From: Candidatus Nitrosacidococcus sp. I8
GTDB taxonomy: Bacteria; Pseudomonadota; Gammaproteobacteria; Nitrosococcales; Nitrosococcaceae
Direction: 5' to 3'
Length of the DNA: 64,000 bases
Assembly: GCF_945836005.1 (NCBI RefSeq)
Contig: NZ_OX241534.1
Location: 62,001 to 126,000, forward strand
Shown here: piece by piece, positions 1-64,000 of the stretch
How the letters are laid out: every line of letters starts with the position of its first letter
Numbering within the stretch: the stretch's first letter is position 1
Program-made: the position numbers and the translations under genes
The notes under the pieces: model-generated
What the model was told of the DNA's origin: nothing
The model's database searches: none
The model's input: the letters and a program-made list of their open reading frames with translations, nothing else

Positions 1-328
1 TAAGTTCTTTTGAAGGTAACCAAATGGGTATTTTATTTTCTTCTAATGCCTTATTTATTTCTGCTATACCAGCGGCTAGGGAGAGTTCTGGAGCTAAGCT
101 TTGTAATAGATAACCAAATTGATCCATTGCAAGCAAAGCCATATGATGGGCATAGGAATCAGCAAACTTCCATTGCTTTTGAGCGGTACGAACTTGATCA
201 GCAAAAGGACCACCTCCCGGTACAATGACACACTTTCCTTTATTTTTTATTTGATCAAGCCAAAGCGGAAGGCAGCTACTACTATAGAGGCTTCCTCCTA
301 GTTTAATTATCCAGATATCTTGAAACAT
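1..328 (-). CDS. Amino-acid kinase family protein, MfnE-like (3' end outside window)
   Basis: Reading the minus strand from an ATG at 328 gives an open frame to the window edge, about 109 residues. It starts MFQDIWIIKLGGSLYSS and has a glycine-rich VIVPGGGPFADQVR segment. Both are typical of the amino-acid kinase fold (aspartate/uridylate kinase-like phosphate-binding loops). The later stretch AHHMALLAMDQFGYLL resembles the family members found in H4MPT/methanofuran clusters; the archaeal relative MfnE phosphorylates an aminomethylfuran phosphate. The start lies five bases downstream of the pabB stop on the same strand, so it probably belongs to the same operon. The kinase fold is clear; the exact substrate is inferred from neighbours. 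The rest of the gene is beyond base 1. Confidence 0.72.
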   Translation of the reverse strand, partial: MFQDIWIIKLGGSLYSSSCLPLWLDQIKNKGKCVIVPGGGPFADQVRTAQKQWKFADSYAHHMALLAMDQFGYLLQSLAPELSLAAGIAEINKALEENKIPIWLPSKEL

Positions 329-333
329 TTTAG

Positions 334-1728
334 CTAACGATAATATGGGTTCAGTGCTTGAAAAATAGCTGCTGCTTTATCTAAGGTCTCTTGATATTCA
401 GCACTTCGATCTGAATCCGCTACAATGCCACTACCTACCCAAAACCGTAGAGAGTTTTGATTATATACTAGAGTGCGTATGGCAATGTTAATATCCATAT
501 TACCTTCAAAGCTAATATAGCCAAGGCTACCACAATAGATTCCACGACGATGAGGTTCTAGTTCCTCTATAATTTCCATGGCACGTATTTTAGGGGCGCC
601 TGTTATAGATCCCCCCGGAAAGCAGGCTTGTAATAAATCAAGGGTATTTTTTCCGGAAGCAAGTTGTCCGTGGATAGTGCTGGCTAAATGATGTACTGTA
701 GCAAAAGATTGAACAGTGCAAAGTTGCATTACTTGGATAGATCCTAGAGTACATACTCGACCTAGATCATTACGCAATAGATCTACAATCATAATGTTCT
801 CTGCTTGATCTTTACTACTATTTTGTAGATTAACTGCCAATTGAGTATCAATAACAGGGTTTATATCTCTAGGTCGAGTTCCTTTAATTGGGATAGTTTC
901 AACTCTATCTCCAGATACTTTTAAAAACCTTTCCGGAGAAGTGCTTAAAATACTACCCTCTGGAATAGAAAAAAAACTGCTAAAAGGGGCAGGGTTAATT
1001 TCTCGTAAATAAGAGTAAAGAGCCCAAGAATCGCCATAGGCTTTTGACTCAAAGCGTTGGGCTAAATTAACTTGATAGCAATCTCCTGCACAGATATAGT
1101 TTTGAATACGATCAAAAGCCCAATTATAGCTTTCTTTGCTTAAATTGGATTGGGGATAATTTTCAATATGAAAAAAATGCTGATTAGATCGTATTGCTTT
1201 ACTTAAGCGTGCTTTTAAAGAATCCCAATGAACTTGGGTATGAGGATCATAACCTTGTGTTACTAAAAAAGTTGCTTGGCAGTGATGATCTACGATAACC
1301 ACCCAATCATAGATGCCAATTGCCATTTCTGGCATTTGTTCTATATCTGCGGTTATGCTAGGTAGGGTTTCAAATCGACGTGCTAAATCATAACTGAAAT
1401 ACCCCATAGCTCCTCCTGATAACGGAATTTCAGAAAGAAAGTTAGGGAGTTGTTTACCACTGAAACGATCTAACTCTCTTTGCAGTAAGATAAGAGAGTT
1501 TTGGGTGCTTAAAATTTTGCTAGTGCGATAGCCAATTTCAGTGATTAACCCTTTAGTTTTTAGGGTAATAAAAGGATCAGCGGCAATAATATCAAAACGA
1601 CCTGACCGATCACTAGGCCAGCCACTATCTAAAAAAATAGGCCATGGCTCTGAATAAATTGTTTCAAATAAGGATGCAGAGCATTCAGAGTAGGGTAATT
1701 CAACCCATTGTACCTGTTGCTGATGCAT
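334..1728 (-). CDS. pabB: Aminodeoxychorismate synthase component I
   Basis: 464 residues, usual length for PabB. With a glutamine amidotransferase partner it converts chorismate to 4-amino-4-deoxychorismate, the precursor of p-aminobenzoate. The chorismate-binding domain fills the C-terminal half. PIKGTRPRD at residues 280-288 contains the lysine of the PIKGT motif, which separates PabB from anthranilate synthase TrpE (PIAGT). The ending has GGSITGAPK and a glycine-rich GSGIVADS segment, as expected. p-Aminobenzoate serves folate and is also the arylamine precursor of tetrahydromethanopterin, which explains its place in this C1-cofactor cluster. It lies six bases after the MfnF-type gene and five before the kinase, so one transcript is likely. 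No pabA or pabC is nearby. Confidence 0.9.
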   Translation of the reverse strand: MHQQQVQWVELPYSECSASLFETIYSEPWPIFLDSGWPSDRSGRFDIIAADPFITLKTKGLITEIGYRTSKILSTQNSLILLQRELDRFSGKQLPNFLSEIPLSGGAMGYFSYDLARRFETLPSITADIEQMPEMAIGIYDWVVIVDHHCQATFLVTQGYDPHTQVHWDSLKARLSKAIRSNQHFFHIENYPQSNLSKESYNWAFDRIQNYICAGDCYQVNLAQRFESKAYGDSWALYSYLREINPAPFSSFFSIPEGSILSTSPERFLKVSGDRVETIPIKGTRPRDINPVIDTQLAVNLQNSSKDQAENIMIVDLLRNDLGRVCTLGSIQVMQLCTVQSFATVHHLASTIHGQLASGKNTLDLLQACFPGGSITGAPKIRAMEIIEELEPHRRGIYCGSLGYISFEGNMDINIAIRTLVYNQNSLRFWVGSGIVADSDRSAEYQETLDKAAAIFQALNPYYR

Positions 1729-1734
1729 AGAAAA

Positions 1735-2778
1735 TTAATGTTTTTGTAATTGCTCCCAACCTAATTGGGCAATAGCCAATGCAGGACCGTGGCTAGAATC
1801 TATGGTATCTACACCTAATTTTAATACTTGAGAAAAATCAAAATAAGGTCGATTTATTCTTCTGGCACACTCAAGGGCTAAAAACCGTCCAATACCTACG
1901 CCAATAATGGGAGTCTCAGCAACTAAAGATATTCTAGAGAGGATTTGAAAAATTGCTTCAGTCAACTGCTGGCATTGCTTCTCATAAAAATAGATAGCTA
2001 GTTGATGCCAAAAATTAAGAGACTCATTTTCATAGTCCATGCCTATCATTCTGGCAAGTCTTCTAGCACAATCTTGAGGAAGTTTTCCTTGGCGATCCGC
2101 ACTTGGATGGAGATCTGAATCTTGAGGCAATAATCCCAGCATATGATATATATCAGCGGTAGTTGCAAAGTGCTCTGCAGTAAGCCGTACCCAATTTCCA
2201 TGAAAAGGAGCTTTTTTGCAAATAGCCATTAGAGGAGTACGCACTACTCCAGAATAAACTAGCTCCCCGTTGATTAATCGAGCGTGATCGTCTGTACCTT
2301 GAGGGCAAGGAGTGTCATTTTTAAAAGGAATAAAATCGCTGGTAGTGCTACCTATATCTAATAATAACCCTTCATGCCAAAAATTTGCCGCTAACTGGCT
2401 GGTAGCTAAATAGTTAGCAGATGCAATAGAAGCTATAAGTTTATAGGCTTGATCCAACTCAACAAATCCATGGATTCCAGAAAATATATATATGGGTATA
2501 TCTGTAAAGAACTGATGAACAGAGTTTAAAATTGCAACCACCCCTTCATAGCGATCCTTAAAAATATCTACTAACTCCCCAGTCATGGTAATGACTACAA
2601 TATGCCCAATGCTCCCCAATTTATGTTTCATCTGATTAAAAGCAGCAGTTAATTGATCTATCCCTTGCCATAAGGGGCAAACTACCTGATCGCATATAAT
2701 GATTTTTCCTTGAGAATCTGTAAGTGCTGCTTTTAAGTGTGCGCCTCCAATATCCCAACCACTGACCGTAAATGTCAT
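1735..2778 (-). CDS. H4MPT-linked C1 pathway protein, hydantoinase/ASKHA-like (MfnF type)
   Basis: 347 residues. The N-terminus VSGWDIGGAHLKAAL is a phosphate-1-type loop of the ASKHA/hydantoinase-A superfamily. LLLDIGSTTSDFIPF near residue 140 is the second nucleotide loop, and GVGIGRFLALECARR lies near the C-terminus. This layout matches the 'H4MPT-linked C1 transfer pathway protein' family found in methylotrophs. Its archaeal member MfnF couples the furan unit to tyramine during methanofuran synthesis. The family is recognised from the motifs; equating the reaction with MfnF is inference. It sits between the ATP-grasp gene at 2784-3815 and pabB with gaps of only five or six bases. Confidence 0.8.
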   Translation of the reverse strand: MTFTVSGWDIGGAHLKAALTDSQGKIIICDQVVCPLWQGIDQLTAAFNQMKHKLGSIGHIVVITMTGELVDIFKDRYEGVVAILNSVHQFFTDIPIYIFSGIHGFVELDQAYKLIASIASANYLATSQLAANFWHEGLLLDIGSTTSDFIPFKNDTPCPQGTDDHARLINGELVYSGVVRTPLMAICKKAPFHGNWVRLTAEHFATTADIYHMLGLLPQDSDLHPSADRQGKLPQDCARRLARMIGMDYENESLNFWHQLAIYFYEKQCQQLTEAIFQILSRISLVAETPIIGVGIGRFLALECARRINRPYFDFSQVLKLGVDTIDSSHGPALAIAQLGWEQLQKH

Positions 2779-2783
2779 ATAAT

Positions 2784-3815
2784 TTACCTTACTATTTTTT
2801 CTCTCAGAGAGAGGAAGGGTTGATGGCCAAAATTAGAAGGCAATACTATTTTATCCAATCCTTCATTTAATAAGGTAAATAGCCATCGCATAGGAGAAAT
2901 ACCATAAACAGTTCGCAATCCTAAATAGCTTGTAGTAAGACGAGGATTGATTTCTAGAATAATAAGTGATTGGTTTTGAGCAATAATTAAATCAATTCCA
3001 ATAAATCCCCATAACCTAGGTAGGGTATTGGCAATAGTATTTGCTATCTCTTGTAGATGATGATAAATAGGATTTTCAGCCATGATAGCATTGATTAATA
3101 TAGCATTAAGGTAAATTTTATCTTTTTTGATTTTTATTTGTTGCTGATTAACACTTAGTAATAGTGTTTTATCTCCATCACAAATCAGAGTAAGACTCAT
3201 TGCTTGTCCTTGAATATAGGGCTGAACAATATAGTTTTTTGCATCAAAGATATTTTTTTGTTTCCATAAATGTAGATCTAAAGGTGCTTTAAAATAAAAT
3301 GTATCAATGCAGCCGGCGCCATCATTTGGTTTACAAATTAAAGATTCTTCCTTACTAGTCTTATCTAATCTCCAATCTAGCAAGCTTATTGTAGTAGGTA
3401 TACTTAAACTAGCTGCTTTTAGGTATTTCTCTGTTTCTATTTTACTAGAGGCAATTTGTGTTGCTTGAGGATGGCAGCCAAGCAAAATTTTTCCTGCTTT
3501 TAGAATTTTCTCTTGAATTTTAGTTAAAGTATTTCTGGATTCGGGAGCGATGGGTAATACCGCATCTACTTTATCTAAACAATATTGCCAAGTTTGATGA
3601 AATTGGGAAAGAGTATAAATAGTATGATAATAACGAATATAAGAAAGGGTAGGTAAGCGGTAATCTCGTAAAATAATAACTTTTACTTCCCTAACTTCTA
3701 AAAAATCTCTAAGCACTGCTTGCAGTATCAAATCTCCTTCCTTCATTAATGAGGCAGGTAGAGAATTTTCACATAAAGCACCACTAGTTATATATTCATA
3801 TACTAAAATTTTCAC
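2784..3815 (-). CDS. ATP-grasp ligase, MfnD-like
   Basis: 343 residues. The N-terminus MKILVYEYITSGAL is shared by ATP-grasp proteins of methanofuran/H4MPT clusters. Centrally, ESLICKPNDGAGCIDTFYF has the lysine and glycine-rich ATP-binding loop. Towards the end, FIGIDLIIAQNQSLIILEINPRLTTSY contains the metal-binding E-x-N of the grasp fold. ATP-grasp enzymes join a carboxylate to an amine through an acyl phosphate; archaeal MfnD ligates glutamate to tyramine. Glutamylation of the methanofuran side chain is therefore the likely job, but the substrate is inferred. The start is only 18 bases from the divergent HisA-like gene, so its promoter must be very short or overlap that gene. Confidence 0.75.
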   Translation of the reverse strand: MKILVYEYITSGALCENSLPASLMKEGDLILQAVLRDFLEVREVKVIILRDYRLPTLSYIRYYHTIYTLSQFHQTWQYCLDKVDAVLPIAPESRNTLTKIQEKILKAGKILLGCHPQATQIASSKIETEKYLKAASLSIPTTISLLDWRLDKTSKEESLICKPNDGAGCIDTFYFKAPLDLHLWKQKNIFDAKNYIVQPYIQGQAMSLTLICDGDKTLLLSVNQQQIKIKKDKIYLNAILINAIMAENPIYHHLQEIANTIANTLPRLWGFIGIDLIIAQNQSLIILEINPRLTTSYLGLRTVYGISPMRWLFTLLNEGLDKIVLPSNFGHQPFLSLREKIVR

Positions 3816-3833
3816 TATTGGTTTAACTAAAAA

Positions 3834-4556
3834 ATGAAGCTAGTTCCAGTACTTGATTTAATGGGAGGTAAAGTAGTCTATGCTACAGGTAAAGAACGAA
3901 AGCACTATTTACCTTTAATTTCATCATTTACTAAACACTCTGATCCTATAGAAATCGTTACTAACTTACTAGCTTGGTATCCTTTTTCTTATCTTTATCT
4001 TGCTGACCTAGATTCTTTAATGAGTCAGGGCAATAATTATTCAGTTATTGCTAAAATTGCCTTAAATTTCCCTAGCTTAAATTTATGGGTAGATTCAGGT
4101 ACAACAAATCATATAGGGATTGAGCAATTATTTACTTTAGGCATCACTCGACCTGTCATTGGTACAGAAAGTATTACTAATTTAACTACTTGGGAAAAAT
4201 TATGGAATTATTCTTGGGCTAAAAAAATTATTCTTTCTCTAGATTATAAAAATAATTATTTCCTTGATTCAGCTTGCTTAGTCCAGCAATCTCAGCTATG
4301 GTCAGAAACTATTATTGGAATGGATTTAGATTCGGTGGGGAGCCAAAAAGGACCTAATTGGCGATTCTTATCTCAGCTAAAATCAAAGCAAGCTAAAAAT
4401 GGGAAACTATTTGCTGCGGGAGGAATTTCTTCTTTAGGGGATTTAAAGCAATTAAAGACTTGGGGTGCTAGTGGTGCTTTGATCGCTAGTATTCTTCATT
4501 ACGGGCATTTGAATCCAAGAGATCTAGTAGGGATAGAATTTCCTAAAGGTATTTAA
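3834..4556 (+). CDS. HisA/HisF-like TIM-barrel protein of the C1-cofactor cluster
   Basis: 240 residues with the opening MKLVPVLDLMGGKVVYATG, similar to HisA (ProFAR isomerase), and barrel-end motifs LFAAGGISSLGDLKQL and ASGALIASILHYG for phosphate binding. It is not the histidine-pathway enzyme by context: no his genes are near, and it lies inside the methanofuran/H4MPT cluster, as HisA-like proteins do in methylotrophs. The reaction is not known to me. It is the only plus-strand gene in this cluster. It diverges from the MfnD-like gene with 18 bases between and its last 14 bases overlap the end of the convergent RimK-like gene. Confidence 0.75.
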   Translation: MKLVPVLDLMGGKVVYATGKERKHYLPLISSFTKHSDPIEIVTNLLAWYPFSYLYLADLDSLMSQGNNYSVIAKIALNFPSLNLWVDSGTTNHIGIEQLFTLGITRPVIGTESITNLTTWEKLWNYSWAKKIILSLDYKNNYFLDSACLVQQSQLWSETIIGMDLDSVGSQKGPNWRFLSQLKSKQAKNGKLFAAGGISSLGDLKQLKTWGASGALIASILHYGHLNPRDLVGIEFPKGI

Positions 4557-5433
4557 GTTTTTTTATAATGAGTTCATTAACTAATGTTTGAGCAAGATTG
4601 CTTTTAGTGACTCTCTGAAGTGCTTTCCAAGCAGGAATACTATTTACTTCTAATACTTGATATCCATTTATAGACTGAATAATGTCTACCCCTCCATAAT
4701 CTACACCTACAGCTCGAGTAGCTTGACAAGCCAGCTGATTAATTTCTGAATCTAAGTCTACTATGGGAATACAGATAGCACCCTGAGCAGCGTTAGTAAT
4801 CCAAGATTGTCCATAACGGATCATCGCTGCAACAGTACGATGTTGAATTACAAAAATTCGCCAATCTTTCCACTGGTTTGGAATAGCTGGTGAAATATAT
4901 TCTTGTAGGTAATACAATTCTCCTTCAGGAATAATTTTTTCTAAGTTATTGCGATCAATAAAACTAATTCCCCTACCTTGGCTACCAAATAAAGGTTTTA
5001 TAATTAATTGATAATTTTCTTGTGCTGCTTGAACAATTACCGCTTGTGCTTGCTCTTTGGTTTCACAAACCCAAGTACGAGGTGTAGGAATAGCTTTATG
5101 GTGTAAAAGAAAAGAAGTTCTTGCTTTATCTACAGTACGTTCAATAGCAGAGGGATTATTAAATATAGGTACTCCTAGTTTTTCTAAACAATGAAGTATA
5201 TCTAGTCTAAAGCTAATCTGCTCTAAGCTACCTCCAGCAATACCTCGTACAACCACTCCATCAGGTAATTGATTGTTCAATCCCGGAATATAAAGCCCAA
5301 ACGGTAAGCTAAGATCTACTTTACACTGAGATAAATTTGAGTAAATTATTTCTACCTTACAATCAACTAGAGCAGATGCTAGCTGTTGGCTATGCCAGCC
5401 ATGATTATGATTAAAAATAACAACACAGGACAT
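4543..5433 (-). CDS. RimK-type ATP-grasp ligase, MptN-like
   Basis: 296 residues. The RimK-like pattern is clear: an N-terminal preATP-grasp domain, DKARTSFLLHHKAIPTPRTW, then LIIKPLFGSQGRGISFI as the ATP-binding loop. VDYGGVDIIQSINGYQVLEVNSIPAW is split around the metal-binding E-x-N. RimK relatives add glutamate residues to proteins or cofactors; archaeal MptN adds glutamate to tetrahydromethanopterin. Given the neighbours I infer glutamylation of a pterin or furan cofactor. It is followed after four bases by the next ATP-grasp gene upstream on the minus strand, so the two are probably cotranscribed. The 3' end overlaps that of the HisA-like gene. Confidence 0.78.
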   Translation of the reverse strand: MSCVVIFNHNHGWHSQQLASALVDCKVEIIYSNLSQCKVDLSLPFGLYIPGLNNQLPDGVVVRGIAGGSLEQISFRLDILHCLEKLGVPIFNNPSAIERTVDKARTSFLLHHKAIPTPRTWVCETKEQAQAVIVQAAQENYQLIIKPLFGSQGRGISFIDRNNLEKIIPEGELYYLQEYISPAIPNQWKDWRIFVIQHRTVAAMIRYGQSWITNAAQGAICIPIVDLDSEINQLACQATRAVGVDYGGVDIIQSINGYQVLEVNSIPAWKALQRVTKSNLAQTLVNELIIKKLKYL

Positions 5434-5437
5434 AGAG

Positions 5438-6364
5438 TTAGCAGGGAGAAAATAGCGTTAATAATTGAGTGAATCGTTGGGCTATTTGCTGATAGCAAAG
5501 ATCAATATTTGCTCCCTTAGCATGTATTGTACAAATAGGATCTCCTTGATTAATAACACTGCCATTAGCAGGATAATCATGGCAAAAATTAGGCCAAGTT
5601 ATATAAGAGGGGATGATTAAATCATAAGGAGCGTAGAGAATAATAAAGCCTTGTGTTTGAGCTATAGATTTTATTTTTATAGGTAATGTGTTACCTAAAC
5701 AACCATTAATATGGGCACTTAGTGGATTAAATAAATCCTGATATAAATCCATAGCAGCAGGAGGTCTTGGATTAATTTCTAGTACCCAGATTTTTTCATT
5801 TTTATCCTGAATGAAATCTAAACCATTTAATCCTCTTAATTCTGTAGTGAGTACGATTTTTTCTATATATTTTTTTAAAAGAGTGCGGTTGGAATAACTC
5901 AGTTTAAAAGGAGCAAAAATTCCCCCATATCGATAGGGAGTAGTCTTTGTAGGTGCAATGATGAGTAGATTATACCCAATAATCTGGCAGTACTTACCGT
6001 TAGCAAGAAAGAGTACTGATCCTGCTTGGCCATTTATTTTTTTCTGAAAATAGTAGCCAGAATCAGAAGTGAAAGCACACTGATTGGCAAGTCTAATATG
6101 ACTACCCCCTGTACCATAGACTGATTTATATAGCCAACCTTCAGGGTGACTAGGTGGGTGAATCTGGATCTGAGGGGTAGGAATACTAAGCTCTTCTAGT
6201 AGAGGAAAAAAATAAGTAAAATCTTTTAGATTTTTAACTTGATAATAGGTATTGCCTAAAAGAATCCATTTCTTGTTTAATTCTTTAAGTAATTCAAGAT
6301 GATTTTCAATACCTCCGCCAAATATTAATCCGATAGGCTGCTTTTCTCCTGCTAGCATCTCCAT
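5438..6364 (-). CDS. ATP-grasp domain protein of the C1-cofactor cluster (true start probably upstream)
   Basis: 308 residues from the first ATG, with ATP-grasp features: GWLYKSVYGTGGSHIRLA as glycine-rich loop and GLNGLDFIQDKNEKIWVLEINPRPP as metal and nucleotide site (two overlapping blocks). The same frame stays open upstream to about 6619. It encodes a plausible N-terminal preATP-grasp domain (ALAQAAITTGYKRVFAADYF, then GDVET), but there is no ATG, GTG or TTG in that stretch. The real protein therefore either starts at a rare codon such as ATT near 6535 or has lost its start. Proteins like this accompany methanofuran/H4MPT genes; the substrate is unknown. It is the third ATP-grasp enzyme of the cluster. 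Confidence 0.7.
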   Translation of the reverse strand: MEMLAGEKQPIGLIFGGGIENHLELLKELNKKWILLGNTYYQVKNLKDFTYFFPLLEELSIPTPQIQIHPPSHPEGWLYKSVYGTGGSHIRLANQCAFTSDSGYYFQKKINGQAGSVLFLANGKYCQIIGYNLLIIAPTKTTPYRYGGIFAPFKLSYSNRTLLKKYIEKIVLTTELRGLNGLDFIQDKNEKIWVLEINPRPPAAMDLYQDLFNPLSAHINGCLGNTLPIKIKSIAQTQGFIILYAPYDLIIPSYITWPNFCHDYPANGSVINQGDPICTIHAKGANIDLCYQQIAQRFTQLLTLFSPC

Positions 6365-6619
6365 TAGAGATAAGCAGCATTTTTCTGTAGTGGTATAGGG
6401 AGAGATTTTTACCCAATCTATAGCAAATTCTCTTGTCTCTACGTCCCCAAAATAATCAGCTGCAAATACTCTTTTATATCCAGTTGTTATTGCGGCTTGA
6501 GCAAGTGCTCGAACAGTTACTGCGATAACGACAATAGGCCAAGAAGGATCCCAAATATTCTTGGGAAAATAGTTATTTATTTTTAGATTAAAAAAGTGAG
6601 ATATGAAGGGCTCTAGCCC
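6365..6619 (-). other. Open in-frame extension of the ATP-grasp gene without a standard start codon
   Basis: Translating the minus strand upstream of the ATG at 6364 gives about 85 sense codons before a stop at 6620-6622. The part nearest the gene (AVTVRALAQAAITTGYKRV, then FAADYFGDVET) reads like the missing N-terminal domain of an ATP-grasp protein, whereas the farthest part looks random. I found no ATG, GTG or TTG in this frame. Either initiation is at a rare codon or the 5' end is damaged. Confidence 0.6.
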
Positions 6620-6656
6620 CTAATTAATCATAGGAGCTAGGTTTAAATCATGAAAA

Positions 6657-8069
6657 TTATCTATCGTGAAGATGAGAAAGAACGGTGTCTAAGCTCTCTC
6701 TTGCATCCCCAAATAACATTCGAGTATTTTCCCGATAGAATAAAGGGTTATCTACCCCTGCATAACCTGATGCCATACTCCGTTTTAAGACTATTGTAGT
6801 TTTGGCTTTCCATACCTCGAGTACAGGCATTCCTCCAATAGGACCATGAGGATCCTCTTGTGCTGATGGATTAACAATGTCATTAGCTCCGATAACAACT
6901 ACTATATCAGTATTTGGAAAATCCTCATTGACTTCATCCATTTCTAATACGATATCGTAGGGTACCTTGGCTTCAGCCAATAATACATTCATATGCCCAG
7001 GCATACGCCCCGCTACTGGATGGATAGCAAACCGTACGGTGGTTTTTTTCTCTCGTAATAAACGGGTAATCTCATAGACAATATGTTGAGCATGTGCTAC
7101 TGCCATGCCATAGCCAGGAACAATAATGACATTTTTAGCAGATTTTAATAAATCAGCCGTATCTTCTGCAGAAACAGCAACTACTTCGCCACCGCTTGCA
7201 GTAGCCGCACTGGATTGTCCTGATCCAGTACCAAAGCCACCCATAATCACGCTAACAAAGTTACGGTTCATAGCACGACACATGATATAGCTTAAAATCG
7301 CACCACTACTACCTACTAGGGCACCAATAACAATGAGCAAATCATTATTGAGCATAAACCCTGTCGCCGCAGCAGCCCAACCCGAGTAACTATTGAGCAT
7401 CGAGATAACGACTGGCATATCTGCACCACCAATTGCCATCACCATATGGACTCCAAAGCCAAGAGCGATCAATGTCATTAAAAATAGATAGAGAAATCCT
7501 AAACCTGTGCTCTCAGTTCCTGTAAAAGATTTTCCAAACCAAAACATAAGGATAAAAAGCCCTAAATTTAACCAATGGCGAGCAGGAAGGAGTAGAGGTT
7601 TACCATCTATTTTTCCACTGAGTTTACCAAAGGCAACTACAGATCCAGAAAAAGTCATAGCCCCAATAAGAATACCTAAATAGGTTTCTACATTATGAAT
7701 TGATTCCTCTATGCCAGTAAATTGAGTTTTGGATCCAAAGAAATTAACATAACCTACTAAAATTGCAGCCAACCCTACTGAGCTATGAAGCACGGCAACT
7801 AGCTCTGGCATTTCGGTCATCTTTACTTCTCTAGCAATTTTAACACCATAGTAAGCACCTACACCCATGGTCGTAATCAATGCTAGATAAGCAAAAAAGC
7901 CATGAATAGCACCACTGCAGATGGTCGCTAGAATAGCTATCGCCATTCCTGCCATACCATAGAAATTACCTCGCTGAGAGGTTTCTTGATGGCTTAAACC
8001 ACCTAGACTGAGAATAAATAAAATAGTTGCACCGATATAAGCTACGGTCACTAAACCTTGAGACATCAC
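6657..8069 (-). CDS. pntB: NAD(P) transhydrogenase subunit beta
   Basis: 470 residues, the usual length of PntB. The first ~280 residues hold the membrane domain, about nine hydrophobic helices. The last ~180 form the NADP(H)-binding domain III, with [16 protein letters not shown] as dinucleotide loop and [19 protein letters not shown] downstream. It forms the proton-translocating transhydrogenase with PntA in the inner membrane, using the proton motive force to make NADPH from NADH and NADP+. That suits an autotroph with a high NADPH demand. It follows pntA on the same strand with a 13-base gap. A short imperfect hairpin (ctag...ctag) at about 6612-6640 lies just past its 3' end. Confidence 0.95.
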
Positions 8070-8082
8070 CTTTATTAAGCTC

Positions 8083-9660
8083 CTATTTCTTAAACATCCG
8101 TAGCATACGTTGGGTTACGAAAAAACCACCAGTGATATTGACACTAGTAATTAGTATTGCAACGGCAGCAATTAACCCTAAAAAGAACCCAGAGTTTGTA
8201 ATCTGAATTAAAGCCCCAATGATAATAATGCTACTAATTGCATTAGTAACGCTCATTAATGGAGTATGCAAAGAAGCAGTTACATTCCAAATTACTTGAT
8301 AACCTATAAAGCAAGAAAGAATAAATACCATTAAATGAGGCATAAACGAAGAAGGAGCAGCAGCACCTAATCCCCATAAACCCAAGCCACCTAGCCCCAT
8401 AAATAAAACAATCATTTGCTCTTTTTTAGAGAGGGGACACTTGCTTTCCTTGACATACTCTTTTATAGGAGGAAGAGTGGAGTAATCAACCGAGTTAGCT
8501 GCTGAAGTAGCAGATATTTTTGGTGCTGGTGGCGGCCAAGTAATTTCTCCTTGATTTACTGCAGTGACTCCTCGAAGTACCTCATTTTCCATATCTAAGT
8601 GGAGCACTCCATCTTTTTCTGGGCAAAGTTCTTCAAGTAAATGGCGTAAATTAGTGGCGTATAATTGGCTTGACTGAGTAGGAAGCCGGCTAGTTAAGTC
8701 TGTATAACCAATAATAATCACTCCATGGCTAGTTACTACACTATCTGCCTTAGTCAGAGCACAATTTCCCCCTTGTTCTGCTGCTAAATCCACAATCACA
8801 CTCCCTGTTTTCATAGATTTTACCATCTCTTCAGTAATAAGCACTGGAGCCTTTTTACCGGGAATAAGGGCAGTAGTAATAATAATATCGACTTCAGCAG
8901 CTTGCTGAGCAAAAAGAGCCATCTCTGCTTCAATAAATTGCTTACTCATCTCCTTAGCGTAACCGCCTGCCCCTGATCCTTCTTCCTTAAAATCTAGCTC
9001 AAGGAATTCAGCACCCATGCTTTCTATTTGTTCTTTGACTTCAGGACGAGTATCAAAAGCCCGAACAATAGCACCTAACCCAGAAGCAGTACCAATAGCA
9101 GAAAGACCGGCTACCCCTGCACCGATCACCAATACTTTAGCAGGAGGAATTTTACCTGCAGCAGTGATTTGTCCGGTAAAAAAACGACCAAAATGGCTTG
9201 AGGCTTCTATAACAGCTCGATATCCTGCTACATTAGCCATGGAGCTTAGGGTATCTAGTTTTTGCGCTCTGGAAATTCGAGGTACGCTATCTATTGCTAA
9301 AACAGTGATATTTTTAGCGGCGAGCTTCTCTAATAATTCTTTATTTTGAGCAGGCCAAATAAAACTGATTAAAGTACTACCTTCCCGTAATAGTGCAATT
9401 TCATCTATTTCTGGCTTAATGTATGTCTCAGGAGGGCGTACTTTTAAGATAATATCCGAGCTTTCCCATAAGGATTTAGCATCTTGAGTAATGGTTACAC
9501 CTACTTGGCGGTAGGATTCATCAGAGAAGTTGGCATTTAGCCCTGCTCCTGACTCAATGGCTACAGAAAATCCTAATTTTTGTAAATGATCAGCTACTTC
9601 TGGCGTAGTAGCAACACGCTTTTCATTACTATAAAGTTCTTTTGGTATCCCAATTTGCAT
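8083..9660 (-). CDS. pntA: NAD(P) transhydrogenase subunit alpha
   Basis: 525 residues. The N-terminal ~380 residues form the NAD(H)-binding domain I, similar to alanine dehydrogenase: MQIGIPKE start, [20 protein letters not shown] dinucleotide fold near residue 175, and a [10 protein letters not shown] segment. The C-terminal ~110 residues carry three or four membrane helices. This is the fused alpha subunit (alpha1 plus alpha2), as in enterobacteria, rather than the split form. It is upstream of pntB in a two-gene operon. The region between its start and gltX (9661-9806) must hold two divergent promoters; I cannot place them with confidence. Confidence 0.95.
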
Positions 9661-9806
9661 CTTTTACTACTCCCACTATAAGCTAGGGATTATCTCACAC
9701 TTATAAAACTTTGTAAGTTCTAATTATCTTAGAAAAAGCAGTTTAAGTATTTATAATATAAGAAACAATAAATTTTTATGCTTCTTTTAATTCAAATGAA
9801 TCTATT

Positions 9807-11219
9807 ATGACAATTTGCACACGGTTTGCCCCTAGCCCTACTGGTTATTTACATATTGGTGGTGCTCGTACTGCACTTTTTTCTTGGCTTTATGCCCGCA
9901 AGCAGGGCGGGAATTTCATCTTACGTATTGAAGATACGGATCTAGAGCGATCATCTACTGAATCGGTCAATGCTATTTTAGATAGCATGGCTTGGTTAGG
10001 TCTAGATTATGATCAAGGTCCTTTCTATCAAACAGGGCGGTTTTCTCGTTACCAAGAAATTATTAATCAGCTTATTGATTCTCACCATGCCTATCGCTGT
10101 TATTGTACTAAGGAGGAACTTGAGATACACCGCACCGAGCAAATGGCACGGAAAGAAAAGCCTCGATACGATGGAAAGTGTCGTCATATTTCCTTACCTA
10201 AAGAAGGAATACCTTATGTCATTCGATTCAAAAATCCTGTAGAAGGGCAGGTAGTAATACGAGATTTAGTACGAGGTACTGTTGTATTTCAAAACAGTGA
10301 ATTAGATGATTTAATCATTGCCCGTACCGATGGCACGCCAACCTATAATCTTACTGTTGTAGTAGATGATATGGATATGAGGATTACCCATGTGATTCGG
10401 GGTGATGATCACTTAAATAATACCCCACGACAAAGTAATATTTTCTCAGCTCTTGGTAAAGAGCCTCCAAATTATGCTCATATCCCTATGATCCTAGGTA
10501 CAGATAAGCAGCGTCTCTCAAAGCGTCATGGAGCAGTGAGTGTCATGAGTTATCGGGATCTAGGATATTTACCAGAGGCATTACTCAATTATCTAGTACG
10601 ATTAGGCTGGTCCTATGGGGATCAGGAAGTATTTACTATTGAAGAGATGACTCAATTCTTTGATATTAAAGATGTTAATCAATCTGCTTCAGTATTTAAC
10701 CCAGAAAAACTCCAATGGTTAAACCAGCACTATATAAAAAGTAGCAATCCGCATTATATTGCTCAACACTTACATTGGCACTTAGAGCAACTAAAAATAA
10801 ATATTTCTCAAGGACCTAATTTAATTGATTTAATTAAAGCACAACAAGAACGAGCAAAAACTTTAGTAGAAATGGCTCAAAATTGCGTACCTTTCTACTG
10901 TGATTTTGAAGAATATGAAAGTACAGCTGCTGAAAAGCATTTAACAATAAGTATCTTAGAGCCATTACAAGCTTTAAAAGTCCATTTTAAAAACTTGCCC
11001 TCTTGGGCAGCCCCTGAAATTCATCAAACTATTTCTTCAGTAGTTGAAAAGTATAACTTGAAGCTCGCAAAATTAGCTCAACCTTTGAGGGTAGCAGTGA
11101 TGGGTAGAGCTATCTCTCCACCAATTGACATTACGCTTGAATTATTAGGTAAGGAAAAAACCCTTAGTCGTATAGAGAAAGTAGCTGGATGGATTCAGAA
11201 AAACGGGAAAGCTAGCTAA
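9807..11219 (+). CDS. gltX: Glutamate-tRNA ligase
   Basis: 470 residues, normal for bacterial GluRS. The class I signatures are present: [19 protein letters not shown] at the start (HIGH motif as HIGG) and [16 protein letters not shown] near residue 235 (KMSKS as RLSKR). CYCTKEELE with further Cys/His residues around residue 100 belongs to the zinc-binding region of many GluRS. The enzyme charges tRNA-Glu in the cytoplasm. The ATG at 9807 opens directly on the conserved N-terminus. Its stop overlaps the stop of convergent queH by four bases. Confidence 0.96.
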
Positions 11220-11866
11220 TCCTTACCATAGTACTTCACGCCAATCTTGATGCGTTCTTTTCCTCTGGATTGGCGCCAGCGATTGGTATCCCGTAGGGAA
11301 TAAACACAACCACAGTATTCTTGCATATAGAATTGTTCTCTTTTGCTAATCTCTAGCATTCTCTGGGATCCACCTTTTTTGCGCCAGTTATAAGTCCAGT
11401 AGATCATATCAAGATAGCGAGCTGCAGCTTGAATACCACTTTGATTAATCTGATCCATATTTTTCCAACGAGAAATCCCTAAAGAGCTGGTAATGGTATC
11501 AAAGCCATGCTCATAGGCGTATAGAGCAGTACGCTCAAAGCGCATATCAAAACATAGAGTACAACGAGCACCTCGCTCTGGCTCATTTTCAAAGCCTTTG
11601 ACTCGATGGAACCAATTATCTACATCGTAATCTGAGTCAATAAATTCAATATGGTGTTTTTGGGCAAAGCGGATATTTTCCTGTTTACGTAATTCATATT
11701 CTTGAATAGGGTGAATGTTGGGATTATAGAAAAAAATAGCGTAATCAATGCCAGATGCAGTAATTGCTTCCATGACTTCACCAGAACATGGAGCACAACA
11801 GGAGTGAAGTAACAACCTACTATGCCCTTCAGGTAGATTCAGATTTGGGTATTCAAATTCAGGCAT
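11216..11866 (-). CDS. queH: Epoxyqueuosine reductase QueH (DUF208)
   Basis: 216 residues. [18 protein letters not shown] near residue 18 has the paired cysteines of the family. [30 protein letters not shown] and [12 protein letters not shown] carry the other conserved cysteines that bind an iron-sulfur cluster and a mononuclear iron. QueH reduces epoxyqueuosine to queuosine in tRNA and replaces the cobalamin-dependent QueG in many bacteria. No other queuosine gene is in the window. It is transcribed towards gltX and separated from the sspB gene by 25 bases on the same strand. Confidence 0.92.
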
Positions 11867-11891
11867 AGTAATTCATATAATTTTAGATAGA

Positions 11892-12305
11892 TTATTTCAC
11901 AACCCGTAGCATAGGTTTACGACTCTTATCCTTAATATCTTTATCTGGAGGAGAAGTTGGTGGCGGAAGATTTTCTTGAGGGAAGGTCATGCCTTGTCCA
12001 TTTTCTTTGGCATAAATAGCAAGGGTTGCGCACACCGGAAAGATAATTTCATGCACAACCCCAGAAAAGCGTGCTGAAAAGCTAATCCATTCATTTTCTA
12101 ATGATAGATTTTTTACTGAGTGAGGATGCGTGTTAAGAATGATCTTTCCATCAGAAATATATTGCTCAGGTACTTTTACATCTGGAAAATTAGTATTCAC
12201 TACCAAATAGGGCGTTAATTGATTATCCGTAATCCATTCATAAAAAGCACGAATTAAATAAGGGCGGCTTGAACTGATAGGAGGAAGATTAGAAGCGTTA
12301 TCCAT
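11892..12305 (-). CDS. sspB: ClpXP protease specificity-enhancing factor SspB
   Basis: 137 residues. The folded N-terminal domain starts SSRPYLIRAFYEWITDNQLT and contains LVVNTNFPDVKVPEQYI, the pattern of SspB. The acidic/proline linker is PPTSPPDKDIKDK, and the C-terminal tail (KPMLRVVK) is the ClpX-docking XB motif. SspB tethers ssrA-tagged proteins to ClpX for degradation. It follows sspA with an 11-base gap, the standard sspAB order, so the pair is one operon. Confidence 0.93.
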   Translation of the reverse strand: MDNASNLPPISSSRPYLIRAFYEWITDNQLTPYLVVNTNFPDVKVPEQYISDGKIILNTHPHSVKNLSLENEWISFSARFSGVVHEIIFPVCATLAIYAKENGQGMTFPQENLPPPTSPPDKDIKDKSRKPMLRVVK

Positions 12306-12316
12306 AGTTTGCTAGG

Positions 12317-12946
12317 TTAGATAGTAAATTTAGTTCTCATAGTTCGCTCAAAATCACTTAAGCTTTGTTGAAAGGATTGTCTAGAAAAAATACGATGAAT
12401 ATATTTCTCAACAGTCTTTGTTTTAGGAGAAAAATTGATTCCTATTGTGGGTAATCTCCAAAGTAGGGGGGCTAGAGTAGCATCTAGTAAAGAAAAGCAT
12501 TCACTCATAAAAAAAGAGGTTTTCTCCAAAGCAGCAGAAAGTATTACCAGATCAGATTTTAACCTATTTCGGGCTTTAACTGAAATGTCTTCATTAGGTC
12601 TAAATCCTAATAAACTATGCCATTCTTGCTCAATATGATGGATCATCATGCGAACTTGTGCTCTACTCGCAGGATCTATTGGCATTAGAGGAGGATGGGG
12701 ATATCGTTCATCGAAATATTCAATAATAATTTTTGGATTATACAGTGTGAAATCCCGGTCAATTAGTATAGGAATTGGCTGATAAGAATTTATTTTTACT
12801 AGATTTTTAGGTGGGCAATGAATGTCCGTATATTCGATAGATACTGGAATATCTTTTTCAGCTACGATAATGCGAATACAGTGGCATGTTGGACATAAGG
12901 GATCTGAAAATAAAATCATTGTCCCTTTTTTATTAGAGATAGGCAT
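12317..12946 (-). CDS. sspA: Stringent starvation protein A, glutathione S-transferase fold
   Basis: 209 residues. A thioredoxin-like N-terminal domain (MILFSDPLCPTCHCIRII) is followed by an all-helical GST C-terminal domain (RAQVRMMIHHIEQEWHSLL onwards). SspA binds RNA polymerase and affects stress transcription; it usually lacks GST activity. A CPTCHC motif here is richer in cysteine than the enterobacterial protein. The order is sspA-sspB, with the cytochrome bc1 operon upstream on the same strand. The conserved core begins at the internal methionine MILFSD (residue 10), so a start a few codons later than the ATG at 12946 is possible. Confidence 0.9.
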   Translation of the reverse strand: MPISNKKGTMILFSDPLCPTCHCIRIIVAEKDIPVSIEYTDIHCPPKNLVKINSYQPIPILIDRDFTLYNPKIIIEYFDERYPHPPLMPIDPASRAQVRMMIHHIEQEWHSLLGFRPNEDISVKARNRLKSDLVILSAALEKTSFFMSECFSLLDATLAPLLWRLPTIGINFSPKTKTVEKYIHRIFSRQSFQQSLSDFERTMRTKFTI

Positions 12947-13007
12947 TATGGTTTTTCCTTAAAGTAGAATTAGGCTATTAGTAATAACGCTATCCATTGT
13001 GAAATCA

Positions 13008-13042
13008 CTAGACAGCTCTAGCTATGAAATAGAGCTGTCTAG
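13008..13042 (-). terminator. Strong hairpin after the petABC operon
   Basis: A perfect 12-bp inverted repeat (ctagacagctct / agagctgtctag) with an 11-base loop lies just past the cytochrome c1 stop, between petC and sspA. No long U tract follows in either direction. It may act as a terminator for the pet operon or as a 3' stabilising stem-loop. Confidence 0.6.
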
Positions 13043-13049
13043 ATTCAGA

Positions 13050-13772
13050 TCAGTGCACGTCTTTCCAGTATTCTTTTTTCAGTAAATAGGTGACAACACA
13101 GAATATAGCGAGAAAGAATAGTACTTTTGGACCATATTTTTGACGCTCAAGCTGTGCAGGTTCGCCTGCATAAGCTAAGAAATTGACTAAATCATCTAGT
13201 GCAACTTCAAACTCTTTAGGAGTCATTGAGCCAGGCTCTGATACCTTTAACTCAGGAGTACCCTTTTTATCCCCCTTTTCAATAAGAGTTTGCCAACCTT
13301 GTAAAGACCATAGCGGATTTGGCATAGCAGTATCTTTAAATACAAGGTTATTTACCCCATTAGGACGTTTAGGATCTAAGTAAAAAGTCCGTAAGTAAGT
13401 ATGAAGCCACTCTGCACCTTTATAACGGGTCACTAAGGTTAAATCTGGTGGTGTCACGCCAAACCATTTCTTAGAATCTTCAGGGCGCATAGTGATAGTC
13501 ATGGGATCACCAATTTTATCGGTAGTGAACATTAAATGCTTCTTAACATCTTCTTCATCTAATCCCAAATCTTTGGCTACTCGGTTATAGCGCATATACT
13601 GTGCTGAGTGACAAGTTAAGCATCGATGAACAAAGATTTTTGCCCCTCTATAGAGGGAATCCTTATTATTTAGATCGATATTGACTTTATCAAGCGGATA
13701 ATTGGATTCAGAGGCCGATACCAAAGTAGTTGATGAAATCAAAAATAATAAACAAGCGATAACTTTTTTCAT
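13050..13772 (-). CDS. petC: Cytochrome c1 of the bc1 complex
   Basis: 240 residues. A signal peptide (MKKVIACLLFLISSTTLVSA) directs it to the periplasm. Residues 51-55 are CLTCH, the covalent haem c site. A C-terminal hydrophobic helix (VLFFLAIFCVVTYLL) anchors it to the inner membrane. It passes electrons from the Rieske protein to soluble cytochrome c. It overlaps petB by four bases (ATGA), so translation is coupled. It is the last gene of petA-petB-petC. Confidence 0.94.
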   Translation of the reverse strand: MKKVIACLLFLISSTTLVSASESNYPLDKVNIDLNNKDSLYRGAKIFVHRCLTCHSAQYMRYNRVAKDLGLDEEDVKKHLMFTTDKIGDPMTITMRPEDSKKWFGVTPPDLTLVTRYKGAEWLHTYLRTFYLDPKRPNGVNNLVFKDTAMPNPLWSLQGWQTLIEKGDKKGTPELKVSEPGSMTPKEFEVALDDLVNFLAYAGEPAQLERQKYGPKVLFFLAIFCVVTYLLKKEYWKDVH

Positions 13773-14995
13773 TTGTAGATCACCCTCTCTGGAACGGGTT
13801 TAGTCTTTTCCAATTTAGTATAAATTGGCATAAAGATGAAATAGGAAAAATACAGTATTGAGCATAGCCGTGCAATCATAGTCTTTTCTGGGCTTACCGG
13901 CTTTGTTCCTAAATAACCCAATATGATAAAGCTGATTACAAAAATGGCTAGAGTGATTTTAGAGTACATCCCTTTATAGCGAATGGATTTTACTGGGCTA
14001 CGATCTAACCAAGGTAAGAAAAACCATACAACAAGAGACATTCCCATTGCAATAACACCAAAGAGCTTATCAGGTACTGCGCGTAATATGGAATAAAATG
14101 GTGTTAAATACCATAGAGGCTTAATTTCAGTAGGTGTTTTTAGTGGGTTAGCAGGTTCAAAATTGTCATTTTCTAAGAACCATCCACCGAGTTGAGGGGA
14201 ATAAAAAATAATGGCAGCAAAGATAAATAAGAATATTGCATAACCCCATAAATCTTTTACGGTATAGTAAGGATGAAATGGAATACCATCAAGAGGAATA
14301 CCATCCTTACCTTTAGTCGCTTTAATTTCTACTCCATCTGGGTTGTTAGAACCTTTTTCGTGGAGGGCTATAATGTGAGCAACGACCATGGCCAGTAGAA
14401 GTATAGGCACTAAGAACACATGAAAGGCAAAGAAACGATTGAGAGTAGGATCAGATACTACAAAATCCCCTCTAATCCATTCAACTAGGCCTGTGCCAAT
14501 ATAGGGAATAGCACCAAAGAGAGAGATAATAACTTGAGCACCCCAATAGGACATTTGCCCCCATGGTTGTAGATAACCCATAAAGGCTTCAGCCATGAGC
14601 ATGACATAAATAATCATCCCAATAATCCAGATAAGCTCTCTTGGGTATCTATAGGATCCGTAGATTAATCCTCTAAACATATGAAGATACACAGCAATAA
14701 AGAAGGCAGAGGAGCCAGTAGAGTGCATATAGCGCATCAACCAGCCCCATTGCACATCTCGCATAATATGCTCAACACTGCTAAAAGCAAGAGTTGCATC
14801 TGGTTTGAAGTGCATGGTTAAAAATAAACCACTGGCAAGCTGAATAACTAGTACTAATAAAGCTATAGATCCAAAGTAATACCAAATATTAAAATTCTTT
14901 GGTGCATAGTATTCAGCCATATGATCTTTCCATGGCTTAGCTATTGGAAGGCGATCATCTATCCAATCAAATACTTGAACGACTATATTTTTCAT
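13769..14995 (-). CDS. petB: Cytochrome b of the bc1 complex
   Basis: 408 residues with eight or so membrane helices, the usual size for proteobacterial cytochrome b. The histidines that bind the two b haems are on helices B and D: the motif around MRYMHSTGSSAFFIAVYLHM and the one around FAFHVFLVPILLLAMVVAHI. The quinol-oxidising site PEW-like segment appears as PLWYLTPFYSILR. It is the core of the complex that oxidises quinol and pumps protons. It starts one base from the petA stop and overlaps petC at the other end, consistent with a single transcript from a promoter upstream of petA. Confidence 0.95.
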   Translation of the reverse strand: MKNIVVQVFDWIDDRLPIAKPWKDHMAEYYAPKNFNIWYYFGSIALLVLVIQLASGLFLTMHFKPDATLAFSSVEHIMRDVQWGWLMRYMHSTGSSAFFIAVYLHMFRGLIYGSYRYPRELIWIIGMIIYVMLMAEAFMGYLQPWGQMSYWGAQVIISLFGAIPYIGTGLVEWIRGDFVVSDPTLNRFFAFHVFLVPILLLAMVVAHIIALHEKGSNNPDGVEIKATKGKDGIPLDGIPFHPYYTVKDLWGYAIFLFIFAAIIFYSPQLGGWFLENDNFEPANPLKTPTEIKPLWYLTPFYSILRAVPDKLFGVIAMGMSLVVWFFLPWLDRSPVKSIRYKGMYSKITLAIFVISFIILGYLGTKPVSPEKTMIARLCSILYFSYFIFMPIYTKLEKTKPVPERVIYK

Positions 14996-15603
14996 TAAGC
15001 CTTATCTCCTTCGTTTTCCCCAATCAATATCTTATTTTCAGCAAGATAGCGATAAGGAGGTACAACTAGATTTAATGGAGCTGGAACACCCTCATATACT
15101 CTACCTGCAAGATCAAAACGAGAACCATGACATGGGCAAAAAAACCCACCTTTCCAGTCAGATCCTAAATCTTCAGGGGCTATATCTGGGCGATAGCTAG
15201 GAGAGCAGCCTAAATGGGTACAAATTCCCACAAGTACACCAATTTCAGGTTTTTGTGATCGGTAATTGTTTTTGTCTGATTCAGGCTGCTGTGATACTTG
15301 ATCGCTATTAGGGTCACGAAGTTTCCCACTATTTGTTATCTCATCTAACTCTTTTAGCTCTTCTGGTGTACGGTGAAATACCCATACAGGCTGACCACGC
15401 CATTCAACAGTCATTAAATGGCCTGCTTCAAGCCTACTAATATCAACTTCTACCGGTGCACCTGCAGCTTGTGCTTGTGCACTTGGCTGCATAGATTGGA
15501 TAAACGGCACTGCCGCAAATCCTATACCCACCCCACCAACGGCAGTAGCAGCCGCTGTAACAAGGCGACGTCTACCTTGATCGACGTTGTCTGTTATGCT
15601 CAT
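14995..15603 (-). CDS. petA: Rieske iron-sulfur protein of the bc1 complex
   Basis: 202 residues. The N-terminus has [18 protein letters not shown], a twin-arginine-like motif, followed by a hydrophobic anchor, as in Tat-exported Rieske proteins. The [2Fe-2S] ligands are in [10 protein letters not shown] and [11 protein letters not shown], with the two cysteines outside the ligand set forming the usual disulfide. An acidic/Gln-rich insert ([15 protein letters not shown]) precedes the cluster region. It is the first gene of the pet operon. Upstream, 15604-15899, is AT-rich and must hold the promoters for petA and for the divergent fmdB-type gene. Confidence 0.95.
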
Positions 15604-15899
15604 GTATTTTACTCCCTTATTAATAAGGTAAACTATTAAAATAAAAACTAATCTTGCTAAAAAACAAGAATCTATAGTACTTTTTTGTGTCCAGCAATTC
15701 TACCATAAAAGGTATTGGAAGCTGGGTGTCCATCTGACAGTTCTATCATACTAAATTAGTTTTAAACCTAGTTTAGTGTATGAAGTTTTGAAAGATAAAT
15801 ATTATTGAATACTCTTTAACTATTTAATAGCTAAATTGCTATCAAAATATTTTGATATTGAGATTGCCAAATTTTAAGTTTTAATATTAGGGGAGAACT

Positions 15900-16223
15900 A
15901 TGCCTATTTATGAATATCGTTGCCAAGCATGTGGTCATGAGATAGAGGTTTTACAAAAAATTACAGATACACCATTATCTCAATGTCCCTCTTGCAATAC
16001 GCACCAACTAAGTAAATTAATTTCAGCTGCAGGTTTTCGCCTAAAAGGCGGTGGCTGGTATGAAACAGATTTTAAAAGTAATAAAAACAAACGAAATTTA
16101 GCCTCATCAAGTAATGCCTCAAAGGAGGGCTCAAGTAATACAGAGAGTAGTAAAGATAGTGCTGGACCAACAGTAACTCAGTCTAAAGAAAGTAGTGCAC
16201 CTACCATATCAACGAGCAAATAA
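15900..16223 (+). CDS. FmdB-type zinc ribbon protein
   Basis: 107 residues. The start MPIYEYRCQACGHEIEVLQK and the later CPSC pair form the putative-regulatory zinc ribbon of the FmdB family. The LKGGGWYETDFK segment is typical, then a disordered Ser/Lys-rich tail of about 45 residues. FmdB was linked to formamidase regulation in a methylotroph, but most members have no proven role. A GGGGAG-like ribosome site lies five to ten bases before the ATG. aspS follows 84 bases downstream, a common pairing in gammaproteobacteria. A palindrome (16241-16256) lies between them. Confidence 0.88.
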   Translation: MPIYEYRCQACGHEIEVLQKITDTPLSQCPSCNTHQLSKLISAAGFRLKGGGWYETDFKSNKNKRNLASSSNASKEGSSNTESSKDSAGPTVTQSKESSAPTISTSK

Positions 16224-16240
16224 AATTTATTTAGTATTTC

Positions 16241-16256
16241 CCTTTATTAATAAAGG
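16241..16256. promoter_or_regulatory. 16-bp perfect palindrome between fmdB-like gene and aspS
   Basis: The bases cctttattaataaagg read identically on both strands, 52 bases before the aspS start. Such a site could bind a dimeric regulator or overlap an aspS promoter. There is no T tract, so a terminator is less likely. Function not known. Confidence 0.3.
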
Positions 16257-16307
16257 TATTGTCGCTTACACTTATTGGCTTAACTATATTTATTCTGAGG
16301 AGTATTC

Positions 16308-18095
16308 ATGCGCAGCCACTACTGCGGGGATTTATCTATCAATCATCTGGATCAAGAGGTTATTGTTTGCGGCTGGGTAAATCGCCGCCGGGATCATGGA
16401 GGGGTTATTTTCATCGATCTTCGGGATAGAGAAGGTATTGTTCAATTAGTTTTTGATCCTCAGCACTCCCCAGAGAGTTTTACTTTTGCAAATCAGGTAA
16501 GAAGTGAATATGTTCTTCAAGTAAAAGGACAAGTACGATCACGCCCAGAAGGAACTGAAAATTTAGATTTAGCAACTGGCCAAATAGAAGTTTGGGGGCA
16601 AAATCTAAGAATCCTCAATACTTCAGAAACTCCCCCATTTCCAGTAGATGAAAAAATGGAAGTAGGAGAAGAAACCCGGTTACGTTATCGCTATATTGAT
16701 CTTCGTCGTCCTGAAAATTTACAGCGGCTACGCACTCGCTCTTTAATTGTGCAGCGGTTAAGGAATTTTTTGGACAGCCAAGGATTTATTGATATTGATA
16801 CCCCTATTTTAACTAAATCCACTCCAGAGGGGGCCAGAGATTTTCTTGTACCTAGCCGAACCCATCCAGGTGAGTTTTTTGCTCTACCCCAATCTCCTCA
16901 GCTATTCAAACAGCTCCTTATGGTCGCTGGGATAGATCGTTACTATCAAGTTGCCCACTGTTTTCGAGATGAAGACTTAAGAGCTGATCGGCAACCTGAA
17001 TTTACCCAGTTAGATATAGAAACCTCATTTCTCCATGAAGATACCCTAATGGATCTGATGGAACAAATGATTGTCAAATTATTTGCTACGGTAGTCAATG
17101 TCCAGCTAACTACTCCTTTTATACGGATGTCTTATACAGAGGCTCTTAATCAATTTGGTTCAGACAAGCCTGATCTGCGAATTCCTTTGAAACTCATCGA
17201 TATTGGAGATTTAATGAGAGAAGTAGAATTTAAAGTTTTCTCAGATCCAGCAAAAAATCCCCAAAGCAGAGTGGCAGTATTACGATTGCCTGATGGGGCA
17301 AAATTAAGCCGAAAAGAAATTGATGATTATACAAAATTTACTGCAACCTATGGAGCTAAGGGGCTTGCCTATATTAAAGTAATAAACTGCAGCCAAGGAA
17401 TTGAAGGATTACAATCTCCTATCCTTAAATTCTTACCTGATGAAGTAGTAGGGGAAATTTTAAATCGTACCCAAGCAGTAGATGGGGATATTTTGTTCTT
17501 TGGTGCTGATAAATCTTCTATTGTAAATGAAGCTTTAGGTGCACTTCGAGTTAGACTTGGCCATGATCATGGATTAGTTGAGCAAGGCTGGCGACCATTA
17601 TGGGTAGTTGATTTCCCCATGTTTGAATGGGATGAAAAAGAAAATAGATGGTATGCACTTCATCACCCATTTACCTCTCCTAAAGAAGAAGATCTTTCTT
17701 TACTTGAACAAGATCCAGCCACTTGCCGATCTCGAGCTTATGATTTAGTACTCAATGGCACTGAAGCTGGCGGAGGATCCATGCGTATTTTTCAAGCTAA
17801 AATTCAAGCACAAGTGTTTCGGCTTTTAGGAATAAATGATGAAGAAGCCCAAGAAAAATTTGGATTTTTACTTAATGCATTAAAATACGGCTGTCCTCCC
17901 CATGGAGGCATTGCGTTTGGTTTAGACCGCTTGGCTATGTTAATGACTGGGAGTAACTCAATTCGAGAAGTGATTGCTTTTCCAAAAACGCAAACTGCCA
18001 GCTGTCCATTAACAGAAGCACCCGGTTCAGTTTCAGAATCTCAGCTTCGAGAATTAAAAATTAAGACAATTCATCAGCCATCTATTGTAAAATAA
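16308..18095 (+). CDS. aspS: Aspartate-tRNA ligase (bacterial type)
   Basis: 595 residues, the length of bacterial AspRS with the inserted GAD domain. The N-terminal OB-fold anticodon domain contains [20 protein letters not shown]. Class II motif 2 is [20 protein letters not shown] near residue 222. Motif 3 is [15 protein letters not shown] near residue 540. The enzyme charges tRNA-Asp; whether it also charges tRNA-Asn cannot be told from this window. The ATG at 16308 follows a GAGGAG ribosome site. Confidence 0.96.
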
Positions 18096-18155
18096 ATAGC
18101 GAACATATTTTATAATCTATAGATGCTACCGTGCTAAATTGAATTGATTGTGGTA

Positions 18156-18170
18156 TGCGTATTTTACGCA
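18156..18170. promoter_or_regulatory. Inverted repeat upstream of nadA
   Basis: tgcgta and tacgca are separated by three T residues, 40 bases before the nadA start and 61 after the aspS stop. It could be an operator for a NAD-synthesis regulator or a short stem-loop. No run of T follows, so termination is unlikely. Confidence 0.3.
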
Positions 18171-18209
18171 CAAGTAATTATTGACTAGTTTTTAATGGAG
18201 GCTAGAATT

Positions 18210-19304
18210 ATGGCTGAAGCAGCAATAGCAATCCAAAATTACATGGATCTAAATGATGAGGCTTGCCAAGCTCGAGCACTTAAAGCGAAAGAATCATTAG
18301 GATCAAAGTTAGTGATTCTTGGTCATCATTACCAAAGAGAAGAGGTGATTCGGTTTGCCGATTATTCTGGAGATTCTTTAAAGCTATCTCGCCAAGCAGC
18401 TGCTTCCGATGCAAAATATATTGTTTTCTGCGGCGTGCATTTCATGGCAGAAGTAGCTGATATTCTCTCTCGCCCTGATCAAGTGGTGGTACTACCCGAT
18501 CTTGCAGCTGGGTGTTCTATGGCTGATATGGCAGATTTAGCAAAAGTAGAACGTGCATGGAAAGAGCTAGGGCAAATAATAGATACTCAAAAAATTATCC
18601 CTGTGACCTATATTAACTCCGCAGCTAATTTAAAGGCTTTTTGTGGGCGACATGGAGGGATTGTATGCACTTCTAGTAATGCCCGAGCGGTACTGAATTG
18701 GGCATTTGAACAAGGAGAAAAAGTATTATTTTTCCCCGATCAGCACTTAGGAAGAAATACTGCTTATAAAATGGGAATCCCTTTAGAACAAATGGTAGTA
18801 TGGAATTTTCTAAGGTCTCGTGGAGGATTAATACCAGAGAAAATCCGTGATGCAAAAATTATCTTGTGGCAAGGACATTGCTCTGTCCATCAAATGTTCC
18901 AGCCTGAGCATATCGATCGTTTCCTTGAGCGATACCCTGATGCGAAGGTAATTTCCCATCCTGAAAATAGCTTTGAAGTATGCCAAAAATCCCACTATAT
19001 AGGATCCACTGAATATATTATTAAAACCATTACGGAAAGTCCACCAAACACTCGATGGCTAGTAGGAACTGAGCTTAATTTAGTTAATCGATTGCATGAG
19101 CGATTTAAACATGAAGGTAAATTCATTCACTTCATGTCGCCTACGGTGTGTATGTGTTCGACTATGTTTCGTACCGATCCGCAGCACTTAGCTTGGTCCT
19201 TAGAAAATTTAGCCCAAGATAACATTGTGAATCAAATTAAAGTACCAGAAAAGGATGCAGAACTTGCTCGTTTAACCTTAGATAGAATGCTTGAAATTTC
19301 TTAA
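18210..19304 (+). CDS. nadA: Quinolinate synthase
   Basis: About 364 residues from the ATG at 18210. I prefer this start to the ATG at 18195 because TGGAGG (18196-18201) lies at ribosome-site distance before it. The enzyme condenses iminoaspartate with dihydroxyacetone phosphate to quinolinate, the first pyridine of de novo NAD synthesis. Motifs seen: LGHHYQREEVIRFADYSGDS, VVLPDLAAGCSMADM, FCGRHGGIVCTSSNA, and VCMCSTMFRTD, which between them hold the three cysteines of the 4Fe-4S cluster. No nadB or nadC is beside it. A small zinc-finger gene follows after 20 bases. Confidence 0.95.
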   Translation: MAEAAIAIQNYMDLNDEACQARALKAKESLGSKLVILGHHYQREEVIRFADYSGDSLKLSRQAAASDAKYIVFCGVHFMAEVADILSRPDQVVVLPDLAAGCSMADMADLAKVERAWKELGQIIDTQKIIPVTYINSAANLKAFCGRHGGIVCTSSNARAVLNWAFEQGEKVLFFPDQHLGRNTAYKMGIPLEQMVVWNFLRSRGGLIPEKIRDAKIILWQGHCSVHQMFQPEHIDRFLERYPDAKVISHPENSFEVCQKSHYIGSTEYIIKTITESPPNTRWLVGTELNLVNRLHERFKHEGKFIHFMSPTVCMCSTMFRTDPQHLAWSLENLAQDNIVNQIKVPEKDAELARLTLDRMLEIS

Positions 19305-19324
19305 ATTAAATAGAAAAAATAATT

Positions 19325-19555
19325 ATGAGTGAAACAACCGCCCACAAAATTCTGCCTAATGCAGAGCATACTTATGAAGTTACTTATGCCGACCTTCCCC
19401 TTTCTTGTCCTATGCCATCGATGGAAAATTGGAATTCCCATCCTCGAGTCTATATCCCCATCACTGAAACAGGAACAAGAGAATGTCCTTATTGTAGTGC
19501 TCTATATATTTTAAAAGATTGGCATTCTCATCCTAAAAAACATAATATCTATTGA
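19325..19555 (+). CDS. zf-CHCC zinc-finger domain protein
   Basis: 76 residues. The C-terminal half, HPRVYIPITETGTRECPYCS, holds the CxxC and upstream His/Cys residues of the CHCC zinc finger seen in the NDUFS6 subunit of complex I and in small bacterial proteins. LSCPMPSMENWNSHPRVY is typical of the bacterial versions. Function unknown. It is 20 bases downstream of nadA on the same strand and is probably co-transcribed with it. Confidence 0.8.
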   Translation: MSETTAHKILPNAEHTYEVTYADLPLSCPMPSMENWNSHPRVYIPITETGTRECPYCSALYILKDWHSHPKKHNIY

Positions 19556-19565
19556 AAAATAAGTA

Positions 19566-19766
19566 TTAACGGCGAAAGAGCCAAAATATTAAGCTGATGA
19601 TAATGCTAGTCAAAATAGAAGTTGTAATAGGGAAGTAAAAACTAAAATTTTCTCGCTTTATTGCAATATCTCCCGGAAGCTGGCCTAGGTTTAATTTAGT
19701 AAGCCACGGCCAAGCTAGCCCCACTAAAATAAATAACACTCCTAATATCATCAATATTCGCTGCAT
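19566..19766 (-). CDS. DUF2905-type small membrane protein
   Basis: 66 residues with two hydrophobic helices, MILGVLFILVGLAWPW and TSILTSIIISLIFWLF, joined by KLNLGQLPGDIAIKRENFSF. GxLPGDI between two helices is the hallmark of DUF2905. No function is established. It is flanked by convergent and divergent genes and probably has its own promoter in the 33-base gap before the Nudix gene. Confidence 0.82.
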   Translation of the reverse strand: MQRILMILGVLFILVGLAWPWLTKLNLGQLPGDIAIKRENFSFYFPITTSILTSIIISLIFWLFRR

Positions 19767-19799
19767 GGTATTTCCCCTTTTAGATTTAGTTAATATTTT

Positions 19800-20762
19800 A
19801 TGCTACACCAAGTAGCGATTGGTGTAATTATCAATCAACAAGGGCAAGTACTTTTAGCTAAACGTGCCCTCCATGTGCATCAGGGCAATTTATGGGAATT
19901 TCCTGGGGGGAAACTAGAATTAAGGGAAAATACTTATGAAGCACTTATTAGAGAGCTCAAAGAAGAATTAGATATTACTATACTTAGTGCCCGACCCCTA
20001 TTGCAAACTTACTATCACTACCCAGATAGATTAATTCAATTAAACGTATATAAAATTAATAGATTTTCAGGGGTTCCTAGAGGAAAAGAGGGGCAACCTA
20101 TTGTTTGGGTTTTTCCCCAGGACTTAAAAAATTACGCCTTTCCTCCGGCCAGCCAACATATCATTAAAGCGATTCTCCTTCCTTCAATCTATTTGATTAC
20201 TAGTGATTTTGCGGGAAATCAGCAAGAATTTTTAGCAAACTTAAAAGTATCCTTAGATTCAGGAATACGCTTAATACAATTAAGAGTTAAAAATATCAGC
20301 CAAGCTGATTATATTTATTTAGCAGAAAAAGCAAAAAACCTTTGTGCTAATTATCAGGCAGCTCTATTAGTAAATTCTCACTTTGAATGGATAAACACAG
20401 TTAACGTAGATGGAATTCATCTTACGAGTAACCAATTAATGAATTTATCTAACCGACCCTTAGATTCTGATCAATGGGTGGTAGCTTCTTGTCATAATAA
20501 AGAAGAGTTAGCCCATGCTGCTAGGATTGGTGTTGATTTTGCGGTCTTAGGACCAGTATTTAAAACCCAATCCCATCCTAATACTTCATCTATGGGTTGG
20601 CAGCAATTTCAAGAGTTTATAAAGGAAGTCCCTTTTCCAGTTTATGGTTTAGGTGGGCTAACCTTGGACCACATTCAAGAATCTTGGAATTATGGGGCAC
20701 AAGGAATTGCAGCAATTGGTGTTTTATGGGGAAAATCGTTAAAGTTACCTTCTTTTAATTAA
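19800..20762 (+). CDS. Nudix hydrolase fused to a ThiE-like domain
   Basis: 320 residues in two domains. Residues 1-130 are a MutT-type Nudix domain, with [20 protein letters not shown] as the Nudix box, predicted to remove 8-oxo-dGTP from the nucleotide pool. Residues about 135-315 are a thiamine-phosphate-synthase-like TIM barrel: [47 protein letters not shown] and [14 protein letters not shown]. This fusion is known in gammaproteobacteria ('Nudix family hydrolase' with a ThiE region). Whether the barrel makes thiamine phosphate is unknown. The end overlaps the convergent yacG by four bases. Confidence 0.88.
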
Positions 20763-20971
20763 TCTTTATTTTCAGGATAGCTATTTTCGATAGTATCCTT
20801 ATTAAGGAATTCTTCGCCAGGAATATAGTGTCTCTCTCCTGCCCAAGCACCTAAGTCAACTAAACGGCACCGTTCGCTACAAAAAGGTCGCCAAGGATTT
20901 TCTTCTGACCAAATAGTTTCTTTTTTACAGGTAGGGCAGGGAACAGTACGTTTACTCGATTCACTTACCAT
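20759..20971 (-). CDS. yacG: DNA gyrase inhibitor YacG
   Basis: 70 residues. A four-cysteine zinc ribbon is visible as [12 protein letters not shown] and [15 protein letters not shown], followed by an acidic tail. YacG binds GyrB and blocks DNA binding in enterobacteria. It is the last gene of the pilB-pilC-pilD-coaE-yacG row, the standard gammaproteobacterial arrangement, and follows coaE by six bases. Confidence 0.92.
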
Positions 20972-20977
20972 AAATTT

Positions 20978-21595
20978 TTATCCTTTAGCCAAGGAAAGAT
21001 AATATTGATGATAACAGTTTATTTGTTCTGCTAAAGTAATTAAACCTTGGCTGTTAATTAGGCAATCATCAGCAGCACTTAGGCGAAGTGCTTGAGCACA
21101 TTGGGTATATAGAATAGATTGAATTTTTTCATTTGAAAATCCGTTTCTCTTTTTAACTCGCTCAAACTGCAAGGATTTAGGAATATCAACTACTAAAATA
21201 CGATCTACAGATTTTTCTAGACCTATTTCCAATAACAGGGGAATAACTAAAATACAATAAGGCTTAATCCCTATATACTGACGGACTCGGTGATAAATTT
21301 CCTTAATAATTTTGGGATGTAAAATAGTCTCTAATTTTCTCTTTTCCTGCTCATCACTAAATATTCGCTGATGGAGATACGGTCGATTTAGAGTTCCTTT
21401 AGAATCCAAAACCTCTGGACCAAATATCTGTACAATTTCAGCTAAAGCAGGCTGGTTTGGAGCAACTAGTTCTCGAGCGATAGTATCTGCATCAATAATA
21501 GGCACTCCAAGGGTTGAGAAAACTTGAGCTACGGTAGACTTACCACTGCCAATTCCTCCGGTAAGCCCAATTTTATAAATAGTTTTATCAACCAA
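20978..21595 (-). CDS. coaE: Dephospho-CoA kinase
   Basis: About 205 residues from a TTG at 21595, giving the usual family N-terminus a few residues before IGLTGGIGSGKSTVAQVF (P-loop). An ATG at 21631 would add 12 residues and overlap pilD by 44 bases; I prefer the TTG on length, but neither has a well-placed ribosome site. The enzyme phosphorylates dephospho-CoA, the last step of CoA synthesis. VPIIDADTIARELVAP holds the substrate-binding aspartates, and a LID-like region follows. It lies in the pilD-coaE-yacG order common to gammaproteobacteria. Confidence 0.93.
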   Translation of the reverse strand: MVDKTIYKIGLTGGIGSGKSTVAQVFSTLGVPIIDADTIARELVAPNQPALAEIVQIFGPEVLDSKGTLNRPYLHQRIFSDEQEKRKLETILHPKIIKEIYHRVRQYIGIKPYCILVIPLLLEIGLEKSVDRILVVDIPKSLQFERVKKRNGFSNEKIQSILYTQCAQALRLSAADDCLINSQGLITLAEQINCYHQYYLSLAKG

Positions 21596-22457
21596 GTTTA
21601 GAGAGGGACAAGTAAAGATGATTAATATCATCTCCCCACATTAAGGCTATCCATCCTGAAGTAGCAATATAAGGACCAAAAGAGAGGGGAGTTTCTTTGG
21701 TTTGCTTAGTAAAATAAAGCCATAAACTTCCGAATATAGCCCCTCCAAAAGAAGAAAATAGAATAATCATCGGGAGCATCTTCCATCCAAGCCATGCTCC
21801 TAACATACTTAAAAGCTTAAAATCACCATATCCCATAGCTTCTTTACGGACTAAAATGCGGAACAATTGGTAAATAAGCCAAAAGAAAAGATATCCAGCC
21901 ACGGCTCCTATAATACTACTATGAGCATCAGTAAATAAATCAAATAGACTTAGAATAAGCCCTAACCAGAGAAAGGGTAAGGTAATATCATCTGGCAAAA
22001 TTTGATGATCAAAATCAATTAAGCTAAGTACAATTAGCGCATAAGTTAACGTTAATGCAGCTAACCCTTCCCAAGTGATACCAAAATGCAGAGCAACCAC
22101 GAGGGAGAACATCCCTGTAAGGAGCTCTACTAGAGGGTAACGGGGGGAAATATTAGTTTTACAGCGGCTACAATGCCCTCGAAGTACAAGATAGCTCAAT
22201 ATGGGGATATTTTCCCAAGGGTAAATAGTTTTTTTACAATGAGGACAATGGGAGTAGGGAAGCCATAAGTTAAATGATTCAGATTTCGGCAATGGATTAC
22301 CTTGTAATTCTGCACATTGGTATTTCCAGGTTCTCTCTATCATCAAAGGTAAGCGATAAATAACTACATTTAAGAAGCTACCTATCATTAAACCTATTAT
22401 GAATGATGAAGTGAAAAACGAACCTGGATGATCGTCAAAAAAATATATAAATTCCAT
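21588..22457 (-). CDS. pilD: Prepilin peptidase / N-methyltransferase
   Basis: 289 residues. The cytoplasmic N-terminal zinc region has CPHCKKTIYPWENIPILSYL and CSRCKTNISPRYPLVELLTG. The two aspartates of the aspartyl protease site are in ALIVLSLIDFDHQILPDDIT and GYGDFKLLSMLGAWLG. Seven or eight membrane helices. It cleaves and methylates type IV prepilins and type II pseudopilins, so it should also process the GspJ and GspK pseudopilins encoded at 32.2-33.8 kb. Part of the pilB-pilC-pilD operon. Confidence 0.95.
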   Translation of the reverse strand: MEFIYFFDDHPGSFFTSSFIIGLMIGSFLNVVIYRLPLMIERTWKYQCAELQGNPLPKSESFNLWLPYSHCPHCKKTIYPWENIPILSYLVLRGHCSRCKTNISPRYPLVELLTGMFSLVVALHFGITWEGLAALTLTYALIVLSLIDFDHQILPDDITLPFLWLGLILSLFDLFTDAHSSIIGAVAGYLFFWLIYQLFRILVRKEAMGYGDFKLLSMLGAWLGWKMLPMIILFSSFGGAIFGSLWLYFTKQTKETPLSFGPYIATSGWIALMWGDDINHLYLSLSKLG

Positions 22458-22484
22458 AGTAAGATGATTTTTATAATAAGTAAT

Positions 22485-23699
22485 TTAAATGACCGATCCC
22501 ATTTTAAAGATAGGAAGATACATGGCAATGACTAAACCACCAATAATAACTCCAAGTATAGCCATAATCACAGGCTCCATAAGACTACTTAAACTATCTA
22601 CCGTATTATTGACCTCCTCTTCATAAGAATCTGCTATTTTCGTAAGCATTTGGCTGATAGATCCTGCCTCTTCACCAATAGATACCATCTGCACAACCAT
22701 GTCAGGGAAAAGCCCGCTATCACGCATTGCTATATATAGACGACTACCAGTAGATACTTCATCTCGAATTTTTAAAATTCCTTCAGTATAAATCATATTA
22801 CCTGAAGCATTTGCCACAGATTTTAATGCTTCAACTAGAGGAACGCCAGCAGCAAACATGGTAGAAAGAGTACGAGCGTATCTAGAAATAATGGCTTTAT
22901 TCAATGCCGATCCAATGACTGGTATTCTAAGTATCATCTTATCGAAAAGATACTCTACGCTCTTAGAACGATTTTTTGCGGTAATCAGCGTATAAATAGT
23001 GACTCCTATCCCAGAGAAAATTGCCCACCACCAGGCTTTAAAAAATTCAGAGAGATTCATAACAAATAAAGTAATTGCCGGTAAATCTGCTCCAAAACCG
23101 GTAAATAGATCTTTAAATTTAGGAATCACAAAAATAAGTAAAATTGCAGTAATGATAAAAGCAACCACCATAATAGCGAGAGGATAAAATAAGGCTTTTT
23201 TTATTTTTCCTTTAACCGATTCTGTTCTTTCTTTGTAAGTTGCAATTTTATCTAGTAGAGTTTCTAGGGTACCGGATTGTTCCCCAGCATGAACTAAGTT
23301 ACAAAATAGATTATCGAAATGTTTTGGATGTTTTTGTAATGCTTCGGCAAATGTACTACCACCTTCTACTTCTTCTCTTATGTTTTTAGCAAGCCTTTTC
23401 ATTGCTTCATTTTCATGACTACGTCCAATTAAATCGAAGGACTGAATCATAGGAATACCTGCAGACATCATAGTAGCTACTTGGCGACTAAATAGAGCAA
23501 TTTCTTTTGGAGAAATTTTATTCTTAGAAAAGCTAAAAAGAGGAGCAGGCTTTTTTTTGATTTTAAGAGATGTAACCCCTTGGCGGCGTAAGTTAGCTTT
23601 GATTAAACTAATATTTTTACCTTCTATTTCTCCTTTTATTGCTTGACCCTGACGATTATTTCCTTCCCAAATAAAAGTACTATTTTTTGCTTCAGCCAT
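22485..23699 (-). CDS. pilC: Type IV pilus inner-membrane platform protein PilC
   Basis: 404 residues, normal length. Two repeated GspF domains: the first near residue 65-190 (IALFSRQVATMMSAGIPMIQ) and the second near 270-395 (ISRYARTLSTMFAAGVPLVE). There are three or four membrane helices, and the protein ends with AILGVIIGGLVIAMYLPIFK. It couples the PilB motor to pilin polymerisation. An N-terminal TFIWEGNNRQGQAIKGEIEG is standard. No separate GspF is found in the window, so this is the only platform protein here. pilB ends eight bases upstream. Confidence 0.95.
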   Translation of the reverse strand: MAEAKNSTFIWEGNNRQGQAIKGEIEGKNISLIKANLRRQGVTSLKIKKKPAPLFSFSKNKISPKEIALFSRQVATMMSAGIPMIQSFDLIGRSHENEAMKRLAKNIREEVEGGSTFAEALQKHPKHFDNLFCNLVHAGEQSGTLETLLDKIATYKERTESVKGKIKKALFYPLAIMVVAFIITAILLIFVIPKFKDLFTGFGADLPAITLFVMNLSEFFKAWWWAIFSGIGVTIYTLITAKNRSKSVEYLFDKMILRIPVIGSALNKAIISRYARTLSTMFAAGVPLVEALKSVANASGNMIYTEGILKIRDEVSTGSRLYIAMRDSGLFPDMVVQMVSIGEEAGSISQMLTKIADSYEEEVNNTVDSLSSLMEPVIMAILGVIIGGLVIAMYLPIFKMGSVI

Positions 23700-23706
23700 G
23701 GCACAA

Positions 23707-25413
23707 TCACTCTTTAGTTACTCGGTTTACTTCCTCTAAGCTTGTTACTCCAGAAATAATTTTTTTAAATCCAGATTGGCGTAAGTCTGCAATACCCTCC
23801 TTTTTTGCCTGACCTGCTAATTCCATTGAATTTCCTCCGCCCATAATTATTTCTCCCATGATTTCAGAGACAGGCATCACCTGATAGATACCAATACGAC
23901 CTTTATATCCTCCAGCACAATGATCACAACCATTTGCTCTATAAAAAATAGGCCTATCTGCGATTTGCCCTTCAGTAAACCCTTCTTCTAGGAGCACCTG
24001 ATCAGGGATATGCTCTTTTGTTTTACAATGAGTGCATAAACGACGCACTAACCGTTGCGCAATAATTAAGGAGACAGCAGAGGCGATGTTATAAGAAGGT
24101 ACCCCCATATTAACTAATCGAGTTAGAGTTTGAGGGGCATCATTAGTATGTAGGGTAGAGAGCACCATATGCCCTGTTTGTGCTGCTTTAATGGCAATCT
24201 CTGCAGTTTCTAGATCTCGAATCTCACCTACCATAATCACATCAGGATCTTGACGTAGGAAAGATCTAAGAGCACTGGCAAAAGTAAGTCCTACTTTGGG
24301 ATACACATTGACTTGATTAATCCCTGGTACGTTGATTTCCGCAGGATCTTCAGCGGTAGAAATATTTATATTCCCCGTGTTGAGAATATTTAGTGCGGTG
24401 TAAAGAGAAACGGTTTTACCACTTCCAGTGGGTCCAGTAACCAATACCATGCCGTAAGATTGATGGATAGTATCTAAAAATATCTTTTGCTGTTCTGGTT
24501 CATAACCTAAAGAGTGAATACCGATTTGGGCACTAGTAGGATCTAAAATTCTAAGTACTGCCTTTTCTCCAAATAAGGTAGGGCAAGTACTGACTCGGAA
24601 ATCAATGGATTTTTTGTCAGAAATTTTTGCTTTCATCCGCCCATCCTGAGGAATCCGCCGCTCTGCAATATCTAATCGTGCCATTACCTTAATTCGAGCA
24701 GTAATTCGGGGGGATAAATTTACCGGAGGAGTAGCTACCTCGTGTAGAATACCATCTTGCCGATAACGCACCCGATAGGTTTTTTCATAAGGCTCAAAAT
24801 GAATATCTGAAGCTCCACGGTTGATGGCATCAAGAAGTAGACGATTTACAAAACGAACTATAGGAGCGTCTTCCTCGTCTGACTCAATAAAATTTTCTTC
24901 TACCTCATCTTCATTTTGAGTACTCGCAACGGTTTCCAAAGTGCTACTGAGTTCTGCTAGTGCTCTTCCATGACCTTGATTGATTTTATCAATTGCAGAA
25001 GAGAGCTTATCTTCCTCTACTAAGATAGGCTCAATGCTTATTCCAGTATAAAATTTAATATTACTGAGTGCCTGTTGGTTAGTAGGATCAGAAATTGCGA
25101 TAAATAACTTATTCCCCCGTTTAAATAAAGGAAATATTCGATGCTCATGAATTAGTTTTTCTTCAATGAGATTTTGAGGGCTATAGCTAATATCTAAAAC
25201 ATTTAAACTAAACAACGGTATTCCAAATTCTTGGGAAGCAATTTGGGCAATAGTCAGGCTATCAACTAGCTTGTGCTGAGTTAAATAGGAGATAAAAGAG
25301 ATATTTTCTTGTATAGATTTTTTATAATAGAGCAGAGCATCTGATTCACTTAATAGATTATGAGCTGCAAGGCAATGAGATAAGGTGGCAATTTGTGTTT
25401 TTGATGGTGTCAT
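23707..25413 (-). CDS. pilB: Type IV pilus assembly ATPase PilB
   Basis: 568 residues. N-terminal GspE-N domain, then an ATPase domain with Walker A GPTGSGKTVSLY near residue 330, DPDVIMVGEIRD (Walker B/Asp box) near 392, and a His box GHMVLSTLHTND. A tetracysteine zinc site is visible as CTHCK plus CDHCAGG. It powers pilus extension in the cytoplasm. It is the first gene of pilB-pilC-pilD. No dedicated GspE is encoded near the gsp cluster at 32-39 kb, so this motor is a candidate to serve both, though that is inference. Confidence 0.95.
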   Translation of the reverse strand: MTPSKTQIATLSHCLAAHNLLSESDALLYYKKSIQENISFISYLTQHKLVDSLTIAQIASQEFGIPLFSLNVLDISYSPQNLIEEKLIHEHRIFPLFKRGNKLFIAISDPTNQQALSNIKFYTGISIEPILVEEDKLSSAIDKINQGHGRALAELSSTLETVASTQNEDEVEENFIESDEEDAPIVRFVNRLLLDAINRGASDIHFEPYEKTYRVRYRQDGILHEVATPPVNLSPRITARIKVMARLDIAERRIPQDGRMKAKISDKKSIDFRVSTCPTLFGEKAVLRILDPTSAQIGIHSLGYEPEQQKIFLDTIHQSYGMVLVTGPTGSGKTVSLYTALNILNTGNINISTAEDPAEINVPGINQVNVYPKVGLTFASALRSFLRQDPDVIMVGEIRDLETAEIAIKAAQTGHMVLSTLHTNDAPQTLTRLVNMGVPSYNIASAVSLIIAQRLVRRLCTHCKTKEHIPDQVLLEEGFTEGQIADRPIFYRANGCDHCAGGYKGRIGIYQVMPVSEIMGEIIMGGGNSMELAGQAKKEGIADLRQSGFKKIISGVTSLEEVNRVTKE

Positions 25414-25527
25414 AGTTTTTATATATCCACATAGTAAAAATTATCTTTTTTACTATAAAAATAATTAATTATTATAAATATATAAAGTTAATTATAATAA
25501 ATTTTAATTTTATGATTGAAGCCTAAA

Positions 25528-25671
25528 ATGAATAATATGTATAGGTATCAAAGGAAAATATTAAAGATTATTTTATTATTTTTTATTACCTTGTCCATAA
25601 ATGCTTGTGGACAAAAAGGACCCTTGTATTTACCGAAGCAAAAAGAAAACTCCCATAAAATAATGAGTTAA
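25528..25671 (+). CDS. lptM: Small lipoprotein LptM (YifL-type)
   Basis: 47 residues from ATG at 25528. A short positively charged N-terminus (YRYQRKILKIILLFF) is followed by a lipobox ending in SINACGQKGPLYLP. The CGQKGPLYLP stretch after the lipidated cysteine is the fingerprint of LptM/YifL, which assists folding of the LPS translocon LptD in enterobacteria. The stop is eight bases before lysA, the standard lptM-lysA-dapF order. Confidence 0.9.
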   Translation: MNNMYRYQRKILKIILLFFITLSINACGQKGPLYLPKQKENSHKIMS

Positions 25672-25679
25672 ACTAAGTT

Positions 25680-26930
25680 ATGCACTATTTCAATTATCAC
25701 CATAATATTTTATGGGCTGAGCAAGTCCCCTTAACGGAAATTGCGACCCGCTTTGGCACGCCCTGTTATGTTTATTCTCGTAGCGGAATTGAAAATCAAT
25801 GGAAAGCTTTTGATCAGGCTTTTCAAAATTATCCCCACCAAATCTGCTATGCCGTCAAAGCAAATAGTAATATTGCGGTTTTAAATATTTTAGCTCAGCT
25901 TGGATCTGGCTTTGATATTGTATCTTTAGGGGAATTAGAACGAGTATTGGTCGCAGGTGGAAATCCTAAAAAAATAGTCTTCTCTGGTGTGGGTAAGCGT
26001 ATTGATGAAATGAAAAGAGCTCTACAGATAGGGATCGCCTGCTTTAATGTAGAATCCCAAGCAGAGCTTATTCAATTAAATAGTATCGCTCAATCTTTAA
26101 ATCTCCGAGCACCTGTTTCTTTACGGGTGAACCCTGATATTGACGCTCAAACCCATCCTTATATCTCTACCGGATTACATGAAAATAAATTTGGGATCGA
26201 AATAAACAACGCAATAAATTTTTATAATTATGGAGTTAATCTATCTAATATTGATTTATTAGGCATAGATTGTCATATTGGATCTCAATTAACCTCTCTT
26301 TCTCCTTTTATTGATGCTTTAGATCGAGTACTTACTTTGCTAGAGACGCTAGAACAACAACAAATTCCTATTCATCATTTAGATTTAGGAGGAGGACTAG
26401 GAATTACTTATCGTGACGAAATTCCTCCTAGCCCTCAGCAATATGTGACCGCACTTCTTAAAAAATTAGGAACACGGAGTATAGAAATCTGGCTTGAACC
26501 GGGGCGTGCTATTGTAGGTAATAGTGGTATTCTTTTAACTCAGGTAGAATATTTAAAACAAACAGGTGACAAAAATTTTATTGTTGTAGATAGTGCCATG
26601 AATGATCTGATTCGTCCTGCTCTTTATAATGCTTGGCAAGATATTGTGCCAGTACAGATCAAACCAGAATCTAATCCTATATGCTCAGATGTGGTAGGAC
26701 CTGTATGTGAGACGGGGGATTTTCTAGGAAAAGATCGATACCTTGATACCCAAAGGGGTGATTTACTTGCAGTGCGATCGGCAGGTGCCTATGGATTTAC
26801 TATGAGTTCTAACTACAACTCACGTCCTAGAGCAGCAGAGATTATGGTGGATAAAGACCAAGCTTACTTAATAAGAAAGCGAGAGACAATCTCTTCTCTC
26901 TATGAAGGGGAATCCCTTTTACCAAAATAG
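25680..26930 (+). CDS. lysA: Diaminopimelate decarboxylase
   Basis: 416 residues. The PLP lysine is in ICYAVKANSNIAVL near residue 60. GSGFDIVSLGELERVL, LDLGGGLGITY (phosphate-binding glycines), WLEPGRAIVGNSG and GPVCETGDFL (the catalytic cysteine) are all present. It makes lysine from meso-diaminopimelate. It precedes a methyltransferase gene and dapF, so lysine and peptidoglycan precursor genes share an operon with lptM. ATG at 25680 is eight bases after the lptM stop. Confidence 0.96.
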   Translation: MHYFNYHHNILWAEQVPLTEIATRFGTPCYVYSRSGIENQWKAFDQAFQNYPHQICYAVKANSNIAVLNILAQLGSGFDIVSLGELERVLVAGGNPKKIVFSGVGKRIDEMKRALQIGIACFNVESQAELIQLNSIAQSLNLRAPVSLRVNPDIDAQTHPYISTGLHENKFGIEINNAINFYNYGVNLSNIDLLGIDCHIGSQLTSLSPFIDALDRVLTLLETLEQQQIPIHHLDLGGGLGITYRDEIPPSPQQYVTALLKKLGTRSIEIWLEPGRAIVGNSGILLTQVEYLKQTGDKNFIVVDSAMNDLIRPALYNAWQDIVPVQIKPESNPICSDVVGPVCETGDFLGKDRYLDTQRGDLLAVRSAGAYGFTMSSNYNSRPRAAEIMVDKDQAYLIRKRETISSLYEGESLLPK

Positions 26931-26953
26931 CAATAGGTATAGAAAACAAATAA

Positions 26954-27622
26954 ATGAATAGTCTTCAAGAGGATGAAAAGTTAAGTACCTTACTTAAGCG
27001 ACTACATACTCGTAGCGCTGTACAAAACGAAGAGGTGCAAAATTATATTGCTATAGCTGGCTCAAAATCTATAGCAGGTTCTGCCTCTGATATGATTGCT
27101 GGGCGGACATTTTGGCAAGATAAATTGATAGCACTTGATCAGGATAAAGCACAATTCTGCTACCACTTATGCCGTGCAATTGGTGCTCAAAAAGCAGTAG
27201 AAATAGGTACTTCATATGGAGTCTCAACCCTATATCTTGCTGCGGCAATACGAGATAATGGTGGTGGCACTGTGATTGCTACTGAATATGAATCAATTAA
27301 AGCTGCTGCCGCTCGTGCACATTTTTTTGAAGCAGGATTAGTCGATCAAATAGATTTACGAGAAGGAGATTTACGACAAACACTCAAATCTCTTCCTCAC
27401 AATTTGGATTTCGTGCTAATGGATATATGGCTACCTATGGTAGAGCCTGCCCTTGAAATTATAGATCCATATTTACGCCCAGGTGCAGTCATTATTGCAG
27501 ACAATACTGAAAGTTTCCGCAAAGGTTATGCTGATTTCTTTACATATCTTAAAACCCACAAATATACGACTCAAACCCTTCCATTTGAAGGGGGCTTAGA
27601 AATGTCTATCAAGCTAGGTTAG
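26954..27622 (+). CDS. SAM-dependent O-methyltransferase-like protein
   Basis: 222 residues. A class I methyltransferase fold: KAVEIGTSYGVSTLYLAAAI is motif I, TVIATEYESIKAAAARAHF follows, and the LDFVLMDIWLPMVEPALEII region with RPGAVIIADN is motif IV/V, as in caffeoyl-CoA-type O-methyltransferases (O-MT family 3). The N-terminal ~60 residues lack an obvious known domain. Substrate unknown. It is inserted between lysA and dapF with 23- and 6-base gaps and therefore probably belongs to that transcript. Confidence 0.75.
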   Translation: MNSLQEDEKLSTLLKRLHTRSAVQNEEVQNYIAIAGSKSIAGSASDMIAGRTFWQDKLIALDQDKAQFCYHLCRAIGAQKAVEIGTSYGVSTLYLAAAIRDNGGGTVIATEYESIKAAAARAHFFEAGLVDQIDLREGDLRQTLKSLPHNLDFVLMDIWLPMVEPALEIIDPYLRPGAVIIADNTESFRKGYADFFTYLKTHKYTTQTLPFEGGLEMSIKLG

Positions 27623-27628
27623 ATTGTA

Positions 27629-28471
27629 ATGAACATCGCTTTTACTAAGATGCAGGGGTTAGGCAATGATTTTGTGGTTATTAATACCATTTCTCAGCCC
27701 ATATCCCTCACTTCTTCCCAGATTAAGCGTATTGCCGATCGTCGACTAGGAATTGGTTGCGATCAAGTATTACTCATTACATCTCCTCCTTCCAGTCAGG
27801 TTGATTTTGGCTATCGAATTTTTAATCAAGATGGCGGAGAAGCAGAACAATGTGGCAATGGAGCACGTTGTTTTGCTCACTATATCCATCATTATGGGCT
27901 AAGTAATAAAAATATACTTCATGTGGCTACTAAGGGAGGAGTGATTCAACTCCAAAGAGAGGAAAACCAGTATGTTACGGTTAATATGGGTATTCCACGC
28001 TTTGATCCCAAACAAATTCCCTTTGGGGTAGATGCAGAAGCACTATTCTACCCATTAACGGTAGCTAATCAATCCATCAATATTGGTGCGGTATCCATGG
28101 GTAACCCCCATTGTGTATTACAAGTTCCAGATGTTACTACAGCACCTGTAGCAATTTGGGGACCAGAATTAGAATCTCATCCCTTGTTTCCACAACAAGT
28201 TAACGTAGGTTTTGTAGAAAAAATATCTTCCCATGAAATCAATTTAAGAGTCTATGAGCGAGGGGTAGGAGAAACACCTGCTTGCGGCACAGGAGCTTGT
28301 GCTGCAGTAGCGGTAGGCAGAAATCAGGGCTGGCTAGCTGAATCAGTTGCGGTACATTTACCCGGAGGATCTTTACATATTACTTGGCAGGGAGAAAATA
28401 ACCCATTATTTATGACCGGACCTTCAACAGTTGTTTTTGAAGGTTCAATTACACTCGATATGAGCCGTTAA
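27629..28471 (+). CDS. dapF: Diaminopimelate epimerase
   Basis: 280 residues. The two catalytic cysteines are in [14 protein letters not shown] near residue 75 and [20 protein letters not shown] near residue 220. The start [18 protein letters not shown] is typical. It converts LL- to meso-diaminopimelate for lysine and peptidoglycan. It is six bases after the methyltransferase stop; xerC follows after 170 bases. The DUF484 gene that often sits between dapF and xerC is missing here. Confidence 0.96.
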
Positions 28472-28641
28472 TTTTAATGAAAAGTGTTTCTTTATTCACC
28501 AGAGGTAATAAAGATGGAAAAAAAATTATTCGATAGCTCTTAACATAATTAAGATATTTAACAGAGTATATCTACCACCTATAGACCACTTTTATTACTG
28601 GCTATAGGTTTATTATAAACTCATATAATTATTATATTCCT

Positions 28642-29559
28642 ATGGAAAACCATCAAAAGATTTGGGTAGATAATTTTATTCACCACCTTAAATACGAACG
28701 GAATTTATCACCCCATACGATGACAAGCTATCAGCATGATTTAAAAAAAGTGATAGCTTTTTGTGATCAAGAAGATGTAGCAAATTGGAAGCAATTCAAT
28801 CCTCGTAAAGTACGAACACTGATTACTAGTCTTTCTAAAGAAGGGTTATCCAGTCGTAGTATTCAACGTTTACTCTCTGCGACACGGAGTTTTTATATCT
28901 ATTTGCGAAAAGAACATGGAGTAGATCATAACCCCATAGAGGGTATTACTCCTCCAAAGGAAGATCGCAAGCTTCCCCATAGTCTTGATACCGATCAAAT
29001 TGCCCAGCTTTTTAATATCAACTCGGAGGTTAATAAGGAGTTATTAATTCGTGACTGGGCAATATTAGAGCTATTTTACTCATCAGGACTACGCTTATCC
29101 GAGCTTGCTCATTTAAATAGGGAGAATTTAGATTTAAATTCTGGAATGGTTCGAGTGGTAGGCAAAGGAGCTAAAACCAGAGAAGTACCCGTAGGTCGTC
29201 AAGCAATGGCAGTATTAAGCCGTTGGTTTAGTTTAAGATCAGCTTGGATTCGCAGCGGTGAGCAAGCTGTATTTATTACCCGGCGGGGATATCGCATCTC
29301 TCCACGGGCAATCCAAAAACGTCTGAATTTATGGGGGCATATGCAAGGATTTAATGTAGCTATCCATCCTCACCGCTTGCGCCATGCATTTGCAACTCAT
29401 TTATTAGAGAACAGCGGTGATTTACGGGCAGTACAAGAATTATTGGGTCATGAAAGTATTAGTACAACCCAGATCTATACCCACTTAGATTTTCAACACT
29501 TAGCAAAAGTATATGATCAAGCACATCCTAGAGCAAAAAGAAAAGCACGTACACCATAG
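28642..29559 (+). CDS. xerC: Tyrosine recombinase XerC
   Basis: 305 residues. N-terminal SAM-like core-binding domain (FIHHLKYERNLSPHTMTSYQ). The catalytic set is visible: Arg in SSGLRLSELAHLN, Lys in VRVVGKGAKTREVPVG, HPHRLRHAFATHLLE (H-x-x-R), LGHESISTTQIYTHLD (second His and the nucleophilic Tyr). It resolves chromosome dimers at dif with XerD. The place after dapF is the conserved gammaproteobacterial location and there are no integron or phage features. A separate promoter in 28472-28641 is likely, but I cannot define it. Confidence 0.94.
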   Translation: MENHQKIWVDNFIHHLKYERNLSPHTMTSYQHDLKKVIAFCDQEDVANWKQFNPRKVRTLITSLSKEGLSSRSIQRLLSATRSFYIYLRKEHGVDHNPIEGITPPKEDRKLPHSLDTDQIAQLFNINSEVNKELLIRDWAILELFYSSGLRLSELAHLNRENLDLNSGMVRVVGKGAKTREVPVGRQAMAVLSRWFSLRSAWIRSGEQAVFITRRGYRISPRAIQKRLNLWGHMQGFNVAIHPHRLRHAFATHLLENSGDLRAVQELLGHESISTTQIYTHLDFQHLAKVYDQAHPRAKRKARTP

Positions 29560-29629
29560 TGTTAAGAATGACCAATTTCAAAGTTAAGATCGTGTTTTTT
29601 GAATAAAACTTTACCTTAGTGTTAATCGT

Positions 29630-29649
29630 AGCCAAAACTAATTTTGGCT
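29630..29649 (+). terminator. Hairpin after xerC
   Basis: Stem agccaaaa / ttttggct with a four-base loop, 70 bases past the xerC stop. No run of T follows, so this may be only a weak terminator or a chance palindrome. Confidence 0.35.
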
Positions 29650-29754
29650 AGCTCGCTATTCTAAGCTAGAATGGTAATTCTGGACTAAATATTATTAAAA
29701 TCTAGCGCAATGGTTGAGACTAGATTCTAACGTTGAGAATTAATAGGAGGAAAA

Positions 29755-30084
29755 ATGTTAAGAAATATATTTTTTGCTTTAGTCGGTGTTACTGCACTTA
29801 CTTTGACTTCCACATCAGTTTTAGCGGCTGATGCAGGTGCTGGAAAAGATGCTTATGTAAAAAATGGCTGTGCCGCATGCCATGGTAGTGAAGGACAAAG
29901 TGTTAATGCAAAGATGTTTCCTGTACTCAAAGATAAAGATGCAAGCTTCATTGTAGAACAGCTTCACGCATTTAAGTCTGGAGCAAGAGTAGGAAAAGGT
30001 GCCGGTGTTATTATGAATGCAAAGGCCAAAGCACTCAGCGATGATGATATAGCCAATATTGCTGCATTTGTCACTGGCGGTTAA
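29755..30084 (+). CDS. Small periplasmic c-type cytochrome
   Basis: 109 residues. A signal peptide (MLRNIFFALVGVTALTLTST, cleavage near LAADAG) and one CAACH haem site near residue 43, then a Met-containing loop around KMFPVLKDK or IMNAKAKAL for the sixth ligand. This is the class I cytochrome c pattern (c553/c5/c4-half). It could carry electrons between the bc1 complex and an oxidase. An AGGAGG ribosome site lies seven bases before the ATG, suggesting strong translation. A classical terminator follows. Confidence 0.85.
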   Translation: MLRNIFFALVGVTALTLTSTSVLAADAGAGKDAYVKNGCAACHGSEGQSVNAKMFPVLKDKDASFIVEQLHAFKSGARVGKGAGVIMNAKAKALSDDDIANIAAFVTGG

Positions 30085-30111
30085 TTTCATTTTTTAGTTT
30101 CACCTTTAGGG

Positions 30112-30142
30112 AACGCTGGCAATACGCCAGCGTTTTCTTTTT
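30112..30142 (+). terminator. Rho-independent terminator after the cytochrome c gene
   Basis: Stem aacgctggc / gccagcgtt with loop aatac, followed by a T-rich tail (30133-30142). It separates the cytochrome gene from the secreted-protein/gsp cluster. Confidence 0.9.
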
Positions 30143-30252
30143 GATAAGTATTTTTTAAACCAATCTATATATTCCCTCTCTAAATTACTCTAGTAACTAA
30201 TCCTGTATTTAAAATTTAGTGCTTGTTTCGATGCATTTATTAAGGGATTTTC

Positions 30253-32196
30253 ATGTTCTTTAAAAGAAGAAGTCTAAAGCAAGTCAAGAGTGTAATACTT
30301 ATTGCTATCAATTTTTGGAGTATATCTCCTAGACTATGGGGTATAAATTTAAATCCAGATAATGTAGGAGATGCTTTAGTATTTCCTTATTACACAGTTG
30401 CCAATAGTTTTAATACATCTATTTCTCTTACCAATACTACCGATCAAGTTAAAGAAGTTAAAGTTCGGTTTCGAGAAGGAGAAAATGGCTGGGAGGTACT
30501 TAGTTTTCATCTCTATCTTTCACCTAAAGATAACTGGATAGGAACATTAACTTCTAGTGATAACGGTGTACTGATAAATACATCAGATAAATCCTGCACT
30601 ATTCCCTCTATTCCTCTAGGAGGACTCCTCTTCAAAACTAGTGGATTCACTCAAAATAATAATGGAAAAATAGAAGCAATTGATGGCGGTTTGGGTACAC
30701 CTCAAAGCCGATTAACACAGGGTTACATAGAAATATTAGAGATGGGGGTGATTAATAATCCAGAAAACAATCCAAGTTTTACTCCTGCAACCGATGCAAC
30801 TCATACAAATGGAATCCCAAATAACTGCCAAGCTTTAACAGATGCTTGGAATCAAGGTGCTTGGGTAGATGGTGTAATTTCAGACCATACAGCAGGTGTC
30901 TCCAGTCCCACAGGAGGACTCACAGGCACTGGAATAATCGTAAATGTTGCACAAGGAACTAGCTATAGCATAAAACCGATCGTTATTGATCATACTTTCT
31001 ATAATATAGGTGCGGTTAACCATCTTCCACCACAAGTCTATGGACCAGATTTCTCTAGTGCTGATATTACCAGCCAGATAATTAAAGACAAAGTAATCAC
31101 GACAAATTGGTCCGGTGTAGGTCAATCATTTTCTGGGTATACGAATAATCCTAATCAAGAGGCTATAATTCGAGGCAACCCTACGCAAGGAGTTAATGCG
31201 GTCAGTGCAATACTGATGAGCAATACAGTTTTTAACCAGGTCACTATTGATCCTAGTTTAGCCGGAGAAACTTCATGGATACTTACTTTTCCTACCAAGT
31301 GGTACTATACGCCCTTAAATAATTTAAGTTCAAATGCTGGAATAGCTCCATTCACTAGTAGCTTTGGGGCAACAGGTGCTCCAGAAAATATAGGAATTAC
31401 TCTATTTGATAGAGAAGAAGGGAAAAAGCAGGCTACTTTATTTTCAATATCTACTTCAGCGACAAATGTACTACCTTGGGCAGTCAATATCTTTAGCTAC
31501 AGCCAAGACTCTGAAACAAACATACCATTGAGTACTTCCAACTTAGAATCAAGTATTGTTACGGGAGAGGAAGTTTTTAACGGGTGGGTTAAAGCTCATT
31601 TAGCCACTGATCTTCATCAGCAATTAAAAGCCAAAGACGGTACCATATATTATGGTTTGCCAGTGACTGGATTTAGCGTACAACAATTTAAAAGCAGCTA
31701 TGCCGATACCACTAGCTTTTTCAGTAGTTCGTATGCTCATAGCTTTCAATCTTGTATTTCTACCGCCGATCCTGCCCCATGTAATCAAAACAATACATCT
31801 ATCAACGTAAATCAACCTACCCCTCCAATAACTACTCCAGCTCCAACTCCAGACATAGAGACGATGATTCAAACTGCAGTAGCTGCTACAGAACAACCAG
31901 CAAAGCTTGCTGCGGTTCAAGCTGCATTTACTGCAGCCACCCAACTTAGTTCTCTAACCAGCATAGGTATTCATCAGCCTATCCAACCTAATTTCGAACC
32001 TATTGTAGTTGAAGCAGTACAAATTGCTACCGCTGCTGCAAAACAAGCCGCAACCACCGCAGCTACCCAAGCAGCTTTAGCAGAAAAAGCTCAAGCAGAA
32101 ATAAATCAAGCTGCCATGACTGCAGCTACCCATACAGCAACTATTACTGCAGTACAAACTGTGGCTAGTTTAATTAATTCAGAAGGTCTACATTAA
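30253..32196 (+). CDS. Secreted protein of the 'NLNPD-GDAL-FPYYT' family, paralog 1
   Basis: 647 residues; family not recognised by name. A hydrophobic N-terminus (SVILIAINFWSISPRLWG) is followed by INLNPDNVGDALVFPYYTV, then TSISLTNTTDQVKEVKVRFR. These blocks recur in the genes at 39.7 and 42.5 kb. The body of about 520 residues ends at a shared cysteine (SYAHSFQSC); after it the tail differs. Here it is proline-rich (TPPITTPAPTPD), then alanine/glutamine-rich, probably helical (about residues 535-640). The stop shares a base with the gspJ start (TAATG), tying it to type II secretion. I infer an exported surface or extracellular protein. The signal peptide is less canonical than in the other two copies. 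Confidence 0.75.
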   Translation: MFFKRRSLKQVKSVILIAINFWSISPRLWGINLNPDNVGDALVFPYYTVANSFNTSISLTNTTDQVKEVKVRFREGENGWEVLSFHLYLSPKDNWIGTLTSSDNGVLINTSDKSCTIPSIPLGGLLFKTSGFTQNNNGKIEAIDGGLGTPQSRLTQGYIEILEMGVINNPENNPSFTPATDATHTNGIPNNCQALTDAWNQGAWVDGVISDHTAGVSSPTGGLTGTGIIVNVAQGTSYSIKPIVIDHTFYNIGAVNHLPPQVYGPDFSSADITSQIIKDKVITTNWSGVGQSFSGYTNNPNQEAIIRGNPTQGVNAVSAILMSNTVFNQVTIDPSLAGETSWILTFPTKWYYTPLNNLSSNAGIAPFTSSFGATGAPENIGITLFDREEGKKQATLFSISTSATNVLPWAVNIFSYSQDSETNIPLSTSNLESSIVTGEEVFNGWVKAHLATDLHQQLKAKDGTIYYGLPVTGFSVQQFKSSYADTTSFFSSSYAHSFQSCISTADPAPCNQNNTSINVNQPTPPITTPAPTPDIETMIQTAVAATEQPAKLAAVQAAFTAATQLSSLTSIGIHQPIQPNFEPIVVEAVQIATAAAKQAATTAATQAALAEKAQAEINQAAMTAATHTATITAVQTVASLINSEGLH

Positions 32197-32870
32197 TGAC
32201 TACTTTGGTAAATAGTCATTCCCATAGCCAAAAAATATCAGGATTTACTTTAGTAGAATTACTCATCGCCATTACCTTAATGGGCATTATTCTAGTGATT
32301 CTTTTTGCTGGGTTGCGGCTAGCTACTCGTAGTTGGGAAGGAGTGGAAAGCAAAAATAGTGCTACTGAACGCTTTAGAGTCATCAATCATCTCTTTCGCC
32401 ACCAAATTCGCTCCTTAAGCTTACCTTTTTATATGGTGCCAAATCGGGGAAGAGTGTTAGCATTTTCTGGATCTGAGCAAAGTATTTCTTTTGTCGCTCC
32501 TTTTTTAGAGGAGCTAGATTTGGGTGGACTATATTGGATTACTTATGAGCTAACATATAAGGACGGTGAAGCAACACTTGTGATGTATTGGCGACCCTAT
32601 CGTCCTAATGAGCAGCAAATCAACAATTCAGATCAGGAGATACTTCTGGAGAATATTTCTACAATTCGTTTTTCTTACTTTGGTGCTCTAAACCAAAACT
32701 TAGGATCTAATTGGTATAGTTATTGGGATAATCCCACTCAGCCCCCACAATTAGTACAATTGAAAATTGAAACTAATGATATGGAATGGCCCGAAATTGT
32801 TGCTAAAATTCAGGTTGATCCTCAAAATACGATGGGAGGGGGTGCAGGAGCAATTCGTTTTGGTCGCTAA
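32196..32870 (+). CDS. gspJ: Type II secretion pseudopilin GspJ-like
   Basis: 224 residues. SGFTLVELLIAITLMGIILV is the prepilin cleavage site and helix: Gly before Phe, Glu at +5. The rest resembles minor pseudopilin GspJ (WEGVESKNSATERFRVINHL and later IRFSYFG). It would be processed by PilD and join the tip of the pseudopilus. Its start overlaps the stop of the secreted protein by one base, so translation of cargo and secretion component is coupled. The GspG, GspH and GspI pseudopilins are not in this window. Confidence 0.82.
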   Translation: MTTLVNSHSHSQKISGFTLVELLIAITLMGIILVILFAGLRLATRSWEGVESKNSATERFRVINHLFRHQIRSLSLPFYMVPNRGRVLAFSGSEQSISFVAPFLEELDLGGLYWITYELTYKDGEATLVMYWRPYRPNEQQINNSDQEILLENISTIRFSYFGALNQNLGSNWYSYWDNPTQPPQLVQLKIETNDMEWPEIVAKIQVDPQNTMGGGAGAIRFGR

Positions 32871-33789
32871 TAAATCAAAAGACACAAAAAACTGTGGTAT
32901 TGCCCTTGTAATTGTATTATGGGTCATTACTTTAGTTGCCGTTATTGCCAGTAGTTTTACCTATACAGTTCGGGTTGAAACCAACTTAGTTACCCACTTA
33001 ACAGAGCAAGCAGAAGCCAGAGCTCTAGCTGAAGGAGGAGTTGCTTATGCTGCTTTTGATTTACAACGCCCTATGGGTCGCCAATTTACCCCCGATGGAA
33101 CAATCTATTCTTGGCTAATCGATAATAACGTTGTTGCCATCTCAATACAGGATGTAAGTGGTTTAATTGATATTAATACAGGCAATGTTAATCTTTTTAT
33201 AGGATTGCTTATTACTATAGGTATACCAAACCAAGAGGTATTTCCTTTAATAGATAAAATTAAAGACTGGACTGATCCGGATAATATTCGCCAACCTCAA
33301 GGTGCAGAAAGTCAAGATTATATAGCAGCTGGACTATCTCATGGTCCTAAAAATGGACCTTTTGAAAATATTATCGAGCTACAACAAATATTGGGCATGA
33401 CCTCTGAACTATATCAACAAATAGCTCCCTTTGTTACGATATTTTCTAAACAAGGAGGCATTAATCCAAGTGTAGCTCCTCCCGAAGTATTAATGGCTAT
33501 TCCAGGAACTACTCCAGATTTAATTGAATCCTATATACAAGCACGAGAAACAAGAAAATTACAAGGGCAAAGCCCTCCTGTTCTTCCCACGGGTGCTGAA
33601 TTTCAGGGTTTAAATGGAGGGCAGACCTATAAAATACGATCAGAGGTTGAAATTATTAATGGTGGCAGTGCGATCGCTGAGGCGATTATTTCCGTTAATA
33701 GCACGGGATCTGGTACTGTTGCAGTACAAGGAGTAGGAGCAAGGTCCGTAATGCCTAATCTTAGCGTGTTTGAATGGAAAAGTGATTAG
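32860..33789 (+). CDS. gspK: Type II secretion minor pseudopilin GspK-like
   Basis: About 309 residues from a TTG at 32860, overlapping the end of gspJ by 11 bases. An ATG at 32767 would add 31 residues unlike the family. Upstream GCAGGAG at 32844-32850 supports the TTG. The N-terminus NCGIALVIVLWVITLVAVIA is a prepilin-like helix with an unusual NCG-IALV junction. VSGLIDINTGN and helix-hairpin-type segment LMAIPGTTPDLIESYIQAR are typical of GspK. It caps the pseudopilus. Part of the gsp operon. Confidence 0.83.
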   Translation: MVANKSKDTKNCGIALVIVLWVITLVAVIASSFTYTVRVETNLVTHLTEQAEARALAEGGVAYAAFDLQRPMGRQFTPDGTIYSWLIDNNVVAISIQDVSGLIDINTGNVNLFIGLLITIGIPNQEVFPLIDKIKDWTDPDNIRQPQGAESQDYIAAGLSHGPKNGPFENIIELQQILGMTSELYQQIAPFVTIFSKQGGINPSVAPPEVLMAIPGTTPDLIESYIQARETRKLQGQSPPVLPTGAEFQGLNGGQTYKIRSEVEIINGGSAIAEAIISVNSTGSGTVAVQGVGARSVMPNLSVFEWKSD

Positions 33790-33830
33790 TTTTTATTTGG
33801 TACTGTCTTAAATTTCAATTACTAAATATT

Positions 33831-34955
33831 TTGCGTGCAATGGGTTTTTTAACACTAAAATGGTCTAACCGAACTGGACAGAACTCTTTTAAAAATTTTC
33901 TCACTTCTTCTCCCGGATTAAATCGATTTTTTGCTTGGTGGTGGGAAGGGCTAAAGTATTGTATACCTCAATCCTTACAAAAATTCCTATGGAAAGAAAA
34001 AACAAAAATTATCCTCACGCCACAGGGCGATGGGCTACGCATTATTCGTGATCAAAAAGGTCAACAGGAGGAAGTGGGATTTTATGATGGTGCTCAACAT
34101 TGGGATAGCATATTATTTGGAGAAAACAACCAGCTTATCTTTAGATTATTCCCCAAACACACCTTGGTTAAGCGTATAGAGCTTCCCTTAGCGGCAGAAG
34201 AAAATCTTCGCCAAGTTCTTGCCTTTGAAATGGAGCGATATACTCCATTTAACGCTAACCAAGTATATTACGATTACACAATTATTAATCGCTATACAAG
34301 TGGGACAAAAAAAATTGTAGTAGATCTCGCCCTTGTACCTAAGAAGATTTTAACGCAGTGGCTCACTAAACTAACAAAATGGGATTTACAGCCAGAAAGA
34401 GTAGATGTGGTAGGTGCCCAGTATGAAGGGCAAATTAACTTATTACCTTTAGAATCTCGTGCGCATAAAACCCTAACACTACAAAGCAAAATTGCCTTTG
34501 CTCTAGGGACCTTGTTTTTCCTGCTCATTGTTGCTGCACTATTATTACCTCTATGGCAAGAGCGCTCAATAGTCATTAAACTTATGGCAGAAACAACTGC
34601 AGCACAACTCCAAGCTAATAGAGTAATTACCATTCGTAATCAAGTAGATGAAGCAGTTGAAAACTCGGAATTTCTTGCAATCCAAAAAGGGCAAGCACCT
34701 ATTATTATAAATTTGCTCTATGAACTTACCCGTTTATTCCCAGATAGTATTTGGATTACCCAATTTACTATTAATAAAGATCAAATAGATATTCAAGGAG
34801 AAGCACAGGAAGCTTCTGCTCTAATCACCTTATTAGAGAATTCTTCTTATTTTGAGCAGGTACAATTTCGATCTCCAGTAACTACTAACCAAGTAACAAA
34901 TAGAGATCGTTTTCACATTACTGCTCGACTTTTATTACTAGAAGCTACTCCATGA
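33831..34955 (+). CDS. gspL: Type II secretion GspL / PilM-like with PilN-type C-terminus
   Basis: 374 residues. The first ~230 are a cytoplasmic actin-like domain (LTPQGDGLRIIRDQKGQQEE, LPLAAEENLRQVLAFEMERY). One membrane helix follows (IAFALGTLFFLLIVAALLLP), then a periplasmic ferredoxin-like domain (LTRLFPDSIWITQFTINKDQ). This is the GspL plan, which recruits the ATPase to the inner membrane; fused PilM-PilN proteins look similar. The start could be the ATG at 33840 rather than 33831. The end overlaps gspM by four bases (ATGA). Confidence 0.8.
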   Translation: MRAMGFLTLKWSNRTGQNSFKNFLTSSPGLNRFFAWWWEGLKYCIPQSLQKFLWKEKTKIILTPQGDGLRIIRDQKGQQEEVGFYDGAQHWDSILFGENNQLIFRLFPKHTLVKRIELPLAAEENLRQVLAFEMERYTPFNANQVYYDYTIINRYTSGTKKIVVDLALVPKKILTQWLTKLTKWDLQPERVDVVGAQYEGQINLLPLESRAHKTLTLQSKIAFALGTLFFLLIVAALLLPLWQERSIVIKLMAETTAAQLQANRVITIRNQVDEAVENSEFLAIQKGQAPIIINLLYELTRLFPDSIWITQFTINKDQIDIQGEAQEASALITLLENSSYFEQVQFRSPVTTNQVTNRDRFHITARLLLLEATP

Positions 34956-35569
34956 GATCTATTTCTCTAGATAACTTACCTAAAAAATGGCATAGTGTAG
35001 CTGCTATCGGGCTACTACTTGTAGTATTATTTTTATTATACCTAATAACTCTACAACCTATCCTAGACAAACATAAGTATTATCGGGATAATATTGAAAC
35101 TTCTACCCAGAAACTAAATCGCTATCGACGAATTATTGCCCGCGAGCCAGAATTAACTGCAAAGCTTGAAAAGCTTAATCAAGATCAAAGCCACAATCAT
35201 CTTTATCTAGGACAACAATCAGACGCATTAGCTGCTACGCAACTCCGCCAATGGGTAAAAACAGCAGTAGAATCAAGTGGTGGTATTTTAACTAGCACCC
35301 AAAATTTACCGATTATTAACAATAAAAATTTTTTTAAAATTGGAATCAAGATTCGATTAAGCGGAGGGGTAAATATGCTGAGGCAATTATTTTATACTCT
35401 GGAGTCTCATCGCCCTTTACTCTTTATAGAAAATATTCAAATCTCAGGACGACAAATTCGCCAGCGTAGCCGTATTGATCCTAAAAATATTATTGAAAAA
35501 ACCGAGTTGACTGTAAATTTTGATTTATATGGGTATATGAGAGGTACAAGTGAGGCAATTAAGCCCTAG
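34952..35569 (+). CDS. gspM: Type II secretion GspM-like protein
   Basis: 205 residues. One N-terminal helix (VAAIGLLLVVLFLLYLITLQP), a coiled-coil linker rich in Lys/Asn/Arg (HKYYRDNIETSTQKLNRYRR) and a periplasmic domain with VNMLRQLFYTLESHRPLLFI (tail typical of GspM/PilO). GspM pairs with GspL in the inner membrane platform. It overlaps gspL by four bases and the next gene by 20, so translation is tightly linked. Confidence 0.8.
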   Translation: MRSISLDNLPKKWHSVAAIGLLLVVLFLLYLITLQPILDKHKYYRDNIETSTQKLNRYRRIIAREPELTAKLEKLNQDQSHNHLYLGQQSDALAATQLRQWVKTAVESSGGILTSTQNLPIINNKNFFKIGIKIRLSGGVNMLRQLFYTLESHRPLLFIENIQISGRQIRQRSRIDPKNIIEKTELTVNFDLYGYMRGTSEAIKP

Positions 35570-36149
35570 GTATAAGATTCTTATTTTAGGGTTAATTAGT
35601 CTATGTGCTTTAATGATATTAATCATTCTTTGGGAATTAAAATTTCCAGTTACTGCAAATAAAAGCTTAGAATCATCTTCATTTTCTGGGCTAGGGGCAG
35701 AATCTGAAAAAGAACAAAGTCTAAAAAAAGATTCTTTGAATAATACTCTCCCCCCTTTGACTCATTATCAGGAAATCATTGCACGTCCCTTATTTCACCC
35801 AGATCGTAAACCATTGGATCCAGAGGAGGAAGATGAAGATAATCTTACCCCTGAAGAACGTGCTAGAAGAAGTAAAAATAATAAACAAATAGAGCAACCA
35901 TCTATTAAAGATCGATTTACTTTAAATGGCATAGCAATGGATGGAGGCAAGGCAGTAGCATTGTTAGAGGATCATAAGGAGAAAAAGATACTGCGTCTCT
36001 CCCAAGGAGAACAACTAGAGAACTGGAAAATTCAGAATATCCTCTCTCATAGTGTAGTTTTTAGTCTAAAAAATCGTACTGAAACTTTAGATTTAGTGCG
36101 AATTTTTGCCTCTAACCCTAAAAAAGCTACTCGACCCATCAAACGATAG
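35550..36149 (+). CDS. GspC/GspN-type inner-membrane secretion protein
   Basis: 199 residues. One helix near the N-terminus (ILILGLISLCALMILIILWE), then a charged linker. The HR-like domain begins ARPLFHPDRKPLDPEE and ends in LNGIAMDGGKAVALLEDHKE and LRLSQGEQLENWKIQNILSH, resembling the homology region of GspC that contacts the secretin; short proteins of this kind are often annotated GspN. An acidic insert (EEEDEDNLTPEERARRSKN) splits the domain. It sits between gspM and gspD. I cannot decide between the GspC and GspN names. Confidence 0.72.
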   Translation: MRQLSPRYKILILGLISLCALMILIILWELKFPVTANKSLESSSFSGLGAESEKEQSLKKDSLNNTLPPLTHYQEIIARPLFHPDRKPLDPEEEDEDNLTPEERARRSKNNKQIEQPSIKDRFTLNGIAMDGGKAVALLEDHKEKKILRLSQGEQLENWKIQNILSHSVVFSLKNRTETLDLVRIFASNPKKATRPIKR

Positions 36150-36215
36150 ACAGTATTCTATTCTTTATATTAGAAAATTCCAGACGCCAAGTACTTTAAA
36201 ATTCTTATCTATAAT

Positions 36216-38870
36216 ATGCCACCTAAGTTATTAGTTTTTCTGTTTTTACCTAAAAAAATATCAAAAAAGTGGAATTTCTTACAATTTTATGGGGTACTTG
36301 TAAGCATTTTAGTTTTTTTTACTGCCTGCAGTAGCCATCTCTCTCACTTTCCAACCACACGAAGCCGTGTAGATCCAAAAAAATCTAAAGAAACAACACA
36401 AGTAGCAACCACTACGCCCTTATCAGAAGGTAAATCTCTCCAACATCTATCTAAACAAGAGCAGTCTAAAGGATTGAGTAAAAATGGAGAGATTAAAATG
36501 GCTAAAGAAGATAAAGATAAAGATAAAAAAACAAAAGCTGATCGCTACCCTGGTAATAATCAATTTTTTAACCAAAAAGCAGCTCAAAAACCACAAGAAT
36601 TCCAGCTAGTAGAAGGAGCGGTTTTACTTAATTTTGAAAACACAAGTATTCAAGAGGTCGTCAAAACTCTACTTGGGGACATTTTAGAAGAAAACTATGT
36701 GATTGACCCTGCAATTCAAGGTGTGGTGACGGTACAAACGGGTCGCCCCTTAGGAAAAAATATGCTTATTCCTACCTTAGAATCTCTATTAGGCATGAAT
36801 GGGGCAGCCCTCGTGCGTGTACAAGGGATGTATAAAGTGATTCCAGCTAATCAAGCTATTCCAGGTAATCTTACGCCTCATCTAAAGATGACCTCTGGAC
36901 AGGGAGGTATTGGCTATCAGGTGCGGATTGTTCCTTTAAAATATATTGGTGCTGGGGAAATGGAAAAAATTCTGACTCCATTTGTGCCAGAAGGATCCAT
37001 TATACGAGTTGATCCAGTACGCAGCTTAATTATCTTAGCAGGCAGTCATCAAGAGCTAGATCAATGGCAAGAGACCGTCGATATTTTTGATGTCAATTGG
37101 CTGAAAGGCATGTCTGTTGGGCTTTATCGCCTAAAACAAAGTGATGCCACTGCTATTTCTCAAGCACTAGAAACCCTATTTGGTCCTGAGGCAAATACCC
37201 CACTGGCAGGTATGTTTCGGATGGTACCCCTTGAGCAGCTCAATGGGATTTTAGTCATTACATCCCAGTCTGAATACTTAAAAGAGGCAGAAACTTGGAT
37301 TAAACGCCTAGATTTAGGTGAGCAAGAAGAAGATCAAGAACACTTTTATTTTTATCAAGTGCAAAATGGAGTGGCCGAAGATCTAGCCATGCTACTACAG
37401 GAAACTTTTGGTATTGAAGGAAGTGGTTCTGCAGGAGGGGGTGGTCGAGTTGCCCCTGGTCAGCAAAGAAGCAGTTTATCCTCAGGTGGTATGGGTAGAA
37501 GCGGTGGTATGGGGGGAGGGATGAGTGGTGGCATGGGCAGTAGTGGTGGCATGGGTATGAGTGGCGGTGGATTTGGCAGTAGCGGTGGTATGAGTGGTGG
37601 TGGCACCAGGGCTTCATTTAAAGCAACTAAAAAAACTACCCATCTAGAATCTAATACACAAATAAATAGCTTGGAAAACCCAGAGGTGATTGCCTACCCA
37701 GCTGGGGCTGATGAAGGTGGCTCAAAGACTAAGCTTAAAGCATTAGGAGCAGCACTGAAGGGAAAAAATAAAAAAGAACAAGAGGAGCCTGAAGTACGGA
37801 TCGTACCAGATATTACTAATAATGCTTTATTGATTGCCGCAAAACCACCTATGTACGAAAAAATTAAAGCTGTACTCAGACAAGTAGATATTCCACCACG
37901 GCAAGTTTTAGTCGAGGCTTCCATTGCAGAAGTACAACTATCAGGAAATCTGAGCTTAGGTATTGAATGGTTTTTTAAAAATGCGATTGGTAAAGGTAAT
38001 GGTAATGATAATTTCGGTGGTACTGGGGTGAGTAACTCAGGATTTCCGCTCAGTCCTATGACTAGTGCAGCAGTTCCGGGTGGATTTACCTATGCGGTCA
38101 CTAGCGGTGCTTCAGTCAATGCTTTATTAAATATGGCAGCTCAAGAAAGTAAGCTCAATGTACTTTCTTCACCCCAGCTGTTAGTATTAGATAATCAAAC
38201 GGCTCAAATTATGGTAGGGTCTCAGGTGCCAATTTTATCTAGTCAAGCTGCCCTAGGTGGTATTGCTGGCGGTGGTGCACTCACTTCTCAAGTACAATAT
38301 AAAAACACAGGTGTGATGCTTGCAGTTACCCCGAGGGTAAACGCCGGTGGGCGAGTCACCCTTGAAATTGATCAACAGGTCACTGATGTGGGCGCTAGCC
38401 TTAAGTCAGGAGGCATTGATAACCCAACCTTCTTGCAAAGAGCTTTTCAAAGTGTAGTGACCGTTCAAGACGGTCAAACCATTGTCTTAGGTGGATTAAT
38501 TCAAACCAATGATACCTTTAATAAATCAGGGATACCTGCCTTGTACAAAATCCCTATTATTGGTAATCTCTTTGGTTCTACCACCAATGGTAAAAAGCGT
38601 ACCGAATTAGTAGTTCTCATGACTCCAAGAGTAGTAGAAAATCAAACCGATGCTACCTTAGTGACCAATGAGATGCGGAAGAAAATGAAATATGCCGAAG
38701 ATGTCATAAGCAATGAACGTATTGTAGAGCAAACTAATGTAAGAACGCATATGGGGGACGTAGATGTGATAGGCAATCAAGAACCCATTGGGTATGGTCC
38801 TGTGCCTTATGAAGATCCAACACGCTTAAATGATCAAGAAGATTTAGATCAAAATACCACCTATCACTAG
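36216..38870 (+). CDS. gspD: Type II secretion outer-membrane secretin, probable lipoprotein
   Basis: 884 residues. A hydrophobic segment ends in a lipobox-like FFTACSSH, with Cys at residue 38. A Lys/Asp-rich linker follows, then N0-N3 domains (LNFENTSIQEVVKTLLGDIL; VRIVPLKYIGAGEMEKILTP). The secretin core has VLVEASIAEVQLSGNLSLGI, SSPQLLVLDNQTAQIMVGSQ and TVQDGQTIVLGGLIQ. Between N-domain repeats at about residues 420-468 lies a run made mostly of Gly, Met and Ser (37482-37610), probably a flexible loop. Lipidated secretins such as HxcQ insert without a pilotin, so this one may too. It is the last gene of the gsp operon. Confidence 0.9.
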   Translation: MPPKLLVFLFLPKKISKKWNFLQFYGVLVSILVFFTACSSHLSHFPTTRSRVDPKKSKETTQVATTTPLSEGKSLQHLSKQEQSKGLSKNGEIKMAKEDKDKDKKTKADRYPGNNQFFNQKAAQKPQEFQLVEGAVLLNFENTSIQEVVKTLLGDILEENYVIDPAIQGVVTVQTGRPLGKNMLIPTLESLLGMNGAALVRVQGMYKVIPANQAIPGNLTPHLKMTSGQGGIGYQVRIVPLKYIGAGEMEKILTPFVPEGSIIRVDPVRSLIILAGSHQELDQWQETVDIFDVNWLKGMSVGLYRLKQSDATAISQALETLFGPEANTPLAGMFRMVPLEQLNGILVITSQSEYLKEAETWIKRLDLGEQEEDQEHFYFYQVQNGVAEDLAMLLQETFGIEGSGSAGGGGRVAPGQQRSSLSSGGMGRSGGMGGGMSGGMGSSGGMGMSGGGFGSSGGMSGGGTRASFKATKKTTHLESNTQINSLENPEVIAYPAGADEGGSKTKLKALGAALKGKNKKEQEEPEVRIVPDITNNALLIAAKPPMYEKIKAVLRQVDIPPRQVLVEASIAEVQLSGNLSLGIEWFFKNAIGKGNGNDNFGGTGVSNSGFPLSPMTSAAVPGGFTYAVTSGASVNALLNMAAQESKLNVLSSPQLLVLDNQTAQIMVGSQVPILSSQAALGGIAGGGALTSQVQYKNTGVMLAVTPRVNAGGRVTLEIDQQVTDVGASLKSGGIDNPTFLQRAFQSVVTVQDGQTIVLGGLIQTNDTFNKSGIPALYKIPIIGNLFGSTTNGKKRTELVVLMTPRVVENQTDATLVTNEMRKKMKYAEDVISNERIVEQTNVRTHMGDVDVIGNQEPIGYGPVPYEDPTRLNDQEDLDQNTTYH

Positions 38871-39171
38871 CTAGATTCTAGAATAGGGCTCGTTTATATC
38901 TAATCATTATGAGGAATTTTAAGTACTAAACCCCTTGATTTTATGAATTCAAGAGCTTTAATTTATTGTGAATCTTAATTACTGCTTTATATAATGAGTT
39001 TGATAATAGATTAACTTCTAATAAATTAATAAATTAGTGTAATCATTTATTGTATTTTCTAAAAAGAAAATTTATAATTCAATTTTGTTGAATTTTTATA
39101 AATATCGCTTAAGATAAAAGAACTTATAGCAACCATCGTTAACCTATACTATTTAGAAAAGTAGTAATCTT
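38871..39171. other. AT-rich intergenic region between gspD and the lipoprotein gene
   Basis: 301 bases, strongly AT-rich, with no ORF of note and no T-tailed hairpin that I can see. It presumably contains the end of the gsp transcript and a promoter for the lipoprotein gene. An ATTTAT/TATTT-rich stretch at 38990-39110 is compatible with a UP element or promoter, but I cannot fix -35 and -10 boxes. Confidence 0.5.
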
Positions 39172-39600
39172 TTGTTAAATCGAAGCCTTATTCAAATATT
39201 GACTCACTTACTAGGGTTGACCTTGCTCTTAGGTTTATTTAGCCTCATAGGGTGTACTCTTAAAATACCGGTAGAGCAACAAGTAGGACAGAGAACAGTC
39301 GCCCGCTGGCAAGCTTTAATTACTCAAAATTGGCAAGGAGCTTATAGTTATCTTAGTCCCGGATATCGAGGAGTTCATTCCCTAGATCTTTATAAATCTC
39401 GTTTTGGTAATGCAGTACATTGGGAAAATATTGAACTCACCAAAGTCTCCTGTGAGGAGACCTTGTGTAATGTAGTGTTAAATTTAACATTTACTTATAC
39501 TGGTCATGTGGGTCAAATGGTGCCGGGACAACATAAGCAAATTATTAAGGAGAAATGGATCAAAGAGCAAGATCAATGGTGGTATTATATCCCAAAATAA
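39172..39600 (+). CDS. Small lipoprotein of unknown function next to the secretin
   Basis: 142 residues from a TTG start. The hydrophobic LLGLTLLLGLFSLIGCTLK ends in a canonical lipobox (L-I-G-C). The mature part contains RWQALITQNWQGAYSYLSPG and a tryptophan-rich C-terminus (EKWIKEQDQWWYYIPK), similar to NTF2-like lipoproteins that are common in proteobacteria. No known function. Because it sits between the secretin and the tandem secreted proteins, a role in secretion or in outer-membrane assembly of the locus is plausible but not shown. Confidence 0.7.
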   Translation: MLNRSLIQILTHLLGLTLLLGLFSLIGCTLKIPVEQQVGQRTVARWQALITQNWQGAYSYLSPGYRGVHSLDLYKSRFGNAVHWENIELTKVSCEETLCNVVLNLTFTYTGHVGQMVPGQHKQIIKEKWIKEQDQWWYYIPK

Positions 39601-39606
39601 CTATAT

Positions 39607-39630
39607 ATGGTTTTTAAAATTAAAAACCAT
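39607..39630 (+). terminator. Possible terminator after the lipoprotein gene
   Basis: Perfect 10-bp stem atggttttta / taaaaaccat with loop aaat, six bases after the stop codon. The following sequence is only moderately T-rich. It may be a weak terminator or attenuator before the next gene. Confidence 0.45.
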
Positions 39631-39653
39631 GGTTATTCTTCATTAAAAAATTG

Positions 39654-41361
39654 TAACAAGGAGATAATATAGAATGAAAAAGACAAAACTAGCCACCGCC
39701 CTAGCTCTAGCAGTAGGTGTTGGAGCGTGGCAAGGTGCTCAAGCAGTTAACCTAAACCCAGATGGATCAGGCGATGCCCTTTATTTTCCGTACTATACGG
39801 TACGGACTTCTGATAGTGGCAGTGCTATGACTACCTCCATTGTCATTGTTAATACCACCAATCAAACAAAAGAAGTTAAAGTTCGTTTTCGTGAAGGAAA
39901 AAATAGCTGGGAAGTCTTAGACTTTGATGTCTACCTCTCTCCTCAAGATATATGGACCGGTGCGCCACTATGAGTCCAAACGGAGGGGGTATGCTCTCTA
40001 CCGCTGATACCTCCTGTACCGTGCCAGCAATTCCTCAAGGAGGAGTAGAATTTATCCCCAGTGAATTTTCTAATCTGAGCTCCTCTGTTTATTTCCCTGA
40101 TGGTGCTGGAGAAGGGTTAGATCGTACTACAGAAGGTTATGTAGAAATTCTAGAGATGGGGGTTATCAACGATACTTCTGACGCTGCTACGGGAACTAAT
40201 GCAAGTTTAAGCTCAGGGCAACAATTTACCCCAGCCACTTGGGCCAAGCATAACAGTGCAGGGATGCCTAACAATTGCCAAGCGTTAGTTAATGCGTGGA
40301 CAGATGGTAATTGGTCTACCATAGGTAACGTGAGTGGGGTGAGCGAGCCCACGGGTGGATTAATGGGAGAGGCCAATATTATTGATGTGGCCGATGCGGT
40401 TAACTATGGGGTCAATGCGGTTGCAATTGATCACACCTTCCAGGGAACCGGTACTGCTAACCATGTACCATTAGGTACCGATGAGCCTAATCTGGCCAGT
40501 GCAGCTACTACCAGCAATGTCTTTACTCCAGGAGAATCTAGTCAAGTTGCCACAGATACTTGGGCGGGTAATTTTAAATTTGCAAAATACTTATCTACCC
40601 CTACTGCTCCAGTGTTGATGAATGGCTGCCCTACCAATGGGGTAGATGCAGTCAGTGCAACTTTAATGCGCAGTGCGATTATGAATCAATATACCATTGA
40701 TACTGGCTTAAATGCGGGGACCGATTGGGTGATTACCCAACCTACCAAATGGTATTACGTGCCATTTCAAAATCCAAGCAGCTCTGGCTCTAGTGGCACT
40801 ACGATCAATGGAGATCAAAACGGTAATATTAATACTTTCTGTACCAGTGCAGGCGTTTCTAACCCAGGTAGTGCCCCTACTGCAGCAGTTGCTCCTTATA
40901 CGGTAGTGTTTAATGCCAATGGGAAAGGTACCGCTCCAGAGCCTATTAATGCCACCATTTATGGCAGAGAAGAACAGGTGGCTATTGGTCAAACCAGCAC
41001 GATTGGTTTTTCCCCACGCCCTGTAGTTCAAGGGGTAAGCAATGCATTACCTTATGAAGTCACAGTACTGAGCTTTAACAGCCAAAGTAATACCTCTGTG
41101 TTAGGATCACAGCTACTCAATGTCATTCAGAGTAGTGGTAATATTCAGCCCAGTGGTTGGGTTAATCTGGACTTAACCCCTAGCCATACTATGAAAGGAA
41201 CCAATACGTTTCTTGGCTTACCTGTCATTGGTTTTGCAGTAGAGCGGTTCCAAAATGGGGTAGTACAATCAGGCGTACTGAATAACTTTGGTGCTGAGTT
41301 TATCCATACCTATGAGCGCTGTGTCAATGGTACCATAGCAAATGGTATATGCACTACCGGA
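39654..41361 (+). repeat. Long direct repeat, copy A
   Basis: This 1.7-kb segment is repeated at 42493-44202. Every line I compared was identical except that copy A lacks one T after 39965 and copy B has one additional G at about 43374. The repeat starts ten bases before the shared ribosome site (AAGGAG) and ends inside the C-terminal coding region, where the tails diverge. The low divergence points to recent duplication or continuing gene conversion. Confidence 0.95.
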
Positions 41362-41391
41362 GTATCAGCATCAACGAAACCAACACCTTAA
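39674..41391 (+). pseudogene. Secreted 'NLNPD' family protein, paralog 2 (single-base frameshift)
   Basis: A single T is missing after 39965 compared with copy B, so the reading frame breaks after about 97 residues and resumes in the next frame to 41391. Corrected, the protein would be about 572 residues. It has a clear signal peptide (MKKTKLATALALAVGVGAWQ, cleavage near QGAQA), NLNPDGSGDALYFPYYTVR, the KEVKVRFREGKNSWEVLDFD block and a cysteine-ended body (FIHTYERC). The tail is short (TTGVSASTKPTP). An AAGGAG ribosome site precedes the ATG and a strong terminator follows. The indel could be real or a sequencing error, because copy B is intact at this point. It matches the paralog at 30.3 kb in the NLNPD, VRFRE and final Cys blocks. 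Confidence 0.75.
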
Positions 41392-41418
41392 TTAGGTTAT
41401 TAGGTTAGTGGTAATACT

Positions 41419-41448
41419 AAGGGCAGGGGATTTCCCCTGCCCTTTTTT
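41419..41448 (+). terminator. Rho-independent terminator after paralog 2
   Basis: GC-rich stem gggcagggg / cccctgccc with loop attt and a run of six T. It isolates paralog 2 from the parvulin gene. Confidence 0.93.
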
Positions 41449-41491
41449 ATAGAGTATAATAATCCGTTTAATTTCTATTAATAACTAAGTT

Positions 41492-42433
41492 GTGAAAATA
41501 AAGAAATTTTTTTATAGCCTAGGAATTACTATAAGCTTGTATTTTTATACAAATGCACATGCTGTTGACAACCAGAAAATCGTTCCTTTTATTGAATATA
41601 AAAATATCACGGTTACTCCAGCAGATTTTGGAGCTGCACTTGCTGGCTATCCTTACCAATATCGAGAAGAAATTGCACAGCATGCTAAACAAGTTAATGA
41701 TATTATTAATCATGTTTTCTTATATCGAGTACTAGCTCAAGAAGCGAGAGATTTAAAATTAGAACAAGATCCTGAAGTGCAGAGGCAAATCCAAATTGCA
41801 ATAGAAACAGCCCTAGGTAAAGCAAGGTTAAACCTATTACGCCAGCAAGCATTAGCTAAAGATCCAGATTATGAGACTCTTGCTAAAGAACAATACCGAG
41901 CTAATAAAGATCAGTATCAGTTACCTGCACAAGTAGACGTTGCTCATATTATTATTAAGTCTAAAGAAAATAACGAAGCAGCTGAAGAAGAAGCCAAACA
42001 ACTTGCGGAAAAAATACAAAAACAAGCCCTTGAGAAAAAACAATCTTTTGCTGATTTAGCCCTTGAATATTCCCAAGACCCTAGCGTAAAAGAAAATAAA
42101 GGGGATATAGGGTGGATTGCACATGGGGATACTGTCGAACCTTTTGAGGAAACTGCTTTTGCTCTAAAAAAAATAGGTGATATAAGCCCTGTTGTTAAAA
42201 CTCAATTCGGCTATCATATAGTTTCCTTAAAAGGTCGCAAACCTGCTCGATTACAATCCTTCAATGAGGTAAAGGATAGCCTTATTCAGAGTATTAAAAC
42301 TAACTATGCTGAACAAATTACCCAGCAACATATTGAAGCAATTAATAAAGCAAAAGAGGTAGAAGTTAATTATGAAGCAATTAATGAATTTATTCAGTCT
42401 ATGAAACAAAAAAATAAAGATAGTAATTTTTAA
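41492..42433 (+). CDS. Periplasmic parvulin-type peptidyl-prolyl isomerase
   Basis: 313 residues from a GTG start. Signal peptide-like N-terminus (KIKKFFYSLGITISLYFYT, then NAHA). A helical chaperone-like part (residues about 30-145) precedes a rotamase domain: VDVAHIIIKSKENNEAAEEE, FADLALEYSQDPSVKENKGD, FGYHIVSLKGRKPA. This is the PpiC/SurA/PrsA plan: a periplasmic folding helper. It lies exactly between the two near-identical secreted proteins, so a folding role for them is the natural inference. A Lys/Asn-rich C-terminus ends in KQKNKDSNF. Confidence 0.85.
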   Translation: MKIKKFFYSLGITISLYFYTNAHAVDNQKIVPFIEYKNITVTPADFGAALAGYPYQYREEIAQHAKQVNDIINHVFLYRVLAQEARDLKLEQDPEVQRQIQIAIETALGKARLNLLRQQALAKDPDYETLAKEQYRANKDQYQLPAQVDVAHIIIKSKENNEAAEEEAKQLAEKIQKQALEKKQSFADLALEYSQDPSVKENKGDIGWIAHGDTVEPFEETAFALKKIGDISPVVKTQFGYHIVSLKGRKPARLQSFNEVKDSLIQSIKTNYAEQITQQHIEAINKAKEVEVNYEAINEFIQSMKQKNKDSNF

Positions 42434-42492
42434 GATGAATCCTAATAAATTTTTTACTTCCCTAACTAAATAATAAACATCTATTATTAAGC

Positions 42493-44202
42493 TAACAAGG
42501 AGATAATATAGAATGAAAAAGACAAAACTAGCCACCGCCCTAGCTCTAGCAGTAGGTGTTGGAGCGTGGCAAGGTGCTCAAGCAGTTAACCTAAACCCAG
42601 ATGGATCAGGCGATGCCCTTTATTTTCCGTACTATACGGTACGGACTTCTGATAGTGGCAGTGCTATGACTACCTCCATTGTCATTGTTAATACCACCAA
42701 TCAAACAAAAGAAGTTAAAGTTCGTTTTCGTGAAGGAAAAAATAGCTGGGAAGTCTTAGACTTTGATGTCTACCTCTCTCCTCAAGATATATGGACCGGT
42801 GCGCTCACTATGAGTCCAAACGGAGGGGGTATGCTCTCTACCGCTGATACCTCCTGTACCGTGCCAGCAATTCCTCAAGGAGGAGTAGAATTTATCCCCA
42901 GTGAATTTTCTAATCTGAGCTCCTCTGTTTATTTCCCTGATGGTGCTGGAGAAGGGTTAGATCGTACTACAGAAGGTTATGTAGAAATTCTAGAGATGGG
43001 GGTTATCAACGATACTTCTGACGCTGCTACGGGAACTAATGCAAGTTTAAGCTCAGGGCAACAATTTACCCCAGCCACTTGGGCCAAGCATAACAGTGCA
43101 GGGATGCCTAACAATTGCCAAGCGTTAGTTAATGCGTGGACAGATGGTAATTGGTCTACCATAGGTAACGTGAGTGGGGTGAGCGAGCCCACGGGTGGAT
43201 TAATGGGAGAGGCCAATATTATTGATGTGGCCGATGCGGTTAACTATGGGGTCAATGCGGTTGCAATTGATCACACCTTCCAGGGAACCGGTACTGCTAA
43301 CCATGTACCATTAGGTACCGATGAGCCTAATCTGGCCAGTGCAGCTACTACCAGCAATGTCTTTACTCCAGGAGGAATCTAGTCAAGTTGCCACAGATAC
43401 TTGGGCGGGTAATTTTAAATTTGCAAAATACTTATCTACCCCTACTGCTCCAGTGTTGATGAATGGCTGCCCTACCAATGGGGTAGATGCAGTCAGTGCA
43501 ACTTTAATGCGCAGTGCGATTATGAATCAATATACCATTGATACTGGCTTAAATGCGGGGACCGATTGGGTGATTACCCAACCTACCAAATGGTATTACG
43601 TGCCATTTCAAAATCCAAGCAGCTCTGGCTCTAGTGGCACTACGATCAATGGAGATCAAAACGGTAATATTAATACTTTCTGTACCAGTGCAGGCGTTTC
43701 TAACCCAGGTAGTGCCCCTACTGCAGCAGTTGCTCCTTATACGGTAGTGTTTAATGCCAATGGGAAAGGTACCGCTCCAGAGCCTATTAATGCCACCATT
43801 TATGGCAGAGAAGAACAGGTGGCTATTGGTCAAACCAGCACGATTGGTTTTTCCCCACGCCCTGTAGTTCAAGGGGTAAGCAATGCATTACCTTATGAAG
43901 TCACAGTACTGAGCTTTAACAGCCAAAGTAATACCTCTGTGTTAGGATCACAGCTACTCAATGTCATTCAGAGTAGTGGTAATATTCAGCCCAGTGGTTG
44001 GGTTAATCTGGACTTAACCCCTAGCCATACTATGAAAGGAACCAATACGTTTCTTGGCTTACCTGTCATTGGTTTTGCAGTAGAGCGGTTCCAAAATGGG
44101 GTAGTACAATCAGGCGTACTGAATAACTTTGGTGCTGAGTTTATCCATACCTATGAGCGCTGTGTCAATGGTACCATAGCAAATGGTATATGCACTACCG
44201 GA
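42493..44202 (+). repeat. Long direct repeat, copy B
   Basis: Second copy of the 39654-41361 segment, offset 2839 bases before the first indel and 2841 after the second. It includes the ribosome site, signal peptide and the whole conserved body. Identity stops at the codon after the last shared Cys-containing block, where the Gly/Thr/Ser tail starts. Confidence 0.95.
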
Positions 44203-44802
44203 TCATCTGGAACTAGCACAGGTGGTACTGGGACAGGAACTAGCACTGGAACTAGCACAGGTGGTACTGGAACAGGAACTAGCACTGGAACTAGCACAGG
44301 TGGCACCGGAACAGGAACTAGCACAGGTGGTACTGGAACAGGAACTAGCACTGGAACTAGCACAGGTGGTACTGGAACAGGAACTAGCACTGGAACTAGC
44401 ACAGGTGGCACCGGAACAGGAACTAGCACAGGTGGTACTGGAACAGGAACTAGCACTGGAACTAGCACAGGTGGCACCGGAACAGGAACTAGCACAGGTG
44501 GCACCGGAACAGGAACTAGCACAGGTGGTACTGGAACAGGAACTAGCACTGGAACTAGCACAGGTGGCACCGGAACAGGAACTAGCACAGGTGGTACTGG
44601 AACAGGAACTAGCACTGGAACTAGCACAGGTGGCACCGGAACAGGAACTAGCACAGGTGGTACTGGAACAGGAACTAGCACTGGAACTAGCACAGGTGGC
44701 ACCGGAACAGGAACTAGCACTGGAACTAGCACAGGTGGCACCGGAACAGGAACTAGCACAGGTGGTACTGGAACAGGAACTAGCACAGGTGGTACCGGTT
44801 AA
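42513..44802 (+). pseudogene. Secreted 'NLNPD' family protein, paralog 3 with Gly/Thr/Ser repeat tail (frameshifted)
   Basis: Compared with copy A, one G is inserted at about 43374 (GGAGGA for GGAGA). Residue 288 is then followed by Gly-Ile and a TAG at 43380-43382; the remaining protein is open in the next frame to the TAA at 44802. Corrected, it would have about 762 residues: signal peptide, the conserved body, and a 197-residue tail of only Gly, Thr and Ser. If translated from the first ATG as given, the product is a 289-residue N-terminal fragment. The same AAGGAG ribosome site drives translation. Indel could be an assembly error or a real inactivation; copy A is intact at this point. Confidence 0.75.
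44209..44799 (+). repeat. Coding tandem repeat of 27-bp and 12-bp modules
   Basis: The array encodes 18 GTSTGGTGT modules (27 bp; the last lacks its final codon) and nine GTST modules (12 bp) interspersed, 197 codons in all. Only codons for Gly, Thr and Ser occur, with GGTACTGGA/GGCACCGGA as the main variation. Both unit lengths are multiples of three, so gain or loss of units changes tail length but keeps the frame. A low-complexity stalk or a dense target for O-glycosylation are possible roles. Confidence 0.95.
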
Positions 44803-44857
44803 TCCTTAAGCCTCTACATGGTACTAATCCATTAAATCCCTTTAAGGGAATATTACT

Positions 44858-44884
44858 CAGGGGGCAATCGCCCCCTGTTTTCTT
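44858..44884 (+). terminator. Rho-independent terminator after paralog 3
   Basis: Stem cagggggc / gccccctg with loop aatc, followed by a T-rich tail (44878-44884). It separates the secreted-protein locus from the glycan-export genes. Confidence 0.92.
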
Positions 44885-44908
44885 TAATGGCTGTGATAAA
44901 ATGATTGG

Positions 44909-45697
44909 ATGATCATCCCACTTATTTTCCAGTCTCGAAGTATTTTTTACCAACTTTGGCTACGGGAAATTAAAAATCGCTATTTAGGCAGTATTAGCGG
45001 TTATCTGTGGGTATTGTTTCAGCCTATTGCCCAATTGGCGTTGTACGCTTTAGTGTTTGCCACCATTTTTAAAGTTCGTTTTCCAGAGCTGGCACAACAT
45101 AGTTTTGTGGAATTTGTTGCCATTGCCCTATGGCCTTGGCTGGCTTTTCAAGAAGGAATTCAGCGAGCCTTAGGGGCGATTACTAATCATGCTCATGTAC
45201 TTAAAAAAGTCGCTCTAGCTCCAGAATTACTCATTTATAGCACGGTAGGGGGAAGCTATGCCGTTCATGGCACAGGGTTTTTATTCATTTTAGCCATTTT
45301 AACAATATTCGGTGCCCACATTCATCTACTGATGCTTCCTTGGGTTCTATTATTACTAGGATTATGGTTGTTGTTTACGTTAGGATTAGCGTTTATATTA
45401 GCCGCCTTACAAGTATTTTTTCGGGATATGGAGCATATTTTAGCCTCTGTTTTAATGCTCTTGTTTTACGCCTCCCCCATTCTCTATCCCATTTCTCTAG
45501 TGCCTGAACCTTTCCATACCTTACTATTACTCAACCCCTTGAGTTATTTTTTTGATCACCTACGGGAATTATTGCTGTTCGGCGAGATGAGTTTTAGTGT
45601 GATAGATGGAGTAGCTGTTTTGTTAAGTGCTGCTCTTTTTGCCGTTGGGTTATGGTTTTTCCGCCGCTGTGCTCATCAGTTTGAAGCTTTTTTATAA
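44909..45697 (+). CDS. wzm: ABC-2 type polysaccharide export permease
   Basis: 262 residues, six membrane helices, in the size range of Wzm. The amphipathic start SRSIFYQLWLREIKNRYLGS, a shared feature of ABC-2 polysaccharide/teichoic acid permeases, is followed by SISGYLWVLFQPIAQLALYA. It moves an undecaprenyl-linked glycan across the inner membrane with the following ATPase. The gene begins 25 bases after the terminator and is followed by wzt after 17 bases. Confidence 0.9.
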   Translation: MIIPLIFQSRSIFYQLWLREIKNRYLGSISGYLWVLFQPIAQLALYALVFATIFKVRFPELAQHSFVEFVAIALWPWLAFQEGIQRALGAITNHAHVLKKVALAPELLIYSTVGGSYAVHGTGFLFILAILTIFGAHIHLLMLPWVLLLLGLWLLFTLGLAFILAALQVFFRDMEHILASVLMLLFYASPILYPISLVPEPFHTLLLLNPLSYFFDHLRELLLFGEMSFSVIDGVAVLLSAALFAVGLWFFRRCAHQFEAFL

Positions 45698-45714
45698 AAA
45701 GAGCAGTATTTTCT

Positions 45715-46893
45715 ATGGGTAAAAAATTACTGATTGAGGTCAGCCATTTAAGCAAATCCTACCCAAAATTAACCACTGCTTCCCATCGGTTTCACGCCTT
45801 AAAAGCCATTTTAAAAGGCAAAAATGACTACCCCGCTCAACCAGTATTAGAAGATATTTCTTTTTCCCTCTATCAAGGAGAATCCTTAGGCATTATTGGA
45901 GAAAATGGGGCAGGAAAATCCACCCTGTTAAAACATATTGCCGGAGTGATCCCATCTTCCCAAGGTAAGGTGCAGGTTTTTGGTCGGATTGGGGCTTTAC
46001 TAGAGCTAGGGGCAGGATTTCATCCAGAATATACTGGACGAGAAAACCTATGGCTTTCAGGAGCGTTAATGGGAATGAGCCAAGGGGAGATTAAAGATAA
46101 CCTTGAGCAAATCATCAGCTTTGCTGATATTAGATCTTATATCGATTCCCCTATTAAGCATTATTCTTCTGGGATGGTAGTTCGTCTTGGTTTTGCCTTA
46201 ATGACTGCTCTAAAGCCTGAAATTTTAATTACCGATGAAGTCTTAGCAGTAGGTGATGAATCTTTTCAAAAAAAATGCATTCAGTGGCTAGAGAATTATT
46301 TAACTCAAGGAGGCACTTTATTACTCTGTTCCCATAGTATGTTCCATATCCAAAAACTATGCCAAAAAGCCCTTTGGATTCACCAAGGGCAGGTGATGGA
46401 TTATGGGGATGCCTTTGGGGTTAGCCAGGCCTATTTAAGCTACCATGAGAAAAAGACAAGCCCTCAAAGGGTGAAATTTGAAGTTACAGCCAAAAATACT
46501 TCTGCCACTTATCACCTGACAGAACTCGTCCTTGAGGGGGATAACTTTCCTCAAATTCCTATGGGAGGACAGCTCAAAGTCAAGGGGATGGTTTATTCTC
46601 CAGATAATCGACCTCCGGTGGTTGCCATCGGGATTATTCGTGCCAATAGGGCAGAGATTTATGGCTTAATTTCCGATATTGATCGCATGGTACTTCAGCC
46701 AGTAGTGGATCATCTTTTTACTTTTCAGCTGGTATTTCCTAATATTGCTTTATTGCCCGGTCAATATACGCTTCGTGCTCATGGGATGGATCCAGAAGGG
46801 GTACGGCTGTTTGATACGATGGAGCAAACTTTTCAAGTGACTGGGCAAACCAGGGAATTAGGCGTGTGTCGTCTTGATCATGAATGGCAGTAA
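45715..46893 (+). CDS. wzt: ABC polysaccharide export ATPase with C-terminal glycan-binding domain
   Basis: 392 residues. ATPase part: GIIGENGAGKSTLLKHIAG (Walker A), YSSGMVVRLGFAL (signature), EILITDEVLAVGDESFQKKC (Walker B). From about residue 250 an added beta domain (SATYHLTELVLEGDNFPQIP) matches the carbohydrate-binding C-terminal domain of Wzt proteins, which recognise the modified end of a finished chain. This predicts a capping step before export; the methyltransferase at 48410-50017 is a candidate. The end overlaps the next gene by 20 bases. Confidence 0.9.
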   Translation: MGKKLLIEVSHLSKSYPKLTTASHRFHALKAILKGKNDYPAQPVLEDISFSLYQGESLGIIGENGAGKSTLLKHIAGVIPSSQGKVQVFGRIGALLELGAGFHPEYTGRENLWLSGALMGMSQGEIKDNLEQIISFADIRSYIDSPIKHYSSGMVVRLGFALMTALKPEILITDEVLAVGDESFQKKCIQWLENYLTQGGTLLLCSHSMFHIQKLCQKALWIHQGQVMDYGDAFGVSQAYLSYHEKKTSPQRVKFEVTAKNTSATYHLTELVLEGDNFPQIPMGGQLKVKGMVYSPDNRPPVVAIGIIRANRAEIYGLISDIDRMVLQPVVDHLFTFQLVFPNIALLPGQYTLRAHGMDPEGVRLFDTMEQTFQVTGQTRELGVCRLDHEWQ

Positions 46894-47788
46894 TAGATTT
46901 TCTGTTGCTCGATTTAAACAGGAAACTAAGGATTTTTTAGAGCGAATCCTAGTGCCGAGTATAGCAATATTGTTGCCTTGGGGCTGGGCGTTTCGTATTT
47001 TTCAATGGATAACCACCCACTGTCCATGGTTTTACGGTGCTCAAGGAAACGGAGCGCTTGCAGAAGCTCAACGAGTTATCCACATTGAAGATCCAGTGCA
47101 ATGGCTCTGGACTTATCGGCTAATTCAGTTAGTCGATCAGGGAGATTTATATTTATCCCGATGTCGCTCTCATCGCTGGATAGATCAATATATGCAAGTT
47201 ACTGGTACTTGGCCCAAACCTCCCTTTCTTGGGATTACCTTTCATTGGGGGGCAGGTCTATGGTCTTTGCGTCATTTACACACTCAAGGGATAAGTGCTG
47301 CTTTTTTATCTGCTCGCTTTAATAGAGCCAGTTTTCCCAAAAGATGGATAGCCTATGGGTATACTCGATTACGGATTAAAGAAATAAAACGTGCCAGCGG
47401 TAGCTCGGTCATCTATAAAGGGGGCAGTATTACTCAAATGAAAGCGGCAATCCATGAAGGCAAAGCAATTACTGCTCTAATAGATGTACCCCCTCGGGAA
47501 GTAGGGGCTTGTTTACCCATTAGTTTATTTGATCGGCAGGCTTGGTGGCCCAGTGGCTTGGTAAAGTTTGCGATTCGGGAGCAAATTCCCGTGGTAGCAT
47601 TTAGTGTGGGGATCAATCTAACTACTGGAATCCGCCAGCTTCACATTAGTGATCCATTATCTGGTGATAATCCTCAAGCATTTATGGAGTACTTGGCAGG
47701 TTATTTTTCTGATTTGATCACTCAAATGCCCCCTGCATGGCATTGTTGGGATTGGGTGGAAGAATTTTTTCATCATAAATCTCGTTAA
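46874..47788 (+). CDS. LpxL/HtrB-like acyltransferase family protein
   Basis: 304 residues. The fold is suggested by an N-terminal hydrophobic stretch and ITFHWGAGLWSLRHLH, EGKAITALIDVPPREVGACL and LFDRQAWWPSGLVKFAIREQ, the pattern of lipid A late acyltransferases. In that family the first motif is H-x4-E (or D); here the position after HWGAG is Leu, so the usual acidic catalytic residue is missing or moved. It may acylate a glycan lipid or be inactive. Position between wzt and a hexapeptide transferase indicates a role in surface glycolipid assembly. A start at 46880 is equally possible. Confidence 0.68.
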   Translation: MIMNGSNRFSVARFKQETKDFLERILVPSIAILLPWGWAFRIFQWITTHCPWFYGAQGNGALAEAQRVIHIEDPVQWLWTYRLIQLVDQGDLYLSRCRSHRWIDQYMQVTGTWPKPPFLGITFHWGAGLWSLRHLHTQGISAAFLSARFNRASFPKRWIAYGYTRLRIKEIKRASGSSVIYKGGSITQMKAAIHEGKAITALIDVPPREVGACLPISLFDRQAWWPSGLVKFAIREQIPVVAFSVGINLTTGIRQLHISDPLSGDNPQAFMEYLAGYFSDLITQMPPAWHCWDWVEEFFHHKSR

Positions 47789-47807
47789 TTTACCAAGCTG
47801 TTAAGTG

Positions 47808-48392
47808 ATGGCAGATCAATTAGGATTTCCAGAAAAGGTAGATTCTTTTCTAGGGATTGATAAGTTAGGCAAGGATTGTCAAATTAGTCCTACGGTGACT
47901 GTGATGCGTAGAGACGTATCTACTAAACCAAATCAGGGAATCTATTTAGGCAACCAAGTAATTTTGTTTGACTATGTCCGCTTAGTGCTTGGAGATACGG
48001 AGCTACTTTCTAATGCCAAACTTATCATTCAGGATAAAACTATTATTAATGTAGATTGTTATCTCTCAGGGGAAGGGGGATTGGTTATCGAAGAAGAAGT
48101 ACTCATTGGTCCTCATGTACGAATTTTATCTGCTGGCCATGAAATTCATCAAGGTCATGCAATCATTGCTCGTAATTCAATTACCCATGCCCCTGTTCGT
48201 ATTGGCAAGGGGGCTTGGGTTGGGGCAGGAGCAACCATTTTGCAGGGAGTGCAATTAGGCGAAGGCTGCGTGGTAGGTGCAGGTAGTGTGGTGACTCGAT
48301 CGATTCCTCCCTATGGGGTAGCGGTGGGTAATCCAGCCAAAATAAAACACTATCGCCGTGGGCATACACCTAAAAGATTTAGGTGGTTTTAG
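47808..48392 (+). CDS. Left-handed beta-helix acyltransferase (hexapeptide repeat)
   Basis: About 194 residues from ATG at 47808; GTG at 47805 is the alternative. Hexapeptide-type repeats are seen from residue 85: LVIEEEVLIGPHVRILSAGH, then VRIGKGAWVGAGATILQGVQ and GCVVGAGSVVTRSIPPYGVA, ending with VGNPAKIKHYR, the standard end of maltose/chloramphenicol-acetyltransferase-like enzymes (WbbJ/CatB type). It probably O-acetylates a sugar of the exported glycan. It is 16 bases downstream of the acyltransferase-like gene. Confidence 0.87.
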   Translation: MADQLGFPEKVDSFLGIDKLGKDCQISPTVTVMRRDVSTKPNQGIYLGNQVILFDYVRLVLGDTELLSNAKLIIQDKTIINVDCYLSGEGGLVIEEEVLIGPHVRILSAGHEIHQGHAIIARNSITHAPVRIGKGAWVGAGATILQGVQLGEGCVVGAGSVVTRSIPPYGVAVGNPAKIKHYRRGHTPKRFRWF

Positions 48393-48409
48393 CGAAAGAA
48401 ATTTAACTT

Positions 48410-50017
48410 ATGAATGAAGAACTTCATATCTCACCTGATACAGAGAGGGATTCCAACCACGTTTATACTCGGGATTTTGATCCAAAAGCTAATAATTCCT
48501 TGGCAAAAATTGCTCGCCTAATAAAACCCAATAGTCAAATTTTAGATTTAGGCACCGGTCCCGGAGTTTTAGGAAAATATCTAGCTCAGGATTTAAAATG
48601 CACGGTAGATGGGGTAGAAAAAGATGAGGTGCAGGCTAAAATTGCCGCGCCTTTTTATCGTCAGCTTTGCCAAACAGATTTAGAGCAAGCCAACCTCAGC
48701 GCCTTATTTCAAGAAAAGTATGACTATATTATTTGTGCTGATGTCTTAGAGCACTTAAGGAATCCAGAACTAATTGTATCCCAATTTGCTGATTTGCTAG
48801 CCTCTAATGGAAAAATACTGCTCTCAATTCCTAATATTGCCCACGCTGGAGTGATTGCTAGTTTACTGGCAGGGGATTTTTTCTATGGTCCAGAAGGACT
48901 ATTAGATACCACCCATGTACGGTTTTTTACTCGCAAATCCCTCTTTGCCTTCTTAACTCATCACCATTTAGCAATATGCTCTATGGATACAGTACTCTGT
49001 GATTTAAGAGATAGTGAATTTCGGCAATATTATGTGGATACTCTGCCACCTCAAATTTTTAATCTATTAAAGGCTTATCCGGATAGTTTAACTTATCAAT
49101 TTATCGTTGAGGCGACTATTGGGCAAGAAGAAACTAATTTATTAGCTGAAAATAATCGCTCTAATCAATTTCATTTTGCTACCCAAATCTATTGGCGATT
49201 TGATGAAGAACCCTATCAGGAATATAACAGTAATTATAGTCTAGGAGTCATTGGTGCAGAGCGTCAAACCATTTTCTTGCCTATTCCTCCTATGAATAAT
49301 CCTCCTAGTGGCATTCGGGTAGATTTAGCTGATCGTCCTGGATTTTTACAGCTTTATGAGATTATTTTATATAATCAAATAAATAATATTGTGTACTGGC
49401 AGAAAGGTAGTGCACAGTTACAATTCAATGTAATTCATCAAGTGTACTTTATAGATAAGATAAATAATTTTGATGCTAATACCTTACTGACTGGAGAAGA
49501 TCCTTACTTTGAATTACCCTTAGACAAGGATAGTTTAAAATCCCTTCAAAATGGAGGATGCTTAGAATTAAAACTCTCTTGGCCTATGTCTGCAGATTTT
49601 TTAGCTCTGTCTCAACACATCAAGCAAAGAGATCGTAACATTATTGAACAGGATAAATTAATTGAATGGTATCGAGAGCAAGCTAACATTCAAGATAGAA
49701 TCATCGAGCTTAAAGAGAGCGAAAAACAAGCCAAAGAGCAACAAAATAACGAAAAAGATTTACAGATTAATTTACTCAGCCAGCAAAACAATGAAAAAGA
49801 TTCACGAATTGTTTGTCTTTTAGATGAAATAGCACAATACGCTCCACTTTCCGATCAAATCCAATCTTTAAATCATCAGATTAGTGATCAAAATAAAGTG
49901 CTCCAATCTTTAGAATTTCAGCTTACCTATCAAAATAGTTGGCTAGGTTGGTTACGCCGACCATTTCGACCGTTAAAGCAGCGCTATTTAAAAATCATCA
50001 ATCTTTTTAAATTTTAA
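48410..50017 (+). CDS. SAM methyltransferase with C-terminal coiled coil, possible glycan chain terminator
   Basis: 535 residues. Methyltransferase domain near residues 15-200: ILDLGTGPGVLGKYLAQDLK (motif I), DYIICADVLEHLRNPELIVS (motif II), GKILLSIPNIAHAGVI. Residues about 230-400 are beta-rich and unassigned. From about 405 there is a long coiled coil with repeated Gln/Asn/Glu/Lys, then a basic aromatic end (LGWLRRPFRPLKQRYLKIIN) that could bind membrane. The combination of methyltransferase, coiled coil and membrane end recalls WbdD, which caps O-antigen chains and sets their length. Function as terminator is inferred from this and from the neighbouring Wzt domain. Confidence 0.78.
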   Translation: MNEELHISPDTERDSNHVYTRDFDPKANNSLAKIARLIKPNSQILDLGTGPGVLGKYLAQDLKCTVDGVEKDEVQAKIAAPFYRQLCQTDLEQANLSALFQEKYDYIICADVLEHLRNPELIVSQFADLLASNGKILLSIPNIAHAGVIASLLAGDFFYGPEGLLDTTHVRFFTRKSLFAFLTHHHLAICSMDTVLCDLRDSEFRQYYVDTLPPQIFNLLKAYPDSLTYQFIVEATIGQEETNLLAENNRSNQFHFATQIYWRFDEEPYQEYNSNYSLGVIGAERQTIFLPIPPMNNPPSGIRVDLADRPGFLQLYEIILYNQINNIVYWQKGSAQLQFNVIHQVYFIDKINNFDANTLLTGEDPYFELPLDKDSLKSLQNGGCLELKLSWPMSADFLALSQHIKQRDRNIIEQDKLIEWYREQANIQDRIIELKESEKQAKEQQNNEKDLQINLLSQQNNEKDSRIVCLLDEIAQYAPLSDQIQSLNHQISDQNKVLQSLEFQLTYQNSWLGWLRRPFRPLKQRYLKIINLFKF

Positions 50018-50029
50018 ACTACAAGGTAC

Positions 50030-52291
50030 ATGGGCACACAAAAAATTATTGATGTTATTATTCCTGTTTACAACGCCTATGATCAGTTACTTGCATGCTT
50101 AGAGAGTGTTTGGCACCATACAGAAGAGAAGGATTATAGACTTATTCTCATTGATGATAAATCTACCGATCCAAGAATTCAGAGTTTATTTCAAGAATTA
50201 AAAGTAAAAAACAAACCCAATATCCTGCTGCTTGAAAATCCAGAAAATAAAGGGTTTGTAGCTACGGTCAATTACGGAATGGGATCGAGTACTCGGGATG
50301 TAATTCTCCTAAATTCCGATACTATCGTAACTCCAAAGTGGCTGGATAAGCTTAAAAAATGTGCCGATTCTGATCCTAGAATTGGTACCATCACTCCCTT
50401 TTCTAATAACGGAGAAATTTGCTCTTTTCCCCAATTTTGCCAAGAAAATACCGTACCAGAAAATTTAGATTTACTGGTGCAGGCAATGGAAATTGCTCCC
50501 TTGCCTCATAGCTTAGATATTCCCACCGGAGTAGGATTTTGTCTTTATATTCGCCGTCATCTATTAGATAAGATTGGTTTATTTGATGAAGAAACTTTTG
50601 GTCGAGGCTATGGGGAAGAAAACGATTTTTGTATGCGAGCTGTAGCTAGAGGATATCGAAATGTATTATGCCCAGATGCCTATGTAGCCCATGTAGGTAG
50701 TAGCTCTTTTGGAGAGGAAAAAAAAGCCCTTGCAGAAAAGCAAATGGCAGCTTTATTAAAAAAACATCCTAGTTATCTTTCTCAGGTCACTCAATTTATT
50801 AAAGTAGATCCCATTAAACCTATTAGACATGTTATTCAAACCCAGTTTAATTTACTTGTTAAATCTAGCACCTTAGGTATTCTCCATGTACTTCATGGTC
50901 ATGGAGGAGGGACTGAAAAATACGCACGAAATATTGCTCATGCTACTCAAGAATATCGGCATTATTTTTTAATTGCCCTCAACCATGAATGGATTATTAA
51001 AGAAATAGATGAAAAAGGTGAGCAACGAAGTTATAGCTTCAAACATCAACAGGATGAGTTGTGGGTAAATCTATTTGAATCTTTATGTGGGTGGTTAAAT
51101 ATTAGCTTTTGTCATATCCATCAGATTTCTGGCTGTCGAGATGGGTTATTATCCGTCTTCGCCCAGACCTCTATTCCCTATGGAGTAAATCTCCATGATT
51201 TCTTTTTAGCCTGTCCTACTATTAATTTACTCAATGATAAAAAGGAATTTTGCTATGGAGTCACTGATCTTGTCCAATGCCAAGCATGTCTAAATAAGCA
51301 AGGTTCTTTTACTGGGATAGATATTAATAATTGGCGATCTCAACATCGGGCTTTTTTAGAAAAAGCTAAATTTATATTGGCCCCTTCTCAATGGGTCGTG
51401 GATATTTTTACCCAATATTTCCCCAGTGTTTCAATCCACCATGTGCCTAACCTGCATCGTATCAATATTGCTCCTGCTTTAATTGGAGAAGAGCGTTGTT
51501 TTTTGCTCCCTCAAGATGGCATGGTTCATATTGGGGTTATTGGTGCAATTAGTGGCATTAAAGGAGCTAGGAACTTAGAATGGTTAGTAGAGCAAACGAG
51601 AAAAAGAAAATTAGCCATTCGCTGGGTTGTGATTGGTTATACAGATCGCCAGTATGAGGCTTATCAAAGTAAAGATTATGTATTTACGCTTCATGGTCCT
51701 TATCAACCAGAAAATATTATAAACCTACTGAATTATTATGGTATTGCTTTAGTGGTTTTTCCGTCTACTGGTCCTGAGACTTTTTGTTATGCCCTTTCTG
51801 ATGCTTGGGCTGCACATAAACCAGTACTTGTACCTCCCATTGGGGCATTAAAAGAGCGGGTAGAAAGTAGGCAAAACAGCGGCTGGCTTATGGAGAATTG
51901 GCCTAATTTAGAATCAATGCTAAATCAAACAGTGGATATTGCAACCCAGCTTAAAGAGAAAAAAGATCTTTTACCAGCACCGAAAAACTACCCTGACCTG
52001 GAAGAAGAACAACGCATTGTGCACCTACTTACACAATATTATCAGCAGTATTGTTTATCTGACTCTATAGTTGTACTAGATAAGCTCTCATCTCGACGGA
52101 TTTATGAAGCTGCTTGTTTAGGGGTAGGCATTGCTCAGGATAGAAAATCAGAGGGATTACTGAAGGGTGTTTTTATAAAAATTTTAAGGATTGGGATACG
52201 GTTTCGCTATACATCTCTCGGGAGATGGGCAGAGAGGCAATTGCCTGACTCTTGGCGTTATCGCTTAAGACAATTGTTACTTGGAGGTTAA
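50030..52291 (+). CDS. Two-domain glycosyltransferase (GT2 plus GT4-like)
   Basis: 753 residues. N-terminal GT2 domain: VIIPVYNAYDQLLACLESVW, DVILLNSDTIVTPKWLDKL (with the nucleotide/metal acidic motif), FGRGYGEENDFCMRAVARGY. C-terminal half is GT-B, GT4-like: LGILHVLHGHGGGTEKYARN, MVHIGVIGAISGIKGARNLE and GIALVVFPSTGPETFCYALS (donor site with E). A linker of about 30 residues separates them. Such fused enzymes build repeat units of surface glycans. The last codons of this gene contain the ribosome site for the SMR gene and were duplicated with it (see 52255). Confidence 0.88.
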   Translation: MGTQKIIDVIIPVYNAYDQLLACLESVWHHTEEKDYRLILIDDKSTDPRIQSLFQELKVKNKPNILLLENPENKGFVATVNYGMGSSTRDVILLNSDTIVTPKWLDKLKKCADSDPRIGTITPFSNNGEICSFPQFCQENTVPENLDLLVQAMEIAPLPHSLDIPTGVGFCLYIRRHLLDKIGLFDEETFGRGYGEENDFCMRAVARGYRNVLCPDAYVAHVGSSSFGEEKKALAEKQMAALLKKHPSYLSQVTQFIKVDPIKPIRHVIQTQFNLLVKSSTLGILHVLHGHGGGTEKYARNIAHATQEYRHYFLIALNHEWIIKEIDEKGEQRSYSFKHQQDELWVNLFESLCGWLNISFCHIHQISGCRDGLLSVFAQTSIPYGVNLHDFFLACPTINLLNDKKEFCYGVTDLVQCQACLNKQGSFTGIDINNWRSQHRAFLEKAKFILAPSQWVVDIFTQYFPSVSIHHVPNLHRINIAPALIGEERCFLLPQDGMVHIGVIGAISGIKGARNLEWLVEQTRKRKLAIRWVVIGYTDRQYEAYQSKDYVFTLHGPYQPENIINLLNYYGIALVVFPSTGPETFCYALSDAWAAHKPVLVPPIGALKERVESRQNSGWLMENWPNLESMLNQTVDIATQLKEKKDLLPAPKNYPDLEEEQRIVHLLTQYYQQYCLSDSIVVLDKLSSRRIYEAACLGVGIAQDRKSEGLLKGVFIKILRIGIRFRYTSLGRWAERQLPDSWRYRLRQLLLGG

Positions 52292-52296
52292 AATAA

Positions 52297-52617
52297 GTGA
52301 TAGCATGGATTATTTTAATAATAGCGGGCTTGTTTGAAATATGCTGGGCAGTCGGTTTGAAATATACTGAAGGCTTTAGTAAGTTTTGGCCTAGTATGTT
52401 TACTTTAACTGCCATGAGTGTCAGTGTTTATTTATTATCTCAAGCACTTAAAACTATTCCTATAGGTACAGGTTACGCTGTTTGGACAGGGGTTGGAGCA
52501 GCTGGTACCGCTATTTTGGGGATTATTTTTTTTTCTGAATCAGCTGCTTTTCCTCGATTGATTTGTATAGCTTTAATTATCTCTGGGATCATAGGGCTTA
52601 AATTAACGTCCCCATAA
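52297..52617 (+). CDS. SMR family transporter, SugE/Gdx-like, copy 1
   Basis: 106 residues, four helices, GTG start (ATG is replaced by ATA at the following codon). The conserved glutamate is in [20 protein letters not shown], a SugE/Gdx-type sequence; [19 protein letters not shown] is the third-helix motif. Gdx proteins export guanidinium; related EmrE-type members export quaternary cations. The guanidine/SugE assignment is by family resemblance. It overlaps closely with the end of the glycosyltransferase gene, sharing its ribosome site with that gene's 3' codons. Confidence 0.85.
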
Positions 52618-52692
52618 TGGTTAGCTTATTAATATTCACTATTTTTAGCGTTATCGCTTAAGACAATTGTTACTTGGAGGTTAAAATAAGTG

Positions 52693-53013
52693 ATGGCATG
52701 GATAGTTTTAATAGTTGCTGGCTTATTTGAAATATGTTGGGCAGTAAGTTTGAAATACGCAGAAGGATTTAGTAAGTTTTGGCCTAGCGTGTTTAATATA
52801 AGTGTTATGAGTGTTAGTATTTATTTATTGTCCCAAGCACTTAAAACCATTCCTATAGGTACAGGTTACGCAGTTTATACAGGGATTGGGGCGATAGGTA
52901 CTGCTATTTTAGGAATTGTCCTTTTTTCTGAATCAGCTGCTTTTCCTCGATTGATTTGTATAGCTTTAATTATTTCTGGAATCATAGGGCTTAAATTAAC
53001 ATCTCCGCCATAG
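52693..53013 (+). CDS. SMR family transporter, SugE/Gdx-like, copy 2
   Basis: 106 residues from the ATG at 52693, with the same upstream ribosome site as copy 1. It keeps the catalytic glutamate ([20 protein letters not shown]), but the conserved Trp of the third helix is Tyr (GYAVYTGIGAIGTAILGIV). About 85-90 percent of residues match copy 1 by eye. Two adjacent, slightly diverged SMR subunits could form a heterodimer, as in paired SMR systems, or differ in substrate. The stop lies seven bases before the amidotransferase start. Confidence 0.85.
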   Translation: MAWIVLIVAGLFEICWAVSLKYAEGFSKFWPSVFNISVMSVSIYLLSQALKTIPIGTGYAVYTGIGAIGTAILGIVLFSESAAFPRLICIALIISGIIGLKLTSPP

Positions 53014-53020
53014 TTAGCTT

Positions 53021-53710
53021 ATGAATATTCACTATTTTCAGCATGTGTCTTTTGAAACCCTAGGATCCATAGAGCCTTGGGCACATAGTCATCATCACTA
53101 TTTATCAGGTACCCGATTTTATCAAGGACAATCCCTTCCTAATCTTGAAGAAATAGATTGGCTTGTTGTGATGGGTGGGCCTATGAATATTTATGAAGAA
53201 CAAATATATCCTTGGCTTACTCAAGAGAAAGAATTTATTGAGCAAGTCATTAAAGCAGATAAAGGAGTGATAGGGGTGTGTTTAGGAGCACAGCTTATTG
53301 CAGATGTATTAGGTGCATCAGTGATAAAAAATCCTGATAAGGAAATTGGCTGGTTTCCAGTGGAATTTACTCAAGGGGCAAAAAATAGCTCTTGGCTTAA
53401 TTTTTTACCTCAAGGATTAGAGGTATTCCATTGGCATGGAGATACCTTTACTTTGCCTAAAGGAGCAATTCATATCGCCCAAAGCGAGGGGTGCATACAG
53501 CAAGGATTTGTTTACAATAAGAAAGTACTTGCTCTGCAATTCCACTTAGAGATACAAACTAAAAATGCACAAAAGCTTATTGAACATTGCGGAGATGAAT
53601 TGGGGTTAGGTAAATATATTCAAACTCAAGATCAGATACTGAATAATGAAGAGGGCTTTAAAAAAGCTAAAGAAGCTATGATCACCCTATTAGATAAATT
53701 ACCGGACTAA
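53021..53710 (+). CDS. Class I glutamine amidotransferase-like protein
   Basis: 229 residues. The nucleophile cysteine is in GVIGVCLGAQLIADVLGASV near residue 90; the His/Glu pair is in KVLALQFHLEIQTKNAQKLI. VVMGGPMNIYEEQIYPWL is typical of the GMP-synthase-like amidotransferases (YfeJ-type). No synthase partner lies beside it, and the ammonia acceptor is unknown. Its start was part of the duplicated SMR unit. Confidence 0.82.
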   Translation: MNIHYFQHVSFETLGSIEPWAHSHHHYLSGTRFYQGQSLPNLEEIDWLVVMGGPMNIYEEQIYPWLTQEKEFIEQVIKADKGVIGVCLGAQLIADVLGASVIKNPDKEIGWFPVEFTQGAKNSSWLNFLPQGLEVFHWHGDTFTLPKGAIHIAQSEGCIQQGFVYNKKVLALQFHLEIQTKNAQKLIEHCGDELGLGKYIQTQDQILNNEEGFKKAKEAMITLLDKLPD

Positions 53711-53758
53711 ATTAAAAGGTATGGATAGGGGGCAGAAAATGATATGGAGGATAATATT

Positions 53759-54103
53759 ATGGAAAAATTGATTGCTATGGAATGTGAGGCTTGTAGGGTA
53801 GATTCTTCTTTAATTACGGAAGAAGAAATAAAAGAACTATCTCCGCAAGTGTCAAAATGGAAGATGATAGAGGAGGGTAATATTTTTCGTCTTCGGCGGG
53901 TATTTCCTTTTAGTGATTTTATCACTGCTTTAGAATTTACTAATAAAGTAGGAGAAATAGCAGAAGCCTATAATCATCACCCAAGTATTTTAACAGAATA
54001 TGGGAAAGTCACGGTGACTTGGTGGACTCATAAAATTGAAGGGCTTCATAAAAATGACTTTATTATGGCGGCTAAGACCGATCAATTGTTACCTTTTAGC
54101 TAA
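53759..54103 (+). CDS. phhB: 4a-hydroxytetrahydrobiopterin dehydratase (PCD/DCoH)
   Basis: 114 residues from the ATG at 53759, with GGAGG eight bases before it; the ATG at 53744 lacks a ribosome site. The signature is NHHPSILTEYGKVTVTWWTH, followed by KNDFIMAAKTDQLL. The enzyme recycles pterin cofactor after aromatic hydroxylation; some bacterial members have other pterin or molybdopterin roles. No phenylalanine hydroxylase is in the window. It converges with the DUF457 gene, overlapping by eight bases. Confidence 0.9.
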   Translation: MEKLIAMECEACRVDSSLITEEEIKELSPQVSKWKMIEEGNIFRLRRVFPFSDFITALEFTNKVGEIAEAYNHHPSILTEYGKVTVTWWTHKIEGLHKNDFIMAAKTDQLLPFS

Positions 54104-54812
54104 ACCAATCTTTTAAAGGAAGTAATTTTTTTAAAAGCAGTTGATGTAACCGATCATTTTGGATAAAACGAATAAAGCTATCTATGGGTGGTGCATAATA
54201 AATTAATGCTCCAGTAACCAAATAGAGTAGCAAGGTTTTTATGGGTGCTTGTAAGCTACCTAAGCTTAATGCCGTACCAAAAGAGCGCTTTAATCGAACT
54301 CCTCTCAGATCTACGCTGTAGAGTTCATCTAATAGAAGGTGGGTAATAAAGCCAATGAGTAGAAAAATACCACCAAACCAAGCCTCTAAAATTGGAACCT
54401 CTAAAATATATCTTGAGATAATGACAAAGGATAATCCAATGGCTATTCCCATTGGAATAGAGTGAATAAGTCCTCGATGTATAGTAAGCCAAGTAAATAG
54501 AGAAGCTAATCCATAGCGGATTAGGATGAATAACCCTATCCATATTAAAATGAGTTCCAATATGGAAAGATGATAAAAAATGTTTCCATATAAAACTCCA
54601 AAAAAACCCACGGCGATTCCTAAGGTATTAAAAATCCAGCGAATGGCAATGGAGCTTTTAGAATCAATATCTGGCAAAATACCGCCAATTACCCCTAAGA
54701 TAAAATAGGCAGTTAAAGTAGATATGGGGAAAGTACGGGTAACCATTAAGGCAGTAATCCCAATACCGCTTACCATCATTGCACCTGCAATATGAGTATT
54801 AAAATTCGCCAT
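54096..54812 (-). CDS. DUF457/YdjM-type membrane-bound metal-dependent hydrolase
   Basis: 238 residues, about six helices. NFNTHIAGAMMVSGIGITA, GGILPDIDSKSSIAIRWIF, HRGLIHSIPMGIAIGLSFV and GFITHLLLDELYSVDLRG hold conserved His/Asp residues of the DUF457 family (YbcI/YdjM), some of which are linked to DNA-damage responses. Function unknown. It starts 11 bases after the epimerase gene on the same strand; the three minus-strand genes at 54.1-56.9 kb may be one operon. Confidence 0.82.
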   Translation of the reverse strand: MANFNTHIAGAMMVSGIGITALMVTRTFPISTLTAYFILGVIGGILPDIDSKSSIAIRWIFNTLGIAVGFFGVLYGNIFYHLSILELILIWIGLFILIRYGLASLFTWLTIHRGLIHSIPMGIAIGLSFVIISRYILEVPILEAWFGGIFLLIGFITHLLLDELYSVDLRGVRLKRSFGTALSLGSLQAPIKTLLLYLVTGALIYYAPPIDSFIRFIQNDRLHQLLLKKLLPLKDWFS

Positions 54813-54823
54813 GTAGAAATTAC

Positions 54824-55804
54824 TTAGTTGAGCTGTTTAACTTGATCAATAATTTCTGGCAGGGCAGTGGTTAAAGAATATTGAGGGCGATAGCCTAGTT
54901 CGGTTTGAATTTTTTTAGTGCTATACCAAGCTGAACTGGTTAGCTTATCCAAAGTTTTAGGGTTTAATGGAATAGGTATTTTAAAAATTCTCTGGATAAA
55001 ATCTCCTATTCTTGCACCAAAAATAAGTACTCCTATAGGGATACACCATCGAGGTATAGTTCGATTTAAAGCATGGCAAATCAAAGCGTATATTTGATCT
55101 GTAGAATAGCTCTGGCCATCGGTAACTAGATAGGCTTGCTGGCAAGAGATTTTAGGGTTTCTAGCAATCAGCATCATTGCTTGCACCACATCAAGCACAT
55201 GAACCATGGAGCGGTGATTATTTATTTTAGATAAAGAAGGGAAATAACCTCGATAAATAGCTCTGACCATCTGTAGGATACTACTTTTTGTACTTTTTCC
55301 ATAAACCATGGGAAGACGCAAAACACTACTACAAATAATATGGTCTTTTCCGGCTGCAAGCACTTGTTGTTCTGCTGTTAATTTTGCTTTTCCATAAGCA
55401 GTTTCAGGAAGGGCTGGACTATTTTCATTTAAACAATGCTCTGTTTTTTCCCCCATTGCTTTTACACTACTGACAAATATAAATTGTTTTACCTTAGCCT
55501 TGATAGCCTGCGTTAATAAGGACTGAGTCATCATCACAATAGATTTTTGGTAGTTTTCCATATCATTTTCTGCAAAACTACCACAGGCTAAATGAAAAAC
55601 AATCTCTACATTTTTCCATAGGCTAGTTGTTTGATTTTGATCTATGGAATCTATTTGAAAAACTTTGATTAAATCATTATTCCATAGTGCTTGAGCTTTA
55701 TGAATATCCCGAGTCAGTACATGAATGGGGCATTGATCTGAAATCAGTGCAGCCATCAAGTGTTGGCCAATAAATCCCGTTGCTCCTGTCACTAATACTG
55801 CCAT
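54824..55804 (-). CDS. NAD-dependent epimerase/dehydratase
   Basis: 326 residues, extended SDR fold. VLVTGATGFIGQHLMAALIS is the nucleotide loop; IFVSSVKAMGEKTEHCL and the YGKAK (Y-x3-K) motif provide the active site. RSMVHVLDVVQAMML is the usual substrate-domain segment. It resembles UDP-glucose 4-epimerase or 4-keto-6-deoxysugar reductases that work with glycosyltransferases. The sugar nucleotide is unknown. It lies directly after the GT2 gene with a six-base gap. Confidence 0.85.
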   Translation of the reverse strand: MAVLVTGATGFIGQHLMAALISDQCPIHVLTRDIHKAQALWNNDLIKVFQIDSIDQNQTTSLWKNVEIVFHLACGSFAENDMENYQKSIVMMTQSLLTQAIKAKVKQFIFVSSVKAMGEKTEHCLNENSPALPETAYGKAKLTAEQQVLAAGKDHIICSSVLRLPMVYGKSTKSSILQMVRAIYRGYFPSLSKINNHRSMVHVLDVVQAMMLIARNPKISCQQAYLVTDGQSYSTDQIYALICHALNRTIPRWCIPIGVLIFGARIGDFIQRIFKIPIPLNPKTLDKLTSSAWYSTKKIQTELGYRPQYSLTTALPEIIDQVKQLN

Positions 55805-55810
55805 ATAGAC

Positions 55811-56851
55811 CTATAGCTGGGATTTATGGTTATTTTGTAGAGGAAAAATTTTTTCTTGTGTTTGATTTACTGGCTTTTCTGAGAGGTAATGGGGTCGTTT
55901 GGGCTTAAATTTCATTATGAGATGTTGAGAGAAAGTTACGCCCGCCAGTATGGAAAAGCGACTCCAAATACCCAAGATAATTAACCAAGTAAATATTAAT
56001 GGATATTTAGATTGAAAGAATTTATGATAAAAATAAGCCATTCCTTTATGTTTATGCCAAAGTACTGTAAGAGGGTATTGCCAGCTACAAGCACCTTTAT
56101 AATGAATAACGGTTACCTCCGGCACAAATAGGATATCCCAACCTGATTGTTTAAAGCGCATGCACCAATCTAAATCTTCACAATGAAGAAAATAATTTTC
56201 ATCCATTAATCCTACCTTGCTCAGTGCTGAATTTCTCACCAACATAAAAGCACCAGAGATAGCATCCACTTGCATAGGATGAATGGGAAGAGGATCTTGA
56301 GTACATTCAAATCCCTGTAATTTAAATTGCTTAGGGAAAAGTTTATGTAAATATAATACTCGAATTAAAGAGCGACCCGGGGTAGGGATTCTTCTGCGAC
56401 AACCTGCTTGCTCACTACCATCTGGGTTTTGAATTAAACAACCAGTCATACCTACCTTAGGTTGAGTTTCCATAAAGCGAATCAAGTAAGGAAGCGTATC
56501 TGGAGGAACAATACAATCTGGATTGAGTAAAAGAATATATTCTCCCTTAGTGTGTTGTAAGGCAATATTATTTGCACAAGAGAAGCCAAGATTTTTATGA
56601 TTCTTAATAATGCAAATTCGTGAATCTGCGCCTACAGAATTTTCTAAATGGACGAGGCTATTGTCAGCTGATCCATTATCAACGATAATTACTTCCAAAG
56701 AAATTGGTGCTTCTAAAACAGCAGATACTGATTGAGAGAGTAATGTGCCACCATTAAAATTTACGATAATAATCGAAATTAATATGTTGTTTTCAGCATT
56801 ATGATTATGGCTATCCCTACCATTATGAATTTGATGATTACGACTTCCCAT
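55811..56851 (-). CDS. GT2 glycosyltransferase (rhamnosyltransferase-like)
   Basis: 346 residues. ISIIIVNFNGGTLLSQSVSA, EVIIVDNGSADNSLVHLENS and YILLLNPDCIVPPDTLPYL are the GT2 donor motifs; FLHCEDLDWCMRFKQSGW holds the catalytic ED region. A C-terminal hydrophobic segment (FTWLIILGIWSRFSILAGV) suggests membrane association. Such enzymes add rhamnose or other sugars to surface glycans. It is the first gene of the minus-strand set with the epimerase. Confidence 0.86.
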   Translation of the reverse strand: MGSRNHQIHNGRDSHNHNAENNILISIIIVNFNGGTLLSQSVSAVLEAPISLEVIIVDNGSADNSLVHLENSVGADSRICIIKNHKNLGFSCANNIALQHTKGEYILLLNPDCIVPPDTLPYLIRFMETQPKVGMTGCLIQNPDGSEQAGCRRRIPTPGRSLIRVLYLHKLFPKQFKLQGFECTQDPLPIHPMQVDAISGAFMLVRNSALSKVGLMDENYFLHCEDLDWCMRFKQSGWDILFVPEVTVIHYKGACSWQYPLTVLWHKHKGMAYFYHKFFQSKYPLIFTWLIILGIWSRFSILAGVTFSQHLIMKFKPKRPHYLSEKPVNQTQEKIFPLQNNHKSQL

Positions 56852-56880
56852 ATCTATTTTATTAGAGTGACAAGTGTGTA

Positions 56881-58296
56881 TTAAATGGGTTTTGCTAACG
56901 TTGAAACATCTATAAAATGACCGGTAATTGCAGCGGCAGCAGCCATTGCAGGGCTTACTAAATGAGTACGTCCTCCTTGACCTTGACGACCTTCAAAATT
57001 ACGATTTGAAGTAGATGCACAGCGCTCTCCGGGCTCTAACCGATCTGCATTCATGGCAAGACACATAGAGCAGCCAGGCTCTCGCCATTGAAACCCAGCT
57101 TTAACAAAAATTTCATCTAACCCTTCTGTCTCTGCTTGATGTTTAACTAATCCAGAACCAGGAACAATCAGGGCTCGTTTTATATTTTCTGCAATCTTAT
57201 GGCCATCCACTACTTTTGCTGCTTCTCGTAGATCTTCAATCCGAGCATTAGTACAAGATCCAATAAAAATTACATCTAAATAAATTTCGTTTATTGGCGT
57301 ATTTGCTTCAAGTCCCATATAATGCAAGGCACGCTCCATACTACTTCTTTTAGTAGCATCAGGCTCTTGTTTTGGATCTGGGACCGTATCATCTATAGGT
57401 ACAACCATTTCAGGAGAGGTGCCCCAACTAACTTGAGGTTTTAAGTGATTAGCATCTAAGGTAATCACCTCATCAAAATACGCATCAGAATCGCTTTTTA
57501 AACCTTGCCAGTATGTTACTGCCTGATCCCAATATTCTGGTCTAGGGGCAAAAGGACGCCCTTTGAGATAGGTAATAGTAGTTTCATCAACCCCCACTAA
57601 TCCTGCTCTGGCTCCGGCTTCAATCGCCATATTACAAAGGGTCATCCGCCCTTCCATGGAAAAGTTTCTGATTACTTCTCCTGTAAATTCAATAGTGTAG
57701 CCAGTGCCTCCTGCAGTACCTATTTTTTGAATAATCGCTAAAATTACATCCTTGCTATAAACCCCAAAGGGAAGTTTACCTTCTACTTGAATCAGCATAT
57801 TTTTTGATTTTTTCTGAAGTAAACATTGGGTAGCAAGTACATGTTCTACTTCAGAGGTGCCAATACCAAAAGCAAGTGCCCCAAAGGCACCATGGGTTGC
57901 CGTGTGGGAATCGCCACATACTACTGTCATACCAGGAAGGGTAGCCCCTTGCTCAGGACCTATAATATGAACAATTCCTTGGCGCGGATCATCCATTTTA
58001 AACTCAGTTAACTTATACTCTTCACAATTCTTATCTAAAGCAGCTACCTGAGCCAGAGAAGTGGGATCTTCAATTCCTTGGTTGCGGTGAATAGTAGGAA
58101 CATTATGATCTGGTACCGCCAGATTAGTCTCTATTCTCCAAGGCTGACGCCCCGCAAGTCGTAGTCCTTCAAATGCTTGAGGAGAGGTAACTTCGTGAAT
58201 TAAATGGCGATCAATATAGAGTAGGGCAGTGCCACTTGGATCAGTACGCACTAGATGGGAATCCCAAAGTTTGTCATATAAGGTTTTTCCAGCCAT
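56881..58296 (-). CDS. leuC: 3-isopropylmalate dehydratase large subunit
   Basis: 471 residues. The 4Fe-4S ligands are in [17 protein letters not shown] and [35 protein letters not shown] is the usual aconitase-family motif. With LeuD it isomerises 2- to 3-isopropylmalate in leucine synthesis. leuD and leuB, which normally follow leuC, are absent here: a glycosyltransferase gene lies 29 bases downstream. An inverted repeat 58 bases upstream (58354-58380) may control it. Confidence 0.95.
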
Positions 58297-58353
58297 TATC
58301 TATCTCTCCATCGCTCTCTCTTATAATTTAATAAATATTTTCATTCTACCCAC

Positions 58354-58380
58354 ATATTTAACTTTATTTAAGTTAAATAT
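58354..58380. promoter_or_regulatory. Inverted repeat between divergent leuC and dusA
   Basis: Perfect 10-bp arms atatttaact / agttaaatat with a seven-base spacer. It lies 18 bases before the dusA start and 58 before the leuC start, in the promoter space of both, so it could be an operator or a promoter-overlapping site. The AT content is very high, so a chance match cannot be excluded. Confidence 0.4.
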
Positions 58381-58397
58381 ATTTAAATATTAAAAAT

Positions 58398-59375
58398 ATG
58401 TATTTTCAAAATTTAAACCATAAAATTTCGGTTGCTCCAATGATGGGATGGACAGATCGTCATTGCCGCTATTTTTTACGCCTTATCTCTTATCATGTAT
58501 TGCTCTATACCGAAATGGTAACCACAGGAGCGCTTATTTATGGAGATCAAAAGCGTTTTTTGACCTATTCAAACCAAGAACACCCTATCGCACTCCAGCT
58601 CGGTGGAAGTAATCCAAAAGATTTAGCACTCTGTACCCGTATGGCTATAGATTATGGATTTGATGAAGTAAATTTAAATGTGGGCTGTCCTAGCCCAAGA
58701 GTGCAATCTGGAAGCTTTGGGGTCTGTTTGATGAAAGAGCCAGATCTGGTCGCTGAATGTGTCTCTGAGATGGTGCAGATAAGCCCAATTCCAATTACTG
58801 TTAAAACGAGAATTGGGGTAGATCACTATGACTCCTATGAATTTTTAAGCCAGTTTATTGCTAAAATTGCTCAAGCTGGATGTAGCACAGTGATTCTCCA
58901 TAGCCGAAAAGCGTGGCTTCATGGATTAAGTCCTAAGGAGAATAGAGAAATTCCCCCTTTATGCTACGAAACCGTTTATCGTATCAAACAAGATTTTCCT
59001 CAGCTAAGAATAGTGCTTAATGGGGGCGTAATTACTTTGGAGGATACACGTACTCATTTAACACAAGTTGATGGGGTTATGATCGGTCGTGCTGCTTATC
59101 ATAATCCTTATCTGCTCTCTAGGGTAGATCATACTCTCTATGACCATGATCATCCCATACCTACTCGCCATGAAATTATAGAAGCTTTCTTACCTTATAT
59201 AGAAAGGCAATTAAAACAGGGAACAAAACTCGCTACTATAGTTCGATCTACCCTAAGCTTATTCCAGGGTATGCCGAAAGGGAGAATTTGGCGTCGATCC
59301 TTAAGTGGTATTCCTTACGATTCTGGCATCTCTGTAGTGCAAGCTGCTTTGAAGAAAATACCTAACACTCTTTAA
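58398..59375 (+). CDS. dusA: tRNA-dihydrouridine(20/20a) synthase
   Basis: 325 residues. ISVAPMMGWTDRHCRYFLRL at the start identifies the DusA subgroup. NLNVGCPSPRVQSGSFGVCL contains the catalytic Cys; TVKTRIGVDHYDSYEFLSQF and VMIGRAAYHNPYL are FMN-site segments. It reduces uridine 20/20a in tRNA. It is a single gene diverging from leuC and converging with the mltD-like gene after nine bases. Confidence 0.93.
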   Translation: MYFQNLNHKISVAPMMGWTDRHCRYFLRLISYHVLLYTEMVTTGALIYGDQKRFLTYSNQEHPIALQLGGSNPKDLALCTRMAIDYGFDEVNLNVGCPSPRVQSGSFGVCLMKEPDLVAECVSEMVQISPIPITVKTRIGVDHYDSYEFLSQFIAKIAQAGCSTVILHSRKAWLHGLSPKENREIPPLCYETVYRIKQDFPQLRIVLNGGVITLEDTRTHLTQVDGVMIGRAAYHNPYLLSRVDHTLYDHDHPIPTRHEIIEAFLPYIERQLKQGTKLATIVRSTLSLFQGMPKGRIWRRSLSGIPYDSGISVVQAALKKIPNTL

Positions 59376-59384
59376 ATTTTCTAC

Positions 59385-61382
59385 TTAATTTTCTATCGGT
59401 GATTGAGCCAATTGTAAACGCTGACCAATATAAATTTGGTGTTTATCATTGATGCCATTAGAGTCTAATAGTGCTTGCAGAGTGATACCAAATCGTTGGG
59501 CAATAGTAGATAGGGTATCTCCTTGTCGCACTATATAGTCCTTAGTGATAGCACCAAGTAATTTGAGTTGTTGTCCTACTCTAATCTTCCTTGGATCGGA
59601 AATATCGTTTAGGCGGGCTAGCTCTTGGGAGTTCATTCCAAATTGCTTCGCAATGGTAGATAAAGTATCCCCTGATTGTATCGTATAGTTTGTTACCTCT
59701 GTATGAGTAGGTAATCGCAAATGCTGTCCAATCTGGATTTTTCTAGGATCAGAAATTCCATTAAATGCGGCTAATACATGAGGTTTTACTTTAAATTTTT
59801 GAGCAATAGTAGATAAAGTATCTCCTTGCTGAATAGTATAATCTGATTTAGCAATAGGTAATTGGAGATTTTGACCTATCTGAAGGTTACGAGGATCAGA
59901 GATTTTATTAAAATTAGTAATCTTATGAGCTTGAATACCAAATCTCTGGGCAATACCAGATAAAGTATCTCCCTGTTGTACTGTATATTCTGCCAAAGTA
60001 GGCACTTTATTAGTGTTTAATACATGAGATTCTTTTATTTCAGTTTTAGCTAACGTTTTTATTGGTGATGTCTCTGGTAGTCGCAATTTTTGACCTACCC
60101 TTATGGGATAAGGGCGAGAAAGGTTGTTAATCTGAGCGAGTATATCTATTGCAACTCCATGCTTTGTTGCTATCTCCGATAAAGTTTGCCCTTGCTGTAC
60201 TTGATAAAATTGATCTGGGATTTGTTGATCAAACTCTTGCCAAGGTGATAAAAAAGCAATTATTTTTGCCCGGCGGCAAGTAGGAGCACAAGGAATATGT
60301 AATTTATAGCCCTGAGGTACATACTTAATGCTATGCCAAATGGGTTCAAGTAAAGCAGGATTTGCTTTTTTTAGTTCCTCTTTGCTTACTTTAAATACCT
60401 GAGCTAGAGAGTGAGCAGGAGCAAAATGGGCAAGTTCTATTATCTCATCATTGTTAGGTTTATTGAGTGTAAGCGTACCAAAATAGTGATTTGCATTTTT
60501 ATCTACTTCTAGGGCGGCTAAAAAAGAGAGATAAAAATTCTTTGAAGCAAAACCAAAAATAGGACTTTTATACTGCTGGCGAATAGTGGCAATATCTGAG
60601 GTATTTAATTGTTTTTTTGCTTGAACCATACCAGATACTCCATGATTATAAGCAGTAATTGCAAGAGGCCAGCTTTTTAGCATTTCATAGTTATATTGGA
60701 GAAGCTGGGTTGCTGCAATGGTAGATTGAAAAGGATCTCGCCGTTCATCAATAATATGATTAATCTGTAAAAAACGCTGTCCAGTAGCTCGGGTAAATTG
60801 CCACAATCCTGCTGCACCTACTTTTGAATAAGCTTCTGGATTAAAAGAAGATTCTACATGGGGTAATACGGCTAATTCCTGTGGCAGCCCAGATGATTTT
60901 AACGTTTTATAAATAAAATCCTTATAAGCCCCTGATCGAATTAACCCCTCTTTGAACCGATCCGCTTGTCCTCGTTGAAAACGAATTCTATCGGCAGCAG
61001 CACGAAGTTCCTGATGAGTTATATTTTTTGGCCAGAGAGCAAGTATTTTTTTTTCTTCAGTAGAGAGGTTTTTTTCTTTTCCTTGGGCTACCTTCAATAA
61101 AAGGTTCTTATAGTAGTCTATCTGATCCTTAACTATATTTTCGTTACCACTTTTAGGTAGTGCAACCGTATTATAGATAACATTAATATGATCACTGTCG
61201 TGGATAAACCCATGATAAGTATCAATTTCAGTGTAAACTCGAATCCAAAACTGAAGATCTTGCTCTAGCTCTGATGAGAGAGGGAATGGGTTAGCTGAGC
61301 TCTCTGCTAAAATTGGCGTAGTGATTAAGAAGCTTACTAGTCCTAAAGCAAAAGAAAAAATTATGTTTTTACGCTTTACCAT
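59385..61382 (-). CDS. mltD: Membrane-bound lytic transglycosylase with five LysM domains
   Basis: 665 residues. Signal peptide (MVKRKNIIFSFALGLVSFLI, cleavage near ILAESS). The SLT domain near residues 165-290 has LAVLPHVESSFNPEAYSKVG with the catalytic Glu, then AAGLWQFTRATGQRF and LAITAYNHGVSGM. Five LysM repeats follow: YQVQQGQTLSEIA, YTVQQGDTLSGIA, YTIQQGDTLSTIA, YTIQSGDTLSTIA and YIVRQGDTLSTIA. E. coli MltD has two LysM domains, so this is an expanded form. No lipobox is seen at the cleavage region, so lipidation is doubtful. Confidence 0.92.
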   Translation of the reverse strand: MVKRKNIIFSFALGLVSFLITTPILAESSANPFPLSSELEQDLQFWIRVYTEIDTYHGFIHDSDHINVIYNTVALPKSGNENIVKDQIDYYKNLLLKVAQGKEKNLSTEEKKILALWPKNITHQELRAAADRIRFQRGQADRFKEGLIRSGAYKDFIYKTLKSSGLPQELAVLPHVESSFNPEAYSKVGAAGLWQFTRATGQRFLQINHIIDERRDPFQSTIAATQLLQYNYEMLKSWPLAITAYNHGVSGMVQAKKQLNTSDIATIRQQYKSPIFGFASKNFYLSFLAALEVDKNANHYFGTLTLNKPNNDEIIELAHFAPAHSLAQVFKVSKEELKKANPALLEPIWHSIKYVPQGYKLHIPCAPTCRRAKIIAFLSPWQEFDQQIPDQFYQVQQGQTLSEIATKHGVAIDILAQINNLSRPYPIRVGQKLRLPETSPIKTLAKTEIKESHVLNTNKVPTLAEYTVQQGDTLSGIAQRFGIQAHKITNFNKISDPRNLQIGQNLQLPIAKSDYTIQQGDTLSTIAQKFKVKPHVLAAFNGISDPRKIQIGQHLRLPTHTEVTNYTIQSGDTLSTIAKQFGMNSQELARLNDISDPRKIRVGQQLKLLGAITKDYIVRQGDTLSTIAQRFGITLQALLDSNGINDKHQIYIGQRLQLAQSPIEN

Positions 61383-61497
61383 TAGCGAATTAGAATAAAA
61401 AAATAAATGTAATTAAATCTATCTAGTTAAAAAGGTTATTTTAACCATTTTTTTAAAAAATGTACCCTGTTGGTATTTTCGGAGTAGTAAAAACAGA

Positions 61498-62928
61498 GTG
61501 AATCAGAAATCAATTCCACTAAATCTCTCATCTGAAGATGCTCAAATACTTTTAGCAGAGATTGCACAGAAAATTGCCTATTTTATGAGTACTATCCATG
61601 ATCAGCCAGTACAGAATCTTGAGAAATTTAATTCAGAAGCGGATTGGCTTAAAGATAAAATACCAGAATTACCTTCCAATTCTCAAAGTATATTAGATTT
61701 TATTTTTAACGAAATTATCCCACCTGCTATGAATCCAGCAAGCCCGGGCTATCTTGCTTATGTACCTGGGGGGGGATTATTTTCTTCAGCAATTGCTGAG
61801 TTTATTGCTGCAGTAGTTAATCGATATACTGGTATGTGGGAGTCTGCTCCTGCTGCAGTTGAACTAGAAACTCAAGCCCTAAGATGGCTTGCTGAATTAA
61901 TAGGATTGCCTAAAGGTACCTTGGGCTTATTCACTTCAGGTGGATCTATGTCCACCTTGATTGCTATGGTAGCTGCTAGGGATAAATATTTAGGTAACCA
62001 ATTATTAAGAGGTACTGTTTATTATTCGAGTCAAGCTCATTATGCAATTACTAAAGCAGTGCAAGTAGCAGCAATTCCTAGAGAAAATTTACGGCCTATC
62101 CCGGTAGACAGCCAATTTCGGTTGCGTATTGATTTCCTTGAGCAAGCAATTCAAAAAGATAAAGAGGCAGGTTTGTTGCCATTTTTTGTTTGTGGTACTG
62201 TAGGTACTGTAAATACGGGTGCTATAGATCCCTTAGAGAGAATTGCCCAACTTGCAGCGAAATATCAACTTTGGTTTCATATCGATGGTGCCTATGGTGC
62301 GGTTTTTTACCTTGTTTCAGAACTTCAATCTCTATTTAAGGGAATGGAGCAGGCCGATTCTGTCACAGTAGATCCTCATAAAGGATTGTTTTTAGCCTAT
62401 GGAACTGGGGTTTTATTTGTAAAAAATATGGAGGATTTACGTCGTGTCTTTGAAATATCAGCTGCTTATTTGCCTGATCCACAAAAAGATAATACTCATT
62501 TAGATTTTAGGGAACTTTCTCCAGAGCTTTCTCGAGATTGGCGAGGTCTTCGGCTTTGGTTTCCTTTTAAACTTCATGGTGTAGGTGTATTTCGGCAAGC
62601 ACTGGCTGAAAAACGTAGGTTAGCTGTTTGGGCTTGGGAAAGACTTTCTTTAGAATCTGATATAGAGATAGTAACTCCTCCAGAGCTTTCCCTATTCGCT
62701 TTTAGACAGCGTTTTAATCATATCAATCAAATAAATGAAAATAATCAAAATAGAAAACTCTTGGCTTTAATCAACCAATCTAAAAAAATTATGCTTTCAG
62801 GAACTGAACTTAATGGGCAGTTTTTTTTAAGAATTTGTATTCTTCATCTGCGTACCCAACAGTCTACTCTTGAGGAAGGATTAAAAATTATTCAAGAGGC
62901 GATAAAAAAAATGAGAGTACAAAATTAA
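61498..62928 (+). CDS. PLP-dependent group II decarboxylase
   Basis: 476 residues from a GTG start. NPASPGYLAYVPGGGLFSSA, LGLFTSGGSMSTLIAMVAAR, WFHIDGAYGAVFYLV and DSVTVDPHKGLFLAYGTGVL (PLP lysine in PHK) are the group II/aromatic-L-amino-acid or glutamate/DABA decarboxylase pattern. The amino acid substrate cannot be assigned from sequence. No transporter or polyamine genes flank it. If it accepts tyrosine, it could supply tyramine for methanofuran, as archaeal MfnA does, but the enzyme family differs and there is no direct evidence. Confidence 0.85.
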   Translation: MNQKSIPLNLSSEDAQILLAEIAQKIAYFMSTIHDQPVQNLEKFNSEADWLKDKIPELPSNSQSILDFIFNEIIPPAMNPASPGYLAYVPGGGLFSSAIAEFIAAVVNRYTGMWESAPAAVELETQALRWLAELIGLPKGTLGLFTSGGSMSTLIAMVAARDKYLGNQLLRGTVYYSSQAHYAITKAVQVAAIPRENLRPIPVDSQFRLRIDFLEQAIQKDKEAGLLPFFVCGTVGTVNTGAIDPLERIAQLAAKYQLWFHIDGAYGAVFYLVSELQSLFKGMEQADSVTVDPHKGLFLAYGTGVLFVKNMEDLRRVFEISAAYLPDPQKDNTHLDFRELSPELSRDWRGLRLWFPFKLHGVGVFRQALAEKRRLAVWAWERLSLESDIEIVTPPELSLFAFRQRFNHINQINENNQNRKLLALINQSKKIMLSGTELNGQFFLRICILHLRTQQSTLEEGLKIIQEAIKKMRVQN

Positions 62929-63191
62929 TAAGTTTAGTGAGCTTATTAATTTTTTATTTTATTAAATTCTATTTATTATCTTTATTCTATCTTGCCACTC
63001 TAGCTTTGATCTCTAGCGTTTTTTTTCAGTAAATAATCCTTCTAAAGAATTCACTTTATTTTAAAAGTAGACTAAAATGGTCCAAATAAAGTTTAAGGAG
63101 AATGATAAATTCTTTTTTTTACCTGTAAAAGGTGTATTATAAATATACATTAAATTTTTGGTAAACCAATGATGAGTAAAGGGTACACACA

Positions 63192-63755
63192 ATGCAATCA
63201 ATAGCATGGTCAATAACACTATTTGGTATGGTGGCGCTTATCGTAGTGTTCTACACTGTAATCAATAGCGCCAAAACACAAGAAGATTACTCCTCTTTTA
63301 GCGGAGCATGGTATGCGTTTCGAACTAAGTGGTTTTATATTTTAGTTGTTTTAGGCGTTGTATTAACACTACTAACACTTAATCCTTTCCCTATCCCTTC
63401 GCAAACCAAGAACTATGACAGTAAAAAGGAGAATCAAATTGTCAAGGTTACTGGTCATCAGTGGTATTGGGATATGAGTACTGATTCTTTAGTAACACAA
63501 AAACCTGTAGTTTTTGAAGTAACCAGTGAAGATGTGAACCATGGGTTTGGTATCTACGATGATGATTTAAATCTACTTGGTCAAACACAAGCAATGCCAG
63601 AGTATACTAATAAGTTAGTTTATACTTTTGATAAACCTGGTAAATATCATATTCTTTGTCTAGAGTATTGTGGGCTTGCTCATCATGGCATGGTAAGTGA
63701 CTTTACTGTGAAGGCAGATACTGAAGAAGATAAAGATATAAATTTAGATAAGTAG
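63192..63755 (+). CDS. norS: COX-II-like CuA protein, sNOR/heme-copper oxidase subunit II
   Basis: 187 residues. Two N-terminal helices (SIAWSITLFGMVALIVVFYT; FYILVVLGVVLTLLTLNPF), then a cupredoxin domain. The CuA ligands are complete: VNHGFGIYD (His) and CLEYCGLAHHGM, which fits C-x3-C-x3-H-x2-M. VKVTGHQWYWDM is the usual aromatic region for electron entry. HGFGIYD, two helices and the short length match the NorS subunit of the sNOR type described in ammonia oxidisers, where norS (coxB2) precedes norY (coxA2). A small terminal oxidase is the alternative. Upstream 62929-63191 has no gene; a TATTAT box near 63133 could be a -10 element. Confidence 0.78.
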   Translation: MQSIAWSITLFGMVALIVVFYTVINSAKTQEDYSSFSGAWYAFRTKWFYILVVLGVVLTLLTLNPFPIPSQTKNYDSKKENQIVKVTGHQWYWDMSTDSLVTQKPVVFEVTSEDVNHGFGIYDDDLNLLGQTQAMPEYTNKLVYTFDKPGKYHILCLEYCGLAHHGMVSDFTVKADTEEDKDINLDK

Positions 63756-63784
63756 CAGTAAAGGTAAAATAGAGTGAGGCAGTT

Positions 63785-64000
63785 ATGACAACTAAACTAG
63801 AGCACGCAAACCATAGTGCAGATGATATAAGCTATAGTGATGCTGAGAATCGCAGTGCACTTGTAGCAGTAAAAACTCATATTATTACTGGTTTTTTAGT
63901 TTTCTTACTTATGATGGTTGCAGGCGCCACCATGCGTGCAGCTCAAGGAAAACTAGCAGGGGTAGATGATAGCCTTTTCTACCAAATTATGACGATGCAT
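63785..64000 (+). CDS. norY: COX-I-like subunit (NorY-type), 5' end only
   Basis: 72 codons in frame to the end of the window, starting MTTKLEHANHSADDISYSDA. The first membrane helix is visible: VKTHIITGFLVFLLMMVAGATMRAAQ in two halves, where the histidine-rich catalytic core should follow beyond the window. The start lies 29 bases after norS, which supports the norSY operon. Annotation as the catalytic subunit rests on the order and on this N-terminus, since the haem and CuB ligands are not included. Confidence 0.68.
   Translation, partial: MTTKLEHANHSADDISYSDAENRSALVAVKTHIITGFLVFLLMMVAGATMRAAQGKLAGVDDSLFYQIMTMH

Follow-up and report, generated by a model that had tools for sequence, protein, structure and literature searches.

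"Candidatus Nitrosacidococcus urinae" I8 is an acid-tolerant gammaproteobacterial ammonia oxidiser with a circular genome of 1,848,551 bp (PMC9574496). Here, we analysed a 64,000-nucleotide stretch of this genome (the window; NZ_OX241534.1, positions 62,001 to 126,000), which carries, all on the + strand and in this order, a first gene of the NpdA family (copy 1), gspJ-K-L-M-C/N-D, a lipoprotein gene, copy A, a parvulin gene, copy B, genes for Wzm- and Wzt-type proteins and a polysaccharide cluster. The features, in positions of the window, are:

30253..32196, +: NpdA-family copy 1, 647 aa, with signal peptide, 'INLNPDNVGDALVFPYYT' and an Ala-rich C-terminal tail; the sole intact frame of the three copies
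32196..32870, +: gspJ, minor pseudopilin (Pfam N_methyl; NCBIfam GspJ-type PRK08808, 4e-20, below cut-off)
32857..33789, +: gspK (PF21687, 2e-19; NF037980, 2e-27, below cut-off)
33843..34955, +: gspL, PilM/PilN-like (PF05137, 4e-17)
34952..35569, +: gspM, XpsM type (NF040576, 4e-45, over cut-off; PF10741)
35550..36149, +: gspC/N-like gene (NF041515 GspC, 7e-9, below cut-off)
36216..38870, +: gspD, secretin with a long N-terminal extension (TIGR02517, 2e-148, over cut-off)
39172..39600, +: small lipoprotein, signal ending in LIGC, between gspD and npdA (a conserved position; own HMM)
39654..41361, +: repeat arm A, ribosome-binding site and npdA core; equals arm B except for two indels
39674..41391, +: NpdA-family copy A, frame broken, a base missing near 39965; a 479-aa ORF (39952-41391) reads the residues after the break
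41492..42433, +: periplasmic parvulin-type peptidyl-prolyl isomerase, 313 aa, with signal peptide (PF13616, 4e-28; PF00639, 9e-27)
42493..44202, +: repeat arm B, counterpart of arm A
42513..44802, +: NpdA-family copy B, put out of frame by an additional G near 43373; its tail is a Gly/Thr-rich repeat (44207-44798, in tandem)
44909..45697, +: ABC-2 permease, Wzm type (sequence; own HMM; annotated in Comamonas as 'ABC transporter permease')
45715..46893, +: Wzt-type ABC ATPase, extended at its C-terminus (sequence; own HMM; Comamonas annotation)
46874..50017, +: start of a surface-polysaccharide cluster with acyltransferase-like, acetyltransferase-like and methyltransferase ORFs (function by inspection of the ORFs)

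The six gsp genes named in the original prediction were recovered at 32196-38870 with Pfam and NCBIfam profiles, and the lipoprotein and the parvulin were found as well. The lipoprotein matched no Pfam or NCBIfam family, and an AlphaFold model of the parvulin alone, computed without an alignment (pLDDT 39), was not used. A long minus-strand ORF (44151-44786) across the Gly/Thr repeat was taken as a repeat artefact. Further downstream (52252-53042), a 393-bp tandem duplication, 87% identical, appears on reading to hold two small multidrug-resistance-type transporter genes.

The protein family of the three copies had been called unrecognised; judged by sequence, however, it is the already published NpdA S-layer family (PMC3110197, PMC10765051). 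NpdA was established as the S-layer protein of Paracidovorax citrulli and Delftia (strain Cs1-4) with mutants and electron microscopy (PMC3110197, PMC10765051). A 2023 report described npdA orthologs adjoining gsp genes for Nitrosococcus, Nitrosoglobus and "Ca. Nitrosacidococcus tergens" and names Ca. N. tergens, Ca. Nitrosoglobus terrae and four Nitrosococcus species as carriers; the conserved neighbour of npdA is a gsp cluster, located upstream (PMC10765051). The blocks shared by the paralogs proved real and far beyond chance, copies 1 and A being 45% identical over 272 residues (E 4e-56) and the blocks recurring in dozens of Gammaproteobacteria. A family profile was built on 96 members, and profile A2 aligned with a gsp-linked 'cell surface protein' of Comamonas odontotermitis over 442 columns (hhalign probability 100, E 5e-51). 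C. odontotermitis is an npdA species in Table 2 of PMC10765051, and homology to NpdA extends over the full length via this protein, not via the proven Delftia and P. citrulli sequences. The gene order in C. odontotermitis is gspE...D, a small protein, the NpdA-like protein, a peptidylprolyl isomerase, an ABC permease, an ABC ATPase and methyl-/glycosyltransferases. Other features of NpdA are found in I8 too: a signal peptide (by inspection), a mature size of about 50 kDa, no known domain, a core of about 450-480 residues, which copies 1 and B exceed through their tails, and a gsp cluster beside the gene. Searches of the NpdA-family proteins against Pfam and NCBIfam gave no family match, and a sequence search of solved structures likewise returned none. 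A scan of genome contigs with copy A alone yielded no relative, but an alignment-based scan did, and many of the named organisms it found also stand in the tables of PMC10765051 (Nitrincola alkalilacustris, Gilvimarinus agarilyticus, Pseudoteredinibacter isoporae and Ca. Nitrotoga fabula).

Owing to this family membership and the synteny, we consider it very probable that the locus encodes an NpdA-type S-layer together with most of the machinery making it. This supports the original prediction that a single unit exports a coat- or S-layer-like protein, an idea that was largely published already. Two observations were counted against the S-layer reading: two of the three npdA copies are frame-broken as assembled, and the main text of the Ca. 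N. tergens paper (PMC13170337) makes no mention of an S-layer. Could the family instead act in this lineage as an adhesin or matrix protein, secreted or fibrous, and form no lattice? Several tandem copies without gsp in some genomes (L075, L087) and the extended Gly/Thr- or Ala-rich tails of the I8 copies would fit such a role, which we nevertheless regard as very improbable: the lattice was lost in npdA mutants of two organisms, P. citrulli and Delftia only (PMC10765051, PMC3110197), an NpdA-like S-layer was seen by cryo-EM in 15 of 16 further npdA cultures (PMC10765051), and the S-layer of Nitrosococcus has been known for decades (PMC10765051, PMC3110197).

The original prediction of three paralogs stood in that family proteins are encoded at 30253-32196, about 39674-41391 and 42513-44802, but copies A and B are not intact paralogs. 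They share a 1.7-kb core that extends from 20 bp ahead of the start codon to the onset of the tails. Apart from a single base lacking in A and a single additional base in B, the two cores are identical, and each copy is put out of frame by the indel it carries. The tails differ, with nine residues in copy A and a long Gly/Thr-rich tandem repeat in copy B. In the tree, copies 1, A and B cluster, beside two copies of a Nitrosoglobus-like genome (G001). The I8 genome was assembled with NECAT from Nanopore reads, and MiSeq data were also taken (PMC9574496). Since an exact repeat of 1.7 kb offers short reads no unique position, and since the neighbouring unique genes are open, the simplest reading is that the two breaks are Nanopore consensus errors left in the repeat; we take this as most likely, and true pseudogenes as the less likely case. 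On this explanation, A and B arose by recent duplication or conversion and differ in their C-terminal tails. If the breaks were biological, A and B would be either truly broken genes or a contingency pair whose frame is repaired by gene conversion. It is true that the breaks occur at separate sites, neither of them in a long homopolymer, that the identical cores end in different tails, and that one Nitrosococcus-type genome also holds a family gene that looks degenerate (L030, G002:C2:823000-842000, at about 9660-10510; signal and first motif, then an internal deletion and a frame change). Yet an exact repeat in a NECAT assembly is beyond polishing by unique short-read mapping, and two independent lesions in otherwise identical copies are hardly to be expected, so that we judge biological breaks to be quite unlikely and continue with consensus errors.

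The window holds gspJ to gspD, which the original prediction had described as a partial operon. In the npdA clusters of Nitrosococcus and Nitrosoglobus, gspEFGHI are reported to be absent (PMC10765051), and the window shows this same gene set. In I8, a gspE-F-G-H-I operon was found outside the window, 33 kb after gspD (G000:133997-138337; ORF reading and a T2SSF match), which rules out that these genes are missing from the genome. The core set of a type II secretion system (T2SS), namely E, F, G, H, I, J, K, L, M and D, is hence complete in the I8 genome but split, with J to D in the window and E to I elsewhere. The gspD of the window is the only GspD-type secretin over the family cut-off in the whole genome; the system may for this reason export other proteins too, and the attribute 'dedicated' is unproven.

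How tightly the neighbouring genes are linked to npdA was assessed in the best 80 of 159 related loci, a set biased to similar ones, in which 44 loci span at least 19 kb (long loci). Among these 44, gsp genes occur in 37 and the parvulin in exactly the same 37, which agrees with the proximity expected by the original prediction; in the remaining seven, neither gsp nor parvulin lies within range of the family gene, and these were counted against it. The lipoprotein was found in 31, Wzm in 24 and Wzt in 27 of the 44 long loci (own HMMs), and in 30 of them gspD, lipoprotein, npdA and parvulin follow one another in this order on one strand. As a control, 40 gspD loci were taken from genomes sampled across the class. 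Only one had npdA; the other 39 contained the parvulin once and the lipoprotein never at the same threshold. The single parvulin-positive control locus (L193; G125:C20:37200-57100, 5400-19900) combines gspK-L-M-D, a 434-aa exported protein without a reliable NpdA match (hhalign 24%), the parvulin, a weak lipoprotein match and Wzm/Wzt, and may indicate that the cassette serves other surface proteins as well. A less biased class-wide sample contained the family in 8 of 274 genomes, I8 included. Of the four loci with sufficient flank, three had both parvulin and lipoprotein (L194, L211 and L212, not L215; small numbers), and no gsp genes were found near npdA at L211, L212 and L215. In this sample of small numbers, the linkage of gsp to npdA is thus looser than that of parvulin and lipoprotein. 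Given the class-wide sample and the control counts, parvulin and lipoprotein seem to be tied to npdA and not to gsp, and both stay with npdA at several gsp-free loci. The main text of PMC10765051 names neither parvulin, isomerase nor lipoprotein, and its supplementary neighbourhood figures may show the linkage.

Further loci extend this picture. Two Nitrosococcus-type relatives (G004 and G003; loci L028 and L032) possess another, divergent copy of the family, accompanied by parvulin and lipoprotein but with no gsp genes nearby. On a 373-kb Comamonas plasmid (NZ_CP083452.1), the whole unit of gsp genes, NpdA, isomerase, ABC transporter and O-antigen genes is present, so it can be plasmid-borne. 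The 35-kb Nitratiruptor plasmid pNitYY0826_PLS (328-9245) encodes two proteins that resemble NpdA in their N-terminal regions and, by annotation, a peptidylprolyl isomerase, and it gives a weak match to the lipoprotein; its host belongs to the Campylobacterota, outside the classes reported for NpdA.

These loci also bear on whether the T2SS serves general secretion and lies beside npdA by chance, with NpdA as one of many substrates or leaving by another route. The single GspD over the cut-off, the npdA loci of the class-wide sample without gsp nearby and the gsp-free second copies of the Nitrosococcus-type genomes all speak for it. On the other hand, gsp genes accompany npdA at 37 of the 44 long loci (best 80 of 159) in many genera, gsp and npdA travel as one unit on the Comamonas plasmid, and the presence of npdA at just one of 40 sampled gspD loci means that the linkage is no by-product of common T2SS genes. 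We consider a general system rather unlikely, though far from negligible, and prefer export of NpdA by the T2SS of I8.

We next considered the predicted structure of the protein. An AlphaFold2 model of the copy 1 body (pLDDT 89, pTM 0.92) is mostly beta. Its C-terminal domain resembles TM1070 (Z 9.9, rmsd 2.5, 110 of 116 residues, 8% identity; next rows near Z 5), and its N-terminal part shows a weak likeness to galectins (Z about 4-5); a Foldseek search of the model against the PDB gave no match at E < 0.001. The superfamily of TM1070 and the Anabaena sensory rhodopsin transducer (ASRAH) has been proposed to bind sugars (PMC2739507). The predicted C-terminal domain of NpdA shares its beta-sandwich fold; the ASRAH ligand motif SHE..C..N, however, occurs in none of the 96 family members and Pfam gave no match, and NpdA is not filed here as an ASRAH member. 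Because this motif is absent, we only hypothesise that the C-terminal domain of NpdA may bind sugars. Among the 96 rows, both cysteines of the pair 347/378 are kept in 77 and one alone in two, and the pair 85/162 is almost invariant. The two pairs behave like putative disulfides, in line with periplasmic folding before export.

Taken together, we propose the following route. The NpdA precursor would cross the inner membrane by Sec, guided by its signal peptide, and would then fold and form disulfides in the periplasm, aided by the co-encoded parvulin. Folded NpdA would leave the cell through the T2SS formed by the J-K-L-M-C/N-D proteins of the window and those of the E-F-G-H-I operon 33 kb away, and would assemble on the cell surface, where the layer is probably held by O-polysaccharide exported by the adjacent Wzm/Wzt. 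Delftia NpdA is cited in PMC3110197 as requiring LPS for self-assembly. Synteny, this LPS dependence, the lectin-like predicted fold and the wzm/wzt placement in Aeromonas suggest that the S-layer may be docked on O-polysaccharide. Tentatively, we go one step further: npdA, parvulin and lipoprotein could constitute a mobile S-layer module that brings along its folding helper and can be separated from the secretion system. In it, the lectin-like fold would dock on the O-polysaccharide from Wzm/Wzt, and coat protein, chaperone, exporter and anchor would be co-inherited.

The NpdA family and its gsp link have been known since 2023; less known are the parvulin, the lipoprotein and the sugar exporter travelling along. 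The present analysis contributes the species assignment, a T2SS completed by the second operon, the probable assembly errors, the parvulin/lipoprotein linkage with its controls, and the anchoring idea. A likely S-layer protein can now be named for an acid-tolerant ammonia oxidiser, and the T2SS, whose gspEFGHI genes are reported absent from the npdA cluster in related ammonia oxidisers, is complete in I8, though split. The controlled linkage points to parvulin and lipoprotein as candidate factors of S-layer folding and attachment, relevant to about a hundred npdA species in the literature, several of which can be cultured and genetically manipulated.

Other S-layer loci resemble that of I8 in gene layout. 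In Pseudoalteromonas tunicata, the gene for the S-layer protein Slr4 lies beside a T2SS operon (PMC7821379); Slr4 is treated as a separate S-layer protein in PMC10765051. The A-protein of Aeromonas is exported by a dedicated T2SS, as cited in PMC10765051. According to PMC4483657, the Aeromonas A-layer locus (vapA, SpsE-L T2SS) places T2SS and S-layer genes between wzm and wzt among O-antigen genes; the likeness drawn here is one of gene layout, and the passages on that locus name no parvulin. With NpdA of Delftia Cs1-4 and P. citrulli, the I8 proteins share the signal peptide, the lack of a Pfam domain and the gsp cluster upstream, and the sister species N. tergens is a listed carrier. Compared to the published NpdA systems, I8 differs in having three copies, two of them near-identical, with extended Gly/Thr- or Ala-rich tails, in a separate operon for gspE-I, and in Pro/Pro in place of the cysteine pair 347/378, as in the Nitrosoglobus-like genome.
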